From contig JABSSW010000020.1 of assembly GCA_018902385.1 (NCBI GenBank), positions 627,546 through 691,545 of the forward strand: 64,000 nt of DNA, in the 5' to 3' direction. Position numbers and translations under genes: made by a program. This stretch comes from Physcia stellaris (Eukaryota > Ascomycota > Lecanoromycetes > Caliciales > Physciaceae). Position 1 is the first letter of the stretch. Every line of letters begins with the position of its first letter. Shown here one piece after another: positions 1-64,000 of this stretch. Below the pieces are notes generated by a model. That model was not told where the DNA came from. It did not search any database and saw nothing but the letters and a program-made list of their open reading frames with translations.

Positions 1-1136
1 TCAACGAGTCGAGTAATGTCTTCCCCTTCCATGGCGAAGGTGGCAAGGCGTGGAGCTTCTTCGCTTTCTGCATGTTCACAACCAGTGATATCAGGAGTGG
101 CAGAAAGGCAATCGGTAGGACGATCGCCCAAAGACCGTAGCCCCATCGCCAACCTGAGGCTTTGTAGATGCTCTGTGCGATGGGGGAACCGATCCATACT
201 GTGATTAGAAATGGGATATCTGGAATGGAAGAGAATAGGGCGCGGTTGAGGAGGTCGGAGGTATCGGCGATGAAAATTTGTATCAGGATTTGGAGACCCG
301 TGCCACCTGCGCTGTAGAAGATCTGGGCGGCAGCAAAGGTTTGCACGTTCTTTGAGGCGGCTTGTTGGATATACCCGACAACGAAGATAAGAATGCTGAG
401 GGAGAAAGCTTCTAGCCGACCAAAGACGTTCGCCACTTTGGCCATTGGGGGTTTAATCACGGCTATGGGATGAAGTGAGCTCCAGTTACGGTGAGTGAAA
501 GGAGAGATAGGAGATAAAATACGCGGTCTAATCTGTACACAGTACTATGGAAGCATCGGAGAAGATAGTGAAAAGGTAAAAGGGCGGAATAAGGCTCACC
601 ATTGACCACCTGTTGGACGACATAAATGGTGGCGACTAGCGAGTGCTGGAGAAAAGAACTGGTTGCGTAGACGGACAAGTTGACGGTGGTTTGACCTTCC
701 AGGGAGGTCACAAAAGCGAGCAAATATACACTGGGAGGTAATTTAGCAAAGAGTATATACGAGGAGATAGAGTCATGGATTGACAGAAGACCCGAGGAAA
801 TAGTACTTTGGGATTGAAAAGGGACGAGAATGAAAAGTTCTACAGGCGACGATGGGTATTAGAAACATGAGATGCTCGAACTGACCCAGCATATGCTGCT
901 ATCAGCGCCCAAGTTGTCCAAGTCTGGCTGATAATCTCAATATTCTTGACGCCAGCCTGAGCATCCTCGTCCGAGCTCAGGGATGATCTTCCATCCTCAT
1001 GCTGAACCACCAGCGTCCGATTCTTATCGGGCTCATCCGATGCGGGCTCATTGTCGAAGGACATGTTGAGCAACTCGTAGGACGGTTGATTGGCAGTCTT
1101 GGTCAAGGTAATAGACTGCCAAATGGATGCGAACAT
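1..1136 (-). CDS. Siderophore-iron MFS transporter, N-terminal part (runs off left edge)
   Basis: Proton-coupled uptake of ferric siderophores across the membrane (Sit1/MirB/Arn family of the major facilitator superfamily). Three exons read leftward: start to 886, 730-600 and 462-1; the introns at 731-885 and 463-599 have GT..AG ends and keep frame. The N-terminus is acidic and hydrophilic, then GVKNIEIISQTWTTWAL, the family hallmark LLAFVTSLEGQTTVNL, YVVQQVVNAVIKPPMAKVA, FGRLEAFSLSIL, and IADTSDLLNRALFSS are all typical of siderophore transporters. About five or six membrane segments fall in the window; the rest lies beyond base 1. The start is ATG at 1136 or, giving a shorter tail, ATG at 1064. 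Family assignment is firm; the siderophore carried cannot be told. A GATA-type site upstream fits iron repression. Confidence 0.87.
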
Positions 1137-2474
1137 GCAAGAATCATGAGGGGGATGTAGGTATATGAAGAGCAGCCAAAGAGATCAAAGGAGACAATCA
1201 GATCATCTGATTAGGTCAATGGAGGGTATTTCCCCGACGCTAGCCGAACGAGATGACGCTGCCAATGCGCGGGTGGTGGGGGCAGAGTTCGACTAGAGGG
1301 AGTGCCAAGGGGTGGCATGGCTTGATCTGTCGAATCAAATGCTGGATGTGATGGTAAATGTGCTGTGAAGGGGTAATGGAACATGTCAAAAACGAATGAG
1401 CCGTGCGGAGACGAGGTTTAGCACGCTCGGACCCGCGGCGGAGATCAACATTATCTAGAACTAGCTCGCTTCCGACTTATCTGATCCGCTTTTGCAGCAC
1501 GTGACTAGGACCGAGGAACCCTGAAAGCCGATATCGCTCCCAAAACCTCAAATTTCCTGCCTGATCATGTCAAGCCGCCAACCTTTAAGAATAGCCCCCC
1601 TGCAGAACATCCCATCTCCTACCGGGAAGCCCTTCACATGGGCAAGAAACTGGTCGAAGCTCCCGACAAGATTCCCCACGAGACTGTACGCCACAATTCC
1701 CGTCTTGCTGATTTGATCAGGCTATCATAAGATGATAAGATGGATCATCTAAGGGCTGATATAGACCTTCAGCAAACGCCAATATCCCTTGTCCAGGGCG
1801 ATCGAAAAGGCTGCAGATCTGGACTGATATCGATGATGTGGTGGAGAAAGTTGCGGATGGGTAATCAGACAAGTATGAGTGGGCATGGATTTCATGTATG
1901 TGTATTAAGTAGGGATAGTGAGAATTGAACTTCTCCCGTTCCCATATTGTACTGCAAACGTAACTATATGACCCATATGGCCCTCGTGAGGTTTGCAAAT
2001 CAGGACTTGGGTTAAGGGTGATGATCCTACAGTGACTGCACTATGATTCTACCTATGTCGTAGTACATTCGGGTCCCCTAGTCTTCAACCCCTTGCAGTT
2101 TCCCTCGGAGAAATACATCTATCCAGGCATTTGCCCTTGCTCCTTTACACATATCCCACATTGCTGACACTGGCTACTCTAGTCTAGCCTGACCACTTGG
2201 CCTAACCTCGAGGTACAATCTAAAGGATAAAAACAAGCGCAGGAAAACACCTAGTAAGACAACACAAGAAGCGAATGATTAGAATAATAAGAGGGTATTA
2301 GTGCTCTTCTCACAATTAGATGCCTGGTGCAGGACATCCAATACAGTCTTTCAAATCGCAACAACGGTCAAATTAGAAAGAAACGCCTAAGTACTCGAAA
2401 AAGCAACCGGGGAATATTTGATGAAAATGCTATGCACTGCAGTACAATAGTAAAACGGCTTCGAGGACGAAAGT
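1137..2474. other. Intergenic: transporter promoter and nrd1 3' flank
   Basis: No protein-coding gene recognised. The left part (to about 1.6 kb) is the presumed promoter of the siderophore transporter and holds the GATA site. The right part is the presumed 3' flank of the nrd1-like gene, which is transcribed in the same direction. Short open frames here look like chance. Confidence 0.6.
1477..1485 (-). promoter_or_regulatory. SreA/URBS1-type GATA site upstream of the siderophore transporter
   Basis: Read on the strand of the transporter gene this is ATCAGATAA, an exact match to the ATCWGATAA consensus known for fungal iron-responsive GATA repressors (SreA, URBS1, Sre1). It lies about 340 bp upstream of the 1136 ATG and about 410 bp upstream of the 1064 ATG. 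Function is inferred from the match and the neighbouring gene. Confidence 0.5.
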
Positions 2475-5039
2475 TTACCTCACCCCGTCAGTCTCCTCCT
2501 CAGCCCACCCCTGGAGTCCCCACTGCACGTTCCCGAAGCCGCCAAAGCCACTCATGCCCGAGAAGCTGTTTTGTTGCTGGCGATGAGTCGGTTGCGGAAG
2601 CCCTAACGCGGAGCCCTGACGCTGATGGCTCGACTGCTGCTGCTGGCTCACGCTGCCATTCGCATTGCTGAAAGCTTCCTGTCCAAAAGCTGGGAGACTG
2701 ACGGCTCGCGCGTGCTGCGAACGAGCATTGGCAGGAGCAAGGAGACCGCCGATAGTTAGGCCCGCGGCGCTATTCGCGATCCCATTCATGCCTTGGCTGT
2801 AGGAGTTGCTATGGCCCTGGTGGGAAGGAGCGTCAAGCATAGAGCCATTAAGTCTGTCCGAAGAACTGCTGCCGTAGAGAGTGGCTTGCTGGCTGGCAAG
2901 GACTTGCTGTTGCTGTTGCTGCAAAGCTGCTACGGAATAAGGATCGGCTTGCTGCTGTTGCTGAGACTCTTGCTCGGCCTGCGCCTGTTGAACGGAGACT
3001 TGGTTCAGGAACATAGTCAACGGATTGTTGTTGCCTGCATTAAGGATTGTGGAGGGTGTCTGAGCCTGCTGCTGGAATTGAAGACCATTGTGCGATGACG
3101 ATGCATTAGAGCCCGGTGGTGGAGAGAGAACCTGGCGTGTCGGGCTAACAGACGAGCCGTTATGGCTTTGAGGCTGTTGCAGGCTACCGTTGAGAGGAGA
3201 CTGGGTCATACTCTCACGACTTTGCATTCCATGCTGCTGTTGATGCTGATTGTTGTGGGTGTTCTGTCTTGGAGCATTCCCGCAACGATCTTTGCCAAAA
3301 TTGATTTTGAAACGTCCATATTCTTCCCGACTCCTAATAGCTTCAATTGCTTTGATGGCATTAGCAATGTTGGTAAAGTTGACAAAAGCGCAGCTCTTCT
3401 CTCGTAATGCATTGACCAATTCAATTTCGCCATACTCGGAAAAGTCTTGACGAAGTCGCTCTTCTGACCAAGACTCGTCCAAATTGCCGATATAAACATT
3501 ACGCGATGCTCCACCACTCACTGCAAGGGCAATGGCCGGAGGTAAAGCTCCAGAATGTTTGCCCCACCCTATCTTCAACCGCCTGTTGTGGATCATGAGG
3601 CCCTGCAGGTTGCTCAAAGCGTAAAAGGAGGCGGCTGATGTCGGATCAATAAACGTGACGAAGCAGATATGCTTATCCGGAATATAACGAATATGATGCA
3701 AAAGTCCACCGCGGACGACATTGCAAATCTCTTCGATGGTTGTTTCGGGATGAATGTTTCCCAGGTAGACTGTGCGATTTCCTAGGTTGCTCACGCCGCC
3801 AGCGGTCGTAGCAACAGCGGCGGCTGCGACTGACTGCTGGGCCAAAGCATTCGAGATCAGATCTTTGTCCGCTCCATTGAGCACATGCGCATACCCAGGG
3901 GCAATACCCAAATACTGAGCAGCGTTTTGCTGTTGGGTTTTCGAAACATAAGCACATCGATCTTTACCGTAGTAAACGCGTCGAGGAGCTTGCCACTTGG
4001 GCTCTTGAGGTAATTGCGAAACAGCCTTGATGGCATTGCTGATGGAAAGGAAATGAACGAACCCAATAGCCTTCTCGCGGACGATCTTGATGGTATCGAT
4101 GGGTCCGAATTTACCAAGATCTTCTCGTAATTCGGCCTCGGTGACAGTATCTGGTAGATTGCCGAGATAAACGTTCCTAGAAGCCCCGGACTGCTGAACC
4201 GCTAAAGCAACTGATGTGGGCACTTGAGCTGGCTTTCCCCAGCCAACCTTGATATCTTGACCACGGATTGCGAGCTTCTTTAAAATTGCGTCGGAATGGA
4301 AATGAGTGGCAGAACCGCCCTCAAGGAATGAAATGAATGCGCAATTCTTGTCGGGTAGAAGTCTGACAGACTCAATCTGCCCGCTTCTTACGTGTCCAAG
4401 GATTTCTTCTGCAGAGGTCTCGGGCGGAATATTGCCCAGATAGACAGTCCTGCTGCTGGAATTCATCTGACTTCCCATTTGGGCTGCAGGTCCCCCAAAG
4501 ATCTGATTCCCGAATCCACCGGTAGGCGACGATGGACCAGCCATGTACTGCTGGCCGTAAGGAGAAGGGGATATCATACTTTGATACAATTGGGGAGAGA
4601 GCCCAGTATGCTGAGCTTGTGTCGGGCTCCCAACGTGTTGATTCTGTTGATGGGCATTATTGTTTTGCTGGAAGCTCCCGAAACTGGCGAACTGGGGCGA
4701 AGCGAAGGTTGATGGTGTACCGGGTTGAAATGGACTGCCAAGCAGCAATTGAGAAGGCAGGAGCGGAGTAAAGTTCATGTCGAAAGCAGTTCCCGGGGCG
4801 GTCATATCATTGGGATTTGGCTGACCTGACTGTCCGTAGGCCGGAGTATTGATCGAGGCCAGGTTGGCACGTCTGGGATGTCTCTCGCCATATCCGCCAA
4901 TAGAATGCTGATTCGATGTATATGCGCCGTGAGAGAAGCCTGTGTGTAAACCATCATTGCCAGCCTTGGAAGAAAAACTTGAAAAGCGTCCTCCATGGCC
5001 CAAAGAAGGACCACTGGCGGCGGAATCTTGATGCTGCAT
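2475..5039 (-). CDS. nrd1: Nrd1/Mrn1-family RNA-binding protein with four RRM domains
   Basis: Cytoplasmic mRNA-binding regulator related to fission yeast Nrd1 (negative regulator of differentiation) and budding yeast Mrn1. A single 854-residue open frame starts at ATG 5039. Residues 1-195 are Gln/Ser/Pro/Gly-rich. Four RRMs follow in two similar pairs: about 196-270 (RTVYLGNIPPET), 287-365 (RNVYLGNLPD), 421-495 (RTVYLGNIHPET) and 512-590 (RNVYIGNLDE). RNP1-like strands (CAFISF, IGFVHF, CFVTF, CAFVNF) are present in each. Residues 590-854 are poly-Gln/Ser low complexity, ending in a conserved-looking GFGNVQWGLQGWAEEE. The last codons overlap a possible donor (GTGAGG), so a short extra 3' exon cannot be excluded. 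Upstream lies a long gap to divergent cdc42. Confidence 0.94.
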   Translation of the reverse strand: MQHQDSAASGPSLGHGGRFSSFSSKAGNDGLHTGFSHGAYTSNQHSIGGYGERHPRRANLASINTPAYGQSGQPNPNDMTAPGTAFDMNFTPLLPSQLLLGSPFQPGTPSTFASPQFASFGSFQQNNNAHQQNQHVGSPTQAQHTGLSPQLYQSMISPSPYGQQYMAGPSSPTGGFGNQIFGGPAAQMGSQMNSSSRTVYLGNIPPETSAEEILGHVRSGQIESVRLLPDKNCAFISFLEGGSATHFHSDAILKKLAIRGQDIKVGWGKPAQVPTSVALAVQQSGASRNVYLGNLPDTVTEAELREDLGKFGPIDTIKIVREKAIGFVHFLSISNAIKAVSQLPQEPKWQAPRRVYYGKDRCAYVSKTQQQNAAQYLGIAPGYAHVLNGADKDLISNALAQQSVAAAAVATTAGGVSNLGNRTVYLGNIHPETTIEEICNVVRGGLLHHIRYIPDKHICFVTFIDPTSAASFYALSNLQGLMIHNRRLKIGWGKHSGALPPAIALAVSGGASRNVYIGNLDESWSEERLRQDFSEYGEIELVNALREKSCAFVNFTNIANAIKAIEAIRSREEYGRFKINFGKDRCGNAPRQNTHNNQHQQQHGMQSRESMTQSPLNGSLQQPQSHNGSSVSPTRQVLSPPPGSNASSSHNGLQFQQQAQTPSTILNAGNNNPLTMFLNQVSVQQAQAEQESQQQQQADPYSVAALQQQQQQVLASQQATLYGSSSSDRLNGSMLDAPSHQGHSNSYSQGMNGIANSAAGLTIGGLLAPANARSQHARAVSLPAFGQEAFSNANGSVSQQQQSSHQRQGSALGLPQPTHRQQQNSFSGMSGFGGFGNVQWGLQGWAEEETDGVR

Positions 5040-8000
5040 TCCGAGAAGATGCGGCGGCAGAACAGAGCTGTCCTGCAGGTGGGATGCTACAGCAGCCGTG
5101 GTGTGGAAGTATTACGTCCGGCTAGAGCGCGCGGACGGATTTGGTATATGAAAATGGTATGCTGACGAAGCAACGGTTTCTAATGGCAGTATTTTTACAG
5201 GTGCTCAAGCACAAAACTCTTAGAAGACGGATTAACTAAGGTGGTGTAGCTGTTAGCATTGGTTTCCTGATACGCTGCACATGTGCCGAATCGAAGGAAG
5301 GAGACACTAGACATACCCTTGGATTATGAAGCTCGAGGTATTAGCGGACAATGTATCGACTGGCGAAGGTTCAATTAAAGGATTGGATGCTGGTCTGGCT
5401 CTGGATAATGCTCTTATTACATGCAGGCTTCAAATCGCCCGACTCTGGGTGTCAAAAAGGACAGCGATCACGAAGTCAGCCGGTTGCAGTCGATGGAGAT
5501 TGGTGGAATGCCGGTTGGGCGAGTAATGTGGAGAAACAAACAAAGAGTGAAGTGCTTTGTAAGGTTTTGGGTGATGGCTGTGAGAATTAAAGAGCTTGGT
5601 AGTAGAAGTGGTTGACAGAGCAAGTTTTACAATTAAGAAATGCAACAACAGAATTAAAGATAGACAATTGGCAACAAGCAATGAAAGGAGTGTCGAGTAA
5701 AGATTAGAGGAGAGAGCCGATGGGATAAGGGAAAAAGTAGGGACGCCAGGGGAATTCTGACAACTGCCCGGGCGCGTTCAGGAGATGAGCCTCGACCCAA
5801 AACGGAATGGATTCAGGGCAATCTGCGCGCTTGAGCCACAAATGGGGTTTTTACGCCGTCATCGTCTGAATGCTGGAAAAGATTCACTCGAACGATGAAC
5901 ACGCATGTCCACGACCCTGGATGATCAGCTGTAATATACCTGTAGCTATCTGATCTCCATCCCATGTCATACATGACACACTCGAAATCTTATACTCCGG
6001 ACAGAGACGGCTCAAGAAGAACGAGAAGGCTCTTGTGCTTATGCTCACTGTTATGCTTTCTCATAAGGCTGCAGACGCTTAAATTAGAACGCCACACTTC
6101 TCGGTTAGCAATCCGACAGGATCCTAATCCTTCCCAAAAGGAGTCAAACACACATTGATCCACTCCCTTGGGTTTCCATCGTCACGAGATGCCCTACAGT
6201 TGCAGCCGCCCACAAATCATCAGGAGAGAAAGGAAAGACAATAGTATATGCTGTCATATTGGTAGAGCCTTTGCGCCTGAGCGAGAGAGAGATGACTTGG
6301 CTGTGTCAGCACTGTTGTCTCTGGTGGCCCTAATTAAAGAGAGACATGTATGACTGGGTTCGTATGTAATCATCGCTTGCGTCAACGGGCTTCGCAGCGT
6401 GTAGGTCTTAAATGGTTGGGCATACAAGCGCCAAAGGCTGCCAGACAGTTTTGGCACATCGGAGAATGAAATGAAAATTGTACTGTGAATTTCCACTTTA
6501 TGAATATACGGCCTGGATCTGTAGGTTTCCTCTGCCTACTGGTCAAACATTGCCGAGTATGGACTGCAAACTTTCGTGATATTGGTGCCTGCTTCTCGAT
6601 TCGTTCGAGACACAGTTCCCAGAAGGGTTGGTGAGGGTTACGTTGTAAGGATAGAGGTCTCGAAACTCCTGCAGATCCTCGACATACTTTAGATGGAGAA
6701 CCCTGTCTGAATTGGCCACGAGATTGACGAGAGTCATCTGAAAGCCATCAATGATCTCGATCGTTTTCGGGTTCGTGGAGACGTGGGTGTCATTGCCTTA
6801 AAGTCTTCGATCATGCCTGTCTTGCTACTTCGGACTTTCTATCCTGAGAGCAGACGGAGACTATGGTCTCACTTTCGGTCAAGGTTGGGGCTGACTGATG
6901 ACGCTGGCTGGAGGCATGTGCAAAGTGAAAACCCATGGGTGTGGTCTTCAGTCGTCCTCTAAATAAAGGACTCCTCTGGGGACTACAACGACTTTAAGAA
7001 GCATAGAATTTTTTATGTTAAGACGCTGGAAAAATGAAAGGGCACGACCATGACGGAATCACGATGACCTGTTTCCTGATAGCTATAATGATGGAGATTT
7101 CTTACCTTGCCAGAAAGCTATCGAGGGCTCTCTGCACTCTAAACAAGCGGTTTCCCGACTGTGTACAATACACTTCGATTAGACTTCCAGAGGGCAATTT
7201 TACAGAACGTTGTCCAGCGTTTGGCAGTAGGATTTCAAACGCCACTGATCGTAGTCACTGTGCGCTGACAACAACTGCAATGTTGATTGATCTGACATGT
7301 CCACAGCAATTTGGTATTCTCGAGCGCTGTAATCGGAGTCGTGGCCTTTATGGGTCGAGCCGCTTGACAGCTGTAAAATCAAATGCAAAGTTCTCCCTTT
7401 GCGCGCGGTACCCAATGCCGACGAAGGCATAGAATCGTACCTAGTAATGCCAATCGCTGTCGAAGCCAGCCTTGACCTGCCGAAGAAGCGGGATTTGCTC
7501 ATGAAGCTCGATTCGAGGGCCTGGCTCGTCGAAGCGCTGTCAAGTCGCATTGCATACAGGGTTGCATCTGGCAGAGGTGAGTGGATTTGGAAGAGGCTCA
7601 ATCCATCGTAGTCCAGGGACTCATCGACCCGGGCGCATGATTCTGGGTCGCTGGCAGGCACCTTCCCCATTCGAGAAAAAAAAGAGGGACAGGGGTCTGC
7701 GGGATAACCACCTCAAGTCGCTCTCCCTCCAGAAGGACGAGATTCTTACCCCTTTGCCCTCTCCACCTTGACAGCTATTGCTTGAAGCCCTTCCAGTGCT
7801 CGTCATTCTTGTCTTGATCGTCCACTGCCGGGTCCAGTGATTGCCTTGCAGGACTTGGAGTGGGAGGATCACCCAGGCTGCAGCGTGGAGTGCTTGTTGA
7901 ACAAGGGCTAGCCATCGAGCTGTGCACGTCCTCCGCGTACGGAGAGAAGAGAAAAAAAAAGGAAAAAAGCGTGGCCGAGCACATTGAGAGAGCGATAGTC

Positions 8001-8436
8001 GCATATACACAGTTTGCTTGCCTCTGGTGAACGCCATCTGCTCATCGCGCAAGACATGTGCTGATGTCGTGACAGGGAAAAAGCCAAAGAGAAGTCAAGA
8101 GCGTGGTCTGAGGCCATTGATAAGGACATTCACAAGCAAATCCACAAGGGCTGCCGGGGACTGCTACATATATATCATCGGACTCGGTTTGCGCGACTTG
8201 AAACATAGAATTCAAACCAGCAGACCGCCTGACCTTATCGTTGGTGCTAGCGAAGTGGACCTCGACAGCACCTCGAGCGTGGCTCGCTTTGTTCCGAACG
8301 GGCCAGCAGTTTTTCTTCCCTCACATTCACTACGTACGCTCGCTCAGATTCACTCGCCAACACTTGCCAGCCCTCCCTTTCCGTGGTTTCGTCCTTCCCA
8401 GCTTTACACTAGATAATCGAGCAACGAGTGGAAGAA
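5040..8436. other. 3.4-kb divergent intergenic region between nrd1 and cdc42
   Basis: Nothing here is recognised as a protein gene. The region must contain the promoters and 5' leaders of both divergent genes. A minus-strand open frame of 156 codons at 7200-7670 has no family features I recognise and no sign of spliced continuation. Short A/T runs occur at 7676-7685 and 7952-7968. The spacing is large for a compact fungal genome, which fits long leaders. Confidence 0.5.
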
Positions 8437-9701
<1,265 letters not shown>

Positions 9702-10690
9702 CCACGTCAGCCCCCGGCAATGTTGGACGTCTACCCAAGCATGTCAGCAACATAAACCAAGGAAAACCGACGGCGGGCATCTTCGAACTTATTTTCCGTC
9801 CTCTTTTTTTTTTAACACAAAGCATAGAAACCCATATCCTTGTCCTTTTTTCCCCTCGCCTGGGGGGAGAAAACATCCCCGTTTTAGTCCGCTCTTTCTG
9901 TTCTGTCTTCCCCGGCAGTTCTACGAAAGGCTGGATGGAGCATGGTGTAAAGGGGGGCGAGAATTTTTCGTGGGAAATGGGAGGGTGGCAAGGGCGCGGG
10001 CGTCAGAGCAAAATCCCTCGATAAGCGATATTTTCTTCTTCTCCTTCTTCTTTCTTCTCGTTCTCTCTGTCGCGGAAGGGGGGGTGGGCACTTTGTTGTC
10101 GCGTTCCCTCTGGATGGAAGCGGGGAGTGAGAGGAGGGGGGGAGCGAATATTGAGGGGGAAATAGAAGATGAATTGTGTTTTTCGAGAGGAAATGCAGAT
10201 ACTTCTTCTTCGGAAATGCAAATCGTTTTCTCTGTGGTCTTTGGTGCTTTTTTCCCCTCCGTATCCTAAGGTTACCCTACCTAGTGGTAAGGGTAGGTAA
10301 AGTAGGTAAGGTAAAACCCTTCTTTTTAAGTTTTGGTGGATACCTGGGAAGGGAAGGGAAGGGAAGGTTTCAATTACTAACCTAATTCCGAAAATCCAAT
10401 TCCAGCCCATCCCAACATCCTCCCAGCACCGCCATAAACCTTCCTTCCTGTCTATCTGTCTGTCTGTACTTTTCACCCACCTACCGACCTATCGACTTAC
10501 TAAACAAGTAGCAGCGACCCTTGATGAACACGACAGAAAGGGAAGGTGCCACCCACGCCGACTTCTGACTCGCGGGATTGAACTTCTTGCATTTTGCTAA
10601 AGGGGGGATGGGATGAGTACAGTGGCGAATGGATGGAGGAGAGGAGGGGGAAGGGGGGAGTTGGGATGAGGTATCTGATCTCTTAGCCAT
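9702..10690. other. cdc42 3' flank with simple repeats
   Basis: Presumed 3' UTR and flank of cdc42. It contains a T run at 9804-9815, pyrimidine-rich stretches near 10033-10070, a GGTAAG/GGTAGG-rich patch at about 10268-10316, four GGGAA units at 10347-10368 and a TCTG/TATC patch near 10450-10468. No gene recognised. Confidence 0.6.
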
Positions 10691-13600
10691 CTCTTGGCAA
10701 TTGGGTACGTGCTTTCTCGGAGACTCGAGGGCGAAGTATCCTGTGCACTGGATCTTTTGGTTCAGGTATCTGGTACGCGATTGACGAAATTTGAGATTCT
10801 ATCTACGCTTTTCCTGACATGGTGCCATCTATTCGGATTTTCAATTGCTGGCCTTATTGAGGTCGCTATTAGGTGAGGATTGGCTACAGGAACAGCAGGA
10901 GCCACGGACGGAGCAAGAACAGGGGCGGTCGGTATTGGGTTCGTGAGCCCGATTTTCCTCAGGAAGGAGAATCTGGACGCATTTACATGTTACGATGATC
11001 ATCAGTCGCAGCACTGGAGCACTGAAGCCTGGAGTGCCTTTGTATGTATGACAAAGGACTGAGATCACCGGATGCAAGCTGCGGCTCTACTGGGCTGGTA
11101 GATTGAGTCCATTTGCTCATGCTCAACCCCCAATGCGATTGGCTTGAGGTTAGGAGACGCTGTCTCCATGGCTGTTCGGATGATGGGTCACTTGATGTAG
11201 ACGTTGGAGGGACTTTGTCTGAAAGCCATTGATTTCATGGACTATGAGTCTTTGGGGATGAATAATCCAATGCCCATTATCTATGAACCACCGATCGCCC
11301 AGATTTTAGTGGATTGTGGGCTGGAATTGAAGAATTGGTGTTGGATTTCGTTTGGTGAGGTAATCGGATTCAAGATCAGTAGCCTAGATGTAGGATGAAA
11401 AATCTTTCGCATGGCGGGTTTTGCTAGAACTATGTTGACGCTGTTGTATAAGCGGGCTCGGACGTCCATGTGGTCAGTTCAGATTGGCAGTGGCATCCCA
11501 AGCTTGAAGATAATGTTCGTCTTTATTGAACGCACCCGGACTTGCAGACAACCGTAATGCCAATTTGCAGCCTTTGCCCCGAACGCTTGGAATATTCTTT
11601 TGAGTTCACCTACTTTGGAGTGCGAGGTGAACGTTAGGCACTGTGAGCCTTCGATATCATTTTTCGTCATGCCATGAATCAAGCCTCGCGCATTTGTGCA
11701 CGTTCGACACCCATGCTTATGCAAATAGAATTTTTCCTTAAGCTGCGTGTGACCAAAGTGAATCCATACCAGCCAGTCAAAGAAGCTGTCGATTAGGCGA
11801 CAAAGAAGCTGGAGCTTACGAAATCAGCACTAACGTCGGTTGTAGCTACTGATTATTGACGAAGCTGAGGGTTTTGCTTCGGTTCATCTACTGAGGAACA
11901 CTCACGATGCCAACGGAAACAACGCCCCAAGTGCGACCGATGGAATTACTTCTCTAGCACACCCTGTGGGCTTTGGATACTCAGCGCGATTTTTTCGTTT
12001 ATGGTTTCTGAGTCGCTTGCCTCATCGCCTGATGTATACTTTCCAGACTTGCGCCCGGCGGAGCCAGGCTTCCTGGAGAAGATTTGTAGCCACTGCACGT
12101 AGGAATAGAGAAGAAGAGCTCTTTCCATTCACTATCATCTTTCGATCAACTGAATACTCCCACTGGCTCGACCAGGACATTGATGGTAGAGTCGGCTTTT
12201 GGGACCGCTGAGCTAGTGAAAGCCCAATTAAGGGGGTGGTGAGCTTAGACCACCATGCATATTTGTCTCACTTTCGGATGTCCAGGAAGCGCGACCGAGC
12301 TCAAGAGTTTACTACGCCGATACACCAAGCTGAGCATTAACAATGATAGCACTCCATCTTGTATGGTCAGGATAGCGTTTTCCGCACTGGGTCGAAATTT
12401 TCGCTATTATCTACACCGAGCGTGATGTTACACTTCGGATCCCAATCAATCGACAGATGCCACATCCTGTCGCAGGATTGCGTCTTGACTAACGGTCTCG
12501 TCAGCTCCTTCAAAGTTTCGGCCGACCGCTCACACTGACAATCTCGAGTCATTCGTCTACCAGTTCGAAATGCCCCTCCACGGATGGTGTGCCAATAAAG
12601 ACACGACGTTTTAGACGTGAAAAGAGAGGACCATCGTGCTCCCGTGGCCAGTTGCGGCAACACTTTGAGGGCAGTCCTACCCTTGGCTGGCAGAGTAATA
12701 GAAAGCTCTGCTCCGTCATCGAAGCGAAATCCTTGCCATCTTCTTAAGGTGCTCGCTACTCATACAAACTTCTGCCAGTTGATGGGTCTCTGTAATCTCG
12801 CTACTCTATTCAAATTAATGAATCGCAAACGGATCGTAGCTGGGTCGCAATCCACGTGCTTCTGATATCTTCACCGATAATTTACCTCCTGGCAGGGATC
12901 TCTGGGTGCCCACGCCCATCTACTCTCGGCATAGACGGAACGGAGCAATTCTAATACACCTCACAGGTCAAGTTCACTTTCTGAATGGTCGAAGTTGATG
13001 TGCAAATTCGAGGTACTTGAGAGATTTTCTCCGCCTGGCGCCTTGCTTTGCTCACCCGGCACATCTCCAAGTCGACTTCCATTTCTGGGCTTGACCAGTA
13101 TATAGCATCGATGCTTCACTCAGAGCTCTTGCTTGTCTTCGCTACCAGGCTCGGTCCAGGACAGAATATTTGCACTGCTCCTAATCTAGTAAATACTCCC
13201 GGGTTCTGAATGCGACCCTGGTGTGAATATATATGAAGCTCGAGGGCAAGAGTGACGGCTTCGTAAGAGAAAAGGTTCGAAGCTGAAGTCCATCGAGGCC
13301 TGCACGACGAAGATGATGCTGACCATTGCTCATTCTCTGAGGGTACTGAAGTCGAAGCCCAGCATGCCGATGCCGTACTCTTCTGGCGAGACGAGCTGCC
13401 GTCGACAGCTTTATACGGGGATGCTAAATATGGGAAGGATGTCTTCGAATGGTTTGCCAGTTGTCGATAGCCATTTCCAGGACTGACCTTGACCTTGTGG
13501 GTACTTCGTTCAGGCCTCTTGCTACATTGGTCCTACGGAGCTTTCCATTACCGTTATAGACACGAATGCGGCGCCTACTGTTAGAGCAAGACTTGGGCCG

Positions 13601-13895
13601 GACAGAATGTCATGTGCTCCCAGTCGACAGTCCTATTCAGGAAACAAGGGCGCTGAGCTCATACACTTAAGAAGAGCTCCAATAGTCCGCAAACTTGAGC
13701 TACTCGCTTGCGCTGGGGTCACGCCTCAAGTACATCTGCCAAAGAAAACAACGAGGATCTGTGTGGATCAAGGTTGACTGTTCTATCGATACATTGAATA
13801 TTGCACAACGCAAAATAGAATTCCATGACTTAGGTCAGACCGAATACTAGGACGTATTAAGAGCAGAGATTATCCGTCCCTTCCGAAGCCACGCC

Positions 13896-14281
13896 AGACC
13901 CGGATCATCATTTGAGCATAGATCGTTCGGGCAATTGAAAGGTGTCGCTGCACACTGGATATGAGAGAATCTGGCGCTGCCTGTCCACCGGAACAGGAAC
14001 ACCCTTAGCATTGGCTGGCAGGGCGTTGATTGTAGCATTGGCTGGCCAAGTATGATGTACTGGAGTTTGAGTAAGTAGCATACGACGCCAGCTCGCACCA
14101 TGTTACCGAAAACAGACCCGGATCTTTATTTGAGCGTGGATCATTCGGGCAATTGAAAGGTGTCGCTGCACACTGGTTGTGAGAGAATCCGGCGTTGCCT
14201 GTCCACCGGAACAGGAACGGAACACCCTTAGCATTGGCTGGCAGGGCGTTGAGTGAGTAGCATACGACGCCAGCTCGCACC
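13896..14281. repeat. Imperfect direct duplication, offset 218 bp
   Basis: Two copies, 13896-14099 and 14114-14281, share blocks such as GGGCAATTGAAAGGTGTCGC and CCTGTCCACCGGAACAGGAA, and both end in CATACGACGCCAGCTCGCAC. The second copy lacks about 40 bases present in the first. Most other differences are transitions. This is a local segmental duplication of unknown content. Confidence 0.75.
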
Positions 14282-15518
14282 GTAAAATTAGTCTTTCGGC
14301 AATGCATCATGAAATTGATCTGAGAAAGGCCGGCATAGTGAATCGCTTTCTCGCTTCTTGTTCTTGTGTCGCGGAAAAATCTCATTGAAATCTTTACCAC
14401 GGCGATGCCATTTGTGGGTGGCCAGGCTTGGGGCAGCATATAGGTATGATGACGGCGGACGCCCGTTTCGACCAGGCCGAAGAGTTCTCGTGGCGCCGTC
14501 GTTGGTCAACTGGGCGGGCGACTGGTTACTTGCCATGACTTGCTGACCAACAAGATCAATCAAGATCTGATGAAGCAGACATGAGTTACTCGCTCTGTGC
14601 CAAAATGGCAATAACCTTCTGTGACGAAAATTCTTCACTTCGTTCCCGGGACTGTGGAAGATGCGATCCTGGAAATGGTAACGGCTGAGAAGATTCATGT
14701 GTCCCTTGATCGGAACAAAAACTCTTCCCCAGCGCGTCCGAAGCGACCGTGGAATGGGCTCATACCAAACGGTTCTTGCCTGAATACTACTGTGTGACGG
14801 ATGACACAGACATCGAACAGAATGGCACCAAGCTATATGCCACTGCTGAAAGTCGAAGACTTTGAATTGGATCTTCTGGTCCTAGTGTGCCTGGCCCATG
14901 GTACGAACTCTCCATTCCACGGCGAGGGAATAATGTAGGAACCATGTCGAATCCGATGTAATATCATCGCAGCCCCAACGCACCGGAACATGGTATGTCG
15001 AGGCATCGGGGCTATTAATCTGTTGCGTGCACTATCCTCAACAGCTTGCTCAGCAAATACGCTTTTGACTACACAAACTGAAACCTACATCCCGGATTCG
15101 GCACTGAAAACAAGGCTCTAAATTTTCACTTTCCGCAAGACTCCGAATATAGAGTTTTAAAAATGAAAAATGCAACGGGTGGCCACATAGTTTAGGCATG
15201 CAAAGCAGCCTTGCCCTGCTCATAGAGCTAGAGATGAGGCCTCACTGTTGACCCCAAACACTTAGAGAGCTGACGGCGACCCATCGAAACAGGACTTGTC
15301 GAGGCATCAGGCTTAGACCCATCAGCTCCAGCTGATAAGATTTTGAGCTGCCAAGGGCTTTCAATGTGTCCCCGAAAGTAGATGGCCTAGAAGTCCGGCA
15401 CGACCTTGACCTCCACGCCTAGGGTCCAATGTGCCGAAGTCAATCGTCCTAAAACAATGCTGATCCTCGTTCCAGTGGGAAGTCGAGGGATGGTACCACT
15501 CGTTTTTGATCTGATGAT

Positions 15519-16013
15519 GTGAACGGCTTTAAATGCAGGATGAAAAAGCTGAAGCTGATGTGGTTACCGCTCTTGCTGAAAGTACATCAGGATGATATAG
15601 CTAGGATTGCTCCTAAGTCTGTGTACGGAATTGTTGCTACCTTACGGGGATTAGCTGGGGTGAGCTACAAGATAGCCATGACTAATCCATATGGTTCGAT
15701 AGCGAAAGGAGTTCGCGGTATTGCATGGCCGTACAATGGTTCGTCGCTGCCATACAGTGAGGGGTCGATCGATGAGGTGGAACTTGCTGTGGATGCGTGC
15801 CGTACACTAAAGGAAAGATTTCTATCCTTAACACGGTCCTGGGTTCCATGGTCGCCCTGGTTGTCTGCTAATGAACAGAGCGTGATTGTAACGGCTGGTG
15901 GACTTCTCCCCGTGGTAGTTTTAGGTCTTTTCGGACCAGTAGTAACATGGCGGAATAGTCACAAATCTTTCAAAACTGCGGCTTGCTTACAGAATCGTCG
16001 CTCCTGTCATTGA
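15519..16013 (+). CDS. Doubtful small ORF with one predicted membrane segment
   Basis: A 164-codon open frame inside the gene-poor stretch. It has no recognised domain. Near the C-terminus, SVIVTAGGLLPVVVLGLFGP is hydrophobic enough for one membrane helix. There is no supporting neighbour or clear splice structure, so it could be chance. It is reported because it is among the longest frames in 10 kb. Confidence 0.2.
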   Translation: MNGFKCRMKKLKLMWLPLLLKVHQDDIARIAPKSVYGIVATLRGLAGVSYKIAMTNPYGSIAKGVRGIAWPYNGSSLPYSEGSIDEVELAVDACRTLKERFLSLTRSWVPWSPWLSANEQSVIVTAGGLLPVVVLGLFGPVVTWRNSHKSFKTAACLQNRRSCH

Positions 16014-16867
16014 TGGACTTAAAGACCGGATCGATGGCACAAGTAAAGACGGAGCCAGCAAACAAGTAAAGAACGAAAAGGATTATGGTGCAAAGACGAC
16101 ACTCTCACCGCTCCTACATCTACGATTAAGATCTAGCTGGAAGACAGGCTGCTACGCATTGAACAGATATAAATACGTAAACAGAAGAAGAGGACGAGAA
16201 GAATAACTCGGAATATGCATCAGAGACCTTACCTCTCAAGAAAATGTCTCACACGAGGACGCTATGCGGACATATAGAGATAATGTTCTGCACGATAAGA
16301 CAGCAGAGCTATGAGTAATGAACCGTCATTCAGTACTCTGCTGTTATAGAAGTACATTACTCTCAGCCCCTATTGGAAATCAGCACATGATGTCCTGATC
16401 ATGACCAAGAAGTACTTACTAGCTCCGATCTCAATTCGTCTTAAATACGCCCAGATGCGTTCCAGCAGCACTACAGTAAGCTCTTACGGTACTCTGGCAC
16501 AAGATCTACATGTTGATGCTACCCTAGAAAAAGAGAACTTCGTGCCATTACACTAAAATGGGGACGTGGGATCGGTTAGGAAAGTCATCATGCTATTAAA
16601 TCGCAGGCAGCCGAGCCCAGGTCTGGTGATCCTATGTGACAAGATGGACTGGCCTGATATTGAGGACATCCCTACTCCGCTTCCTCGTCGTTTTGGCCGA
16701 TAGTAGGGTGTGTACAGGGGCGTTGAGCTTGTTACGGCCCTTGAGAAAATCGAGCTCCATTATGAAGCCGTATCCCAGGAGAATGCCGCCCATTGCTCGA
16801 CGGCCACCAATCCCGAAAGAGTGACCAATCCTGCGTCCTTCTGTTATGGGGTTTCTTTGATTGACCA

Positions 16868-17452
16868 TCACGAAGACCGAGCGAGTTGATCCGAGATATA
16901 GAGCTGCTTCACCGGGCTCTCTCGCATGCCTTGGACACACACGACAAGCAGACAGCTGATGAGGCTGAACCGGGAGTCTTCAGGGCTGTTTGACTTTGAA
17001 AACGGGCTTCCGGGGGAGTATTGTGCGCTCTCGGGTACGAAGCTGGGATTTGACGAAACCGTTGGAAGGTTTGCGTGTGGAAGCCATGGTACGTTTGGTG
17101 CGAAAAATGATTCCGGTGGCAGACTTGATGGTAGGTATCTCAGGTCGTGGGGAATTTGACCTGATACTGGGGTCCATACCGTCCGTGGGGAATCATCTGA
17201 GCTCAATGGTGAGTGAACCGAGCTATCTGGCGTGAAAGCTGACGGTGGCTGCATACTTGATGGTATACAGATCGGGCCTTCTGGCATACCAGCTGGTCGG
17301 ACCTGTGTGCTCCCTGGTAGACTCTCCGAAGTATCTGGCATGAAAGCCGACGGGGCGGCAGACGTTGAGCCGCAGCTTGAATCTGCGGCCCCGTCCACAA
17401 TTCGTTGCGTGAAGAGAAAAAAGAAAGAAAGAAAACATCGAGCGACGCCCAT
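16868..17452 (-). CDS. Doubtful Ser/Pro-rich repeat ORF
   Basis: A 194-codon open frame, not recognised. It starts with a hydrophobic stretch (FLSFFFLF) and then repeats a P-S-x-F-x-P-[DE]-[ST] motif at about 36-residue spacing (PSAFMPDTSES, PSAFTPDSSVH, PESFFAPN, PSFVPESAQ). The periodicity matches a 108-bp DNA repeat. It could be the remnant of a cell-wall-type repeat protein, or simply a frame kept open by the repeat. Confidence 0.25.
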   Translation of the reverse strand: MGVARCFLSFFFLFTQRIVDGAADSSCGSTSAAPSAFMPDTSESLPGSTQVRPAGMPEGPICIPSSMQPPSAFTPDSSVHSPLSSDDSPRTVWTPVSGQIPHDLRYLPSSLPPESFFAPNVPWLPHANLPTVSSNPSFVPESAQYSPGSPFSKSNSPEDSRFSLISCLLVVCVQGMRESPVKQLYISDQLARSS

Positions 17453-17720
17453 TTGAGCAGTGTTCTTGTCATGCTCTTCCCCCTCTTATAGATCATTACG
17501 GACGACAGGCGGACAGCCGATGAGGCTGAACCGGGGCAGTGGACGTTGAGCCGCAGCTTGAATCTGCGGCCGGTCCAAAACTCGTTGCGTGAAGAGAGAA
17601 AAAAGAGAGAGAAAACATCGAGCGACACTCATTCAAGCATTTTGGTTGTCATGCTCTTGACCTTAGTACAGATCAATATGAACGAGGCGGACAGCCGATG
17701 AGGCTGAACCCCGGGGGCAG
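17220..17720. repeat. Local repeats of 108 bp and about 180 bp
   Basis: TATCTGGC[GA]TGAAAGC[TC]GACG occurs at about 17223 and 17331, an offset of 108 bp. A longer unit recurs at about 180 bp: GACGTTGAGCCGCAGCTTGA at 17361 and 17542, each followed by a G/A-rich run and CATCGAGCGAC. The junction block ACAGCCGATGAGGCTGAACC occurs at about 17513 and 17691, with a relative near 16950. So there are two full and parts of further units. Confidence 0.75.
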
Positions 17721-20663
17721 TGGTCGTTGAGAATGTCGCACGTCGCTTTCGGCTCGCTTGATCGTCTACGAACTGGCTTGTGACAGCCAAGCGTTCATAG
17801 CGACGTTGCTTTTTGATCCTTCGATCTCGACTCGGAGGGTGCGATTACTGAGACCGGGCAACGGAGAAGGGAATCCTTTCTGCAGAGCTATGTTGGCCAT
17901 GGCCGCGAAGAGGTCTTAGGACTCATGCATTCGCAGGATAACGGGCTTGAGTTCGTACGGGCCACTACGATGAGGATCAGTATCATCCACGAGAAGAGCA
18001 CAATTTCCTTCGAACTTACCATTGACCCTGAGATCCTTTGATGTTCACCTAGCTTAGAGCCACGCCAGTCAAGGCACCAGTACGACTGGTCAGCGTTCGC
18101 TTATATCAGCTTATGCGCCCCGTACCCAGAGACAGAGCCACGCAAAGTTCTTTCCGATCGGGTTCTGTCCATAGGTTTTGGAGATGCTGTCCAACGGCCA
18201 ACCCCGAAAGTGTAGCATACTCTCGTAGGCAAAAGAGCATATGCCATGATAGGTTGCCGCTGTGTGTCTTGTTCTTTCAGCGCCCGATGTCATAGAAGGA
18301 GGATGCGCAAGGCTCACAGGATGGTATCATAACTTCCTCGCAATCAGGAGACGTGGTGTAGGCCATGTATGAAATGTGGAGATGGGGTACGCCTGGGGTG
18401 ATCGTCCAAGAGGACTCCGTGAGAGTTTTGCAGTACGTGTCCATCGTAGACACGCTTTCTTCTCACAGTCTCCGATGTTGAGGACGTGTGTAGCAGTCGA
18501 GGTGAGAGTATCGTGTAGTCCACGGTGTTTCCCTCTCTAATCTTCTTGTGGCTCATCAAGGTACGCTGACACCGGTGACAGGACGGGGCGACCATCTGAG
18601 TGCATCACCTCAGGGGTGTCTATAGGTCAGTAACGGCGATGACGGGGTGACTAGAGTAGTGCTTACAAGACTGTAGGCTTCGAAGACCTGACGCACGATG
18701 AAAGAAGTGTCGCGGTGCCGCAGCACTCGGCTAGGCCGTCTTGATGCTTGAGTTCTGAAAGGTAAAGAGAATGTTCTCATCTGTCAAAGGTATTGCAGGC
18801 CTGATGCGGCTGTCAGTAGACTTGAGGCCTTCCAATTAGCTACGTCGCTGTCCTGCTGACCAAGACTGCCGTGCACTGGATGGAAGACTTACAGTTGCTC
18901 CTAGGATGGCTTCTCACCAGTACTTTCTACGCTCTGCTTGTATCTGTGACTGGATGGTAGCAAGATCAAAGGCTGTTCCATCAGTGATGATGAGTCGCGA
19001 GGCAGTTGGGAGTGAAAGCGAGAAATGATCGTGGGATAAGCGAGGAGTCTATGAAGTGTACCACATGACTCGGGCCAGAGTATCAGGAGGGATCGAAAGA
19101 CGCATCCTTTGTGGCCAGTGTCTCCACTGTGGCCGGTGTCAGTTGCATATCATGCTCCTCCAGATGGAGAGGTTGGAATAAACTGGGGTTGTAAGCCTTC
19201 CGGTTAGTTGACAGCTGATCAGAAGTTCGTGGCTAATTGCGTTGCTGATGTTGAAGCTCCACACTGTCAGGGCAACTGGCAAGTGCAAACAAAGAAAAGG
19301 AGAAGATCAGCTTCAAATTAAGCAGTGCCCTCTCAACCATTCAGTGAGTTATGGACACCGGACGAAACCTGCAGTTCTACGGAAGATGTTTCCTCCTCAT
19401 AATGAGCCGAATCCTTCTGGAAGAATCCGTGTGGATATCTTGAGGGATCATCTGGTATATGAGCCTCCATGAAAGGGGCTAGTGTGTAGGGTCTACCGGA
19501 ACTGTGCATGAAGATAAAGAGCTAGTGTCCTAATCAATTGCTCCCCATCACTGCTCCATGACCGACATATCCCGCCGCAACCCTCAAGCCTTGTCTCTTT
19601 AATGCACTATCTATTCTCAACATCCTTCCCTTGAATTACAAGGACGACTTATGCTTTTAGCATCCAGCTTATTGATCAGCCTTCAGCACAGCAGCCTACG
19701 ACCGATTGTCAACATACAGCCACAGCAGGTCGAGTTGCCTTAGCAGCCAAGTCCCGGACGAGCACCAGGTCTAGGTAGGAGATGTTCCCTTACCTTTTCT
19801 CCCCCAATCGGCTGACTCTTTGCAGCAAGCTACACAATCAGCTCGCTCGGACACAGTGGAGCACGCCATCGTCAGTGTCCCCGCCCGGCAAGAGTACTCC
19901 CTTCAGCGACTGTGAACGCCACGCCACAATCATTACATTGTAATGCCTATTCGCTAGCCAAAGAGCTACTCACGAACGATACCCAGTCCCTGCAATACCT
20001 CTTAATGAGCTGAATTAGCCTGGTAAGCCGTGTCTCTTTCTCACCACTTGACTCCGCCTCCGAACCACACCACAGTCTGGGACCTTGGCTTGACAATGCA
20101 ATAGCATTGTGTCCTGGGACGGTTGTTGTTGCTTATCATTGATCGTGCCATGCGTTCATCAAGCTAACAAGTAATGTAGGACATCCCCTGTACACAGCCC
20201 TCGATTGCGACGACGCACCGTTCTCACTGGCTTAAGTCTCGTACTAAATACCTATTCTTCCTGGGACGGCAGTGGATATTCAGTCTGCTACGATACGAGT
20301 AAATGGTAAAACACCAGTTGCTTCTTTTGAAGACGCCCAAAAGACCTTCGATCGTTTCTACCTTTTCTCGCATACTCTCCTTCGGCTCCTAGGGACTCTG
20401 AGCGTCAATAGTATCCCGTCATCTTTCATCTCGATTACAGTCTAGAGCATTACGTTTATCGCGCTTTGAGGGAGTCCTACTTCGACGCAAATATTTACAA
20501 GGACCACGAACCAAAAGAAGGCTCCTTGATATTTGACCAACATTGCGAAATTACACAGACACATATCCGGCATTCGTCCCAGTCCCAGCATATTTGTCTT
20601 CATACATCCAACCAGTCTTTCTGTGGACTTCAAGCATATTAAGCAATCAGTTTGAAGTTGGCC

Positions 20664-22211
20664 ATGACTTCCATTCTCGATCTCTCCAACGAGGTTCTGG
20701 ATCAAATCATCCGACTTGTGCCTCCTTTCGACCTTCAATCGCTCGCTGACTCCCATAAGCGCTTGGATGTTTTGGCGGAGAAAGCTCTCAAGAAGCATCT
20801 CGCATTCCAGAAAAAGTATTCTTTCTTAAGCTTTTATATCGACATCCATAATGATGATACATCGGATCCTCCACCCTATGCAAATTCATACGAAGCGAAA
20901 GATCCATTACTGTTTCTTGGACGCATCATCCAAGATCCTTCTATCGCTTTGTACCCAAGGACAGTATCCATAGGCCCCTATATCGATGGACAGAAAAGCA
21001 GGAGAGACCATGGCTACCAAAAATTGGTTGCCAGACGAAAGGTTGTCATCGAAAATTGCTCGGCAGAACTCATGAATTTGTTCGAGAAGTGTAGCACTAT
21101 CTCTGTTGAGGAGAAGGGTCGGATATTCGACAACATCGTCGACGAACGTTATGAAAGTGCTACTATAGCTCTTCTCATAACGTTACTTCCTAATGTAACA
21201 CATATTGCATCACAGGATTGGCTTTTGGATCATTTGTCAGAGACCATTAAAAAGACTGTCCACAGGATCGCTCAGTCCAATCACGATCCTCAGTCTCCGT
21301 CCCACGGTATGGCTCTTACGAAACTTACCCACTTTTCGATGTCTCATACAGGCGGGAAAATAGGCGAGGATTTCGACGCATATGGGCCTTTTGCATTGTT
21401 ACCTTCAATGCGCACTTTAAGTGGGGATTCTGTGGAGGGAAAAGGATTTACTTGGCCCTCAGGACCTCAGACTGTATCGTCATACGTAACAGAGATCAAC
21501 ATCACACACAGTGCCATCTTTCCAAAAGCTTTCGACTCGCTGCTTTCTCGGATTCCGGCACTCAAGAGGTTCACCTATACTTACTATAGCAGAATATCTG
21601 CGTGGACTGAGGATCCAATCACGCTTGAATTTACGTATGCTCAATACGACCCTGCTGCGTGCGTGGAATCGTTACGCAAATATGCCGCTACAAGCCTGGA
21701 ACTCCTCGACATCTCATCAGATCCCGAGATATCCGCGGTCAATGATCATTGCTTTTCGTATCGGGGCGTTGGGTCTTTGGAAATGTTCACCTCGCTAAAA
21801 GAAGTCAACCTCGAGAACACAATGTTTCAAAATCCAATTTTTGAGCTCCGCGAAGCCTTATATGACGAATTCCTGTATGCCTCAGACGACGGATCTTGGG
21901 AGGGCAGAGAATTCGACACATATGAGGAATTAAGTCCAACGACTCAAAGACTAGTCGACATCCTTCCAGCAAGTGTCAAATCCTTGAGTTTGCTACAGAC
22001 GAAAGATGGAGACAATATGCAGGAGCTTTTTGAAGGATTGGTGGAGTTGAAAGCGCAGAAACTACCAAAGCTGGAAACGATCGACTTCAGACCAGATAAT
22101 CCGTTGAATGAGAAGACGCAAAAGGCGTTGGAAGAGGCTGGTATCATCCTGACGATCTCGGATTTCCCTGATAGAATGACAGGATTTCATGAGCAAGCTT
22201 ATGTACACTAG
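20664..22211 (+). CDS. F-box-like protein
   Basis: Probable substrate-recognition subunit of an SCF ubiquitin ligase. Single exon, 515 residues from the first true ATG at 20664; the frame is open a little upstream but without ATG. Residues 1-40 read like a fungal F-box (SILDLSNEVLDQIIRLVPPF, then DLQSLADSHKRLDVLAEKAL). The rest looks like the divergent, leucine-rich C-terminal part seen in many expanded Pezizomycotina F-box families (LTLLPNVTHIA, TSLKEVNLENTMF, SVKSLSLLQ). No substrate can be inferred. It ends 113 residues after a repeated acidic segment (DEFLYASDDGSWEGREFDTY). Convergent with the agmatinase gene. Confidence 0.72.
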   Translation: MTSILDLSNEVLDQIIRLVPPFDLQSLADSHKRLDVLAEKALKKHLAFQKKYSFLSFYIDIHNDDTSDPPPYANSYEAKDPLLFLGRIIQDPSIALYPRTVSIGPYIDGQKSRRDHGYQKLVARRKVVIENCSAELMNLFEKCSTISVEEKGRIFDNIVDERYESATIALLITLLPNVTHIASQDWLLDHLSETIKKTVHRIAQSNHDPQSPSHGMALTKLTHFSMSHTGGKIGEDFDAYGPFALLPSMRTLSGDSVEGKGFTWPSGPQTVSSYVTEINITHSAIFPKAFDSLLSRIPALKRFTYTYYSRISAWTEDPITLEFTYAQYDPAACVESLRKYAATSLELLDISSDPEISAVNDHCFSYRGVGSLEMFTSLKEVNLENTMFQNPIFELREALYDEFLYASDDGSWEGREFDTYEELSPTTQRLVDILPASVKSLSLLQTKDGDNMQELFEGLVELKAQKLPKLETIDFRPDNPLNEKTQKALEEAGIILTISDFPDRMTGFHEQAYVH

Positions 22212-23133
22212 TAGAAGCAATATTGTTGTCCCACTAAAACAGAATAAAACAAGATGATCTCCATGAACTCCAGCCCTTCGAGTGACCTGGGTTCTTTCTC
22301 GGATCCCATGGTGTGGTAGTAAGTTTTGCACGGACAAATCTACGATAACTCAACTTGGGACTGAATCAAAAAATGATGCCATCTTCATGCCGTTTTCATA
22401 TGTTTTGGGCCAAACACGGGTAATCGTTCTATTGGGTGTATCAGTGGCGATGCATGACAAGCAAAATTAGCATCACATCAGATTATGGGATGTCATGATG
22501 CAGCCGGCGCTATGTATCCAGTATTGCCCTTGTTTATCCCTACACTTCCATCGTTGACCTTCTACTTTGTATTCACAGATGGCAACCCCGCCTTGATTGG
22601 GAATACATGGTGGTAACCAGAAGACTGAGACAACGCGAACCAACAACATGCCGGCTGGGTCTCAAGCTGGTATTGTTGGCTCTACTAATCCCTACCCTAG
22701 TCTCCAATTTTCGACCAGAGAAGTCTTTGATATTTCCCGGAACGCTTTCCATTCATGAAGATGACTAAGACTCTGATAGGTTCATCGGATTGAGATTTCA
22801 CAGGGGGCTTTTTTTTTAGGCGGTTAAGATAAGACGATATTTAGAGCTGGTAATGAGGGAACTTGCCGCTTCGCGAGCTACGCAAATAATGAAAGGCGCT
22901 TGCTACGTGATCTTGACTCGTGTTAAATTATAGAATGCAATCCACATTATGTACTATCCAGTGGCCCAACGTGTGGAGCATTTCTCCTCCCGTCTCTTGC
23001 TCCATTCTTCAGTCTTGACGCCAATCCTTTCTTCCAACTGTAACCCACAAGAGAACCTAGGAAGCCATCAAGAACAGCTCCTCGCTCCTCGCACCCCGCG
23101 CTCCAAGTCCAAAATCCGAATCCGCATCGCCTT
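22212..23133. other. Convergent intergenic region with one dispersed repeat copy
   Basis: Lies between the 3' ends of the F-box-like gene and the agmatinase gene. It holds a copy of a dispersed repeat at 22386-22498 and a T run at 22808-22818. No gene recognised. Confidence 0.6.
22386..22498 (+). repeat. Dispersed repeat, copy 1
   Basis: Matches the reverse complement of 54209-54329 over about 115 bp, with blocks GCCAAACACGGGTAA, TTGGGTGTATC and GGCGATGCATG (GGCGATCCATG in the other copy). Compared with that copy it carries T where the other has C in several CC or CA contexts. Family unknown; perhaps the end of an old transposon. Confidence 0.7.
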
Positions 23134-24789
23134 TCAAAGCTCATCTCTCTTCCGTCCCGGATCGTCCATTTTACCCATGACTTCCCCCCCCATCTCCCTC
23201 AGACTTCTCGCTACCATGCTGGTCAGCATCTCGTAGACCACCTGGGCGGCGACCAACGCGGTTTGCTCGCCCGCGCCGTCGTACGCGGGCGCCACTTCGA
23301 CGACGTCGGCCCCGACGACGTTGAGAGCCTCCAAGCCGCGCAGGATACGGATGACTTCGCGGCTGGTCCAGCCGCCTGGCTCAGGGGTGCCGGTGCCGGG
23401 ACACTGTATGCTGTCAGTGACCACCCGAGCTCCAATCCACCCGGTCAAAAAAGAAAGAACAGAGAAAGGGGAAAAAACCCACCAGCCCCGGATCCAGCAC
23501 ATCGATATCAAAACTCAAATACACCGGCCTCTCGACCCCGACCCTCTCCAAAATCCTCTCTACCACCCCCGCAGTCCCAAAATCATCAATCTCGTCCGCC
23601 GCGATGCGTAAAAAGCCCTGACGGTCATCATCCTCAAAATCGTCCCAGCCGTCCCCACTCAGCCTCGTGCGCAGGCCCGCGTGCGCCGAGCTCCCGTTCT
23701 GGATCAGGCCCTCCTGCGACGCGAGCCAGAACATGCTCCCGTGATTGAAATCGCTCTGCGCGCTCGCCCACGCCGAGGGGTATTTGCGCGGATGCCAGGT
23801 GTCGAGATGGGCGTCGAAGTGCACGACCGCGATGGGCTCGCCGTAGGCCTTCCGTAGGGCGCGGAGTGCGGCGAGCGCGATGCTGTGGTCGCCGCCCAGG
23901 CTGAGGAGTTTCGGCTTTGGGTACGAGGGGTGCGAGAGGGCGGGGGCGCGGGTGGAGAGCTCGTGGTAGGCGGTGCTCATTTGGTGTAGGGCGAGGGCGT
24001 TGTCGAAGGGTGTCGTGGGGATGTCGCCGCAGTCAAGGATCGTGAGGGGACTGCTGTAGGGGTTTAGACCGCGCCGGGGGTTGAAGCCGCGGAAGGACGT
24101 TTGGCGGGCGGAGGCGGCGCGGATGGCGCGGGGACCGAAGCGGGCGCCTGGGGGAGGGGAGATAATGTTAGAGAGGGCTGGTTGAGACTTGTGGGCATGG
24201 ATGTGGTTGAAGAGAGAACTATATTATGATATGGGTGACTATCATGCCATATTGTAGATGGGAGTCCTGGGCAAAACAGAAAGATACAACCATGTTTGAT
24301 CAAAGAATGTTTGGAGGTCAAGGAAATGCAGGAGATATTCATTATAACAACCATATGAGAAAGAGCGCAACGTACCAGGCCTGTAGCTCACAGCGGTGTC
24401 GAAAGGGACTCCAATGATCCTACTCTGCTCAGTCTTACAACACAGATTATTACTATGGAGAAGAAGAAAATTACCCAATATCAAAGGGAACATCTCGATT
24501 ACTCAGGCATTTGACATGCTTCAGATGGGCAAAGGTCGATATTCCCGAAAAACCCCACTACGAATATCAATCACTGTCAAACGACGACCATGTAACGAGA
24601 AACATTTAAATATGAAAAGTAGTTCTACAGGATGCGTTTACCTACCTCAAAATCCCACTTGTTGTGCAAATCCTCCGCCGTGTCCTGGGATTGAAGAGGA
24701 TCTTGCTCAGGATTGTCGTAGAAGGAGGAAGCCTTCGCAGCGTCTGGCCAGAAGCACGCAGCTATGACAATCATCCACCTCAAAAGCAT
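23134..24789 (-). CDS. Agmatinase-family ureohydrolase with signal peptide and C-terminal RDEL
   Basis: Mn2+-dependent hydrolysis of agmatine (or another guanidino compound) to putrescine-type amine and urea. Five exons: 24789-24646, 24557-24475, 24422-24376, 24147-23483 and 23403-23134. All have GT..AG introns and consistent frame, giving 402 residues. Metal-binding motifs are complete: GGDHS at about 176-180, DAHLD at 203-207 and SFDIDVLDP at about 303-311. RPGARFGPRAIRAAS and GTGTPEPGG are typical of the agmatinase branch. The N-terminus MLLRWMIVIAACFWPDAAKA looks like a signal peptide, and the last residues are KRDEL, a K/HDEL-like ER-retrieval tail. Together these suggest an ER-lumen or secretory enzyme, which is inference. 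Guanidinobutyrase is an alternative substrate class. Confidence 0.93.
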
Positions 24790-25901
24790 TGTCAAAACCG
24801 GCGAGGGACCTACAACCTCAGAGTACAGTCCATAAGTACAGTCCCTTATCACAGTGGGTGATAAGGATAGATTGGTTTATTCTAACTTCAACAAGTAAGC
24901 TTCCCAAAAACCATCCCTGCTCGACAGGGATTCAGTCCTTGAGTCACTGGAGAAGCTCACCTTGGAGTACCGTGTGATCACTAAGACAAGTGCTAAATGC
25001 ACAAAATATCCCAGTGTCCGTGTATCGGTTCTACAAACGATAAAAAGCCTTGAATGCATTACCAATGATTGTTTCGATCTTTGTTGCGATAGGAAGTGAG
25101 CCTAGACAACTTTCAAATCTGTTGAAGGCCACTGTGGTTTAGCTGGCTTTCTGACTTTTAGGGTCCGAAGAGCAGCTTAGATAAAGGAGCCCAGGATGAG
25201 GGTGCTAGGCCACAGGCATTCGGATCACGACCATGATTGCACGCCAGGAAAGACACATCGAAACATGGTGCTGTGGCTCACTAGAGCGAGTCACGGAGCT
25301 TTTGTACCCCAGAGAACTCAATGCCCAGCTTTGGTTGGTGATCAGGTCCTAATGAGCGTCAAGGCCGGTCGTTTTTTCGTGATCACAAGCATGGAGTGTG
25401 GAGGTCTGTTATATCAGGGATTCAAGGACCTATCTGCCAGACATGTGTCTGACTTCCGTGACTTGGAAATGAAGACACACTCGATACAGGGACATCGACA
25501 TCTTGCAGCCGGAGTTGGAAAGCGTGTATCGGAGTGGGACGTCGACGATCCTCACATTTCGTAAACAGTCCTCTTCGTGCAGTAAAGTATGTACATGAAG
25601 CGAAGATCGAAATAAGGAGCATCCAAACGTCGATCGCTCGCTCCAATTAAATTGAATATTGTGCTGGTGGTGCCGAGGGTGTCTAGTCTTGATCAGGTTT
25701 AGCTTAAACGCGTTGTCGTTCGCGCCAAGAAATGTCTTTAAAGATGGCTCCAATGGGTTGTGGTGACACGGATTGAAGAACACCTGCGCCATAACCGAAA
25801 CACTCTGTGGAGTAGGAAACAACTGAGTGACACAATAATAATGAAGACCATGTGAGCGATCCTCAACCCCGACCAAAGGCGACAACTCAATCCCCTCTAC
25901 C
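24790..25901. other. Divergent intergenic region between agmatinase and pds5
   Basis: Presumed promoters of two divergent genes. Frames at 25196-25564 (+) and 25430-25909 (-) overlap each other and show no known domain. Nothing else recognised. Confidence 0.6.
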
Positions 25902-28900
25902 ATGCCCACAAGGACAGCTCAGTCGACTGCCACCGAAGTGATGGAATCAGCTTCCACAATGTCTGGTCTTCAATTCAAAGACCCTCTGTCATGGCGCGCG
26001 GGGAAGCCAATTGCCATCGCAGAACTCCTGCGGCGTCTCCAAGCTTTGTCGCAAGAATTACAGGCTTTGGAGCAAGAAACCGTGTCGCGGGATGCTCTCA
26101 CAACTGTCGCATCGGAGCTTGTGAGCCCAAATCTACTGGGACACAAGGACAAAGGGGTCAAGGCATGGACGGCATGCTGTCTAGTCGATATCCTGAGGTT
26201 ATGTGCTCCGGAAGCGCCCTATTCGAACATACAACTAAGGGTAAGCACGAGGAACCTCACCCCCGCCGACATCATGCTGACTATGTGCAGGACATGTTTA
26301 ATGTGATCATTACTTCGATATTGCCAGCTCTCTCGGACCCTGTCGACGCCTACAACAAGCAACACCTTTATGTCTTGAAGTCTTTGGCACACTCCAAGAG
26401 TATCGTGCTCATAACCGACATACCCTCCTCAGAGCTTCTGACAATCAAGCTCTTTGCAACATTCTTCGACGTACTTTCTGGCTCCGCAAAGGCATCTACA
26501 GGAGTGTTGATTGGCAAGAGTGTAGAATTTGAGATGACAGCTATACTTGCGACTGTGGTGGACGAAACCATTTCTTTGCCCTTAGAAGCAATTGATACTA
26601 TAGTGGCACAGTTCCTACGGACGGATCCCCAAGCTCTTGGCGGGAGTGGCTCCAAGAGTAAGAAGAATGGCGTTGCCGATGAAAAGCAATCCACTCTGTT
26701 CCTAAAGGACCTTCCACCGGCCTACAACATGGCGAAAACCATCTGTAATTCATGCCCAGAGAAGATGGCTCGCCATGTCAGCCAGTACTTCAACGATATC
26801 ATCGTTGACGCCTCAGCAGCCTCAGGCGCAAAGAGGTCTGCAAGAAGAAATAGCATTGAAGATTCGGAGGACGAAGGCGGTAATACTACCACTGAGGAGG
26901 ACCTAAAGGAGCTGCGAAAGGCCCATCGCTTATTGAGGGAGCTGTGGCGTGCAAGCCCAGCGGTTCTACAAAATGTTATACCGCAACTAGAGGCCGAACT
27001 TTCGGCCGAAAATGTCCAGATACGCCACCTTGCAACCGAAACCTTAGGCGACATCGTGTCCGGTATAGGTGCAGCAGGGCTAGAACCTCTACAATCAATG
27101 GACCCTGCCGCGTACCCTTTGACGGCACTATCCGATCGCACTGACCCGACAAATCAAAATCTCTTGACTAAGCCTTCGTCGCCCCTGCCTTTTCCCCAAG
27201 CACACCCTCACGCTTATTCTACTTTTCTCGGTAGGAGACACGATAAGTCCGCCATCATTCGCGCCGCCTGGACGACAGCGATAGGCCGTATAATATACAC
27301 ATCAGCTGGAGGTGCCAGCTTGAGCCAGTCAGAAGAAGCACAGCTAGTTGGCGATCTTGCCCGTATGATGGGTGATGCTGATGAAAAGGTCCGAATTGCA
27401 GCGGTCAGGGTGGTTGGGAGCTTTACTCTAAGGGATGTCATTATGAAACTTGGGCCGTCAGGTACTGTGGCAGATGCAGGGTCGGTCCTCGCAACCCTCG
27501 CGGAACGAGTACGAGATCGTAAGCATGTAGTTCGTGAAGAGGCTATGAGGGTATTAGGAAGATTGTGGGGTGCCGCTTCTGGAGAAATTGCAGCGGGAAA
27601 TGAGGTCGTCGTTCCAATCCTAGGAGCGGCACCTTCAAAAATACTCGACACTTACTACGCCAATGATATGGAAATTCATCTCCTTCTCGATCACGTTCTA
27701 TTCGAACAGCTCTTGCCTCTGAGCTACCCTCCGATCAAATCGAAAAGCTCAAAACTCCCAAATGGCAATTCACAAAAAGTCAACGGAAGTCAGGCAGCGG
27801 CCGACAGTCTTGCAGAAGATGTCGACCCTGACAAAATCCGAACAGAAAGGATCTTGACCCTAGTTAACGGCCTAGATGAAAGAGCGAAGAAGATCTTTTA
27901 CAGCGTCCAAATCAGGCAGACTCTCGTGTCAAAAGTGATGACGACGTTCCTGCAACGCTGTGAAGACTACAACGTATGTTATACAGGTACCATTTCTGAA
28001 GCATGCACTGACTTTCTACAGGGTGGAGTGATGGACGAGAACGAGGCTGCAATCAAGGAGCATTTGAAAAGGCTCATTGATAATCTCTCGAAGCAGTTGC
28101 CAGATTCGGCGAAGGTTGCAAGTGATCTCTGGAAGTTCGCAAAGATGCACGACCGTCGCAGCTATCAATTGATCCGCTTCTGCATGGCTCCTGACAGCGA
28201 CTATCGGAAGATGTTCAAGGCTTTCGTAAGTAGAGGCATCACAAATTACATTTGTGGAAGCTGTCGGCTAATTATACCGTAGAAAGAGTTCACCAAACGG
28301 CTGGAAAGCGCTGCGAACGCTTCGAAGGATATCTTAGAAACCCTGGTTCCTTTGCTCTACCGTGCGAGCATGATTATCTACAACAAGAGTCATGTGCCTG
28401 CTATAATGGAATATGCACGGACGGACGGAAATGCTCTAGGCGCAACGGCACATGAGGTGCTTCGAGAGCTATCCTCAAAGACTCCTGAAGTCCTCAAAGC
28501 TCACGTACAAGAGATGTGCCAGAGCCTTCAGGACGAAGCGCCAAGCGCTACAAAGGCGAATGATCCTGGGGCTGTGGACAACCTCAAAGCATGCGCCTCA
28601 TTCGCCTCAAAATTCCCGAAGGATTTACCCCAAGACCGAAGATTCATGCAGTCACTGACCAGCTTTGCACTTCACGGTTCACCGGCCATTGCAGCAAAAC
28701 ACGCTGTGTCGATCTTGATGACTACGTCCAAGAAGGAAATGATAGCCAAAGATCTTGTCACTAAATGTATCCAAGACTTCGAATACGAGGGAGTTGGATT
28801 CATGTCACGATTGGCTACTTTATCCCAACTCATGCTTCTGGCTCCCAACGAGGTTGATGAAGAGGGTGACAGGGTGATTGACATAGCTATCAAGCATATC

Positions 28901-30646
28901 CTCCTTCAAGTACGCACACCATCAACAGAGCCTTCGGATGAATACGCTTGGTCTGATAAGCTCGATGCTGAATGCGAGGCCAAATGCTGGGCTCTTAAAA
29001 TCCTCGTCAATCGTGTACGCTCGCATGAAGCGCCTGAAACACTGGCCGACGTTGCGAAGCCAGTATACAATCTCCTCGCCACTCTCATAGCCAAAAGGGG
29101 CGAGGTCTCATCATCCAAAAATTCGCCACCCACGCACAAGTCACGCCTTCGCCTCCAAGCCGCTCGCCTTTATCTTAAACTCTGCACGAAGAAATCCCAC
29201 GATGCTCTCCTGACTCCTGCAAATTTCAATGAGCTAGCAACAGTAGCTCAAGATCAAGAAAATGCAGTAAGAAGCTCCTTCCTCCAGCGACTTAAGAAGT
29301 ACCTAGGGAAAAGTCGACTTTCGCAACGCTTCTACACGATCCCATTCCTTCTAGCCTTCGAGCCAAGCTCCGGTCTCAGATCTGATACCACGACCTGGAT
29401 ACGCAGCCGTGCAGCTTACTTTTCTACTCTCCCTCCACAACGGACCAATGGTGGCATCTCGCAGTCAAATACTGTCTTAGAATCCGTTTTTGCTCGTCTC
29501 CTCTCCCTTCTCGCACATCACCCCGATTATTCACCCGAACTTGACGATTTGGTGGATTTCACACGATATTTTGTCTTTTACCTCCAAAATGTTGCTACAT
29601 CTGACAATTTATCTCTCATATTCCACGTCGCTCAACGCGTCAAGCAAACTCGCGACGCTATTACGACTACCGAATATGCAAATGAGAGCTTATACACCTT
29701 GAGCGATCTTGCTCAACTAACAATACGTAAGTGGGAAGAGGAGAAAGGCTGGGGCATTGACGTCGTACCGATCAAAGTCCGTTTGCCCACCACGTTGTTT
29801 GCTGAGGTCAAGGGGCACGCCGAAGCGTTGAGTGTGGCAGAGCGCAACTTCCTACCCGAGGGCGTCGAGGAAGGCGTGGATAAGATAATCAAACAGAGCC
29901 TTCGTAAAGGAAGTACGAAGAGCAAGAAGCGGAAGAGCGATGTCGATGGCAGTGCCGAGGGGGAAGGTGGCGCAAAAAAGAAAGCCAAGCTGCCGATACG
30001 CAAAGCTAGCGGGGCAAAAGAAAAGAAACCCAAGACAGCATCCACGAAGACACCGAAACCAAAGAAGAGGGCGGAGAGAGTTAGCGATACCGGCTCCGGT
30101 GAGCGGAGACGGAGCGGCCGTGTCTCTACTACCCAAGGGGGGAAGTACACAGAACGAGACGACGAGGATGACGACGAGGAGATGGTAGATGGAGTAGCTC
30201 AATGGATTTACGAGGACGAGGAGGGTAATCCCATCCAGCCTGAACCCGTCCAAGAAATCAGTTCAGACAAACCCACCGAGGGAAGCGAAGTCGAAGACAT
30301 CAACAGCAACAAAGAGGCCGAGCATCCAGAAGCTAACCCCGCGATCAATGGTGACGGCGCCGATGAAGAATCCGCCGAAGAGGAAATGAAAGAGGCTACC
30401 CCCCCTCCAGCAAAGACATCGCCACGCTCGAAGAAACCAAAAGCAAAACCGAAGGCAAAGTCATCCCCCGCGGCGTCGAGAGCCTCTATCACGCCTACTT
30501 CATCTCCCAAGGCAGCAAAAGTCAAGAAAGCTTCCGCGACCACTAGTTCACCGAAAGGGAAGGGAAAGAGCAAAGCGCCCGCCGCTGCTCTGTCACGGCC
30601 CACCCGCGCTACAAGGGGCAAGGCGAAGGATGTGGATGAGGAGTAG
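25902..30646 (+). CDS. pds5: Sister-chromatid cohesion protein Pds5 (BimD/Spo76)
   Basis: Nuclear cohesin-associated HEAT-repeat protein needed for maintenance of sister-chromatid cohesion and meiotic axis structure (Aspergillus BimD, Sordaria Spo76). Exons 25902-26240, 26291-27973, 28022-28225 and 28283-30646, all phase 0 with GT..AG introns, giving about 1529 residues, the usual Pds5 length. Conserved landmarks: KDKGVKAWTACCLVDILRLC then APEAPYS, LPALSDPVDAYNKQHLYVLK, VLIGKSVEFEM, DADEKVRIAAVRVVGSF and ADLWKFAKMHDRR-type segments. An acidic phospho-site-like loop (SIEDSEDEGG) sits in the first third. The last 280 or so residues are Lys/Pro/Ala-rich with nuclear-localisation and AT-hook-like patches (PRSKKPKAKPKAK), as in fungal orthologues. 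Confidence 0.95.
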
Positions 30647-32690
30647 CCTGTTGTTGATACCCCAAACTGTTCATATTACGATGGTGGGGAGGGGGGGGGG
30701 AGAGGCATTGTGCAAAATGGGCGCTGGATATACGGCGAAGATGATATGGATACTTGTACTCATTTGCTCTTTTGTTTTTGCATAATACCAGAGATGTCAT
30801 TTATTAGCGAGCGAGCGATGAGATATGGGGGTGGGTTTAGTCTGTTGCTTGAGAGTATGACTATGTAGGTGGGGGAGAAATTGCTTGTTGCTATCTTGCT
30901 ATTTAAGTTGCTTAATGAATAGGTCTAGCAGCCGGGCTCCCCTGTGGTAAGTCTGCTCTCTGTCTGCTGTTCTGTTCTGGAAGGGCATGTGATTATCGTT
31001 GTCTTCATCCCCATGATCGCTCGTATCGATTCTCTTATACATTATGCTACCTACTTCGTCTGAATCTGTAGCCCCCCCCAACAAAAGCATCCAAGCTTGA
31101 GGTCTGGGGCTTCTCAAAGCGTGTCTGTTTCAAGAACCTCCGAACACGTCTACTACTTCTGTGCTGTGAGAAAAGCTTCAATAGAAAATCTGATGCCATG
31201 TCTCCAATGTTGAGGAAAAGCAGCTTTTGGAAGGTATGCGTCCATCAGCAGCGTCGAGGCGGCCGAAAACCCGTCTCTGTTTTCTTAAGGTGACTATGCA
31301 TAATCGAAACGCTGTGGTTTTACTGTGGAAGCAGTTTCCTTTGAGTCTGGGTAATGATATCTCAAGACCCATAATGGAGAGTGGATGTTTCGAAAGGCGA
31401 CCCGACGGATAACCAAGCAGCCAACTCTGAAGCTACGGCTCGAGGCTCGACACCTTTAGTGGAAGTGCGGATCGGGGGCGGGAAAAGGCATACTGGGATT
31501 GGGCTTTAATCATGCGCACTACTTGCTTGCATTGGAATAGGTGAACTCGATTTGGCATTCGCTTCTGTCTGTGGTAAGGGGAAATGTGGAGTTCGCCGTA
31601 AGCTGAAAAACAAAAGTAGGGGAGGGTTTGTTGAGCAGGACTGAACGGCATCATCACTTTCTCCTGCCACTAATCCTAATCCACCTCCTTCTTCAATCAC
31701 CACAGCCAGACATCCCAGGATCTAGATATCAGACATCGAAACCCTCCCTCAAGCGAGATCGTTGAGGGATTTCGCTCCCACAGTTTGAACTGTTGGCGTA
31801 TTTGATTGGTTGCGGGGTGTGGCAGGTCCTGTCGCCGCCCATAGTTTGGAGGGGGGAAAGGGTTTGAGGGAGACTGTTTGAGCGGGTATTTTAGTTCCTG
31901 GCTGGAATTTTTATTGGGGAGGCGTTGGAGTTCGTTTTGGGATAGGAGAAGGAGGGCTGGAGTTGTGTCGATGGTGAGGAAGTTGCTTGTGAGAAGTGTA
32001 GATTTTGGTATAGAGAGAGATAAGAGCTTCTCTATATGATATAAGAAAGATAGCGCTGACTGCAATACAGTGCGGAGCCATCTTTGTATGAATTAGTCTG
32101 CAAATTATTCTTTCCAGAGTACAGTATGAACAGCGAGCAACATAGAATTTCATATGAAACAGGCATCGCAAGATATATCAGCGAAGACTCCTCGGAAACA
32201 AGTACGAAATCTCACAGCCCAGTAATGGACGTCATTACGGCTTGGATGGGACCAGTAAAACCGCAGAGACTTTTATATCTAAACCGCTCTCCATCCGCCT
32301 TTGGGATCGTGTCGATGGTAGACACAGATTTGGTCTGGGTCTCTGATGGGTCGAAAATGGTTATTTCGAATGGGATCTGGCAGCAGCGCAAACGAGGATG
32401 GAACGAGATGCAAGCTCCAATATAAAAAAAAAGCATCGAGGATAACCTCATGGAGCCATGGCGCCTCCAGCTCGACTCCAACATAACATATATTGCAACG
32501 CTTGAGGGTACAGTAGGAGCAGTATTGAAAACAGTTAGTAGATACAAATGTATTTCCTGAGGGTCAGATTCTTTGTGGGACATGAATATTTCGATCTGTG
32601 GATGTGTGCGATAGAACACAACCTATAAAAAAAAGTACATCGTTTCCTCTTCAAAAAACTTACTACCTCATTAGGTTAGATCAATCTTGG
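30647..32690. other. Intergenic region between pds5 and the AT-rich island
   Basis: Normal composition until about 32.69 kb, where it turns sharply AT-rich. It contains a G run at 30688-30701. Short frames at 31697-32065 (-) and 32084-32425 (+) show no recognised domain. No gene called. Confidence 0.55.
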
Positions 32691-33975
32691 CGATAAACAT
32701 CAAAACTTTTGTGCAGTTATTGCACACTTTGCACACCAACCAAATATTTCATATGATTTTTAGTTAGTTACCTGAAATTGTAGAGCTCATTGAGCGGAAT
32801 CCAAAGCTGTAACAATCATTAGATTTGAGTGTGTGCGAAATGAGTTACCAAGACGTGAAGATTTGACCGCATACAAATTGATGAGTTCAGAATTCAATAA
32901 TTGAAAACATCAACACGTCAAAACATCAATTTTTTATATCAATTCAATTATTTGCATATTTCAACAAATCACGAATTCACGTCAATTTAAATTTTTTATC
33001 ACGACGTATTCGCGTAATGCAGCAAATCGTCATGCGAAAAAACAAAAAAAAAAAAAAAACATCAACGTCAAACATTTAACATCAAATCTGTTTTTGTTTC
33101 TGTTTTTGTTTTTATTTTCGTTTCTGTTTCTATTTTGCATCGATCGAAATAAACGCTTTTTACGAATATCATTCGACGACTGTTACGTTTCAAATATCAA
33201 TGAAATTTCGAAAATTTTATTACACGATCAACGATCGAAATGAAATGATATTGAATAAACAAAAATTTGAAATATATTCGATCATATAATCAATTATCAT
33301 TCAAAATTCATTGATTGAAACACGTTTCATGTTTGATGTTGCATTCGATATTTCGAAAATAAATAAACATACGCGTTTTCAAATGAAATCACAACAAAAA
33401 CTGTTACAAAAAAATCAAAAAATTTGAAAAAATCAAATTTTTCAATATTTTTGACAATTGAAACGATTTGAAATCATAAAAATCAATGAAATTTTTTTCG
33501 AATTTCGAATATCGTTTAACGCGTTCTTTAAATGTTTTGTTGAAAAATCATTGTCGTTTTCAAATTTGAATAAAACGTTTTGTATGAAATGAATACGCTC
33601 ATTGCAAATGAAAAAAACATTTTTTTTTTTTTTATCGCTGTTCGAATCAACGATGAGAAAAAAATTCGTTTGCATATGAAAAAAAATAATCAAACATAAC
33701 AATCGTTTTTTTTTTAAATCGTTAACGAAATACGTTTGCAATGCAATGCAAAAAAAAAAATGAAAATTTGATTTTTCACACAATATTTCAATTTTCGAAA
33801 AAATTCAATTTGCAAAAAATATCAAACGAATCAAAAAAACGAAAGAAAAAAAATGCGAAAACAACAAAAATAAAAATAAAAAACATTCAATTTGATCAAA
33901 CGAATCGAATGATTTTGATGAATCGAACGATATATATATGATAAACGATTCGATCGATTTTGATATATGTTTTGA

Positions 33976-34169
33976 TGTTATGCGTAAAGTGTGAATTCAT
34001 TGATTTAGAAATTATGAACGACAAAATGTCAATTTATGTACAGTAATTGCGAATCAATTGCTTGATCATCATTCATTTAATATAAAACGACGACAGAATT
34101 TTTGTCAAATGTTTTGCAAAAATATTCGATTTAATTTCAAATCATTCAATTTGATTTTGTGTCATAACA
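33976..34169 (-). repeat. Element A 3' LTR
   Basis: 194-bp repeat pairing with 50921-51114; ends TGTTATG..CATAACA; outer flank TTTGA. Confidence 0.93.
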
Positions 34170-34388
34170 ATTTGTCAATCAAAAAAAAAAATCAATGTTT
34201 TCATTAAATTTCATGTTTCATTATCATGCGTAATCATGTTATATATCAATTTTTTTTTTCGTTTTTCGTTTGTCGTTGCGATCATCAAAATTTTGCGAAT
34301 GATTGAATTCGTATTGTTCAATGAAATTTTGAAAATTCTGTAATTCGAAAATGAATCGTCATTCGTCATATTTCGACTCATAATCGAT

Positions 34389-34580
34389 TCATTTGACTAA
34401 ATATTGAATTACGAAAATTTTGTAATATTTTTTGATACGTTTGTCGATTAACTTTTCGATTTCATAAAATTTGTACTGATTCGTATCGTTTTCGATTTCA
34501 ATGAAGTCAAAATAATGAAAACGCGAACGATTGTAAAAATCAATTTCGACAAATGTTGATTCGAACTGTGCAATAAACAC
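34389..34580 (-). pseudogene. Element A: chromodomain remnant
   Basis: The frame reads YEIEKLIDKRIKKY followed by IQYLVK, the start of a chromodomain like those at the C-terminus of chromovirus Pol, which are thought to steer integration to heterochromatin. Position next to the 3' LTR fits. Confidence 0.75.
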
Positions 34581-34829
34581 AACGAAATGAATTCGTCATG
34601 TTGATGACAATTTCAATCGATACGTTAAACGTTCGACGCGTTCAAAAATTCGAAATGATTCGCAACGTTGTTGAAATAATTTCGAATTTGATTTGTCAAA
34701 CAGCTTGTAATTTTTGTTGAATTGTAAATAAATTTTTTCATTTTGTTTTAATCGAATAAAAATATGACGTGAATTATAATATATTTTGATTTTGACAATT
34801 GCAAAATTCGTGACATCAACAATTTTTCG

Positions 34830-35783
34830 TTAATATTTCATGCGTTGAATTGACAAATTTTGTACATTTGTTGTGTTAAATTCGATTAAATTTGATATCG
34901 CGTTTTTGATTTTGAATTCGTATATAATTTCATTGAATGATAAATTTATAACGATGTTAAACGTGTTGTTTAGCTGTATTTGAATTGCAAAAAAAATTAA
35001 AATGTAATCGATGTTCGAAAATTCGATGACGAAATATTTGATAACAATTTCAACAATTTGATTGATTCGTTTTGACGAGTCGTTCGTTTGCGAATGATAT
35101 GTCATTGAAATTAACAATTTCGTGTTTAATTTGATGAAAAACATTTGTCAAAAATTCGACATGAATTTTGAATCACGATCGAAAATTATAATTTCAAACA
35201 TTTTTCAATCGACGATTAATAATTTGTTCAATAATACGTTGATTCATTTTTTCGTTTCATAAATGTTTTTGTCGAAAATCAATAAAATTCGACGAAAATG
35301 TTTGCATGTTGCGAACATGACAATGTTCATTTCGTCGAACATAATTAAAATGAAATCAATAACAATGATATGAAACGAACGCGAAACGAATGTAATAAAC
35401 ATGAATTTTTCGTACGATCGATGACGTTTGATTTGTGTCAATTGACAAATAAAACAATGTTCGATGTATTTTTTAATTTTTCGCGAAAATCGAAATATGT
35501 ATAACGTATTGAAAATTTTGTCATAACATCGATGAATTTCTGAATGTTGATTCGTATCGTGAATTAAACGAAATATTTCGCGTTTTACAACAACAAATAT
35601 ACACGATCGACGCGTGTCAATGTTAACATGATATATAATGTCATTCGTATTCAACGCGAAATTGATTTTTGTTTTGAATTTTCTTGATATAAATTTCGTA
35701 TCGTCATTTTTTTGTTCATTGACGTTTCGTTTCGTTACGTTGTTTTCGAACGACGATGAAATTTGAAAATTTCGAATCGACAA
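34830..35783 (-). pseudogene. Element A: integrase remnant
   Basis: The upstream part has the His/Cys zinc-binding region (HDTNQHSEIHRCYDK, then HCFICQLTQIKRHRSY). The downstream part resembles the catalytic core, with a MTYHSQTNDSSKRINQ segment. Gypsy-type integrase; degraded. Confidence 0.85.
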
Positions 35784-35999
35784 TTTTTTTTTTTTTTTGC
35801 ATTCGAATCGTCAACGATTTTAACATTTCGATCATGTTTCGTCATGTTTTTTTTTTGATATTCGTTTTTGATTTTTTTCTTTAAATTTTTCGACATGACA
35901 ATAAAAATGTCTTGAAAAACGTAACAGTCGAAATTATTCGAAAAATCGATTATTTCGTCATGATATGTGTTCAAATCAAATTTATTTTTTGAATTTTTG

Positions 36000-36540
36000 T
36001 CGATTTGTTTATTTTCAAACGTTAATTTTGATAACGCATTCGAAACAACATGATTTTTTTTGATTTATATTTCATTTTCAATTTAAATTGTGACAAATAA
36101 ATTGAAACACGAACAAAACAAAAATTGAATTTATCGATGTTGTTCGAATTCATCGTGATTTGTTTAACGATGAAAATATTGACGACATGATTCGTGAACA
36201 TAACAATAATATTCTTGATTGTTTTTATCATATGTCGAATTTTTTGACAATTCATATTAAATCACACATTTCGAATTCGATGAATCAATATTTGATTTCG
36301 ATTTCGTTCAACATTCGATTTAAAAATAAAATGAATTCGATATCGTTACGTTTGAATTTGTCTGAATTATTGTTTGTTTTGAAATGATAAATCATCGCGT
36401 CGAATTCGCGTCGTTTAAACGCGTCGATGTCGATGTACAATTTTCGATCGAAATTGAAATGTATCAAAAATGAAATTTTGTTAAAAATTTTTTGCAATAA
36501 TCGATATGATTTTAATTTTTCAATTGAAAAATTGTTCATT
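36000..36540 (-). pseudogene. Element A: RNase H region remnant
   Basis: Between reverse transcriptase and integrase; short frames resemble the tether/RNase H part of Gypsy Pol (for example DRKLYIDIDAFKRREFDAMIY). Degraded. Confidence 0.6.
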
Positions 36541-36599
36541 ACGATTTTTTGCGAATAAATTTTGCGAATGATGTTTTTGTTGAAAAATGATTGACGTAA

Positions 36600-37358
36600 A
36601 AATAAAATTTTGCGACGTTGTAACGCGTTCGTTTTTTGAACATAAAACGCGACGAATTCTCGTAATCATTTTGTTAAATTTAAATAAATTTTCAAATTTT
36701 TCAAAATATAAGAAAAATTCAATTTGATTATTGTTTTCAATTTATCGATTGCGATAATGAAATCAAAAACGTCAATTTTTTGATCAAGAAACGCGATCGT
36801 AAAATAATCAAAAAATGACTTTTTCGACGACAAATTAATTTCATAAATATTCAATCGTTCGAATATCGAATGTAAATGAATCATATGTTTTTCAAAAATA
36901 TTGAAGAAAACGACAATGTCGTTTACGTAAACACGAACAAATTCGCGAAAATTTCGAAAAATGAAATCGATTCGTCGTTGTACGTATGATGATGAATTTT
37001 TGAAATTCATCACGACGACGTTAAATTGTTTTTGTTTTTATGTGAAACGACGATAAATTTATGTTTGTTTGCAAACTTTATCAATCATTGATGAAAAAAT
37101 TCGCAACGTTAAAAACGAATATGAATTTGCATTCGACGACAACTGAAATAATGTTTGATTGAAAAAACATAAAATAAAAATCGATTAAAATGATTTTGTT
37201 TAATTCGCGTATATTTACGACGATTCGATTTTTGCGTTTTGAATCATTTGATTCAAATATTGTTTTTCATATCGCGAAAACAAAATAATCATGCAAAATG
37301 AATTGACTGATATATTTCATGCGATCTTTGCATGTAACTTGTCAAAAATTTCGTTTAT
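36600..37358 (-). pseudogene. Element A: reverse transcriptase remnant
   Basis: SSYVQRRIDFIFRNFREFVR, then VYVNDIVVF at the position of the YVDDIVVF catalytic box, and HMIHLHSIFERL, all matching fungal Gypsy reverse transcriptase. Element B interrupts Pol just upstream. Confidence 0.88.
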
Positions 37359-37544
37359 TGTTAAACAGACATGAACAATGACTGCATGAATTGCGTGTAA
37401 TTTCTAAATACAAACAAATCGAAGATTTTGATGTGTGCGATGTCAAAACACTAAACTCAATAGAGACGCATTAATTCTTTTTTCGTCAAATTATATCAAC
37501 TGACTTTTGCGCATTTATCATTGCGAAGATTGTATTTTTCAACA
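37359..37544. repeat. Element B left LTR
   Basis: 186 bp, TGTTAAACA..TTCAACA; pairs with 40303-40492. Confidence 0.88.
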
Positions 37545-38458
37545 TTTTTTCACAGCATTCGTTTGTGTCTTTTGTTTAAAACAACTATTTTGATCAATCT
37601 GAAATTTTCGTGCGAGTTTTTTCAACGATGCAAATTTTGATGTCTGAAACTTTTTCAAAACGATGAATTTTGAAATTTTTTCAACGATGCGTTGCTTGAA
37701 GTTTTCGAGCAAATTTTCTCATTGCGATAAATTCATGATTTATTGAAACGAATGACTCTCATTGTTGCAAATCAATTGGAACTCTCTCAGCGATGCATTG
37801 TCTGAAGCTTTCGAGCAAACTTTTTCAACTCAATAGATGTTAGAGCCGAATCACACATCGATGCGAAGTATGCAGAAACGAACGAAACGAAATTCGATGA
37901 TCTATTGACTTCAAATATGACGTAAGATCGAATTGTAAAACGTGCGATCGAATGACTGAAAACGTTTTGCGTTTTTTCATGAAATGATGCATCGATGTGA
38001 CAACTAATATTTAGATTTGACTAGAAAACACATCGTGAAACAAGTATTTTTCGTCTGAATATTGTCGTTGAAACGAAAATGAAAACGCAACACATTGACG
38101 ATTCGTTTTGTGATTCATTGATTTCACAAATATTTCAAATTTTTCATTTCACATTGCGTTTTCGTTGATCGAATTTCTATGTGATTTGATTGTAAAAATT
38201 CAAAAATGTGTCAACGAAATGAAAAAAATAAAAATAATTGAAAAATCGATAAAAAAAATAATGATTCAATGCGCGACAAATTTTGCAAACATACATCGAT
38301 GCAAAGAGTGCGAATTCGAATTTTTCGATTTTGACTAAGATTTGTCAGAGAATCAGATCGATTAATATGCGAAAAAATTCGATATTTTCAGCATTATTCG
38401 TTCTTTTTGATCGAATTCTTGCTTTGCGAAATCGAGATGTAATTTGATTGCATAATAC

Positions 38459-38722
38459 GCTTTTTCGAAACGATATTATCTGACATTTTTGTTGTAACAG
38501 ACTCAATACGTTTTTTCGAAACGATATTGATTTGATTTTTACTCGTATCATTGATTGTATATTTCACGAAACTGTACATCATTGTAGCAAATTCACTAGA
38601 AATACATCGTTGTAACAAATTCACTAAAAATACGTCGTTGTAGCAAATTCATTGTTGTAATTGTATTGTCACGCATTTTGTTTTTTTTTCTGATTGTACA
38701 ATACGTTTTTTCGAAACTGTAT
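38459..38722. repeat. Short internal repeats in element B
   Basis: TTTTTCGAAACGATATT-like units recur at about 38460, 38513 and 38706, with TCGTTGTA[AG]CAAATTCA[CT]T units between about 38580 and 38660. Confidence 0.6.
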
Positions 38723-39956
38723 TGTCACGTTTGATCGTACTTTTTGCTTTTCTTCTTTTCGTATTTATCGTTCGATAACGAATCGCAAAATGTAAAAAAT
38801 AAATGAGTTATCGTGTTAAATCAAGACGAAACAACAACGAAAAAGAACAATCATTTTTTTACAAATCAATAAAACAACAACTTTTGATTTTTTCAAATCA
38901 ATGATTTTTTCAACGTAAAACGAAATAAACGATGACAGAATGAAAAAAATGAATAAACAACTAAAACAACAACATGCTAAACTTTTTCAAATCATGATGT
39001 TCTTTCTAAATGAATGATAAAACGAACGAAAAAAATTGAAACAACAAATAAACACGATTTAGAACTTTTTCAAAATAGTGACTTTTTTCGAGAAGAAATC
39101 AATAGTGAGAAATTCGAAAAACAAACAACTTTTGACTTTTTCAAATCAATACTTTTTCAAAACAGAAATTTTCATGAATATTTTATTGTTTTCGATTTTC
39201 GAAACGATCGATGCGAATCAATTGTTAAACAAATAAATGACGAAATGTTTTTGACAACGTTTGCAAATTGAAATTGAATGAAAAATTTTCGAAAATCAAA
39301 AAACGTGAATCGAAATCGAGAATTTGCGCGAAAAACTTTCGCGAACATGTGTAAATTTTGAAAATTTCGAATTCGATCGTTTTGCAAACAAATGAAATCG
39401 TCGCATTGAAATATGACGTAATGCGATTTTGTATAAAACGATCATTGTTTTCGAAATTGCGTTTATCAAAATTGCGTGAAAAACACGCGCGCAATTGATG
39501 TTGTTGTAAATTTATTGATTTCGACTTTTCAAAAAACATGCAATGTAAATCATTCTCGATGATTTAAAATTTCGAAATATGTGATAAAAAAACGAATCGA
39601 CAATGTCTGAATGCAAATTTCGATTTCTTGATTGAAATTCACTTTTTCTATTTCTTGTTATGTTTTTGTTTTTAATTTTTTTCTTGACGTGATGTTGAAC
39701 AAGATGTAAAATAGCGAAAATCGAAAAATGAATGAAATGTCACGTGAACGATCGATCAAATGTTTCGATCAATGACGATTGACGTGTCGATAAAATAATT
39801 AATTCGTATCGTACATAATTAATTGACGCATTGAAGTGATCATTTGAATAATCGTTTTCGTACATAATTAAATGATCGATTGTCGATAAATGTAAATAAA
39901 TTGAATTGACATTTTTCAATTTTTTTGTTTCAACGCAAAATCGTGTAATTTTTTTT

Positions 39957-40110
39957 TATTGTTTTAACGCGATCGATCGATGAGTTTTTTTCACAATCGT
40001 TTGCTCATTCGCAAAACTGATGATCGAATCTTTGTAAATTTTCTTTATTGTTTTAACGCGATCGAACGATGAATTTTTTTTCATTGTTTTAACGCGATCG
40101 AACGATGAGT
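39957..40110. repeat. Tandem-like repeats at the right end of element B
   Basis: ATTGTTTTAACGCGATCGA followed by [AT]CGATGA occurs three times, at about 39959, 40048 and 40085. Confidence 0.7.
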
Positions 40111-40302
40111 TTTTCTCATTGTCGTTGATTTTCGTAATTCGTATCGTGATCGAACGATGCGATTATGAATGCGAATTCGCGTACGAAAAAATTCAAATTT
40201 TTAAGAACACAACAATTCACGACTTGTCAAGTCGAATTGTTTTGTCAAAACAGTTGCAACATCATTGTCACGAACAGCATACGCTAATTCGAATTCATAA
40301 TT

Positions 40303-40492
40303 TGTTAAACAAACATGAACAATGACTGCATTTAATTGCGTGTAATTTTTAAATACAAACAAATCGAAAATTTTGATATGTGCGATGTCAAAACACTAAA
40401 CTCAATAGAAACGCATTAATTTTTTTTTTTTCGTCAAATTATATCAATTGATTTTTGCGCATTTATCATTGCGAAAATTGTATTTTTCAACA
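40303..40492. repeat. Element B right LTR
   Basis: 190 bp; pairs with 37359-37544. Differences are nearly all C/T or G/A. Confidence 0.88.
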
Positions 40493-41358
40493 TTTACAAG
40501 TTTTTTGTTTGCGAAATCAAGCGAATACATTTTTGTTGTTTGAATTTTGACGTCAAATTTCAATTCGATTGACATTTATTCATTTTTCGAAATTTTCATC
40601 GTAAATTCATTGTCGTTTCACAATTTTGAATAGTTCAACGCAACGTTTGCAAGTTTAGTTCGAGCGTTAACGTCATCGTAAACGATAATTTCAACAGACA
40701 ATATTTTTTTCGCACTAATATTAACATTTGACACGATAAAATTGTTAAAATTGTTTGCAGAATTGATTGAAAAATTGATCAAATTTGAAACGACGAAATT
40801 AATCGCGATCGCATCGTGCAAATTTTCATAGTTAATCGTCATAGTCGCGTCAACTGTCATGATCGAAACATCAAGTTTCAATGTTTGTTTGAATCAATTT
40901 TTAGAAACAAATTTATGAATATTAGCAACTAAATGAGCGTATTTCGAATTAACTAAATAACATTTTTTTTTTCGTATTTTTGTACGAGTTTCAAACGCGT
41001 ATTTTTGAAAATGTAAACATTTTCAGAATTGACGTTGTTCGTTTCAATCATTTCTGTATGTGCATCAATAATATGAAAAAATACGTTTTCATTTTGATTT
41101 AAACGTTCAATTCGCGAAAACGTGAATATAAAATCGCGTTCAGCAAATAAATTATTTTTTTCACGTAACTTGAAAGAAATCGTAAAAGTTGATTTAATTG
41201 ATATTTTAATAATTTCGTTGACACGAGTCACGCGTTTGATTTGTGAATTTGCATTGATGACATTGAATTGTATTTTAATGTTTTTGCAATTTTCGATGAT
41301 AACAATCTGTTTATTTACATTTATATTCATTCGTTTTGAATTCAATATATCATTGTCA
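40493..41358 (-). pseudogene. Element A: Pol N-terminal (protease-adjacent) remnant
   Basis: Piece of element A lying between inserts B and C. A frame at 40953-41345 resembles the segment between protease and reverse transcriptase in fungal Gypsy Pol (ENCKNIKIQFNV, IKRVTRVNEIIKI, ERDFIFTFSR). Degraded. Confidence 0.6.
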
Positions 41359-41619
41359 TTGAAATGTCATGCATTGATATGATACTAATACATAATTACA
41401 CGAAAATATCGAAATGAAAAGCAAATACATGAAAACTCGACAAGACATATGTAAAAGATTGATCATAAACGAAGTTCGATTCTGTCATTCGATGTGATAA
41501 AATAAAAATGTTAATTCTAATGACGATTCTGTCATTCGATGTGATAAGATAAAAATGTTAATTTTAATGATTGATCAGATGTTGATTTCAGATGTTGAAA
41601 TCGATGCACGTTCGTCACA
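41359..41619 (-). repeat. Element C left (3') LTR
   Basis: About 261 bp, GAAATGTCATGCATTGATA at one end and CGTCACA at the other; pairs with 47656-47916. Confidence 0.88.
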
Positions 41620-43630
41620 TTATTTCTCGTTTTCTTTCAACTTCGTTTCGAAACGATAATTTATTGCTTTTTTTTCTCATCGATCGACAAGATACGTGAT
41701 CTTGATGATCTGATTTCTAGAAATGTACAATTCATAACGAATGCGACAGTCGTCGAAGACGTACAGAAATCTGAAATGAAAACGACGAAAACGACGAAAA
41801 CGACGAAAAAGACATGCAAATCTTTCAGAAAACTTGCGTCTGAATGAAGATGTGAAAGAATTATTAAGACATGAAATATGCGAAAATATCGCGTCATTTC
41901 GTATGATGAAAAGACGTCTTTTCTGACAGATTTTTGAGCATGCATGCGAGATTCGTTAGTAAATAATACAAATACAGAGTAAAAAAAAAAAATGAAAACG
42001 TTTTCGAATTTCAATCCGAAATCTGATTGCGAAACATGAGTCGTGATACTTGCGAGTAAATGATATGATAAATCATTTGAAAATATCTGAAATTCAAAAA
42101 TCTTAAAGCAGATTGATCGAAACGAGAAGATTTTTCAATGCTTTGCATTTGATGTCGAATGCAAATTTATGCGAAATATTTGAAATCGAAATCATCGCAA
42201 CTGATAAAAAAACTGATTTGCAATCAATTCGCTGAAAATGCAAACGATAACGTAAATGATAAAATGTAATGAAAACATTAATGTAAACGTTGAATTTTTG
42301 CAACATCAAGTCGATTATACGATGAAATGAGCAATTTCGTCATGTTAATAAAATCAACGCAACAACGATTAACGCATCGATATTTGAACGCATGCGATAA
42401 TCGATGTGTACGATTCATTCAATAAAACATGTATGCAATAAATTTTCTGAAAAGTAAATAGTTTTTGCGAATCTCATAGATAGCTTCGTTGATCATTAGT
42501 AAACAATTAAGAATTTTGTTGAGAATTTTGTTGACTCATTTGTATGTAACATTCTGATTTCAGACAATTGTTTATTCATATATTTTGCATGACATTTATC
42601 TTTTCAGCGTTCAATAAAATCGAACGACAGTTTCTGAAAATGTTTTTGACACGATTCAATTCTTTATGCGTCGTAAGTTCTGATTGTAAACAACGTGAAA
42701 ACGATAGTATCGAAATAAAATCGCAAAAAAACAATAGAGTTCGTCATGAAAATAAACATCTAATGAATAAACGACGTCTATTGACTGATTGTAAACGATA
42801 CAGTTCATTGTTTAATCATTTCTCAAAGCAAATTCATTTTTTCATTTTTTCATCGATTGACGATTCGAAAAGTATCGTTGATTAAAACGTAAATAATTGA
42901 ATCGATCATTGCGAAAATTAAAATGATCGAAACAAATGCAACAAACGTGATCTGAAATCGAAAATGAAAAGAACGACGAAAACGTAAATCGTGATTTGAT
43001 GCAAAAAATGTTTGTCATTTTGTATGATTTGAAATGAACGATTTCTCAAATCGAGTAAAAACAAAAGAAAAACAATGCGAATGAATTTCGCGAACGTATG
43101 TTGTTGAAAATTTTTCGATTTTGAATTTTTCAGATTTTGACTAATCGATATTTTCTGATTGATTGCAGACATGAAATAAAAAATTATTCGTGATTGATGC
43201 AACAAGAAACGTGATTGACGAGATAAACGAATGTCGAAACGTTACGAAAAAGCAAATTTTTCTTGATGTTGACGTAAATCAAACGATTTAGATTTTTCAC
43301 GAAACATGCGACTGAAATCATCAATAGTGAAATAAGATTTGATCGAGCGAAATTGACGAATATCGAAACATTGCTGAGAAGAACGACGATTATAATGCTG
43401 TCGCAAATCAAATGATTTAAATTTTTCATCAAACATGCGATTCAAATCATTCATAATGAGATATGATTTTTGAAAATAAAATTTTTGATGTTTTCGAACG
43501 AAAATTCGAGAAAATGTAAACGAAAAAATAAACGAACATTTGAACGTTGCAATCTTCGTTCGTTTTGATGCAATTTCGAATGTCGCAAAAAGAAAACACG
43601 AACGCGTTGATGCGATGACTGATTCGAAAA

Positions 43631-45614
43631 TTATTGAAAATTAGAATTTTTGACTTTTTGATGTTGCAAAAAAATAAAAAATTTCAACGAAACAAACGAA
43701 ACAAATGAGCAAACGACTGTTGATTTCTTTGCGATTTTGCATGCAAATTCGAATGCGAAAATTCGAAAATCAAAATTTTTGACAAATTTTCGAACATGAT
43801 GTTGACGTATATGCTCGTGAAATTTGTTATTGAAATTGAAAATCTGATTGCAACGTCGACACGTTGTTGTTCTTTTCGTTGATTTTGATTTATGCGAAAC
43901 GAATGACGTTTTTTTGATTTCGCATACGAAATTGACTGCATTGATAAAAAAATGAAAATTGTTGACGAATTGATCAATAACTTTTTCAATTTTTGTTTGT
44001 CTTTGAGATTTTTGATCGATCAATTCGATTTGTTTTTGAATTTTCTGTTCTCGTTGATGTGCACAACGAATGAATTGTTGTTTTAATTTTTGATGTAATG
44101 TTTCATGACACGAAAAAGATTCGAGATAATGCTTTTTGATTGAAAAAACAACGATTCGACAAATAAAACAATTTTTCTTGAAAATTGAAAAAAACGAAAT
44201 AAGCGAAGCAAACGAGCATTGATTTGATTCATTCTCGATCAATTTCGATATAAATTCGAGTGCTCGTAGTTGAATTCGATGATCGACATTCTTTGTAAAA
44301 ACATTTGTTGAATTTTTCGCGATATCGCACGTTAAATTGATTGTATCGTTCGAAAAATAAAAGTTCTTGACGAATTTCAAAACTTCATGATTGCGAATAT
44401 GCTCGTATAATTTTTTGTTAAAGTTGAAATTTTGCTCGCAAAATTTGCAAATTGTTCGAATATTTGTGACTTTTTAATTTGATACGCTTTTCATGAATTT
44501 TGATGTTATCTTGAATGTTTCAATCGAAAAATTCGAACTTTTCGACGAAATGATTTCGAAAGTTATTTGATTTCGTGAAGTTCGTAAAACGAACGTTTCA
44601 ATGACTGTTAATTTCTTCTCGATTTCGCATATTGATTTGATTGTATCGATTGAAAAAAATGAACAAAATTTTGAAAATTTTTAAACAGAAATTTTTTGAA
44701 ATTTTGATTCGAACGTTTGAAAAAATGATGAACTCGACAAAATAATTGAACATTGAATTGATATGTTTTTCATCAATTCTGATAAAGTTTCTGATGTATT
44801 AAACGCGAGAAGCGAATTCATCGATGAAATGACTGTTTCGAAAATCAATGTTGATTCAAATATTTGCTTTGATGTTGCAATAGAAATTTGCAACTCTGTT
44901 CGCAATTTTGACGAATCAGAAAAACGTTGAATAAATGCATTTTTTTGTTGATTCTGATATGTAATCAAATGTAAAAGACGAGAGATATGAACTTTCTGAT
45001 GCAATGACAGTCTCGAAAATCATGACAGATACGAATTTTTGTCTTGATATTGCAATAGAAAGTTTTTGCGAAACAGATGAACATGCAATTATCGACATTT
45101 TTTTTGTTTCACATATCAAATTGATTGCATTGATCGAGAGATGAAAATCTTTGACGAATTTCGAAACTTCGTGAATGCGAATATGTTCGTACAATTTCTT
45201 GTTGAAATTGAAATTCTGTTTGCAAATTTGCAAATCACTCGAACGCATGTGAATTTTTAATTTGATATGTTTTTCATCGATTTTGATGCAGAATTGAATG
45301 CACGTAACTGAAAATTCGAGCATTTTGATGAAACAGATTGCAAAGATGTTTTCGTTTCTGATGTCAGATTTTTTTTTGATGTGACGAAAATCAATGATTC
45401 AACGAGCGTGATGAATGATTTTTTCGATTTCGCACGTTAAATTGATTGTATCGTTCGAGAGAAACGAACTGTTGACATGTTTTTTCGCATGCAGTTCGCG
45501 CACGTGTTCACGAAACTTTTTTTTGAAATTGAAATTTTTCTCGCATCGCATGCAGATTATTCTGAAACAATTAGCTAGTTTTGCAAACGAAACGTCGGCG
45601 AAATCGACTCGCAA
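43631..45614 (-). pseudogene. Element C: array of C2H2-like finger modules
   Basis: At least four related modules: CRRCNQIFNFNNKFHEHIRQ near 43.83 kb, one near 44.43 kb, ICKQNFNFNKKLYEHIR near 45.2 kb and CMRCEKNFNFKKKFREHVR near 45.53 kb. Most are followed by a similar linker (FVKNF..S.DTINLTCEI). The finger resembles the single one in the gag remnant of A (CQSKFYFNNKFHRHLR). Function unknown; degraded. Confidence 0.65.
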
Positions 45615-47655
45615 AATCTCAATTCATTCATTCAAGAATGCTGATTTCATGATGTTTTGTTTATCGTATCAAATATCGAACGTTTGATTTCATAAACATG
45701 TGAACAATAAGTGAAGCAGATTTGACTTTCGATATCGATGCTGACATTGCTGAAAATGTTGCAAAAATTTCGCGATCTCATTGAATCGTCGATTTTCGCA
45801 TGTGAATGTTGAATCGAAAATATCGATATTTTGAAACGTTGATGTTGACTTTGCAATTTTTCGATTTTCAAAGCTTTTGACTTAGTTCGTTTAGCATTTT
45901 TGACTGCGTTGACTTTAGTTTTTTTCGCAATTTTCAGAACATTTGATTTTTGTTGTTCTTGTTGTTTTTGTGAATCAGATGAAGTAAATACTGTTGAACT
46001 CTCGATGATTTCGCATGTGAGTTTCGATGCAGAAATTGAAAAAAAGACGAATTTTGTTGATTTGCAATTGAAAAAAAATGCATTCGTTAAAGTTATATCG
46101 AATTCATGCAGAAAGATGAAATTCGGCTGATTTTTGAATCAATCGAAAACAGAATTTCAAAGACAATCGATCAACAGAGCAAGCAAGTTGACTCTCGATG
46201 TTGATATTGAAATTGTTGAAATCGTTGTAAAATGTCTGTGATTTCGCAAAACACTTCAAATTCTGAATCATTTTGTGTGAGTTTCGGATCGAAAAGATCA
46301 AAAAATGAAAAAATGCAAGTTTGACAATTTCATTCGCTTTCGGATTTTTCGTTTTTGTTGTTTCGAAGTCATCGCGAATGCGAGAAAAAAAGACAATTTG
46401 TTAAAAAATTAAATAAATTCGCAAAACTGATTTTCCGAAATGTAAAATGATTCGAATACTGAATGCTGAGAAGAAATTCTGCAAAAGTGATTTGAATTTT
46501 CTGAATTGAAATGATATTGACTTTATCGCAAAAAATTCGAAAATCAGAACTAATTGCTAAACAAACAGATGTGATTTTGATATGTTCTCAAGCAATTCAA
46601 ATGATGCTGATATCGAATGCTGAAACAAAACGTTTTAAAAGATTTTTGATGTTTCGAATTAAATGATTTTCGATGCAAAATTTCTGAAAACTTGATATTG
46701 AATCTAACATCGAATCAGAAGACAAATGATGATTTGCTAAATAGATAAATAGAAAATCAAAAATTCTCGAATGAAAAAGTGATTGCAATAATAATCGTTG
46801 ATTGAGTGTTCGAAAGTTTTTTGACTCGAGATATTTTGCTTTTCTTGACGTGATATTCAGTTCGCTTCCGAAATTTTCTGATTGAAATATTAAAGCAATC
46901 GAGTAAATAGAAAAAAATGATTGAGTTGTCAATAAAGTAGATACGATTCTGAAAAATTCTCGAAAAAAATAGATGATTCGGATTCGATCGAAAAAACGAA
47001 AATTTTTTCGAAAATTTCTGATCGAATAACGAAATTTCTGATTCGATCGTTGTTTTGAAAAATTGATATTGAATTTATCGAAAATATTGAAAAATGAAAT
47101 GAATTGATGAAAATCAATAAATATGTTTTCGAATTGATTTTCGAGCGAAAAAAATGTTTCGAATATTGATGATCAAAAATCTGATTTCTGATTCTGTCAC
47201 ACGATGTGATGTTGATATGATGTTTTCTGAACTTGATGATTTAGACTTGATTTATTGATATGTAATGATGTCACAAGTGATTTCGAACGTCGTTTTCATG
47301 ATTTGTCGTTAAATGAATGCGTATCAACGTTCGAGAATATCAAACAATCGTCGTTTCGATCACAGTTTACAACTATCTCGTCGTTTCGCTGAGTATCGAA
47401 ATGATTTTTTCGTGAAAATTCACACTCGAAATCTTTGCTTTCTGAAAAGTGATTTGAATGAAGTAGAATTTCGTTGCTCTCATTCAAATCGTTTAGATTT
47501 TCGATTTCACGTGAACAAAATTACGTCGTTCTCGTTGCACGTCTAGAATTTAATTGATGACGTCTTAAATTTTCGCGTTGATTTGAAATCTTGTTTATTG
47601 AATAAGTTGTCGTATTTCGAGCAGCTTGAAAAAATTAAAATGATTTCGATATAAT

Positions 47656-47916
47656 GTGAAATGTCATGCATTGATATGATATTAATACATAATTACACGA
47701 AAATATCGAAATGAAAAACAAATACATGAAAATTCGACAAAACATATGTAAAAAATTTGATCATAAACGAAAGTCGATTCTGTCACTCGATGTGATAAGA
47801 TAAAAATGTTAATCTTAATGATTGATTTTGTCACTCGATGTGATAAAATAAAAGTGTTAATTTTAATGTTTGATCAAATGTTGATTTCAGATATTGAAAT
47901 CGATACGCTCGTCACA
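47656..47916 (-). repeat. Element C right (5') LTR
   Basis: Pairs with 41359-41619. Both copies contain two internal TC[AT]GTCA[CT]TCGATGTGAT-like units. Confidence 0.88.
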
Positions 47917-47921
47917 TGTCA

Positions 47922-49813
47922 AAAAAAATTTTTGTTTTCAATTTTTTCATTATGTAAATTTGTCGAATGAACGTGACGATCGCATTTTCGTCATTAATCG
48001 AAATTTCGAAAATTCGAAAAATTAATGAAATATGATTCGTCGTGATTACAACGACGTTTTCAATGTCGCGAATTTTGAGAAATTTCATAATTTGTCGCGC
48101 ATGAATTTGATAATCAAATATTTTTGCATCAAAAATTTACGATCGATTAAAAATGCATCGCATTCGATATCGACGCACATATCGATGAAAAATTGTTTTA
48201 TGTTTGTTTTCATCGTGACGTAACGTCACGAACGAAATTCGAAATTGAATCGTGTATCGATTTTGACATTTGACTGTATGATAAATGTTTGATAATTATA
48301 AACATTTTTCGTCGACGATGTGTCAAACTTAATCGAAACTGTTTGACACGAACGCAAATGTCGATGAAATTTGTTATTAAAATAAAATTTCGATTGACAA
48401 CGTTTGCGTGAATAAATTTTTGTTTGTTTGATTGAAATATTCAGAAAATATTCGAATGATTCATGAATCACATAATTTTCATTAGATTTCTGAGTTTCGA
48501 AATGCTTTTCGTCATGATATTCATCATTTATCATAAATATCGTTGACGCGTTTTCAATATTCATGTTGTAATCATTTTGATAATTTTTTTCATCGATTGA
48601 ATAATTGTTTTTTGTTTTTTTTTTCGCAAAATACGCTCGTCGATATGATGTTTTATTTTGATTAAACGTTTCATTTTGATTGAAATAAGTATTTTGTTTT
48701 GACGAAAACGAAAATGATGTTGAAAAATCAACAAAATAGTTATTCAAACGTAAAAATTGCGAATATTGAAATTGCGAATCGAACGTGTTTCGATTTTTTT
48801 GAATTTCGTTTTGTTGCGTTTGTTGAAATCGATATTGTTGATTTTCGTATGAACGTTTTTGCATATTTTGTGTCGATTGTTGTCGATTTGAATAATTTGA
48901 TTGATATGAACGCTGTTGAGAAATATAAACGTTATTTTGTTTTTCAAATTGATACGATATCGAATATTGAATTTGACGTGATTGCGAAAAAAATTCATTG
49001 AAATTTTCGTAATTTACACGTTCATTGATAGCAAAAAAAATATTATACGAATCGAATAATGTTGACAACATTGATAATTGAAAACGATAATTGAATTGAA
49101 AACGACGTTCGTTTTCGAAAAAATGATAAAATCGATATCGATTTTCGATGTTTCATCATATTTTTTTTTTATCATCGAATTGTTGAAAAAACTCATTCAT
49201 TGTAATTTTTTCTGTCGATTTAATCAAATCTCGTCGAAATTTCAATTTCAATTCATTGTAAATTAAATACAATTGCGAATAAATTGACATCATTGTCGAT
49301 TTAATATTTTTAATTACAATTTTCGCGAAATCGAATGATTCGCAATGTCGACGAACATTTTTTATCGTGTATTTTTTTTTCGTGATGATCGTCAACGTCG
49401 TTGACGACGATTTTTATAACGTTTTAACAACAAACGTTTTCATTTTTTTACGTCATTTTCGAATTTGATCAATTGTTTTTGATCATCGTTGATTATTTTT
49501 GTGTATCAACGTAACGCGTGATCACGCATGCAATTATAAAAATTTGTTCGAATCACGTCGACATCTTTGAACAACGTCATATTTTTGATTTTTTCAATGT
49601 AAAAATGAACATTTCGAAAATATGTATTTTTGTTCGAATGTTCGATCGAATTGTTTGTGATGACGTTCTTTTTTTCGTATCACGAATCAAAAAATTTTGT
49701 TTTTTAAACATTTCATTTGACGTCATCATCATTGTCAAAAAATTCGATTGAATCTGATAATTCGACGAGTTTTGAAATTTTGTTTGAATATCGTTTCGAA
49801 TATCTGTAATCAA
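47922..49813 (-). pseudogene. Element A: gag remnant with C2H2-like finger
   Basis: Gln/Asn/Ser/Tyr-rich region typical of fungal Gypsy Gag, followed by a C2H2-like segment (RKRCQSKFYFNNKFHRHLRS) seen in Gag-Pol of related fungal elements. Located next to the 5' LTR as expected. Degraded. Confidence 0.7.
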
Positions 49814-50920
49814 TGTTTGAAAAATTTGTCATTGTTGTTGCGTGAATTTCGTGTTTTGTCAATTGTTATTTTCGTTCGTCATATTTGAATTGAATGCGAA
49901 AATAAATTCGATATTTTTGTGTTTCGAGAAATAATATTTAGCGAAACTATGATGTTGTTTCGTCGTTGAAAAAACGACGTCGACGAAATGATTTGAAATT
50001 TACGACGTAAATTTTTCGAAAAATGAACGTAAAAAATATCAAAAAAATATTTGCAATCGTCGATTTTAAATCAAAAATGAATGACGTAATTCGATCATTA
50101 ATTCAATCGAAAAATGATTAATTGTTTCGATACGTTTCGATGACGATCACGAAAATTTTAAAATTTTTGCGAAAACGAGTTTTGTCGACGATTCATTTTG
50201 TTGAATAAACAGTGTTTGTCGAAATTGAATGATTAATAATTGACAACGATGTTGATTTAAAACAATTAATTACAATATTGTTCACAGTAATTTTTGCAAA
50301 TGTATTGACAAAATAAATTGAATCAATTGTATCGATGTAATCGAATAATTCAAACGCAATGCGAATGATTTGTGATGTGAAAACAATCAAAATGATTTAA
50401 ATGAAAATGATATGTCGTATTGAGATTTGAAATAAAATGATGATAAAAAAAAAAAAAAAAAAAATTGAAATTTTCAAGACTTGTTGAACAAATTATTTGT
50501 TGATGAAAAGACAAATGAAATCGTTAAATTGAATTGTTCGAATCAGACAAAAATTCGATGATAAATTAACATTCAAATGCGTCGTCATTGAACGATGACA
50601 ATGCGAATTTTCACGAAAAATCGAAATGTTCTGAATATTTGAATGAGAAATCAGTCGTCTTTGCTGAAAATTGTAAAAAATTGAAAAGATTTGATTGAAA
50701 TTTTTATTTTCAATTAAATATTTGTTGTTGATGATTGATTTCGATCGACACGTCGAATCGAACGAACAATAAAGTTTTCAATAACGACAGCGAAAAGAAT
50801 ATTGATGAACAAATGATTTGCGTACAAAATGCAAAATTGTTCGAAAATTGATACGTTAAAAAACAAAAAATGATGTCGTTTTGTTTACGTACAAATTATC
50901 GTTTGAATGATGTTATCAAT

Positions 50921-51114
50921 TGTTATGCGTAAAATGTGAATTCATTGATTTAGAAACTATGAGCGACAAAATGTCAATTTATGTACAGTAATTGCGAATC
51001 AATTGTTTGATCATCATTCATTTAATATAAAACGACGACAGAATCTTTGTCAAATGTTTTGCAAAAATATTCGATTTAATTTCAAATCATTCAATTTGAT
51101 CTTGTGTCATAACA
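50921..51114 (-). repeat. Element A 5' LTR
   Basis: Partner of 33976-34169. The outer flank at 51115-51119 is TTTGA, identical to the flank at 33971-33975. Confidence 0.93.
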
Positions 51115-51262
51115 TTTGACGACGACGAGAAAATGCAATGAAACGAATTGATCGAATTAAAATTGAAACAAACGAACACAAATAAAAACAAAAAAGAAAT
51201 TTTTATTCGAATATGTCATGATCGATATAATTTTCACGAAATTTTTTTCAAATCGAATCGAT

Positions 51263-51334
51263 TTTTATCAAATGTTTTATCAAATGTTTTATTCAATATT
51301 TTATCGAATGTTTTATCGAATGTTTCATCGAATG
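51263..51334. repeat. 12-bp minisatellite
   Basis: Six tandem units of TTTTATC[AG]AATG with small variation, just outside element A in AT-rich sequence. Confidence 0.85.
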
Positions 51335-52387
51335 TCTTCATGCGCGAATCATTTTCGCAAACATACATCGATGCAAAAATTGCAAATTCGAACTTTTGAA
51401 ATTTTAATAAGTCAAAAAATTTCGCTGAAAAAACAAACTCGATTTGTATGACATATTTTCGATATTTTCGTCGCAAATGATCAAATCAGTCAAAATTTTG
51501 AAATCAACATATGTACATAATATTCAGAATGATCAATATCAAAACAAATACATTCTGATATTCTATTGCGTTATATTCAATCGAAAATCATGATATGTTT
51601 CGAAAATATGATCAAATGATTGCAATTTTTGCAATTCAAACTTCATGTTTGACATTGAAACTTTTCAGTTATGAATTTCAGATTTGCGACACTCTTTTTC
51701 GATTTAGTTAGTTCAAAATTTATTTGACGATCAATCATCAAAAATGTAATTTGTTGTTGCAATTGATTTGCAATTTGCACATCAATCAACAATCAAATAT
51801 AATTTTCATTTATTTAATCAAAATTGTAAAGCAGAATGAGCGCATTTCAATGTTGCAAAAATAACAAAAATCGATTCATTATCGCAATAGTTTTGAAACT
51901 TGAAAAATCATGTTAAAAATGTGTTTGTAAAACAATTTCGCAACAACGTTTGCGAAACAACAATGTCATATTCATCATAATTCAATGCGCACTCGCTCGA
52001 TTTTCGATATTTTTGATTTTTTGAATAGTATTCATTTCGTGTTTCAAAACAAGTCTTCGAATGTATGATTTACTTACTGAATTAAAAAGCTATTAAGGTG
52101 CGAAATCGATGAGATCGCAAGGAATTCTGATTTCGATGCGGAAATTTCGTAATTTTATCAGATTTGACTCTAACCCTAAGAGTTCTCGACAAAGTTTTTT
52201 TTAAAAAAACTTCCGGGCCTACTTGTAATAGAGAACTTCATTGGTCAGATGCAGGCTACTCCTATGTGGAGCCCAGCTTGTTGAAAGCTAGGAGTGAATT
52301 AAAAGAATTGGCTGCGTATCGTAGGATGACTATCTCCTCTCACCCTTCGATTCGCTACATCTTCCACCTTGGCCAGTAGAAGCTCCC

Positions 52388-53854
52388 CTAAGCTCGAGGA
52401 TGATAATTATACCCTGGGTACTGATTGAACAAGCTCTGATTGAACGTAGTCAAGGCGGGACAACCCAAGCCTGAAAGTATGGGCGACACATATTGGTTCA
52501 CCAGCGCCACAGCCGGCCCGATGTTCTTGTATATGTCACTCAGCACGCTGGGTAGGCCTTGCTGGAGAGCTTGGAACGTGAAGCATTCAAGGTTGTTGCC
52601 TTGAAGCAGATTGGCTGAGGTGTAGACTCCACCGGTCAGGTCACCTGGGTTGACGCCGACGAAAGAATTGGCCGTGCCGGTGTTCCCTCCGACGCGGACG
52701 ACGTCAGGGTATTTGGCGGCTAGGATCGCAACATCGGCCTAATGATGTTCATCAAATATCATAGTGCTTGTAGGTAGACTACTTACAAAAGCTACTGTGG
52801 CATCGTAAGGATTAGAAGCTGGCCGGCGGTACCAGTTTAGCGGGATCTTCTCTTGTCCCTTGTTCCACACATGCGCACCATCCGCACCGGTGACGGCAAA
52901 AAAGGATTTCAAGACCTCTCGCGTAAGAAATCCGTTCTTGTTGTCGGCCGAGTGGTTCGACATTAAGTTGACGATGAAGTGATGAGCGGCCGGAGGAACA
53001 AGTCCAGCAAACGGCTACATTACAAAGGTCAGCAAGTAATGGGAAGCCGAGGCGTGTCTGGAAGAGTCTTACTGCTTGAAAGAAGTAGGGATTGTTCTGG
53101 ACAGAGAAGTCATGGACCTTCTTATTGTGGTCCCGGAGGTTGTCGAGCCTGAGATTCGCCGCCCGATTGTAGATGTCGTCGAATCTATCAATTTGGAGAG
53201 ATACTGCATCTCCACCGTTCAGGTATGCATCAGCCTATGGAGTGAGCAAGAAATCTTTGCCGAGAGTTTTGACTACCTACGCGGCCGGGTGATGCGTCAC
53301 TTTCATACTTGTTGTGGGAATATGATATACCGCTGGGGTTGGAGAGCAGATTACCCAAGAGAGCGGGGACGTAGGAACCTCCAATGGACCAAGTCCCACT
53401 TGTCGGATCTCCCGTCAAAGCTACAGCAGCGGCAGAAAGCACAGCAGCGAGATCGTTACCAAGACCATAGGCCTGAGCAAGACCAGTGACAGCTTCAGCG
53501 AACGTATTAGCTTCTGAACAGAGTCTTCTGCATTCGAGAGAACTGACATGCAGCAATAGTAGTAATGCCACTTCTTGGGAGGAAACCATGATTGGCTGCC
53601 GCATTCAATCCTGGACACAGCCCCCTCTTGTCACCAGCCTTTGGGGCGATGAATTGATGTGGGCTTCCGGGCCTCACATCGACGAACTGCTCAGCGGCAT
53701 TGAAAACCAGACTGTCGATTGGACCAGAGTTGCCTTCGTTCTGGCTAAGGGGAAGTGCTCGATCATGAATATCAGCCCGGCCATGGATGTCAGCCATCCC
53801 AGGCAGAGACACCGCCATGGAGGCAAGTCCACTGAGGACGAGAAGTAGCATCAT
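52388..53854 (-). CDS. Secreted heme-thiolate peroxidase (unspecific peroxygenase / chloroperoxidase family)
   Basis: Extracellular H2O2-dependent oxygenation or halogenation with a Cys-ligated heme. Five exons: 53854-53548, 53510-53281, 53234-53073, 53014-52787 and 52738-52388, giving about 425 residues. Signal peptide MMLLLVLSGLASMAVS. The proximal ligand region is GLCPGLNAAANHGFLPRSG (Cys about 80). The distal acid region is SHNKYESDASPGR (Glu about 172). Further family features are TSGTWSIGG, DAYLNGGDAVSL, FVGVNPGDLTGGVYT and LECFTFQAL. The first intron is an extreme 37 bases (or marks a one-base frameshift); the other three are ordinary (46, 58 and 48 bp). Only about 230 bp separate its 3' end from the AT-rich island. 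Substrate unknown. Confidence 0.93.
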
Positions 53855-56800
53855 GTTTGGAAAGTGACGAGCCTTGAGTGAGCCGAAATGTTCGGGCAGA
53901 AACCAGTGCTTTGGCCTCAAACTTCATCCGGCATTGTCAGAGTTTATAGAGTATGTCTTTCTGGTGGGGAACGCAAGATTCCGATACACACATGAGATGT
54001 CTCTGCATTAGACCACACTTTGAAAGATTACCGTGTCAATCTACACTCCAAAGTACCTGATTGAGAACGCCCCATAGCACGCGATAGCCTTGCTTCTCGC
54101 TTCTTTTCTCCGTTATGACGGGAGTGGCGTGAGGTTAAAAGATTTGTAATGGAGCACGTATGTTAGGGAGACTAACAGTGTCTTGAGGAGAAAAGTGCCC
54201 TGCTAGTCCATGACCTAGTATCCCATGGTCTGGTGTGGTGCTATCCTGCCTCCCATGGATCGCCATCGATACACCCAATATGATGATACGCTTACCCGTG
54301 TTTGGCACAAAGCATATGAAGACGACATGTAGACGGTATGAAAATGACATGGAGGAAACATCATCTTCTGCTTTCGCTCCATGTCGGGTAACGTGGGTGT
54401 TTCCTAAAAAAAAGCACCACTTGCTACCAAGACCATGGAATAGAAGGCTGATGAAGCCTGCAGTAATTGAGCACCGAGTCCCAGCTCAGCCTGAGTACCT
54501 GCATTTGATCTAGCTCCATCTGCTGAACCGGTCTTTCATGCTGCATCGCATATGGATCATGTGGCTGTATAAGTTCCTCTAGGGGCGGTCTTGCTCTTCC
54601 TGGATGGTCAAATGGGAAGCAGCCGCTAGCCGCAAAGACAGGATAACAACGATTCTTCAAAGAACCTCGAGACTTTCATAATGTTTGTACTGGCAGGCGA
54701 TCCACTGAATCTCCCAGCTTGACAAGGGTTGGACATCTGGGATCACGATTGAATGACGGAGAAGTGTAGCAGGGCTGCCCTCCTTTACACGCGCTAGATC
54801 CTGATTTCGAAAGCCATTCCTAGCAAGTACGCAAGCTTACGGACGAGCCTAGCCATTGAAGGGTCGATAGATGGCCAAATTCGACGTGCTTTCTTTTGAG
54901 ACTAGCACTCGAATTAGGACATCAGAAGCGAGTTCGTATGTGCCGTACTTGAATGTAGCTGCCAGAAGGGAGTTGAAGGTTGCATAGTCATCGATTTGGA
55001 ATGGCCCAGACGACAGTCCATCCCGTCCCAAACTGTGAAGCGAAGATGGCTTCTTGAGGGGTGTACTGGGAGTGGGGGTTGGGAGGTTTAGAAGCTTGGC
55101 CGCGATCCTGCAATATTGCCATTACTGGCATGAAAGGAACAACTGTCTTCATGTCAGAATTGCAAGAAGGTAACAGCAATGTTATTACTTACAGAATGAC
55201 GAAAATACTCAGCATGGGGTGTAACAAGGCCAAAGAGACAGGGTTCCAAAGGACTGATATGGAGTATGACGATCTTGGAGTATGACGATACTTAAGTCTG
55301 AATACTCATACTCTCGTGCGTTCGTGTTTGCGATTGCGAATTTTCAGCGTGATTCAGGATCTCCAGCAAAGTCTAAGTCCTTTTCAGCGAAGCCCACAGT
55401 CTCCCAGCGAAGCTCAGAGCCTCCACACGGTTCGCGTTTAAACTCCCGATTTGCAACGTGCTAACTCGATCTGTCATGTGTCAGAGAAGAGGGGTTTCTG
55501 ACATATTCGTTTACAATGGGGGCCTAATAGGCCATGCAGGAGTATTGGATCCAACATTCTGGGGGAGGAAGACCGTATTGTTATTCGTTTTCTGGAGAGG
55601 TCTCCGACGCCTCCTCCGTCACCAGCCGTTAGGTGGTGCCAAGCATCTAGGGCTGATCACTTGACAGCTCGCTTGTGGGCCAATCAGAATCTAACGTTCA
55701 ACCTCCTTATGGTCAAAGGCAGCTGTGAGCTGATGGATCTACACTCCCTTTGACTACACTCAAAATCGACTATGATCTCCTCCCTACTGCTCACCCTCAA
55801 ACACGGGCCTGGGATTTCTCCAACTACTCAATGGGGACGAAAATGTAGTAGAAAAGGCCGAATAGATCGAGGAGATAAGTAAGCTGCGTAGGACGTGAAG
55901 GCAAGGAGTGGCACTCTTTGCGAATAACGCCACGTGTGATCACATTTCAATTTTTTTCATATTGGAAATATCCTGATCTACTGATGCGTCTGCGAGCATA
56001 TGTGCAACCATAGCTTGGCAGGGCTGGAGCTTTGATGTACGATAGATAAGGTAGGTATTCTAGGTAGATGTCTTTGAGATCCTGCATGAGAGCCTTTTTC
56101 AAACCAGAAATTTATGGAGTCCTCCGGTAATTGATTCTAAATGATTCTTGAGAATTTGGTCGATTTTTGGTGTAGAACAGAAGCCTTCCCAGAAGCTCTT
56201 CCACTACTCTGGATCCCTCTAGAAGAACTATCAAATCGAGCGAAGACGAGTTGTGAGAACAGTAACAGCGAGAGCAAGTGTAGTAAAAGGGGGCTGTGGT
56301 GTATCAGCTGCCTGAAATCACAAGCATACCCTCAACTCTCGCAAGTCCGCTTTCCCTCTGCTCCAAATATCGCTCTATGCAATCCCTGATCCTACTCTCT
56401 AGGTCTTATCCATCGAATCCACCTTGCGGCAGTCTTTAGGTAACCATTCCCCACAGTTTCGACACCAAATCCACTCGAGGCCATTCCAGATACGGCAATT
56501 AGGGCATTGACGGCCCCAGTGTGGCATTTTTCTTAGTTTGTGGGGGGTGGGAGATGCTTGATGCGATTTGAGATTGCCAATTGGCGAGATAGATGCGGGA
56601 AGGTGGGCAGAGTGTTGGTGGTACTCAGGTATCGGGGTATGGGAATAATTCTAGGCAGCCGGAGATAGTTTGGATACTGCTGTAGGGTGATATGTTCTAA
56701 AGGATGTCGGCTTCGGTAGTTGAGGACCGGGTCGTATGGTTGTTGGGCTCGATGGATTGTTTTTGATAGTGAGAATGATAGCTTTTGGTTATTGGAAGAA

Positions 56801-57366
56801 GGAGAGAGGAGGGTTGATGCTCTTATAGTCAGCTAAGAACCACTTGCAGTGAATACTACGTTGACAGATACAAGAAGACAGATAGCTTGAGCTAGAGATC
56901 GACGATAGAGTCATCTTTGGGTGGACTCGCAGAGTCACTCCTGAAGGGAAGAGTGCCTGGATGGCGTCAATATGAGTGAAGTACAAAATGTGATTGTGCA
57001 CTGTGATCTGCTGAAGGATGGAATACAAAAGGAGTGTGTCTACGGACTTGTAAGATCGAAGAGTAGTACTCGCATGATTTTGCGGATTGAGTAATCTCTC
57101 AGAACTTGAAGGTCCTCAGCCCTTGTACGCCACCACTTGCCCGACATTAGAATGCTGTGTTAGTATTATGAGGGCGACGACACGCTGTGACAAAGAGGCA
57201 GAGGCCAACTCATGGAATGTGGATCCTGGGCTCGATACAACATCGAAAATTTCAAGTAGCTGCGGCCAACAATGCAGAAGTCTGAAATAGCAGACGGTCC
57301 AAGTCACTCTCTACCTTATGATTCAGCTGACTCTGTCATTGCAGCCTCATCCTCAGTGTTCGTCCC
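53855..57366. other. 3.5-kb intergenic region
   Basis: Contains the presumed promoter of the peroxidase gene, a copy of the dispersed repeat at 54209-54329 and, at its right end, the 3' flank of the second F-box-like gene. Small frames (54235-54513, 55061-55285, 56141-56389 and others) show no recognised domain. A TATGACGAT..TGGAG duplication occurs near 55263-55284. Confidence 0.5.
54209..54329 (-). repeat. Dispersed repeat, copy 2
   Basis: Reverse-complement partner of 22386-22498. It keeps C at several sites where copy 1 has T. Confidence 0.7.
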
Positions 57367-58899
57367 CTACGCGCCGGCATCCTCTTCGCCCATATCCTCA
57401 TCGTCGGTACCCATTTCACTATCAATCTCAGTGGGACTGTAGAATGTACCCATTTGCGTGAAATCGTGCCATCCCTGAGGACCTCTAAGATCTTCCACTT
57501 TCTGTCTAAGCGCCGTTTTCTCCGTGACAGGTAGCCAGTGTGCTCTTAAGATCCACTTTTCAAGGAGCCTTAGATGCTTGCTACGGAGTCCGCAGTCGAA
57601 CGACCAGAACACTTCGTGGAGTTGCAGTATTTCGGCATGCTCGAGACCCGGGTAAATCAAGTGTCTGAATACATGATCACCCATTTCTGAGAGTTTGCGA
57701 AGACATAGCGAATGCAGTCTAGGAAGAGCCATCTGCAACTGGAGAGCAAAATCAATCCACGATTGTCCACTTTCTTCCACAATGTACATGTCAATTAACA
57801 CTAGATTCTTGATGGTCGATGAATGACGGCGGAGGAATTCCAACAGATCAAATGTATTTACAAACCAGAAGCCCGACAGGTCGAGACTCCGAAGTTGAGG
57901 CCAAGAGTTTGGAAATAGTATTTGCCATTCCTTCGACGGTCTATAGGGGCTTGGGGACGAAGATGAGTTCAGCTTCAGCGAGCGAAGCTGCTGTGCTAGA
58001 GCCAACAATCCTGAAAGCCCTCTCAAGATCTGAGACTCGGTGGTAGTCGTTCCCGTGGTACGTGTTCCTGTACTGATATTAATGGTGTTGAGATTTCGCA
58101 TGACATTTGCACAACACCCTATTCTTCCCAGTGGAGCTAGGAATAGCCAAAGTCTGATCAGAGACTCGCTTGAGTCATGGATTGTGAAGGTCAGGTCTCG
58201 AATTTTTGGCCTGCTGCCGTCACAGCCACACATGGTCTGTATTACAGGAGAGATTATGCCAGCACTGTAGTCTTTGGTCCTAGGCAGACATCCAACCTTC
58301 ACATCCCAAGACATGGGGCCATCACGAAGGTACCAATAACCGAGCTCCTCATATTCGGCTATCAAATGTCCGGCACAAGATTCGGAGTAATCAATAGGAT
58401 TGTTGAGGGTCAAAGGATCGACGAGGACCATCCAGTCCGTATATACGAAGGATGAAAGATTCACTAGCATTCGTGATGCTCGACGCAAAGCGTTCAGGTC
58501 CTCGGAACGCGTGCGGATTATTTCCTGTTCGAGGAAGAGGCGGCGATACTCTAAATTAGCTACTTCGACTACCTTTGCGCTGTACACTCTTCGCAAAGGA
58601 CAACAGCGGCAGAGATGGCGGCTGACTGGAGAAAGGCGTTGTCGCTCATCGGTGAAATAGCTAGTATCGTAAAGTATCTCTGTTACGCTACGACAGAATA
58701 TTGGATGTTCCACAATTTCCTTGAATACAGCCAATGTCTTTGGTCGTAACGCAAAGTAAACTCTTCTCATCAGTAGGTGAGAACTAGCAGCATGATACTT
58801 TCGGTTCACGAGACGTAGGTTCTTTATATGTAGAGGTAACAGGAAGGAAAGGACTATATTTAGCACTTCTGGACGAAGTTTTCCAAGGATGTCGTCCAT
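57367..58899 (-). CDS. F-box-like protein with leucine-rich C-terminal region
   Basis: Probable SCF ubiquitin-ligase adaptor. Single exon, 510 residues from ATG 58899. An in-frame ATG at 58950 would add a hydrophobic 17-residue extension. I prefer 58899 because the F-box begins at once: MDDILGKLRPEVLNIVLSFL, then LPLHIKNLRLVNRKYH. Downstream, leucine-rich segments recur (LRSLKLN, LRSLDLSGF, IKNLVLIDMY, LHSLCLRKL, LEHAEILQLHEVF), typical of fungal F-box/LRR-like proteins. The C-terminus is acidic (EMGTDDEDMGEEDAGA). No target can be inferred. Confidence 0.72.
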   Translation of the reverse strand: MDDILGKLRPEVLNIVLSFLLPLHIKNLRLVNRKYHAASSHLLMRRVYFALRPKTLAVFKEIVEHPIFCRSVTEILYDTSYFTDERQRLSPVSRHLCRCCPLRRVYSAKVVEVANLEYRRLFLEQEIIRTRSEDLNALRRASRMLVNLSSFVYTDWMVLVDPLTLNNPIDYSESCAGHLIAEYEELGYWYLRDGPMSWDVKVGCLPRTKDYSAGIISPVIQTMCGCDGSRPKIRDLTFTIHDSSESLIRLWLFLAPLGRIGCCANVMRNLNTINISTGTRTTGTTTTESQILRGLSGLLALAQQLRSLKLNSSSSPSPYRPSKEWQILFPNSWPQLRSLDLSGFWFVNTFDLLEFLRRHSSTIKNLVLIDMYIVEESGQSWIDFALQLQMALPRLHSLCLRKLSEMGDHVFRHLIYPGLEHAEILQLHEVFWSFDCGLRSKHLRLLEKWILRAHWLPVTEKTALRQKVEDLRGPQGWHDFTQMGTFYSPTEIDSEMGTDDEDMGEEDAGA

Positions 58900-59362
58900 G
58901 GACGTCTTATTGATCTGTAGGAAGATTAGTAGATAGCGGTGAGCTGTCATGAGTGAACTGTGGAGAAGACAGACAGTTTTGAAACGCACAACAGTCTCAT
59001 TCCTTTTGGTGATAACTGCTAGAAGAATTCCGGCTCGAACGATCGCTTCTTATTGACATATGTCCATCTGGATATAAGTCTGCTGATCAAATTTGATAAG
59101 AAAAAATAGACACCGCAGTTATCGAGGGATGCCGACAAGAGGACAAGAGTTGGAAGACGTAGAAACCTTGGCTGCGCTGGACTTGCCGAATTCGTTTGGT
59201 CTGCGCCGAACACCGTATGGGTCTCAGTCGTTACTTCCTTGTATACGCCCTTTCCTCACGTCTTTCCACATGGGAATCCCAGGTTCGGGTGACCAGTGGT
59301 GTGCAAGACCTGGTATCCTTCTGACCCGGCACGCCATTCGAGACTACTGGCTGATATAGGGA
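58900..59362. other. Short intergenic gap
   Basis: Upstream region of the F-box-like gene and 3' flank of cem1. No further gene seen. Confidence 0.6.
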
Positions 59363-61002
59363 CTACGAAGGGCCATATTGCTTGTACCGTCTGAAACACA
59401 GACTCGCGTTTGTCCCCCCAAATCCAAAGCTGTTCGTCAAGACTACATCTACGTCGGAGGTATTCTGTGCCCTCAACGGGATGTGATTGAATCCTAACTT
59501 GTCTTGCTCGCTTTCTTTCTGAAGGTTGAGTGTCGGAGGAAGGATGCTCTAATCACTGTCAATGCTGTTGTAGGTGAAGTGGAAGTACTCACATCTCTCA
59601 TTGCAAGCACACTCCACACAGCTTCTACACTGCCGGCGCCTCCCAATAAATGGCCAACTGCACCTTTCGTACTACTGACATTGATATCCTGGGGATGCTT
59701 CTTGCCTTCCCCTAACAGATTTCCACCGCCAGCTCCAGATTGCTGCAGCATCAGAGTTTCAATTGCCCTGCTTTCTGCAATGTCTCCCAGCTTAGTAGAA
59801 GTCGCGTGAGCGTTGATGTACGAAACGGAGCGTGGAGGAAGACCAGCATTACGAAGGGCAAGGCGCATAGCTCGAAAAGCCCCATGACCAGATTCTGGAG
59901 GTGCAGTCATATGGTGAGCGTCAGAGGAAGACCCGTATCCCGCTAGTTCAGCATAGATGTGCGCTTTGCGGGCGATTGCATGGTCGAGAGCCTGTATCGT
60001 TAATCGCAAACGAGCAGCCATCACTGAACCAATTCCATACCTCTAGCACCATGACGCCAGCGCCCTCACCAATGACGAAACCGCTTCGTCTAGCATCCCA
60101 TGGTCTCGAAGCCTCCTTTGGTGAATCGTTGAAGTCTACTGTCAGTGACCTCGACCTCTCGAAGCCAGTGAAGGCTAAAGGATGAATACATGATTCGGCT
60201 GAGCCAGCTATCATCACGTCTGCGTCACCAAAGGCGATGAAGCGGGAAGCATCCCCAATAGAGTGAGCGCCCGTCGTGCAAGCCGTGGTCACGGCGTGAG
60301 ATGGGCCCTTGAAGCCATATCGCATGGAAACATGTCCAGCAGCGAGGTTGATGAGAAGCTTAGGGACAAAGTAGGGAGACACTTTCTTGGCGCTCTAATC
60401 CATATGAGTAGAGGGTCGTCAAAGGAGAGGAGGGGGACTCACACCTTTTTCGGAAAATGCCAGGGAGGTATTGTAGACTTCTTCGAAGCTACCGATTCCG
60501 GAGCCTAGACAGACGCCCTATCGCTATGAGCAACCTGACACATGATGTACGTGAGGATCATCTAGCGTACCGTCATTTCTTTTTGGTGCTCCTCCTCAGG
60601 ATGCCATTGTGCATCGTCTAGTGCTTCTTGAGTCGCGGCCATAGCATATTGCATGAACTTCGACATCTTTCGCTCATCCTAAGAATATATGAGTATTTCC
60701 TCAACATCCATCTCCACATCATAGTTTCACATCTTTACTAAGCCAATCGCTAGCCTGCCATCCTCCATCTTGTTTCCTGCCAGTCGGCACGAGACCTGCG
60801 ACCTGACATTGCTGCAGATGAAAGGTATCTCCTAGACATTTTGTAGACACGAGACCGCTCTTGCCGGCTATAAGGTTGGTCCATGATCGCTGAGCACCTA
60901 GGGAAATTTAGTCTTGAACAGATAGATGGAGCAGAGTAAGGGGGCGTTACCGACACCCAGTGGCGTCACAGCACCTAGACCAGTGACCACAACCCTTCGC
61001 AT
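59363..61002 (-). CDS. cem1: Mitochondrial 3-oxoacyl-ACP synthase (KAS, Cem1)
   Basis: Condensing enzyme of mitochondrial type II fatty-acid synthesis, joining malonyl-ACP to acyl-ACP; this pathway supplies the lipoic-acid precursor. Seven exons: 61002-60951, 60897-60731, 60678-60571, 60517-60445, 60381-60041, 59991-59593 and 59548-59363, giving 441 residues with all GT..AG junctions in frame. It starts [20 protein letters not shown]. The Cys-His-His triad is complete: [10 protein letters not shown] (Cys168), [11 protein letters not shown] (His309) and [14 protein letters not shown] (Lys356, His361). It ends with [16 protein letters not shown], the glycine-rich signature. There is no long cleavable presequence before MRRVVV, as in other fungal Cem1 models. 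Its start is 195 bp from the divergent mL46 gene. Confidence 0.97.
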
Positions 61003-61197
61003 TGCATCTTACAAGACGGTACCGAATTTAGAGGTCAATGTTCCATACTATCAAAGCAGTACAAGTCGAGATCGAAATCTCGTGAACTTGAAGCTCTGAT
61101 TTCCACAAAGAGCCTAGCGCAATATTTTTCCCCAAGCTCATCTCGCTGCAAGTATCTCACCTCAAGAACTTCAACGCCAACGTTTCAATTGCCCTCC
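61003..61197. promoter_or_regulatory. Bidirectional promoter region of cem1 and mL46
   Basis: Only 195 bp separate the two start codons, so the two mitochondrial genes must share promoter sequence. No specific factor site is claimed. Confidence 0.55.
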
Positions 61198-62507
61198 ATG
61201 TCGCGCAGTCACAATGTAGCCAGGCGAATAGCCTCACAATCACGTACGCCAACTTTCCTTCCTCCACCACGAAAGCTAACATCACGCCAGGACCCCGTCC
61301 ACCACCGCAATCCACATCCTCAATCTGCCTCCCCTGCCTCCTCTCCCTCCGCCACGCCTCCACCGCAACCGCGCCCTCCCCCTCCCCAGACTCACCACCG
61401 ACACCAACTCCCCCTCTCCCCACTACCCCCCAATAACCCAAACCCAAACCCACACCCTGCACACAACCCTCCTCCTCTCGCGCGCCCCACTCCTAACCCG
61501 CGCCCTCACCCCCTTCGAAACATCCTACTTCCTCTACCAGCGCCGCCTCAACGAGCGCCTCTCCCTCCCCTTCAGCCGCTACTTCTACTACCCGCGCGGC
61601 ACCCCCGGCGAAACGGCCTACAAGCGCTCGATCCGGGAGCGACTGACGCCTGCGCGCGACATTGGGAAGTATGCGGCGTATAGTGAGGAGGGATGGGATG
61701 ACGAGGTGCGCGTGGGCGATGGGGTCGGGGAGCGGGAACGGGTTGTTGAGGCGCTGGTTAGGGAGGCGGAGGGGTTTTTGAGGAGGGATAGTGATATTGG
61801 GGGTGTGGAGGGGGTGGAGGGTGGGGGGAAACGGAGGGGGGAGGAGGTGCCGAAGCCCGTGGGGAGGGTTAGTGAGGCTGATAGGAAGGGGGATTTGAGG
61901 AGTTTGTCGAGGAGGATGGAGAGGACTTTGTATTTGCTTGTGCAGAAGGAGGGGAAGGACAAAGGGAAGGAGGGGGAATGGGGGTTTCCGAGGAGCAGGT
62001 TGGGGCCGAAGGAGAGTTTGTATACTGTGAGTTTATATCACCCCTTTTCTTTTCTTCTACTCTTACGAACTGGAAAGAGTGTCGGATTAATTACATCCGC
62101 TTGAAGAACTTCCGCCAATTGCAAACAAGGATATATCACTAACATCCACCCAGGCCGCAGAACGCACCCTCGTCCAAACCGGCGGCGTCAACATGAACAC
62201 CTGGATCGTCGGCAACTGGCCCGTCGGCCACCAAATCCTGACCTATCCCCAACCCCTCACCTCTACCCCACCGTCATCATCCCCACAGTCATCATCACCC
62301 ACCCCCGCCACCCCACCGCCATCCCCACCACAAATCCTCGGCGAAAAATCCTTCTTCATGAAAGCCCGCATCCTGGCCGGCCAAGCGAACCTCCAGAACA
62401 ACGCGCTCGGGCTGCGGGATTTCAAATGGCTTGCTAAGGAGGAGGTGAAGGAGGTGCTGGATCCGAGGGAGTGGAATGCGGTTAGGAATTGTTTGAGTGA
62501 GCGATGA
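61198..62507 (+). CDS. MRPL17: Mitochondrial large ribosomal subunit protein mL46 (MRPL17)
   Basis: Structural protein of the mitoribosome with a NUDIX-like fold. Proposed exons 61198-61243, 61291-62026 and 62154-62507. The start MSRSHNVARRIASQS, followed after the first intron by SLRHASTATA, looks like a mitochondrial presequence. Conserved core: LTPFETSYFLYQRRLNERL, FSRYFYY, TPARDIGKYAAY, EEGWDDEV; after the last intron AERTLVQTGGVNMNTWIVGN, KSFFMKARILAGQ and DFKWLAKEEVKEVL. The presequence frame and the core frame disagree by one base in a C-rich run near 61420-61440, and no GT donor lies between them. A homopolymer error in the sequence is the likeliest cause. Divergent from cem1. Confidence 0.88.
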
Positions 62508-63672
62508 GAAGGGTATGGATGAGAGGGGGCGAGCTGGCCAGTGGCAGAGAGGTGCCTTCGGAAGGTAGCGGATCGAAGCCATGGATGACGGGCTATGGGG
62601 GGGGGGGGTTAGGCGGAAGAGAAAGAGGAGGTGGAGTAGGGTGCTATGGTTAACATCCTCATCCTCATCAAAAACAAAGACCATCAACGCACTACCGATA
62701 TTGACTCCGACTGCACAATCCTCTCGCTACCTCCTCTCCCTTCGAGCGATTTGGTAGATCCTCTGGACCTTCCTCCCCCCCACCCACAGATTTCTCAAAT
62801 CAACATCTTCCCCGCACCGATCCTGAGCTACCGTCTCCTCGTGTCCTTGCGGAGTATACAAGGGAGGGCTATGGAGGATATATGTGGAGCACCATGGTAG
62901 GGTGAGAAAATCAAAAGAAGAATCTATGATCCGCATCGCAAGAGTAAAATGAGGGTATAGATATAGAGTAGGTATACATAGTCAAAGAAAGCATCAAAAT
63001 CTACATACTTTCTCAAATCGAATATCATCAGTGTTAACTCCTCCAACCAAATCACTAAACACAAGCGCCACCTCCCCTCCCCTCTCCTCTCTTTATCCTA
63101 CTCTCAATAATTAAATTCGTCCACTTTCTCATCTCGGAGCCTGTCAAACCATTCCTTTTTTGGCTTTACTTTACTTCTACTCTATCTTTTTTTTTTTTTT
63201 TGGGAGGGGGGCTTTATATACCAGCATCACCAACCTCATCGTACAATATTTCCATAACGTACGAGACAATGCAGTTCCGTGCCCCTCCCATCGTTGCCTT
63301 TTATCTAGATAATCTTCCCATCATCTCCTCCCCACCTCTAAGGACCTCATCCAATCACAGACTGTACTGCAGACAGGGGGTTATGTTCTCCGCACGCTTC
63401 TACAAACCAGAAAGGCTTTGAAAAAGGAGGACTGGTGTAGTGGGGATATGGAGGATGGGGTAGAAGTAACAACTAAGACTGACGAGCAGTGGTTGGGACG
63501 AGAGCCAAGTTTTAACAGTTGTGTGAAGGCTTGAGAATGGATGAGATACAATGTGTTCGTCTTTGCACCGATATGCCGGGGTCTGTCGTAAGGCTTCAAG
63601 GGTTGTGCGACCCTTTGTAAAGGTAAAGTATCCTAGCAAGGACTTTGGGTGTGTGATTTACCATACTGATTA
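62508..63672. other. Intergenic region with homopolymer runs
   Basis: 3' flanks of mL46 and of the gene entering from the right edge. G run at about 62597-62608 and T run at about 63187-63201. No gene recognised. Confidence 0.6.
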
Positions 63673-64000
63673 CTAAGACACAACCTGTTCTCCAACCTTA
63701 TAGTCTATCGGCGTTTCAGCTGGAGAGTGCTGAGGTCCATTGTGTATGATCGCCTGGCCTTGTTCAGGATCCTTTGTGGGTTGATGCGAAGGTAGCACAT
63801 CTAGGTTCAGTGTCTCTTCTACAGGCCGTGAAATCTCCGCCTGCCGATGGACTCCTCTGATCCCGTCGATCCGTCGTCGCCAGGGTTTGTAGAGCGCAAT
63901 ACTCAAGGCCCCGAAGACGATGAAGGAAGCACATATCGCGCCACCTACATGCACACCTGGTCAGCGCCCTATTACATCCCATCCCATCCCTTCGCTCCCC
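63673..64000 (-). CDS. C-terminal end of a membrane protein (runs off right edge)
   Basis: Minus-strand frame ending at 63673. The last exon probably starts after a TAG acceptor near 63947 and encodes one membrane helix (ICASFIVFGALSIALY), a basic KPWRRR stop-transfer stretch and a hydrophilic tail of about 65 residues. This is the layout of the C-terminus of a transporter or receptor. The family cannot be told from this fragment. Confidence 0.45.

Follow-up and report, generated by a model that had tools for sequence, protein, structure and literature searches.

An AT-rich retroelement island of Physcia stellaris, probably destroyed by RIP directed at cytosine before a pyrimidine

A 64,000-nt stretch of contig JABSSW010000020.1 from Physcia stellaris (the window) raises the question of what process stripped CpC/GpG and CpT/ApG from an island at 32690-52160 with a GC of 0.283. 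Strand-symmetrised O/E values in the island are 0.03 for CC, 0.34 for CT, 1.31 for CA and 2.86 for CG, with TA at 0.40 against 1.00 for AT and with TpC enriched (GA 1.46), which bears out the sequence-only reading that CC/GG is near-absent, CT/AG scarce and TA rarer than AT. The flanks are ordinary (left CC 0.96 and CT 1.08; right CC 1.04 and CT 1.12). Both strands are alike, with 329 residual CpY and 315 residual RpG in the summed rows of 19 island windows. At the left edge (32601-32900) the CpY+RpG counts per 100 bp run 16, 14 and 12, between 23 in the preceding and 0 in the next 100 bp, a gradient that may reflect either mutation spilling into adjoining unique sequence or a fragment mutated only in part; at the right edge they recover over 52001-52200. 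The features in and around the island are as follows.

32601..32900, no strand: graded left edge of the island (CpY+RpG counts per 100 bp)
32690..52160, no strand: hypermutated AT-rich repeat island, stripped of CpC/GpG and CpT/ApG, with CpA and CpG retained (dinucleotide composition)
33976..34197, plus strand: LTR-like repeat A, copy 1 (repeat pair alignment)
35244..35810, minus strand: remnant of retroelement coding sequence with an integrase H2C2 zinc-binding domain (PF17921, E 3.4e-9)
37358..37547, plus strand: repeat C, copy 1 (repeat pair alignment)
40302..40495, plus strand: repeat C, copy 2 (repeat pair alignment)
41360..41620, plus strand: LTR-like repeat B, copy 1 (repeat pair alignment)
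43631..44473, minus strand: 280-aa open frame within mutated sequence, for which no Pfam family passed its cut-off
46597..47172, minus strand: 191-aa open frame within mutated sequence, without a Pfam match at E 0.1
47657..47917, plus strand: copy 2 of LTR-like repeat B, 6.3 kb away from the first (repeat pair alignment)
48226..49152, minus strand: 308-aa open frame within mutated sequence, without a Pfam match at E 0.1
50921..51140, plus strand: copy 2 of LTR-like repeat A, 16.9 kb away from the first (repeat pair alignment)

The pattern is present on many contigs and, in the samples taken, is restricted to repeats. The genome sample comprised 272 windows of 1 kb (~0.27 of 44 Mb), including 136 low-GC windows, most commonly of the 0.25-0.30 GC class (77/136), and 130 with a GC of 0.44 or more. 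CpC O/E was at most 0.3 in 133 of the 136 low-GC windows and above it in 3, CpA fell below 0.95 in 2/136, and the mean CpG O/E of the three low-GC classes was 2.6-4.1, so that CpG is not depleted in repeats. The 130 windows of higher GC were normal (class means CC 0.95-1.01, CT 1.08-1.09), and the CpY deficit is thus absent from sampled gene-bearing DNA. Standard RIP indices flagged none of the 136 low-GC windows, as had been anticipated for a TpA/ApT-type index applied to the island.

Differences between the repeat copies of the island point to the same sites, although the earlier tally for pair A needs correction. Pair A, for which six differences, all CpT, had been claimed, differs by 10 transitions (7 CpT, 3 CpG) and 4 transversions. 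Pair B shows 18 transitions (16 CpT, 1 CpG, 1 CpA) and 2 transversions. Pair C shows 9 transitions (8 CpT, 1 CpA) and 1 transversion, in agreement with the claim that most of its differences conform. Pooled over the three pairs, CpT accounts for 31/37 transitions and CpC for none, presumably because CpC was already exhausted; the 16.9 kb between the copies of A presumably holds other, nested elements. A 351-bp query over copy 1 of A gave at least 42 genome matches (40/148 candidates scored) and repeat B at least 62 (40/330 scored), from each of which 20 pieces were retrieved, and 22 copies per family were aligned. With columns near gaps and C present in fewer than two copies left out, the mean T fractions in families A and B were 0.72 and 0.79 at CpT, 0.12 and 0.06 at CpA, and 0.22 and 0.06 at CpG, and variable columns were of the transition type in 68 vs 19 (A) and 47 vs 25 (B). 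Pairwise transitions in family A (n = 3838) comprised 1728 CpT, 1408 CpA and 622 CpG, CpA and CpG together exceeding CpT, and transversions were not rare (1026 in A; 1262 vs 2455 transitions in B), which shows that subfamilies that diverged earlier, or slow mutation at CpR, contribute as well. Two local duplications of ~200 and ~150 bp, which bear on the length threshold below which repeats escape RIP, have a GC of 0.55 and 0.53, with CpY transitions in 8/16 and 1/7.

The decisive test was provided by an rDNA unit that lies, wrecked, on a different contig and whose ancestral state is known through the conservation of rRNA. This unit is the sole 5.8S locus among the candidates scored (1 match; 39/2644 scored), and a conserved 28S 20-mer was absent. 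Only capital consensus letters were scored, omitting badly aligned rows, long-gap rows and divergent segments, and the strict tables also omit any C whose 3' neighbour is only weakly conserved. In the first set, changes affected 4/217 A, 5/112 T, 38/113 C and 69/171 G, i.e., 9/329 A/T positions vs 107/284 C/G positions. Two C sites that had become neither C nor T were kept out of the fractions, and C-to-T changes occurred at 48/50 CpC, 31/56 CpT, 1/42 CpA and 0/47 CpG (Fisher CpY vs CpR, p 9e-30). Similarly, the held-out 28S gave 51/55, 34/61, 2/46 and 2/41, respectively (p 2e-25). In sum, 99/105 CpC were changed, a loss of 93-96% at conserved rRNA sites where CpA (3/88) and CpG (2/88) are nearly intact; together with the CpG O/E of the low-GC classes, the last figure contradicts a MIP or CpG methylation-deamination process. 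The lax tables for the first and held-out sets give CpC 59/67 and 65/73, CpT 39/73 and 45/78, CpA 3/71 and 7/59, and CpG 4/71 and 3/57. The 3' base decides which C mutates: CCC changed in 10/10 and TCC in 18/18 first-set sites, vs 0/9 CCA, 0/11 CCG, 1/14 TCA and 0/12 TCG, and the held-out 28S gave 0/16 CCA and 1/14 CCG. A 5' effect sparing GpCpT, suggested by the first set (GCT 1/12 vs other NCT 30/44, p 2.6e-4), was rejected, as GCT changed in 9/13 held-out sites and bulk retention differed little (0.14 vs 0.09-0.12). The 5S genes are untouched, with 8-14 CpC retained in each of 8/8 copies.

These results support a RIP-like process that prefers CpT and CpC over CpA, as composition, rDNA and families agree; CpA is not the main target in the AT-rich stretches, the two families or the rDNA pseudogene as sampled. 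The proposed CpY preference holds overall and is refined in that CpC is hit far more severely than CpT and CpG is spared like CpA. The best reading is RIP with the order CpC > CpT >> CpA, CpG, and the island is probably made up of clustered retroelement remnants that RIP with this unusual specificity has destroyed. An excess of C:G to T:A change in repeats, its occurrence in many copies and on both strands, and the sparing of unique gene-bearing DNA are all as in RIP; the usual, not universal, preference for CpA is missing (3/88 CpA vs 99/105 CpC). On this reading the fungus detects which of its DNA is duplicated, and cytosine on either strand turns into thymine where the 3' neighbour is a pyrimidine, nearly completely at CpC, in about half to four-fifths of CpT and rarely at CpA and CpG. 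Since CpC becomes TpC and CpT becomes TpT, the mutated DNA has much TpC/GpA, TpT and relic CpG but little TpA.

The mutator may be a cytosine-5 methyltransferase of RID/Masc1 or DIM-2 type that acts before meiosis, either deaminating cytosine directly or methylating it ahead of deamination, and whose recognition of the 3' base has shifted from A to pyrimidine. A search for RID/Dim-2 type genes, proposed from the sequence alone, found three C5-methyltransferase genes in the genome, two RID/Masc1-like and one DIM-2-like. The candidate RID-like pair (on C5 and C6) shares 39% identity across 195 aa of its catalytic region, and its catalytic frames lack stops except in candidate introns; the genes are provisionally labelled RID-like from their motifs, namely EQT/EET in motif VI. 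Among solved structures they match M.HhaI, M.HaeIII and chains bearing the names cytosine-specific methyltransferase or DNMT1, with no structure named RID among them, and NCBIfam gave only C5-methylase models, all below cut-offs. The DIM-2-like gene carries DUF7893, and one Pre-SET match is also found in the genome. One of the two RID-like proteins appears to be the leading suspect, with DIM-2 second. It is conceivable, though somewhat short of an even chance, that a RID-type methyltransferase, possibly one paralogue, was re-tuned to a 3' pyrimidine and represents a third RIP specificity class beside CpA(/CpT) and CpG.

The CpY specificity could instead belong to a vegetative methylation pathway, in which DIM-2-type methylation at CpT/CpC in heterochromatic repeats is followed by slow deamination of 5-methylcytosine and there is no premeiotic RIP. 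This would explain the repeat restriction and the 3' rule, the genome has both a DIM-2-like gene and a Pre-SET match, and Neurospora DIM-2, which methylates all CpN contexts, prefers CpT according to the part of a 2026 review consulted (PMC13297926). However, such all-CpN activity should erode CpA and CpG, which are nearly untouched where 93-96% of CpC is gone, and two RID-like genes have been kept with catalytic frames free of stops outside candidate introns, so this alternative is unlikely. An APOBEC/AID-kind deaminase acting on retroelement cDNA or DNA is much less probable still. In its favour, the retroelements here carry C-to-T and G-to-A hypermutation, and APOBEC3G favours CC sites; however, APOBEC/AID enzymes read the 5' neighbour, and here a C after C mutates only before a pyrimidine (CCA 0/9 and CCG 0/11 vs CCC 10/10), both strands are alike, and rDNA, which is not reverse-transcribed, is affected, so that the 3' rule contradicts this candidate. 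The island alone would not distinguish mutation from the compositional bias of an AT-rich element family or from an assembly or base-calling artefact; both are highly improbable, because the rDNA unit, once normal rRNA sequence, bears the same pattern, repeat pairs differ mostly at CpY sites, and sampled gene DNA and 5S genes of the same assembly are normal. Dipyrimidine photodamage in unrepaired heterochromatin can be dismissed almost entirely: CC and CT are dipyrimidines, but UV targets TC and, within CC, the 3' base, and TpC is enriched here (GA O/E 1.46) with TCA (1/14) and TCG (0/12) spared.

Compared with known systems, RIP of this order shares with that of Neurospora crassa the C-to-T change in repeats, AT-rich islands, the escape of 5S genes (PMC5496416) and RID-like and DIM-2-like genes, but the N. 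crassa order is CpA > CpT > CpG > CpC in the part of that source consulted (PMC5496416), and TpA falls here where it rises there. CpT-rich RIP is already known. In the main text of PMC4352252 as consulted, a CpT signature is described in transposons of Magnaporthe oryzae, Botrytis cinerea and Sclerotinia sclerotiorum, which predominates in M. oryzae and in a single strain of Botrytis, and RID/Masc1-like genes occur in one or two copies; these are likenesses, whereas CpA is a co-target there, with the term CpC nowhere used, and here CpC is strongest and CpA spared. The CpG-directed or MIP-type systems of Microbotryum, Rhizoctonia and Tuber share C-to-T change by a non-CpA rule, but CpG, their named target in the parts consulted (PMC4352252, PMC4014442), is the best-preserved dinucleotide here. 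In Rhizoctonia AG8, CpC changes are the most closely spaced (214 bp vs 370 for CpG) although a CpG bias is named (PMC4014442, in part); unlike the present data, those figures are whole-genome heterozygous SNPs and not repeat-directed. In the lichen fungus Cladonia rangiformis, gene and TE compartments are likewise split by GC (~48% vs very low), but ripped DNA peaks at ~16% GC (here the commonest low-GC class is 0.25-0.30), and the section consulted gives no dinucleotide context (PMC12542154). CpC-first, CpA-sparing RIP was not found in the portions of the literature examined.

The specificity also alters the coding remnants. A single CpY step offers only one route to a stop, TGG to TGA, where a single CpA step yields TAA or TAG. 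Stops are present in 140/150 RVT_1 (reverse-transcriptase) matches, and of 286 such stops 250 are TGA, 33 TAA, which single CpY steps do not explain, and 3 TAG; in low-GC DNA the share of TGA among stop triplets is 0.53 (p 1e-34). Because Gln and Arg codons cannot become stops in a single CpY step, destroyed elements still contain long open frames: the island holds 7 frames of at least 150 aa, compared with 0 in 50 mononucleotide shuffles, and coding ancestry contributes too.

The outcome of the defence is thereby altered, as a single CpY step stops Trp codons only and spares Gln and Arg codons, and long frames surviving in destroyed elements may be annotated as genes. The Neurospora order is inverted, with CpC, least favoured there, hit nearly to completion, and this provides a natural contrast for locating the residues of RID/DIM-2-type enzymes that read the 3' base. 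A mutator that reduces TpA, leaves CpA in place and creates stops only as TGA from Trp codons would be scored as "no RIP" in index surveys, and some fungi listed as RIP-free may therefore have it. Since standard indices miss all 136 sampled low-GC windows, species of this kind may be under-represented in the distribution of RIP as recorded so far.

In the 43.97-Mb Physcia stellaris genome (147 contigs), GC content falls from ~0.50 to 0.28 between 32.7 and 52.2 kb of the window (C20:627546-691545), where CpC is nearly gone (strand-symmetrised dinucleotide ratio, O/E, 0.03) and CpT is scarce (0.34) against an ordinary dinucleotide composition in both flanks, bearing out the sequence-only reading that C before a pyrimidine (CpY) is depleted in this island. 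The O/E values of the other pairs are 1.31 (CpA), 2.86 (CpG), 1.46 (TpC/GpA), and 0.40 (TpA). Within the island lie three pairs of repeats together with remnants of retroelements, including an integrase zinc-binding domain, and 31 of the 37 transitions within the three pairs occur in the CpT context that the same reading had claimed for them. A second AT-rich stretch (28–32% GC per kb) lies 5–10 kb left of the window, in the first 5 kb of G000:C20:617546-627545 on the same contig.

The direction of change can be read from a hypermutated rDNA unit (C41:41000-50500, another contig of the assembly), for which the strongly conserved letters of Rfam rRNA models were taken as the ancestral state. 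C→T changes in a first set (48/50 CpC, 31/56 CpT, 1/42 CpA, 0/47 CpG) and in held-out 28S stretches (51/55, 34/61, 2/46, and 2/41, respectively) sum to 99/105 CpC, 65/117 CpT, 3/88 CpA, and 2/88 CpG, while conserved A and T had changed at 4/217 and 5/112 positions in the first set and at 5/184 and 4/113 in the held-out 28S. The 5' base matters little, as C was kept in CCA (0/9 changed) and CCG (0/11) and changed in TCC (18/18) and ACC (11/12) in the first set; an apparent protection of GCT in that set was absent from the held-out 28S. The sole 5.8S locus found in the assembly (one match; 39 of 2644 candidates scored) lies within this unit. Compared with the rRNA models, its 18S and 28S are interrupted by extra segments of ~50 to 420 bases that resemble rDNA introns. 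Such introns are frequent in lichen-forming fungi.

Among 22 aligned copies each of A and B, two LTR-like families with two copies apiece in the island, the mean T fraction is 0.72 at CpT, 0.12 at CpA, and 0.22 at CpG in A, and 0.79, 0.06, and 0.06 in B, so that CpA is not the main target in these repeats; CpC sites (0 in A, 1 in B) are too few for counting. Counting against this reading, CpA and CpG (CpR) supply 2030 of 3838 pairwise transitions in family A and transversions are frequent in both families (1026 in A, 1262 in B), which are read as a sign that subfamilies diverged earlier or that CpR sites mutate slowly. Beyond these families, composition was sampled in 272 windows of 1 kb from the 64-kb window, 20 stretches of ~10 kb, and one rDNA region, a sample biased toward contig ends (13 of the 20 stretches are contig starts), and GC was below 0.36 in 136 of them.

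Mean O/E by GC class of the sampled 1-kb windows
GC <0.25: CC 0.01, CT 0.09, CA 1.31, CG 4.08
GC 0.25–0.30: CC 0.03, CT 0.24, CA 1.25, CG 3.34
GC 0.30–0.36: CC 0.18, CT 0.49, CA 1.13, CG 2.62
GC ≥0.44 (n = 130; range of class means): CC 0.95–1.01, CT 1.08–1.09

Gene-bearing DNA, represented by the 130 windows of GC ≥0.44, thus has normal mean CC and CT, and exceptions among the 136 low-GC windows are few (CC above 0.3 in three, CA below 0.95 in two). The usual criteria for repeat-induced point mutation (RIP) flagged 0/136 low-GC windows and 1/130 of those with GC ≥0.44, the blindness of the standard index that had been predicted. One pentamer, CCCTA, resists CpC loss in the sampled low-GC windows (15 CCCTA, 0 CCTTA); its occurrences are probably telomeric repeats at contig ends.

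A single CpY step on sense codons can reach only one stop, TGA from TGG, whereas a CpA step yields TAA or TAG. Internal stops occur in 140 of 150 reverse-transcriptase (RVT_1) matches scored among 527 candidates genome-wide, and the stops within the 150 comprise 250 TGA, 33 TAA, and 3 TAG. The TGA excess stands because it is still significant (p 1e-34) against the TGA share of 0.53 among stop triplets in low-GC DNA at large; the 33 TAA have no explanation under single CpY steps. The remaining 10 matches are stop-free, and some frames are therefore unbroken at the RVT_1 domain; the island itself retains open frames of 188–308 aa.

Some repeated sequences are spared. At least eight 5S genes (47 of 1658 candidates scored) keep 8–14 CpC each; three copies are identical, but pairwise differences among the six full-length copies include 15 CpA, 10 CpC, and 5 CpG. 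Similarly, direct duplications of ~200 and ~150 bp at window positions 17351-17731 and 13895-14263 (83% and 89% identical) have normal GC (0.55 and 0.53). Both fit a length threshold, short of a full test.

Repeats are the targets, both strands are affected, C changes to T, and the 3' base sets the rule. This pattern probably reflects RIP with a 3' pyrimidine rule, in which the mutator would be a RID-type or DIM-2-type methyltransferase, an enzyme whose identity, timing, and chemistry we infer. A PF00145 profile search of the genome (four matches, four candidates) gave three genes, with GC of 0.49–0.51 at their loci, and candidates of both types that the sequence-only reading had suggested looking for were among them: one DIM-2-like candidate (1118-aa frame, DUF7893 present, BAH below cut-off) and two RID/Masc1-like candidates on contigs C5 and C6, 39% identical across 195 aa, whose frames run on past a plausible intron. 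These labels are presumptive, assigned from motifs and domain order independently of fungal reference sequences. One Pre-SET match was also found in the genome. Split genes, along with the RID-like and DIM-2-like candidates, point to a filamentous ascomycete. Vegetative methylation by DIM-2 followed by deamination would account for the restriction to repeats but leaves the intact CpA and CpG unexplained, and is an unlikely source of the pattern.

RID/Masc1-like genes, two of which occur in this genome, are also described for five species in a published study, with a copy number of one or two (PMC4352252). RIP specificities, as given in abstracts and passages of published work, follow the order CpA > CpT > CpG > CpC in Neurospora, and CpA and CpG, about equal, above CpT > CpC in T. 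reesei, one sign being lost in the source text (PMC5496416). CpT is targeted together with CpA in Magnaporthe, Botrytis, and Sclerotinia (PMC4352252) and in Anisogramma (PMC10998396), is high in data for Tad1 and for S. nodorum (PMC2621366), and predominates with ApG in alignments of RIP-capable fungi (PMC7882544). Monilinia shows CpA with double changes (PMC8959702), a CpA preference is common to RIP-like defences in a 1,239-species study (PMC12543289), and a CpG bias is named for Rhizoctonia AG8, yet CpC is its most closely spaced SNP class (PMC4014442). The titles, abstract openings, and passages surveyed, with few subscription journals among them, contained no CpC-first, CpA-sparing RIP. 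A prior description, for instance in a paper on this species' own genome, is possible, and this specificity may represent a new form of RIP, itself a known process.
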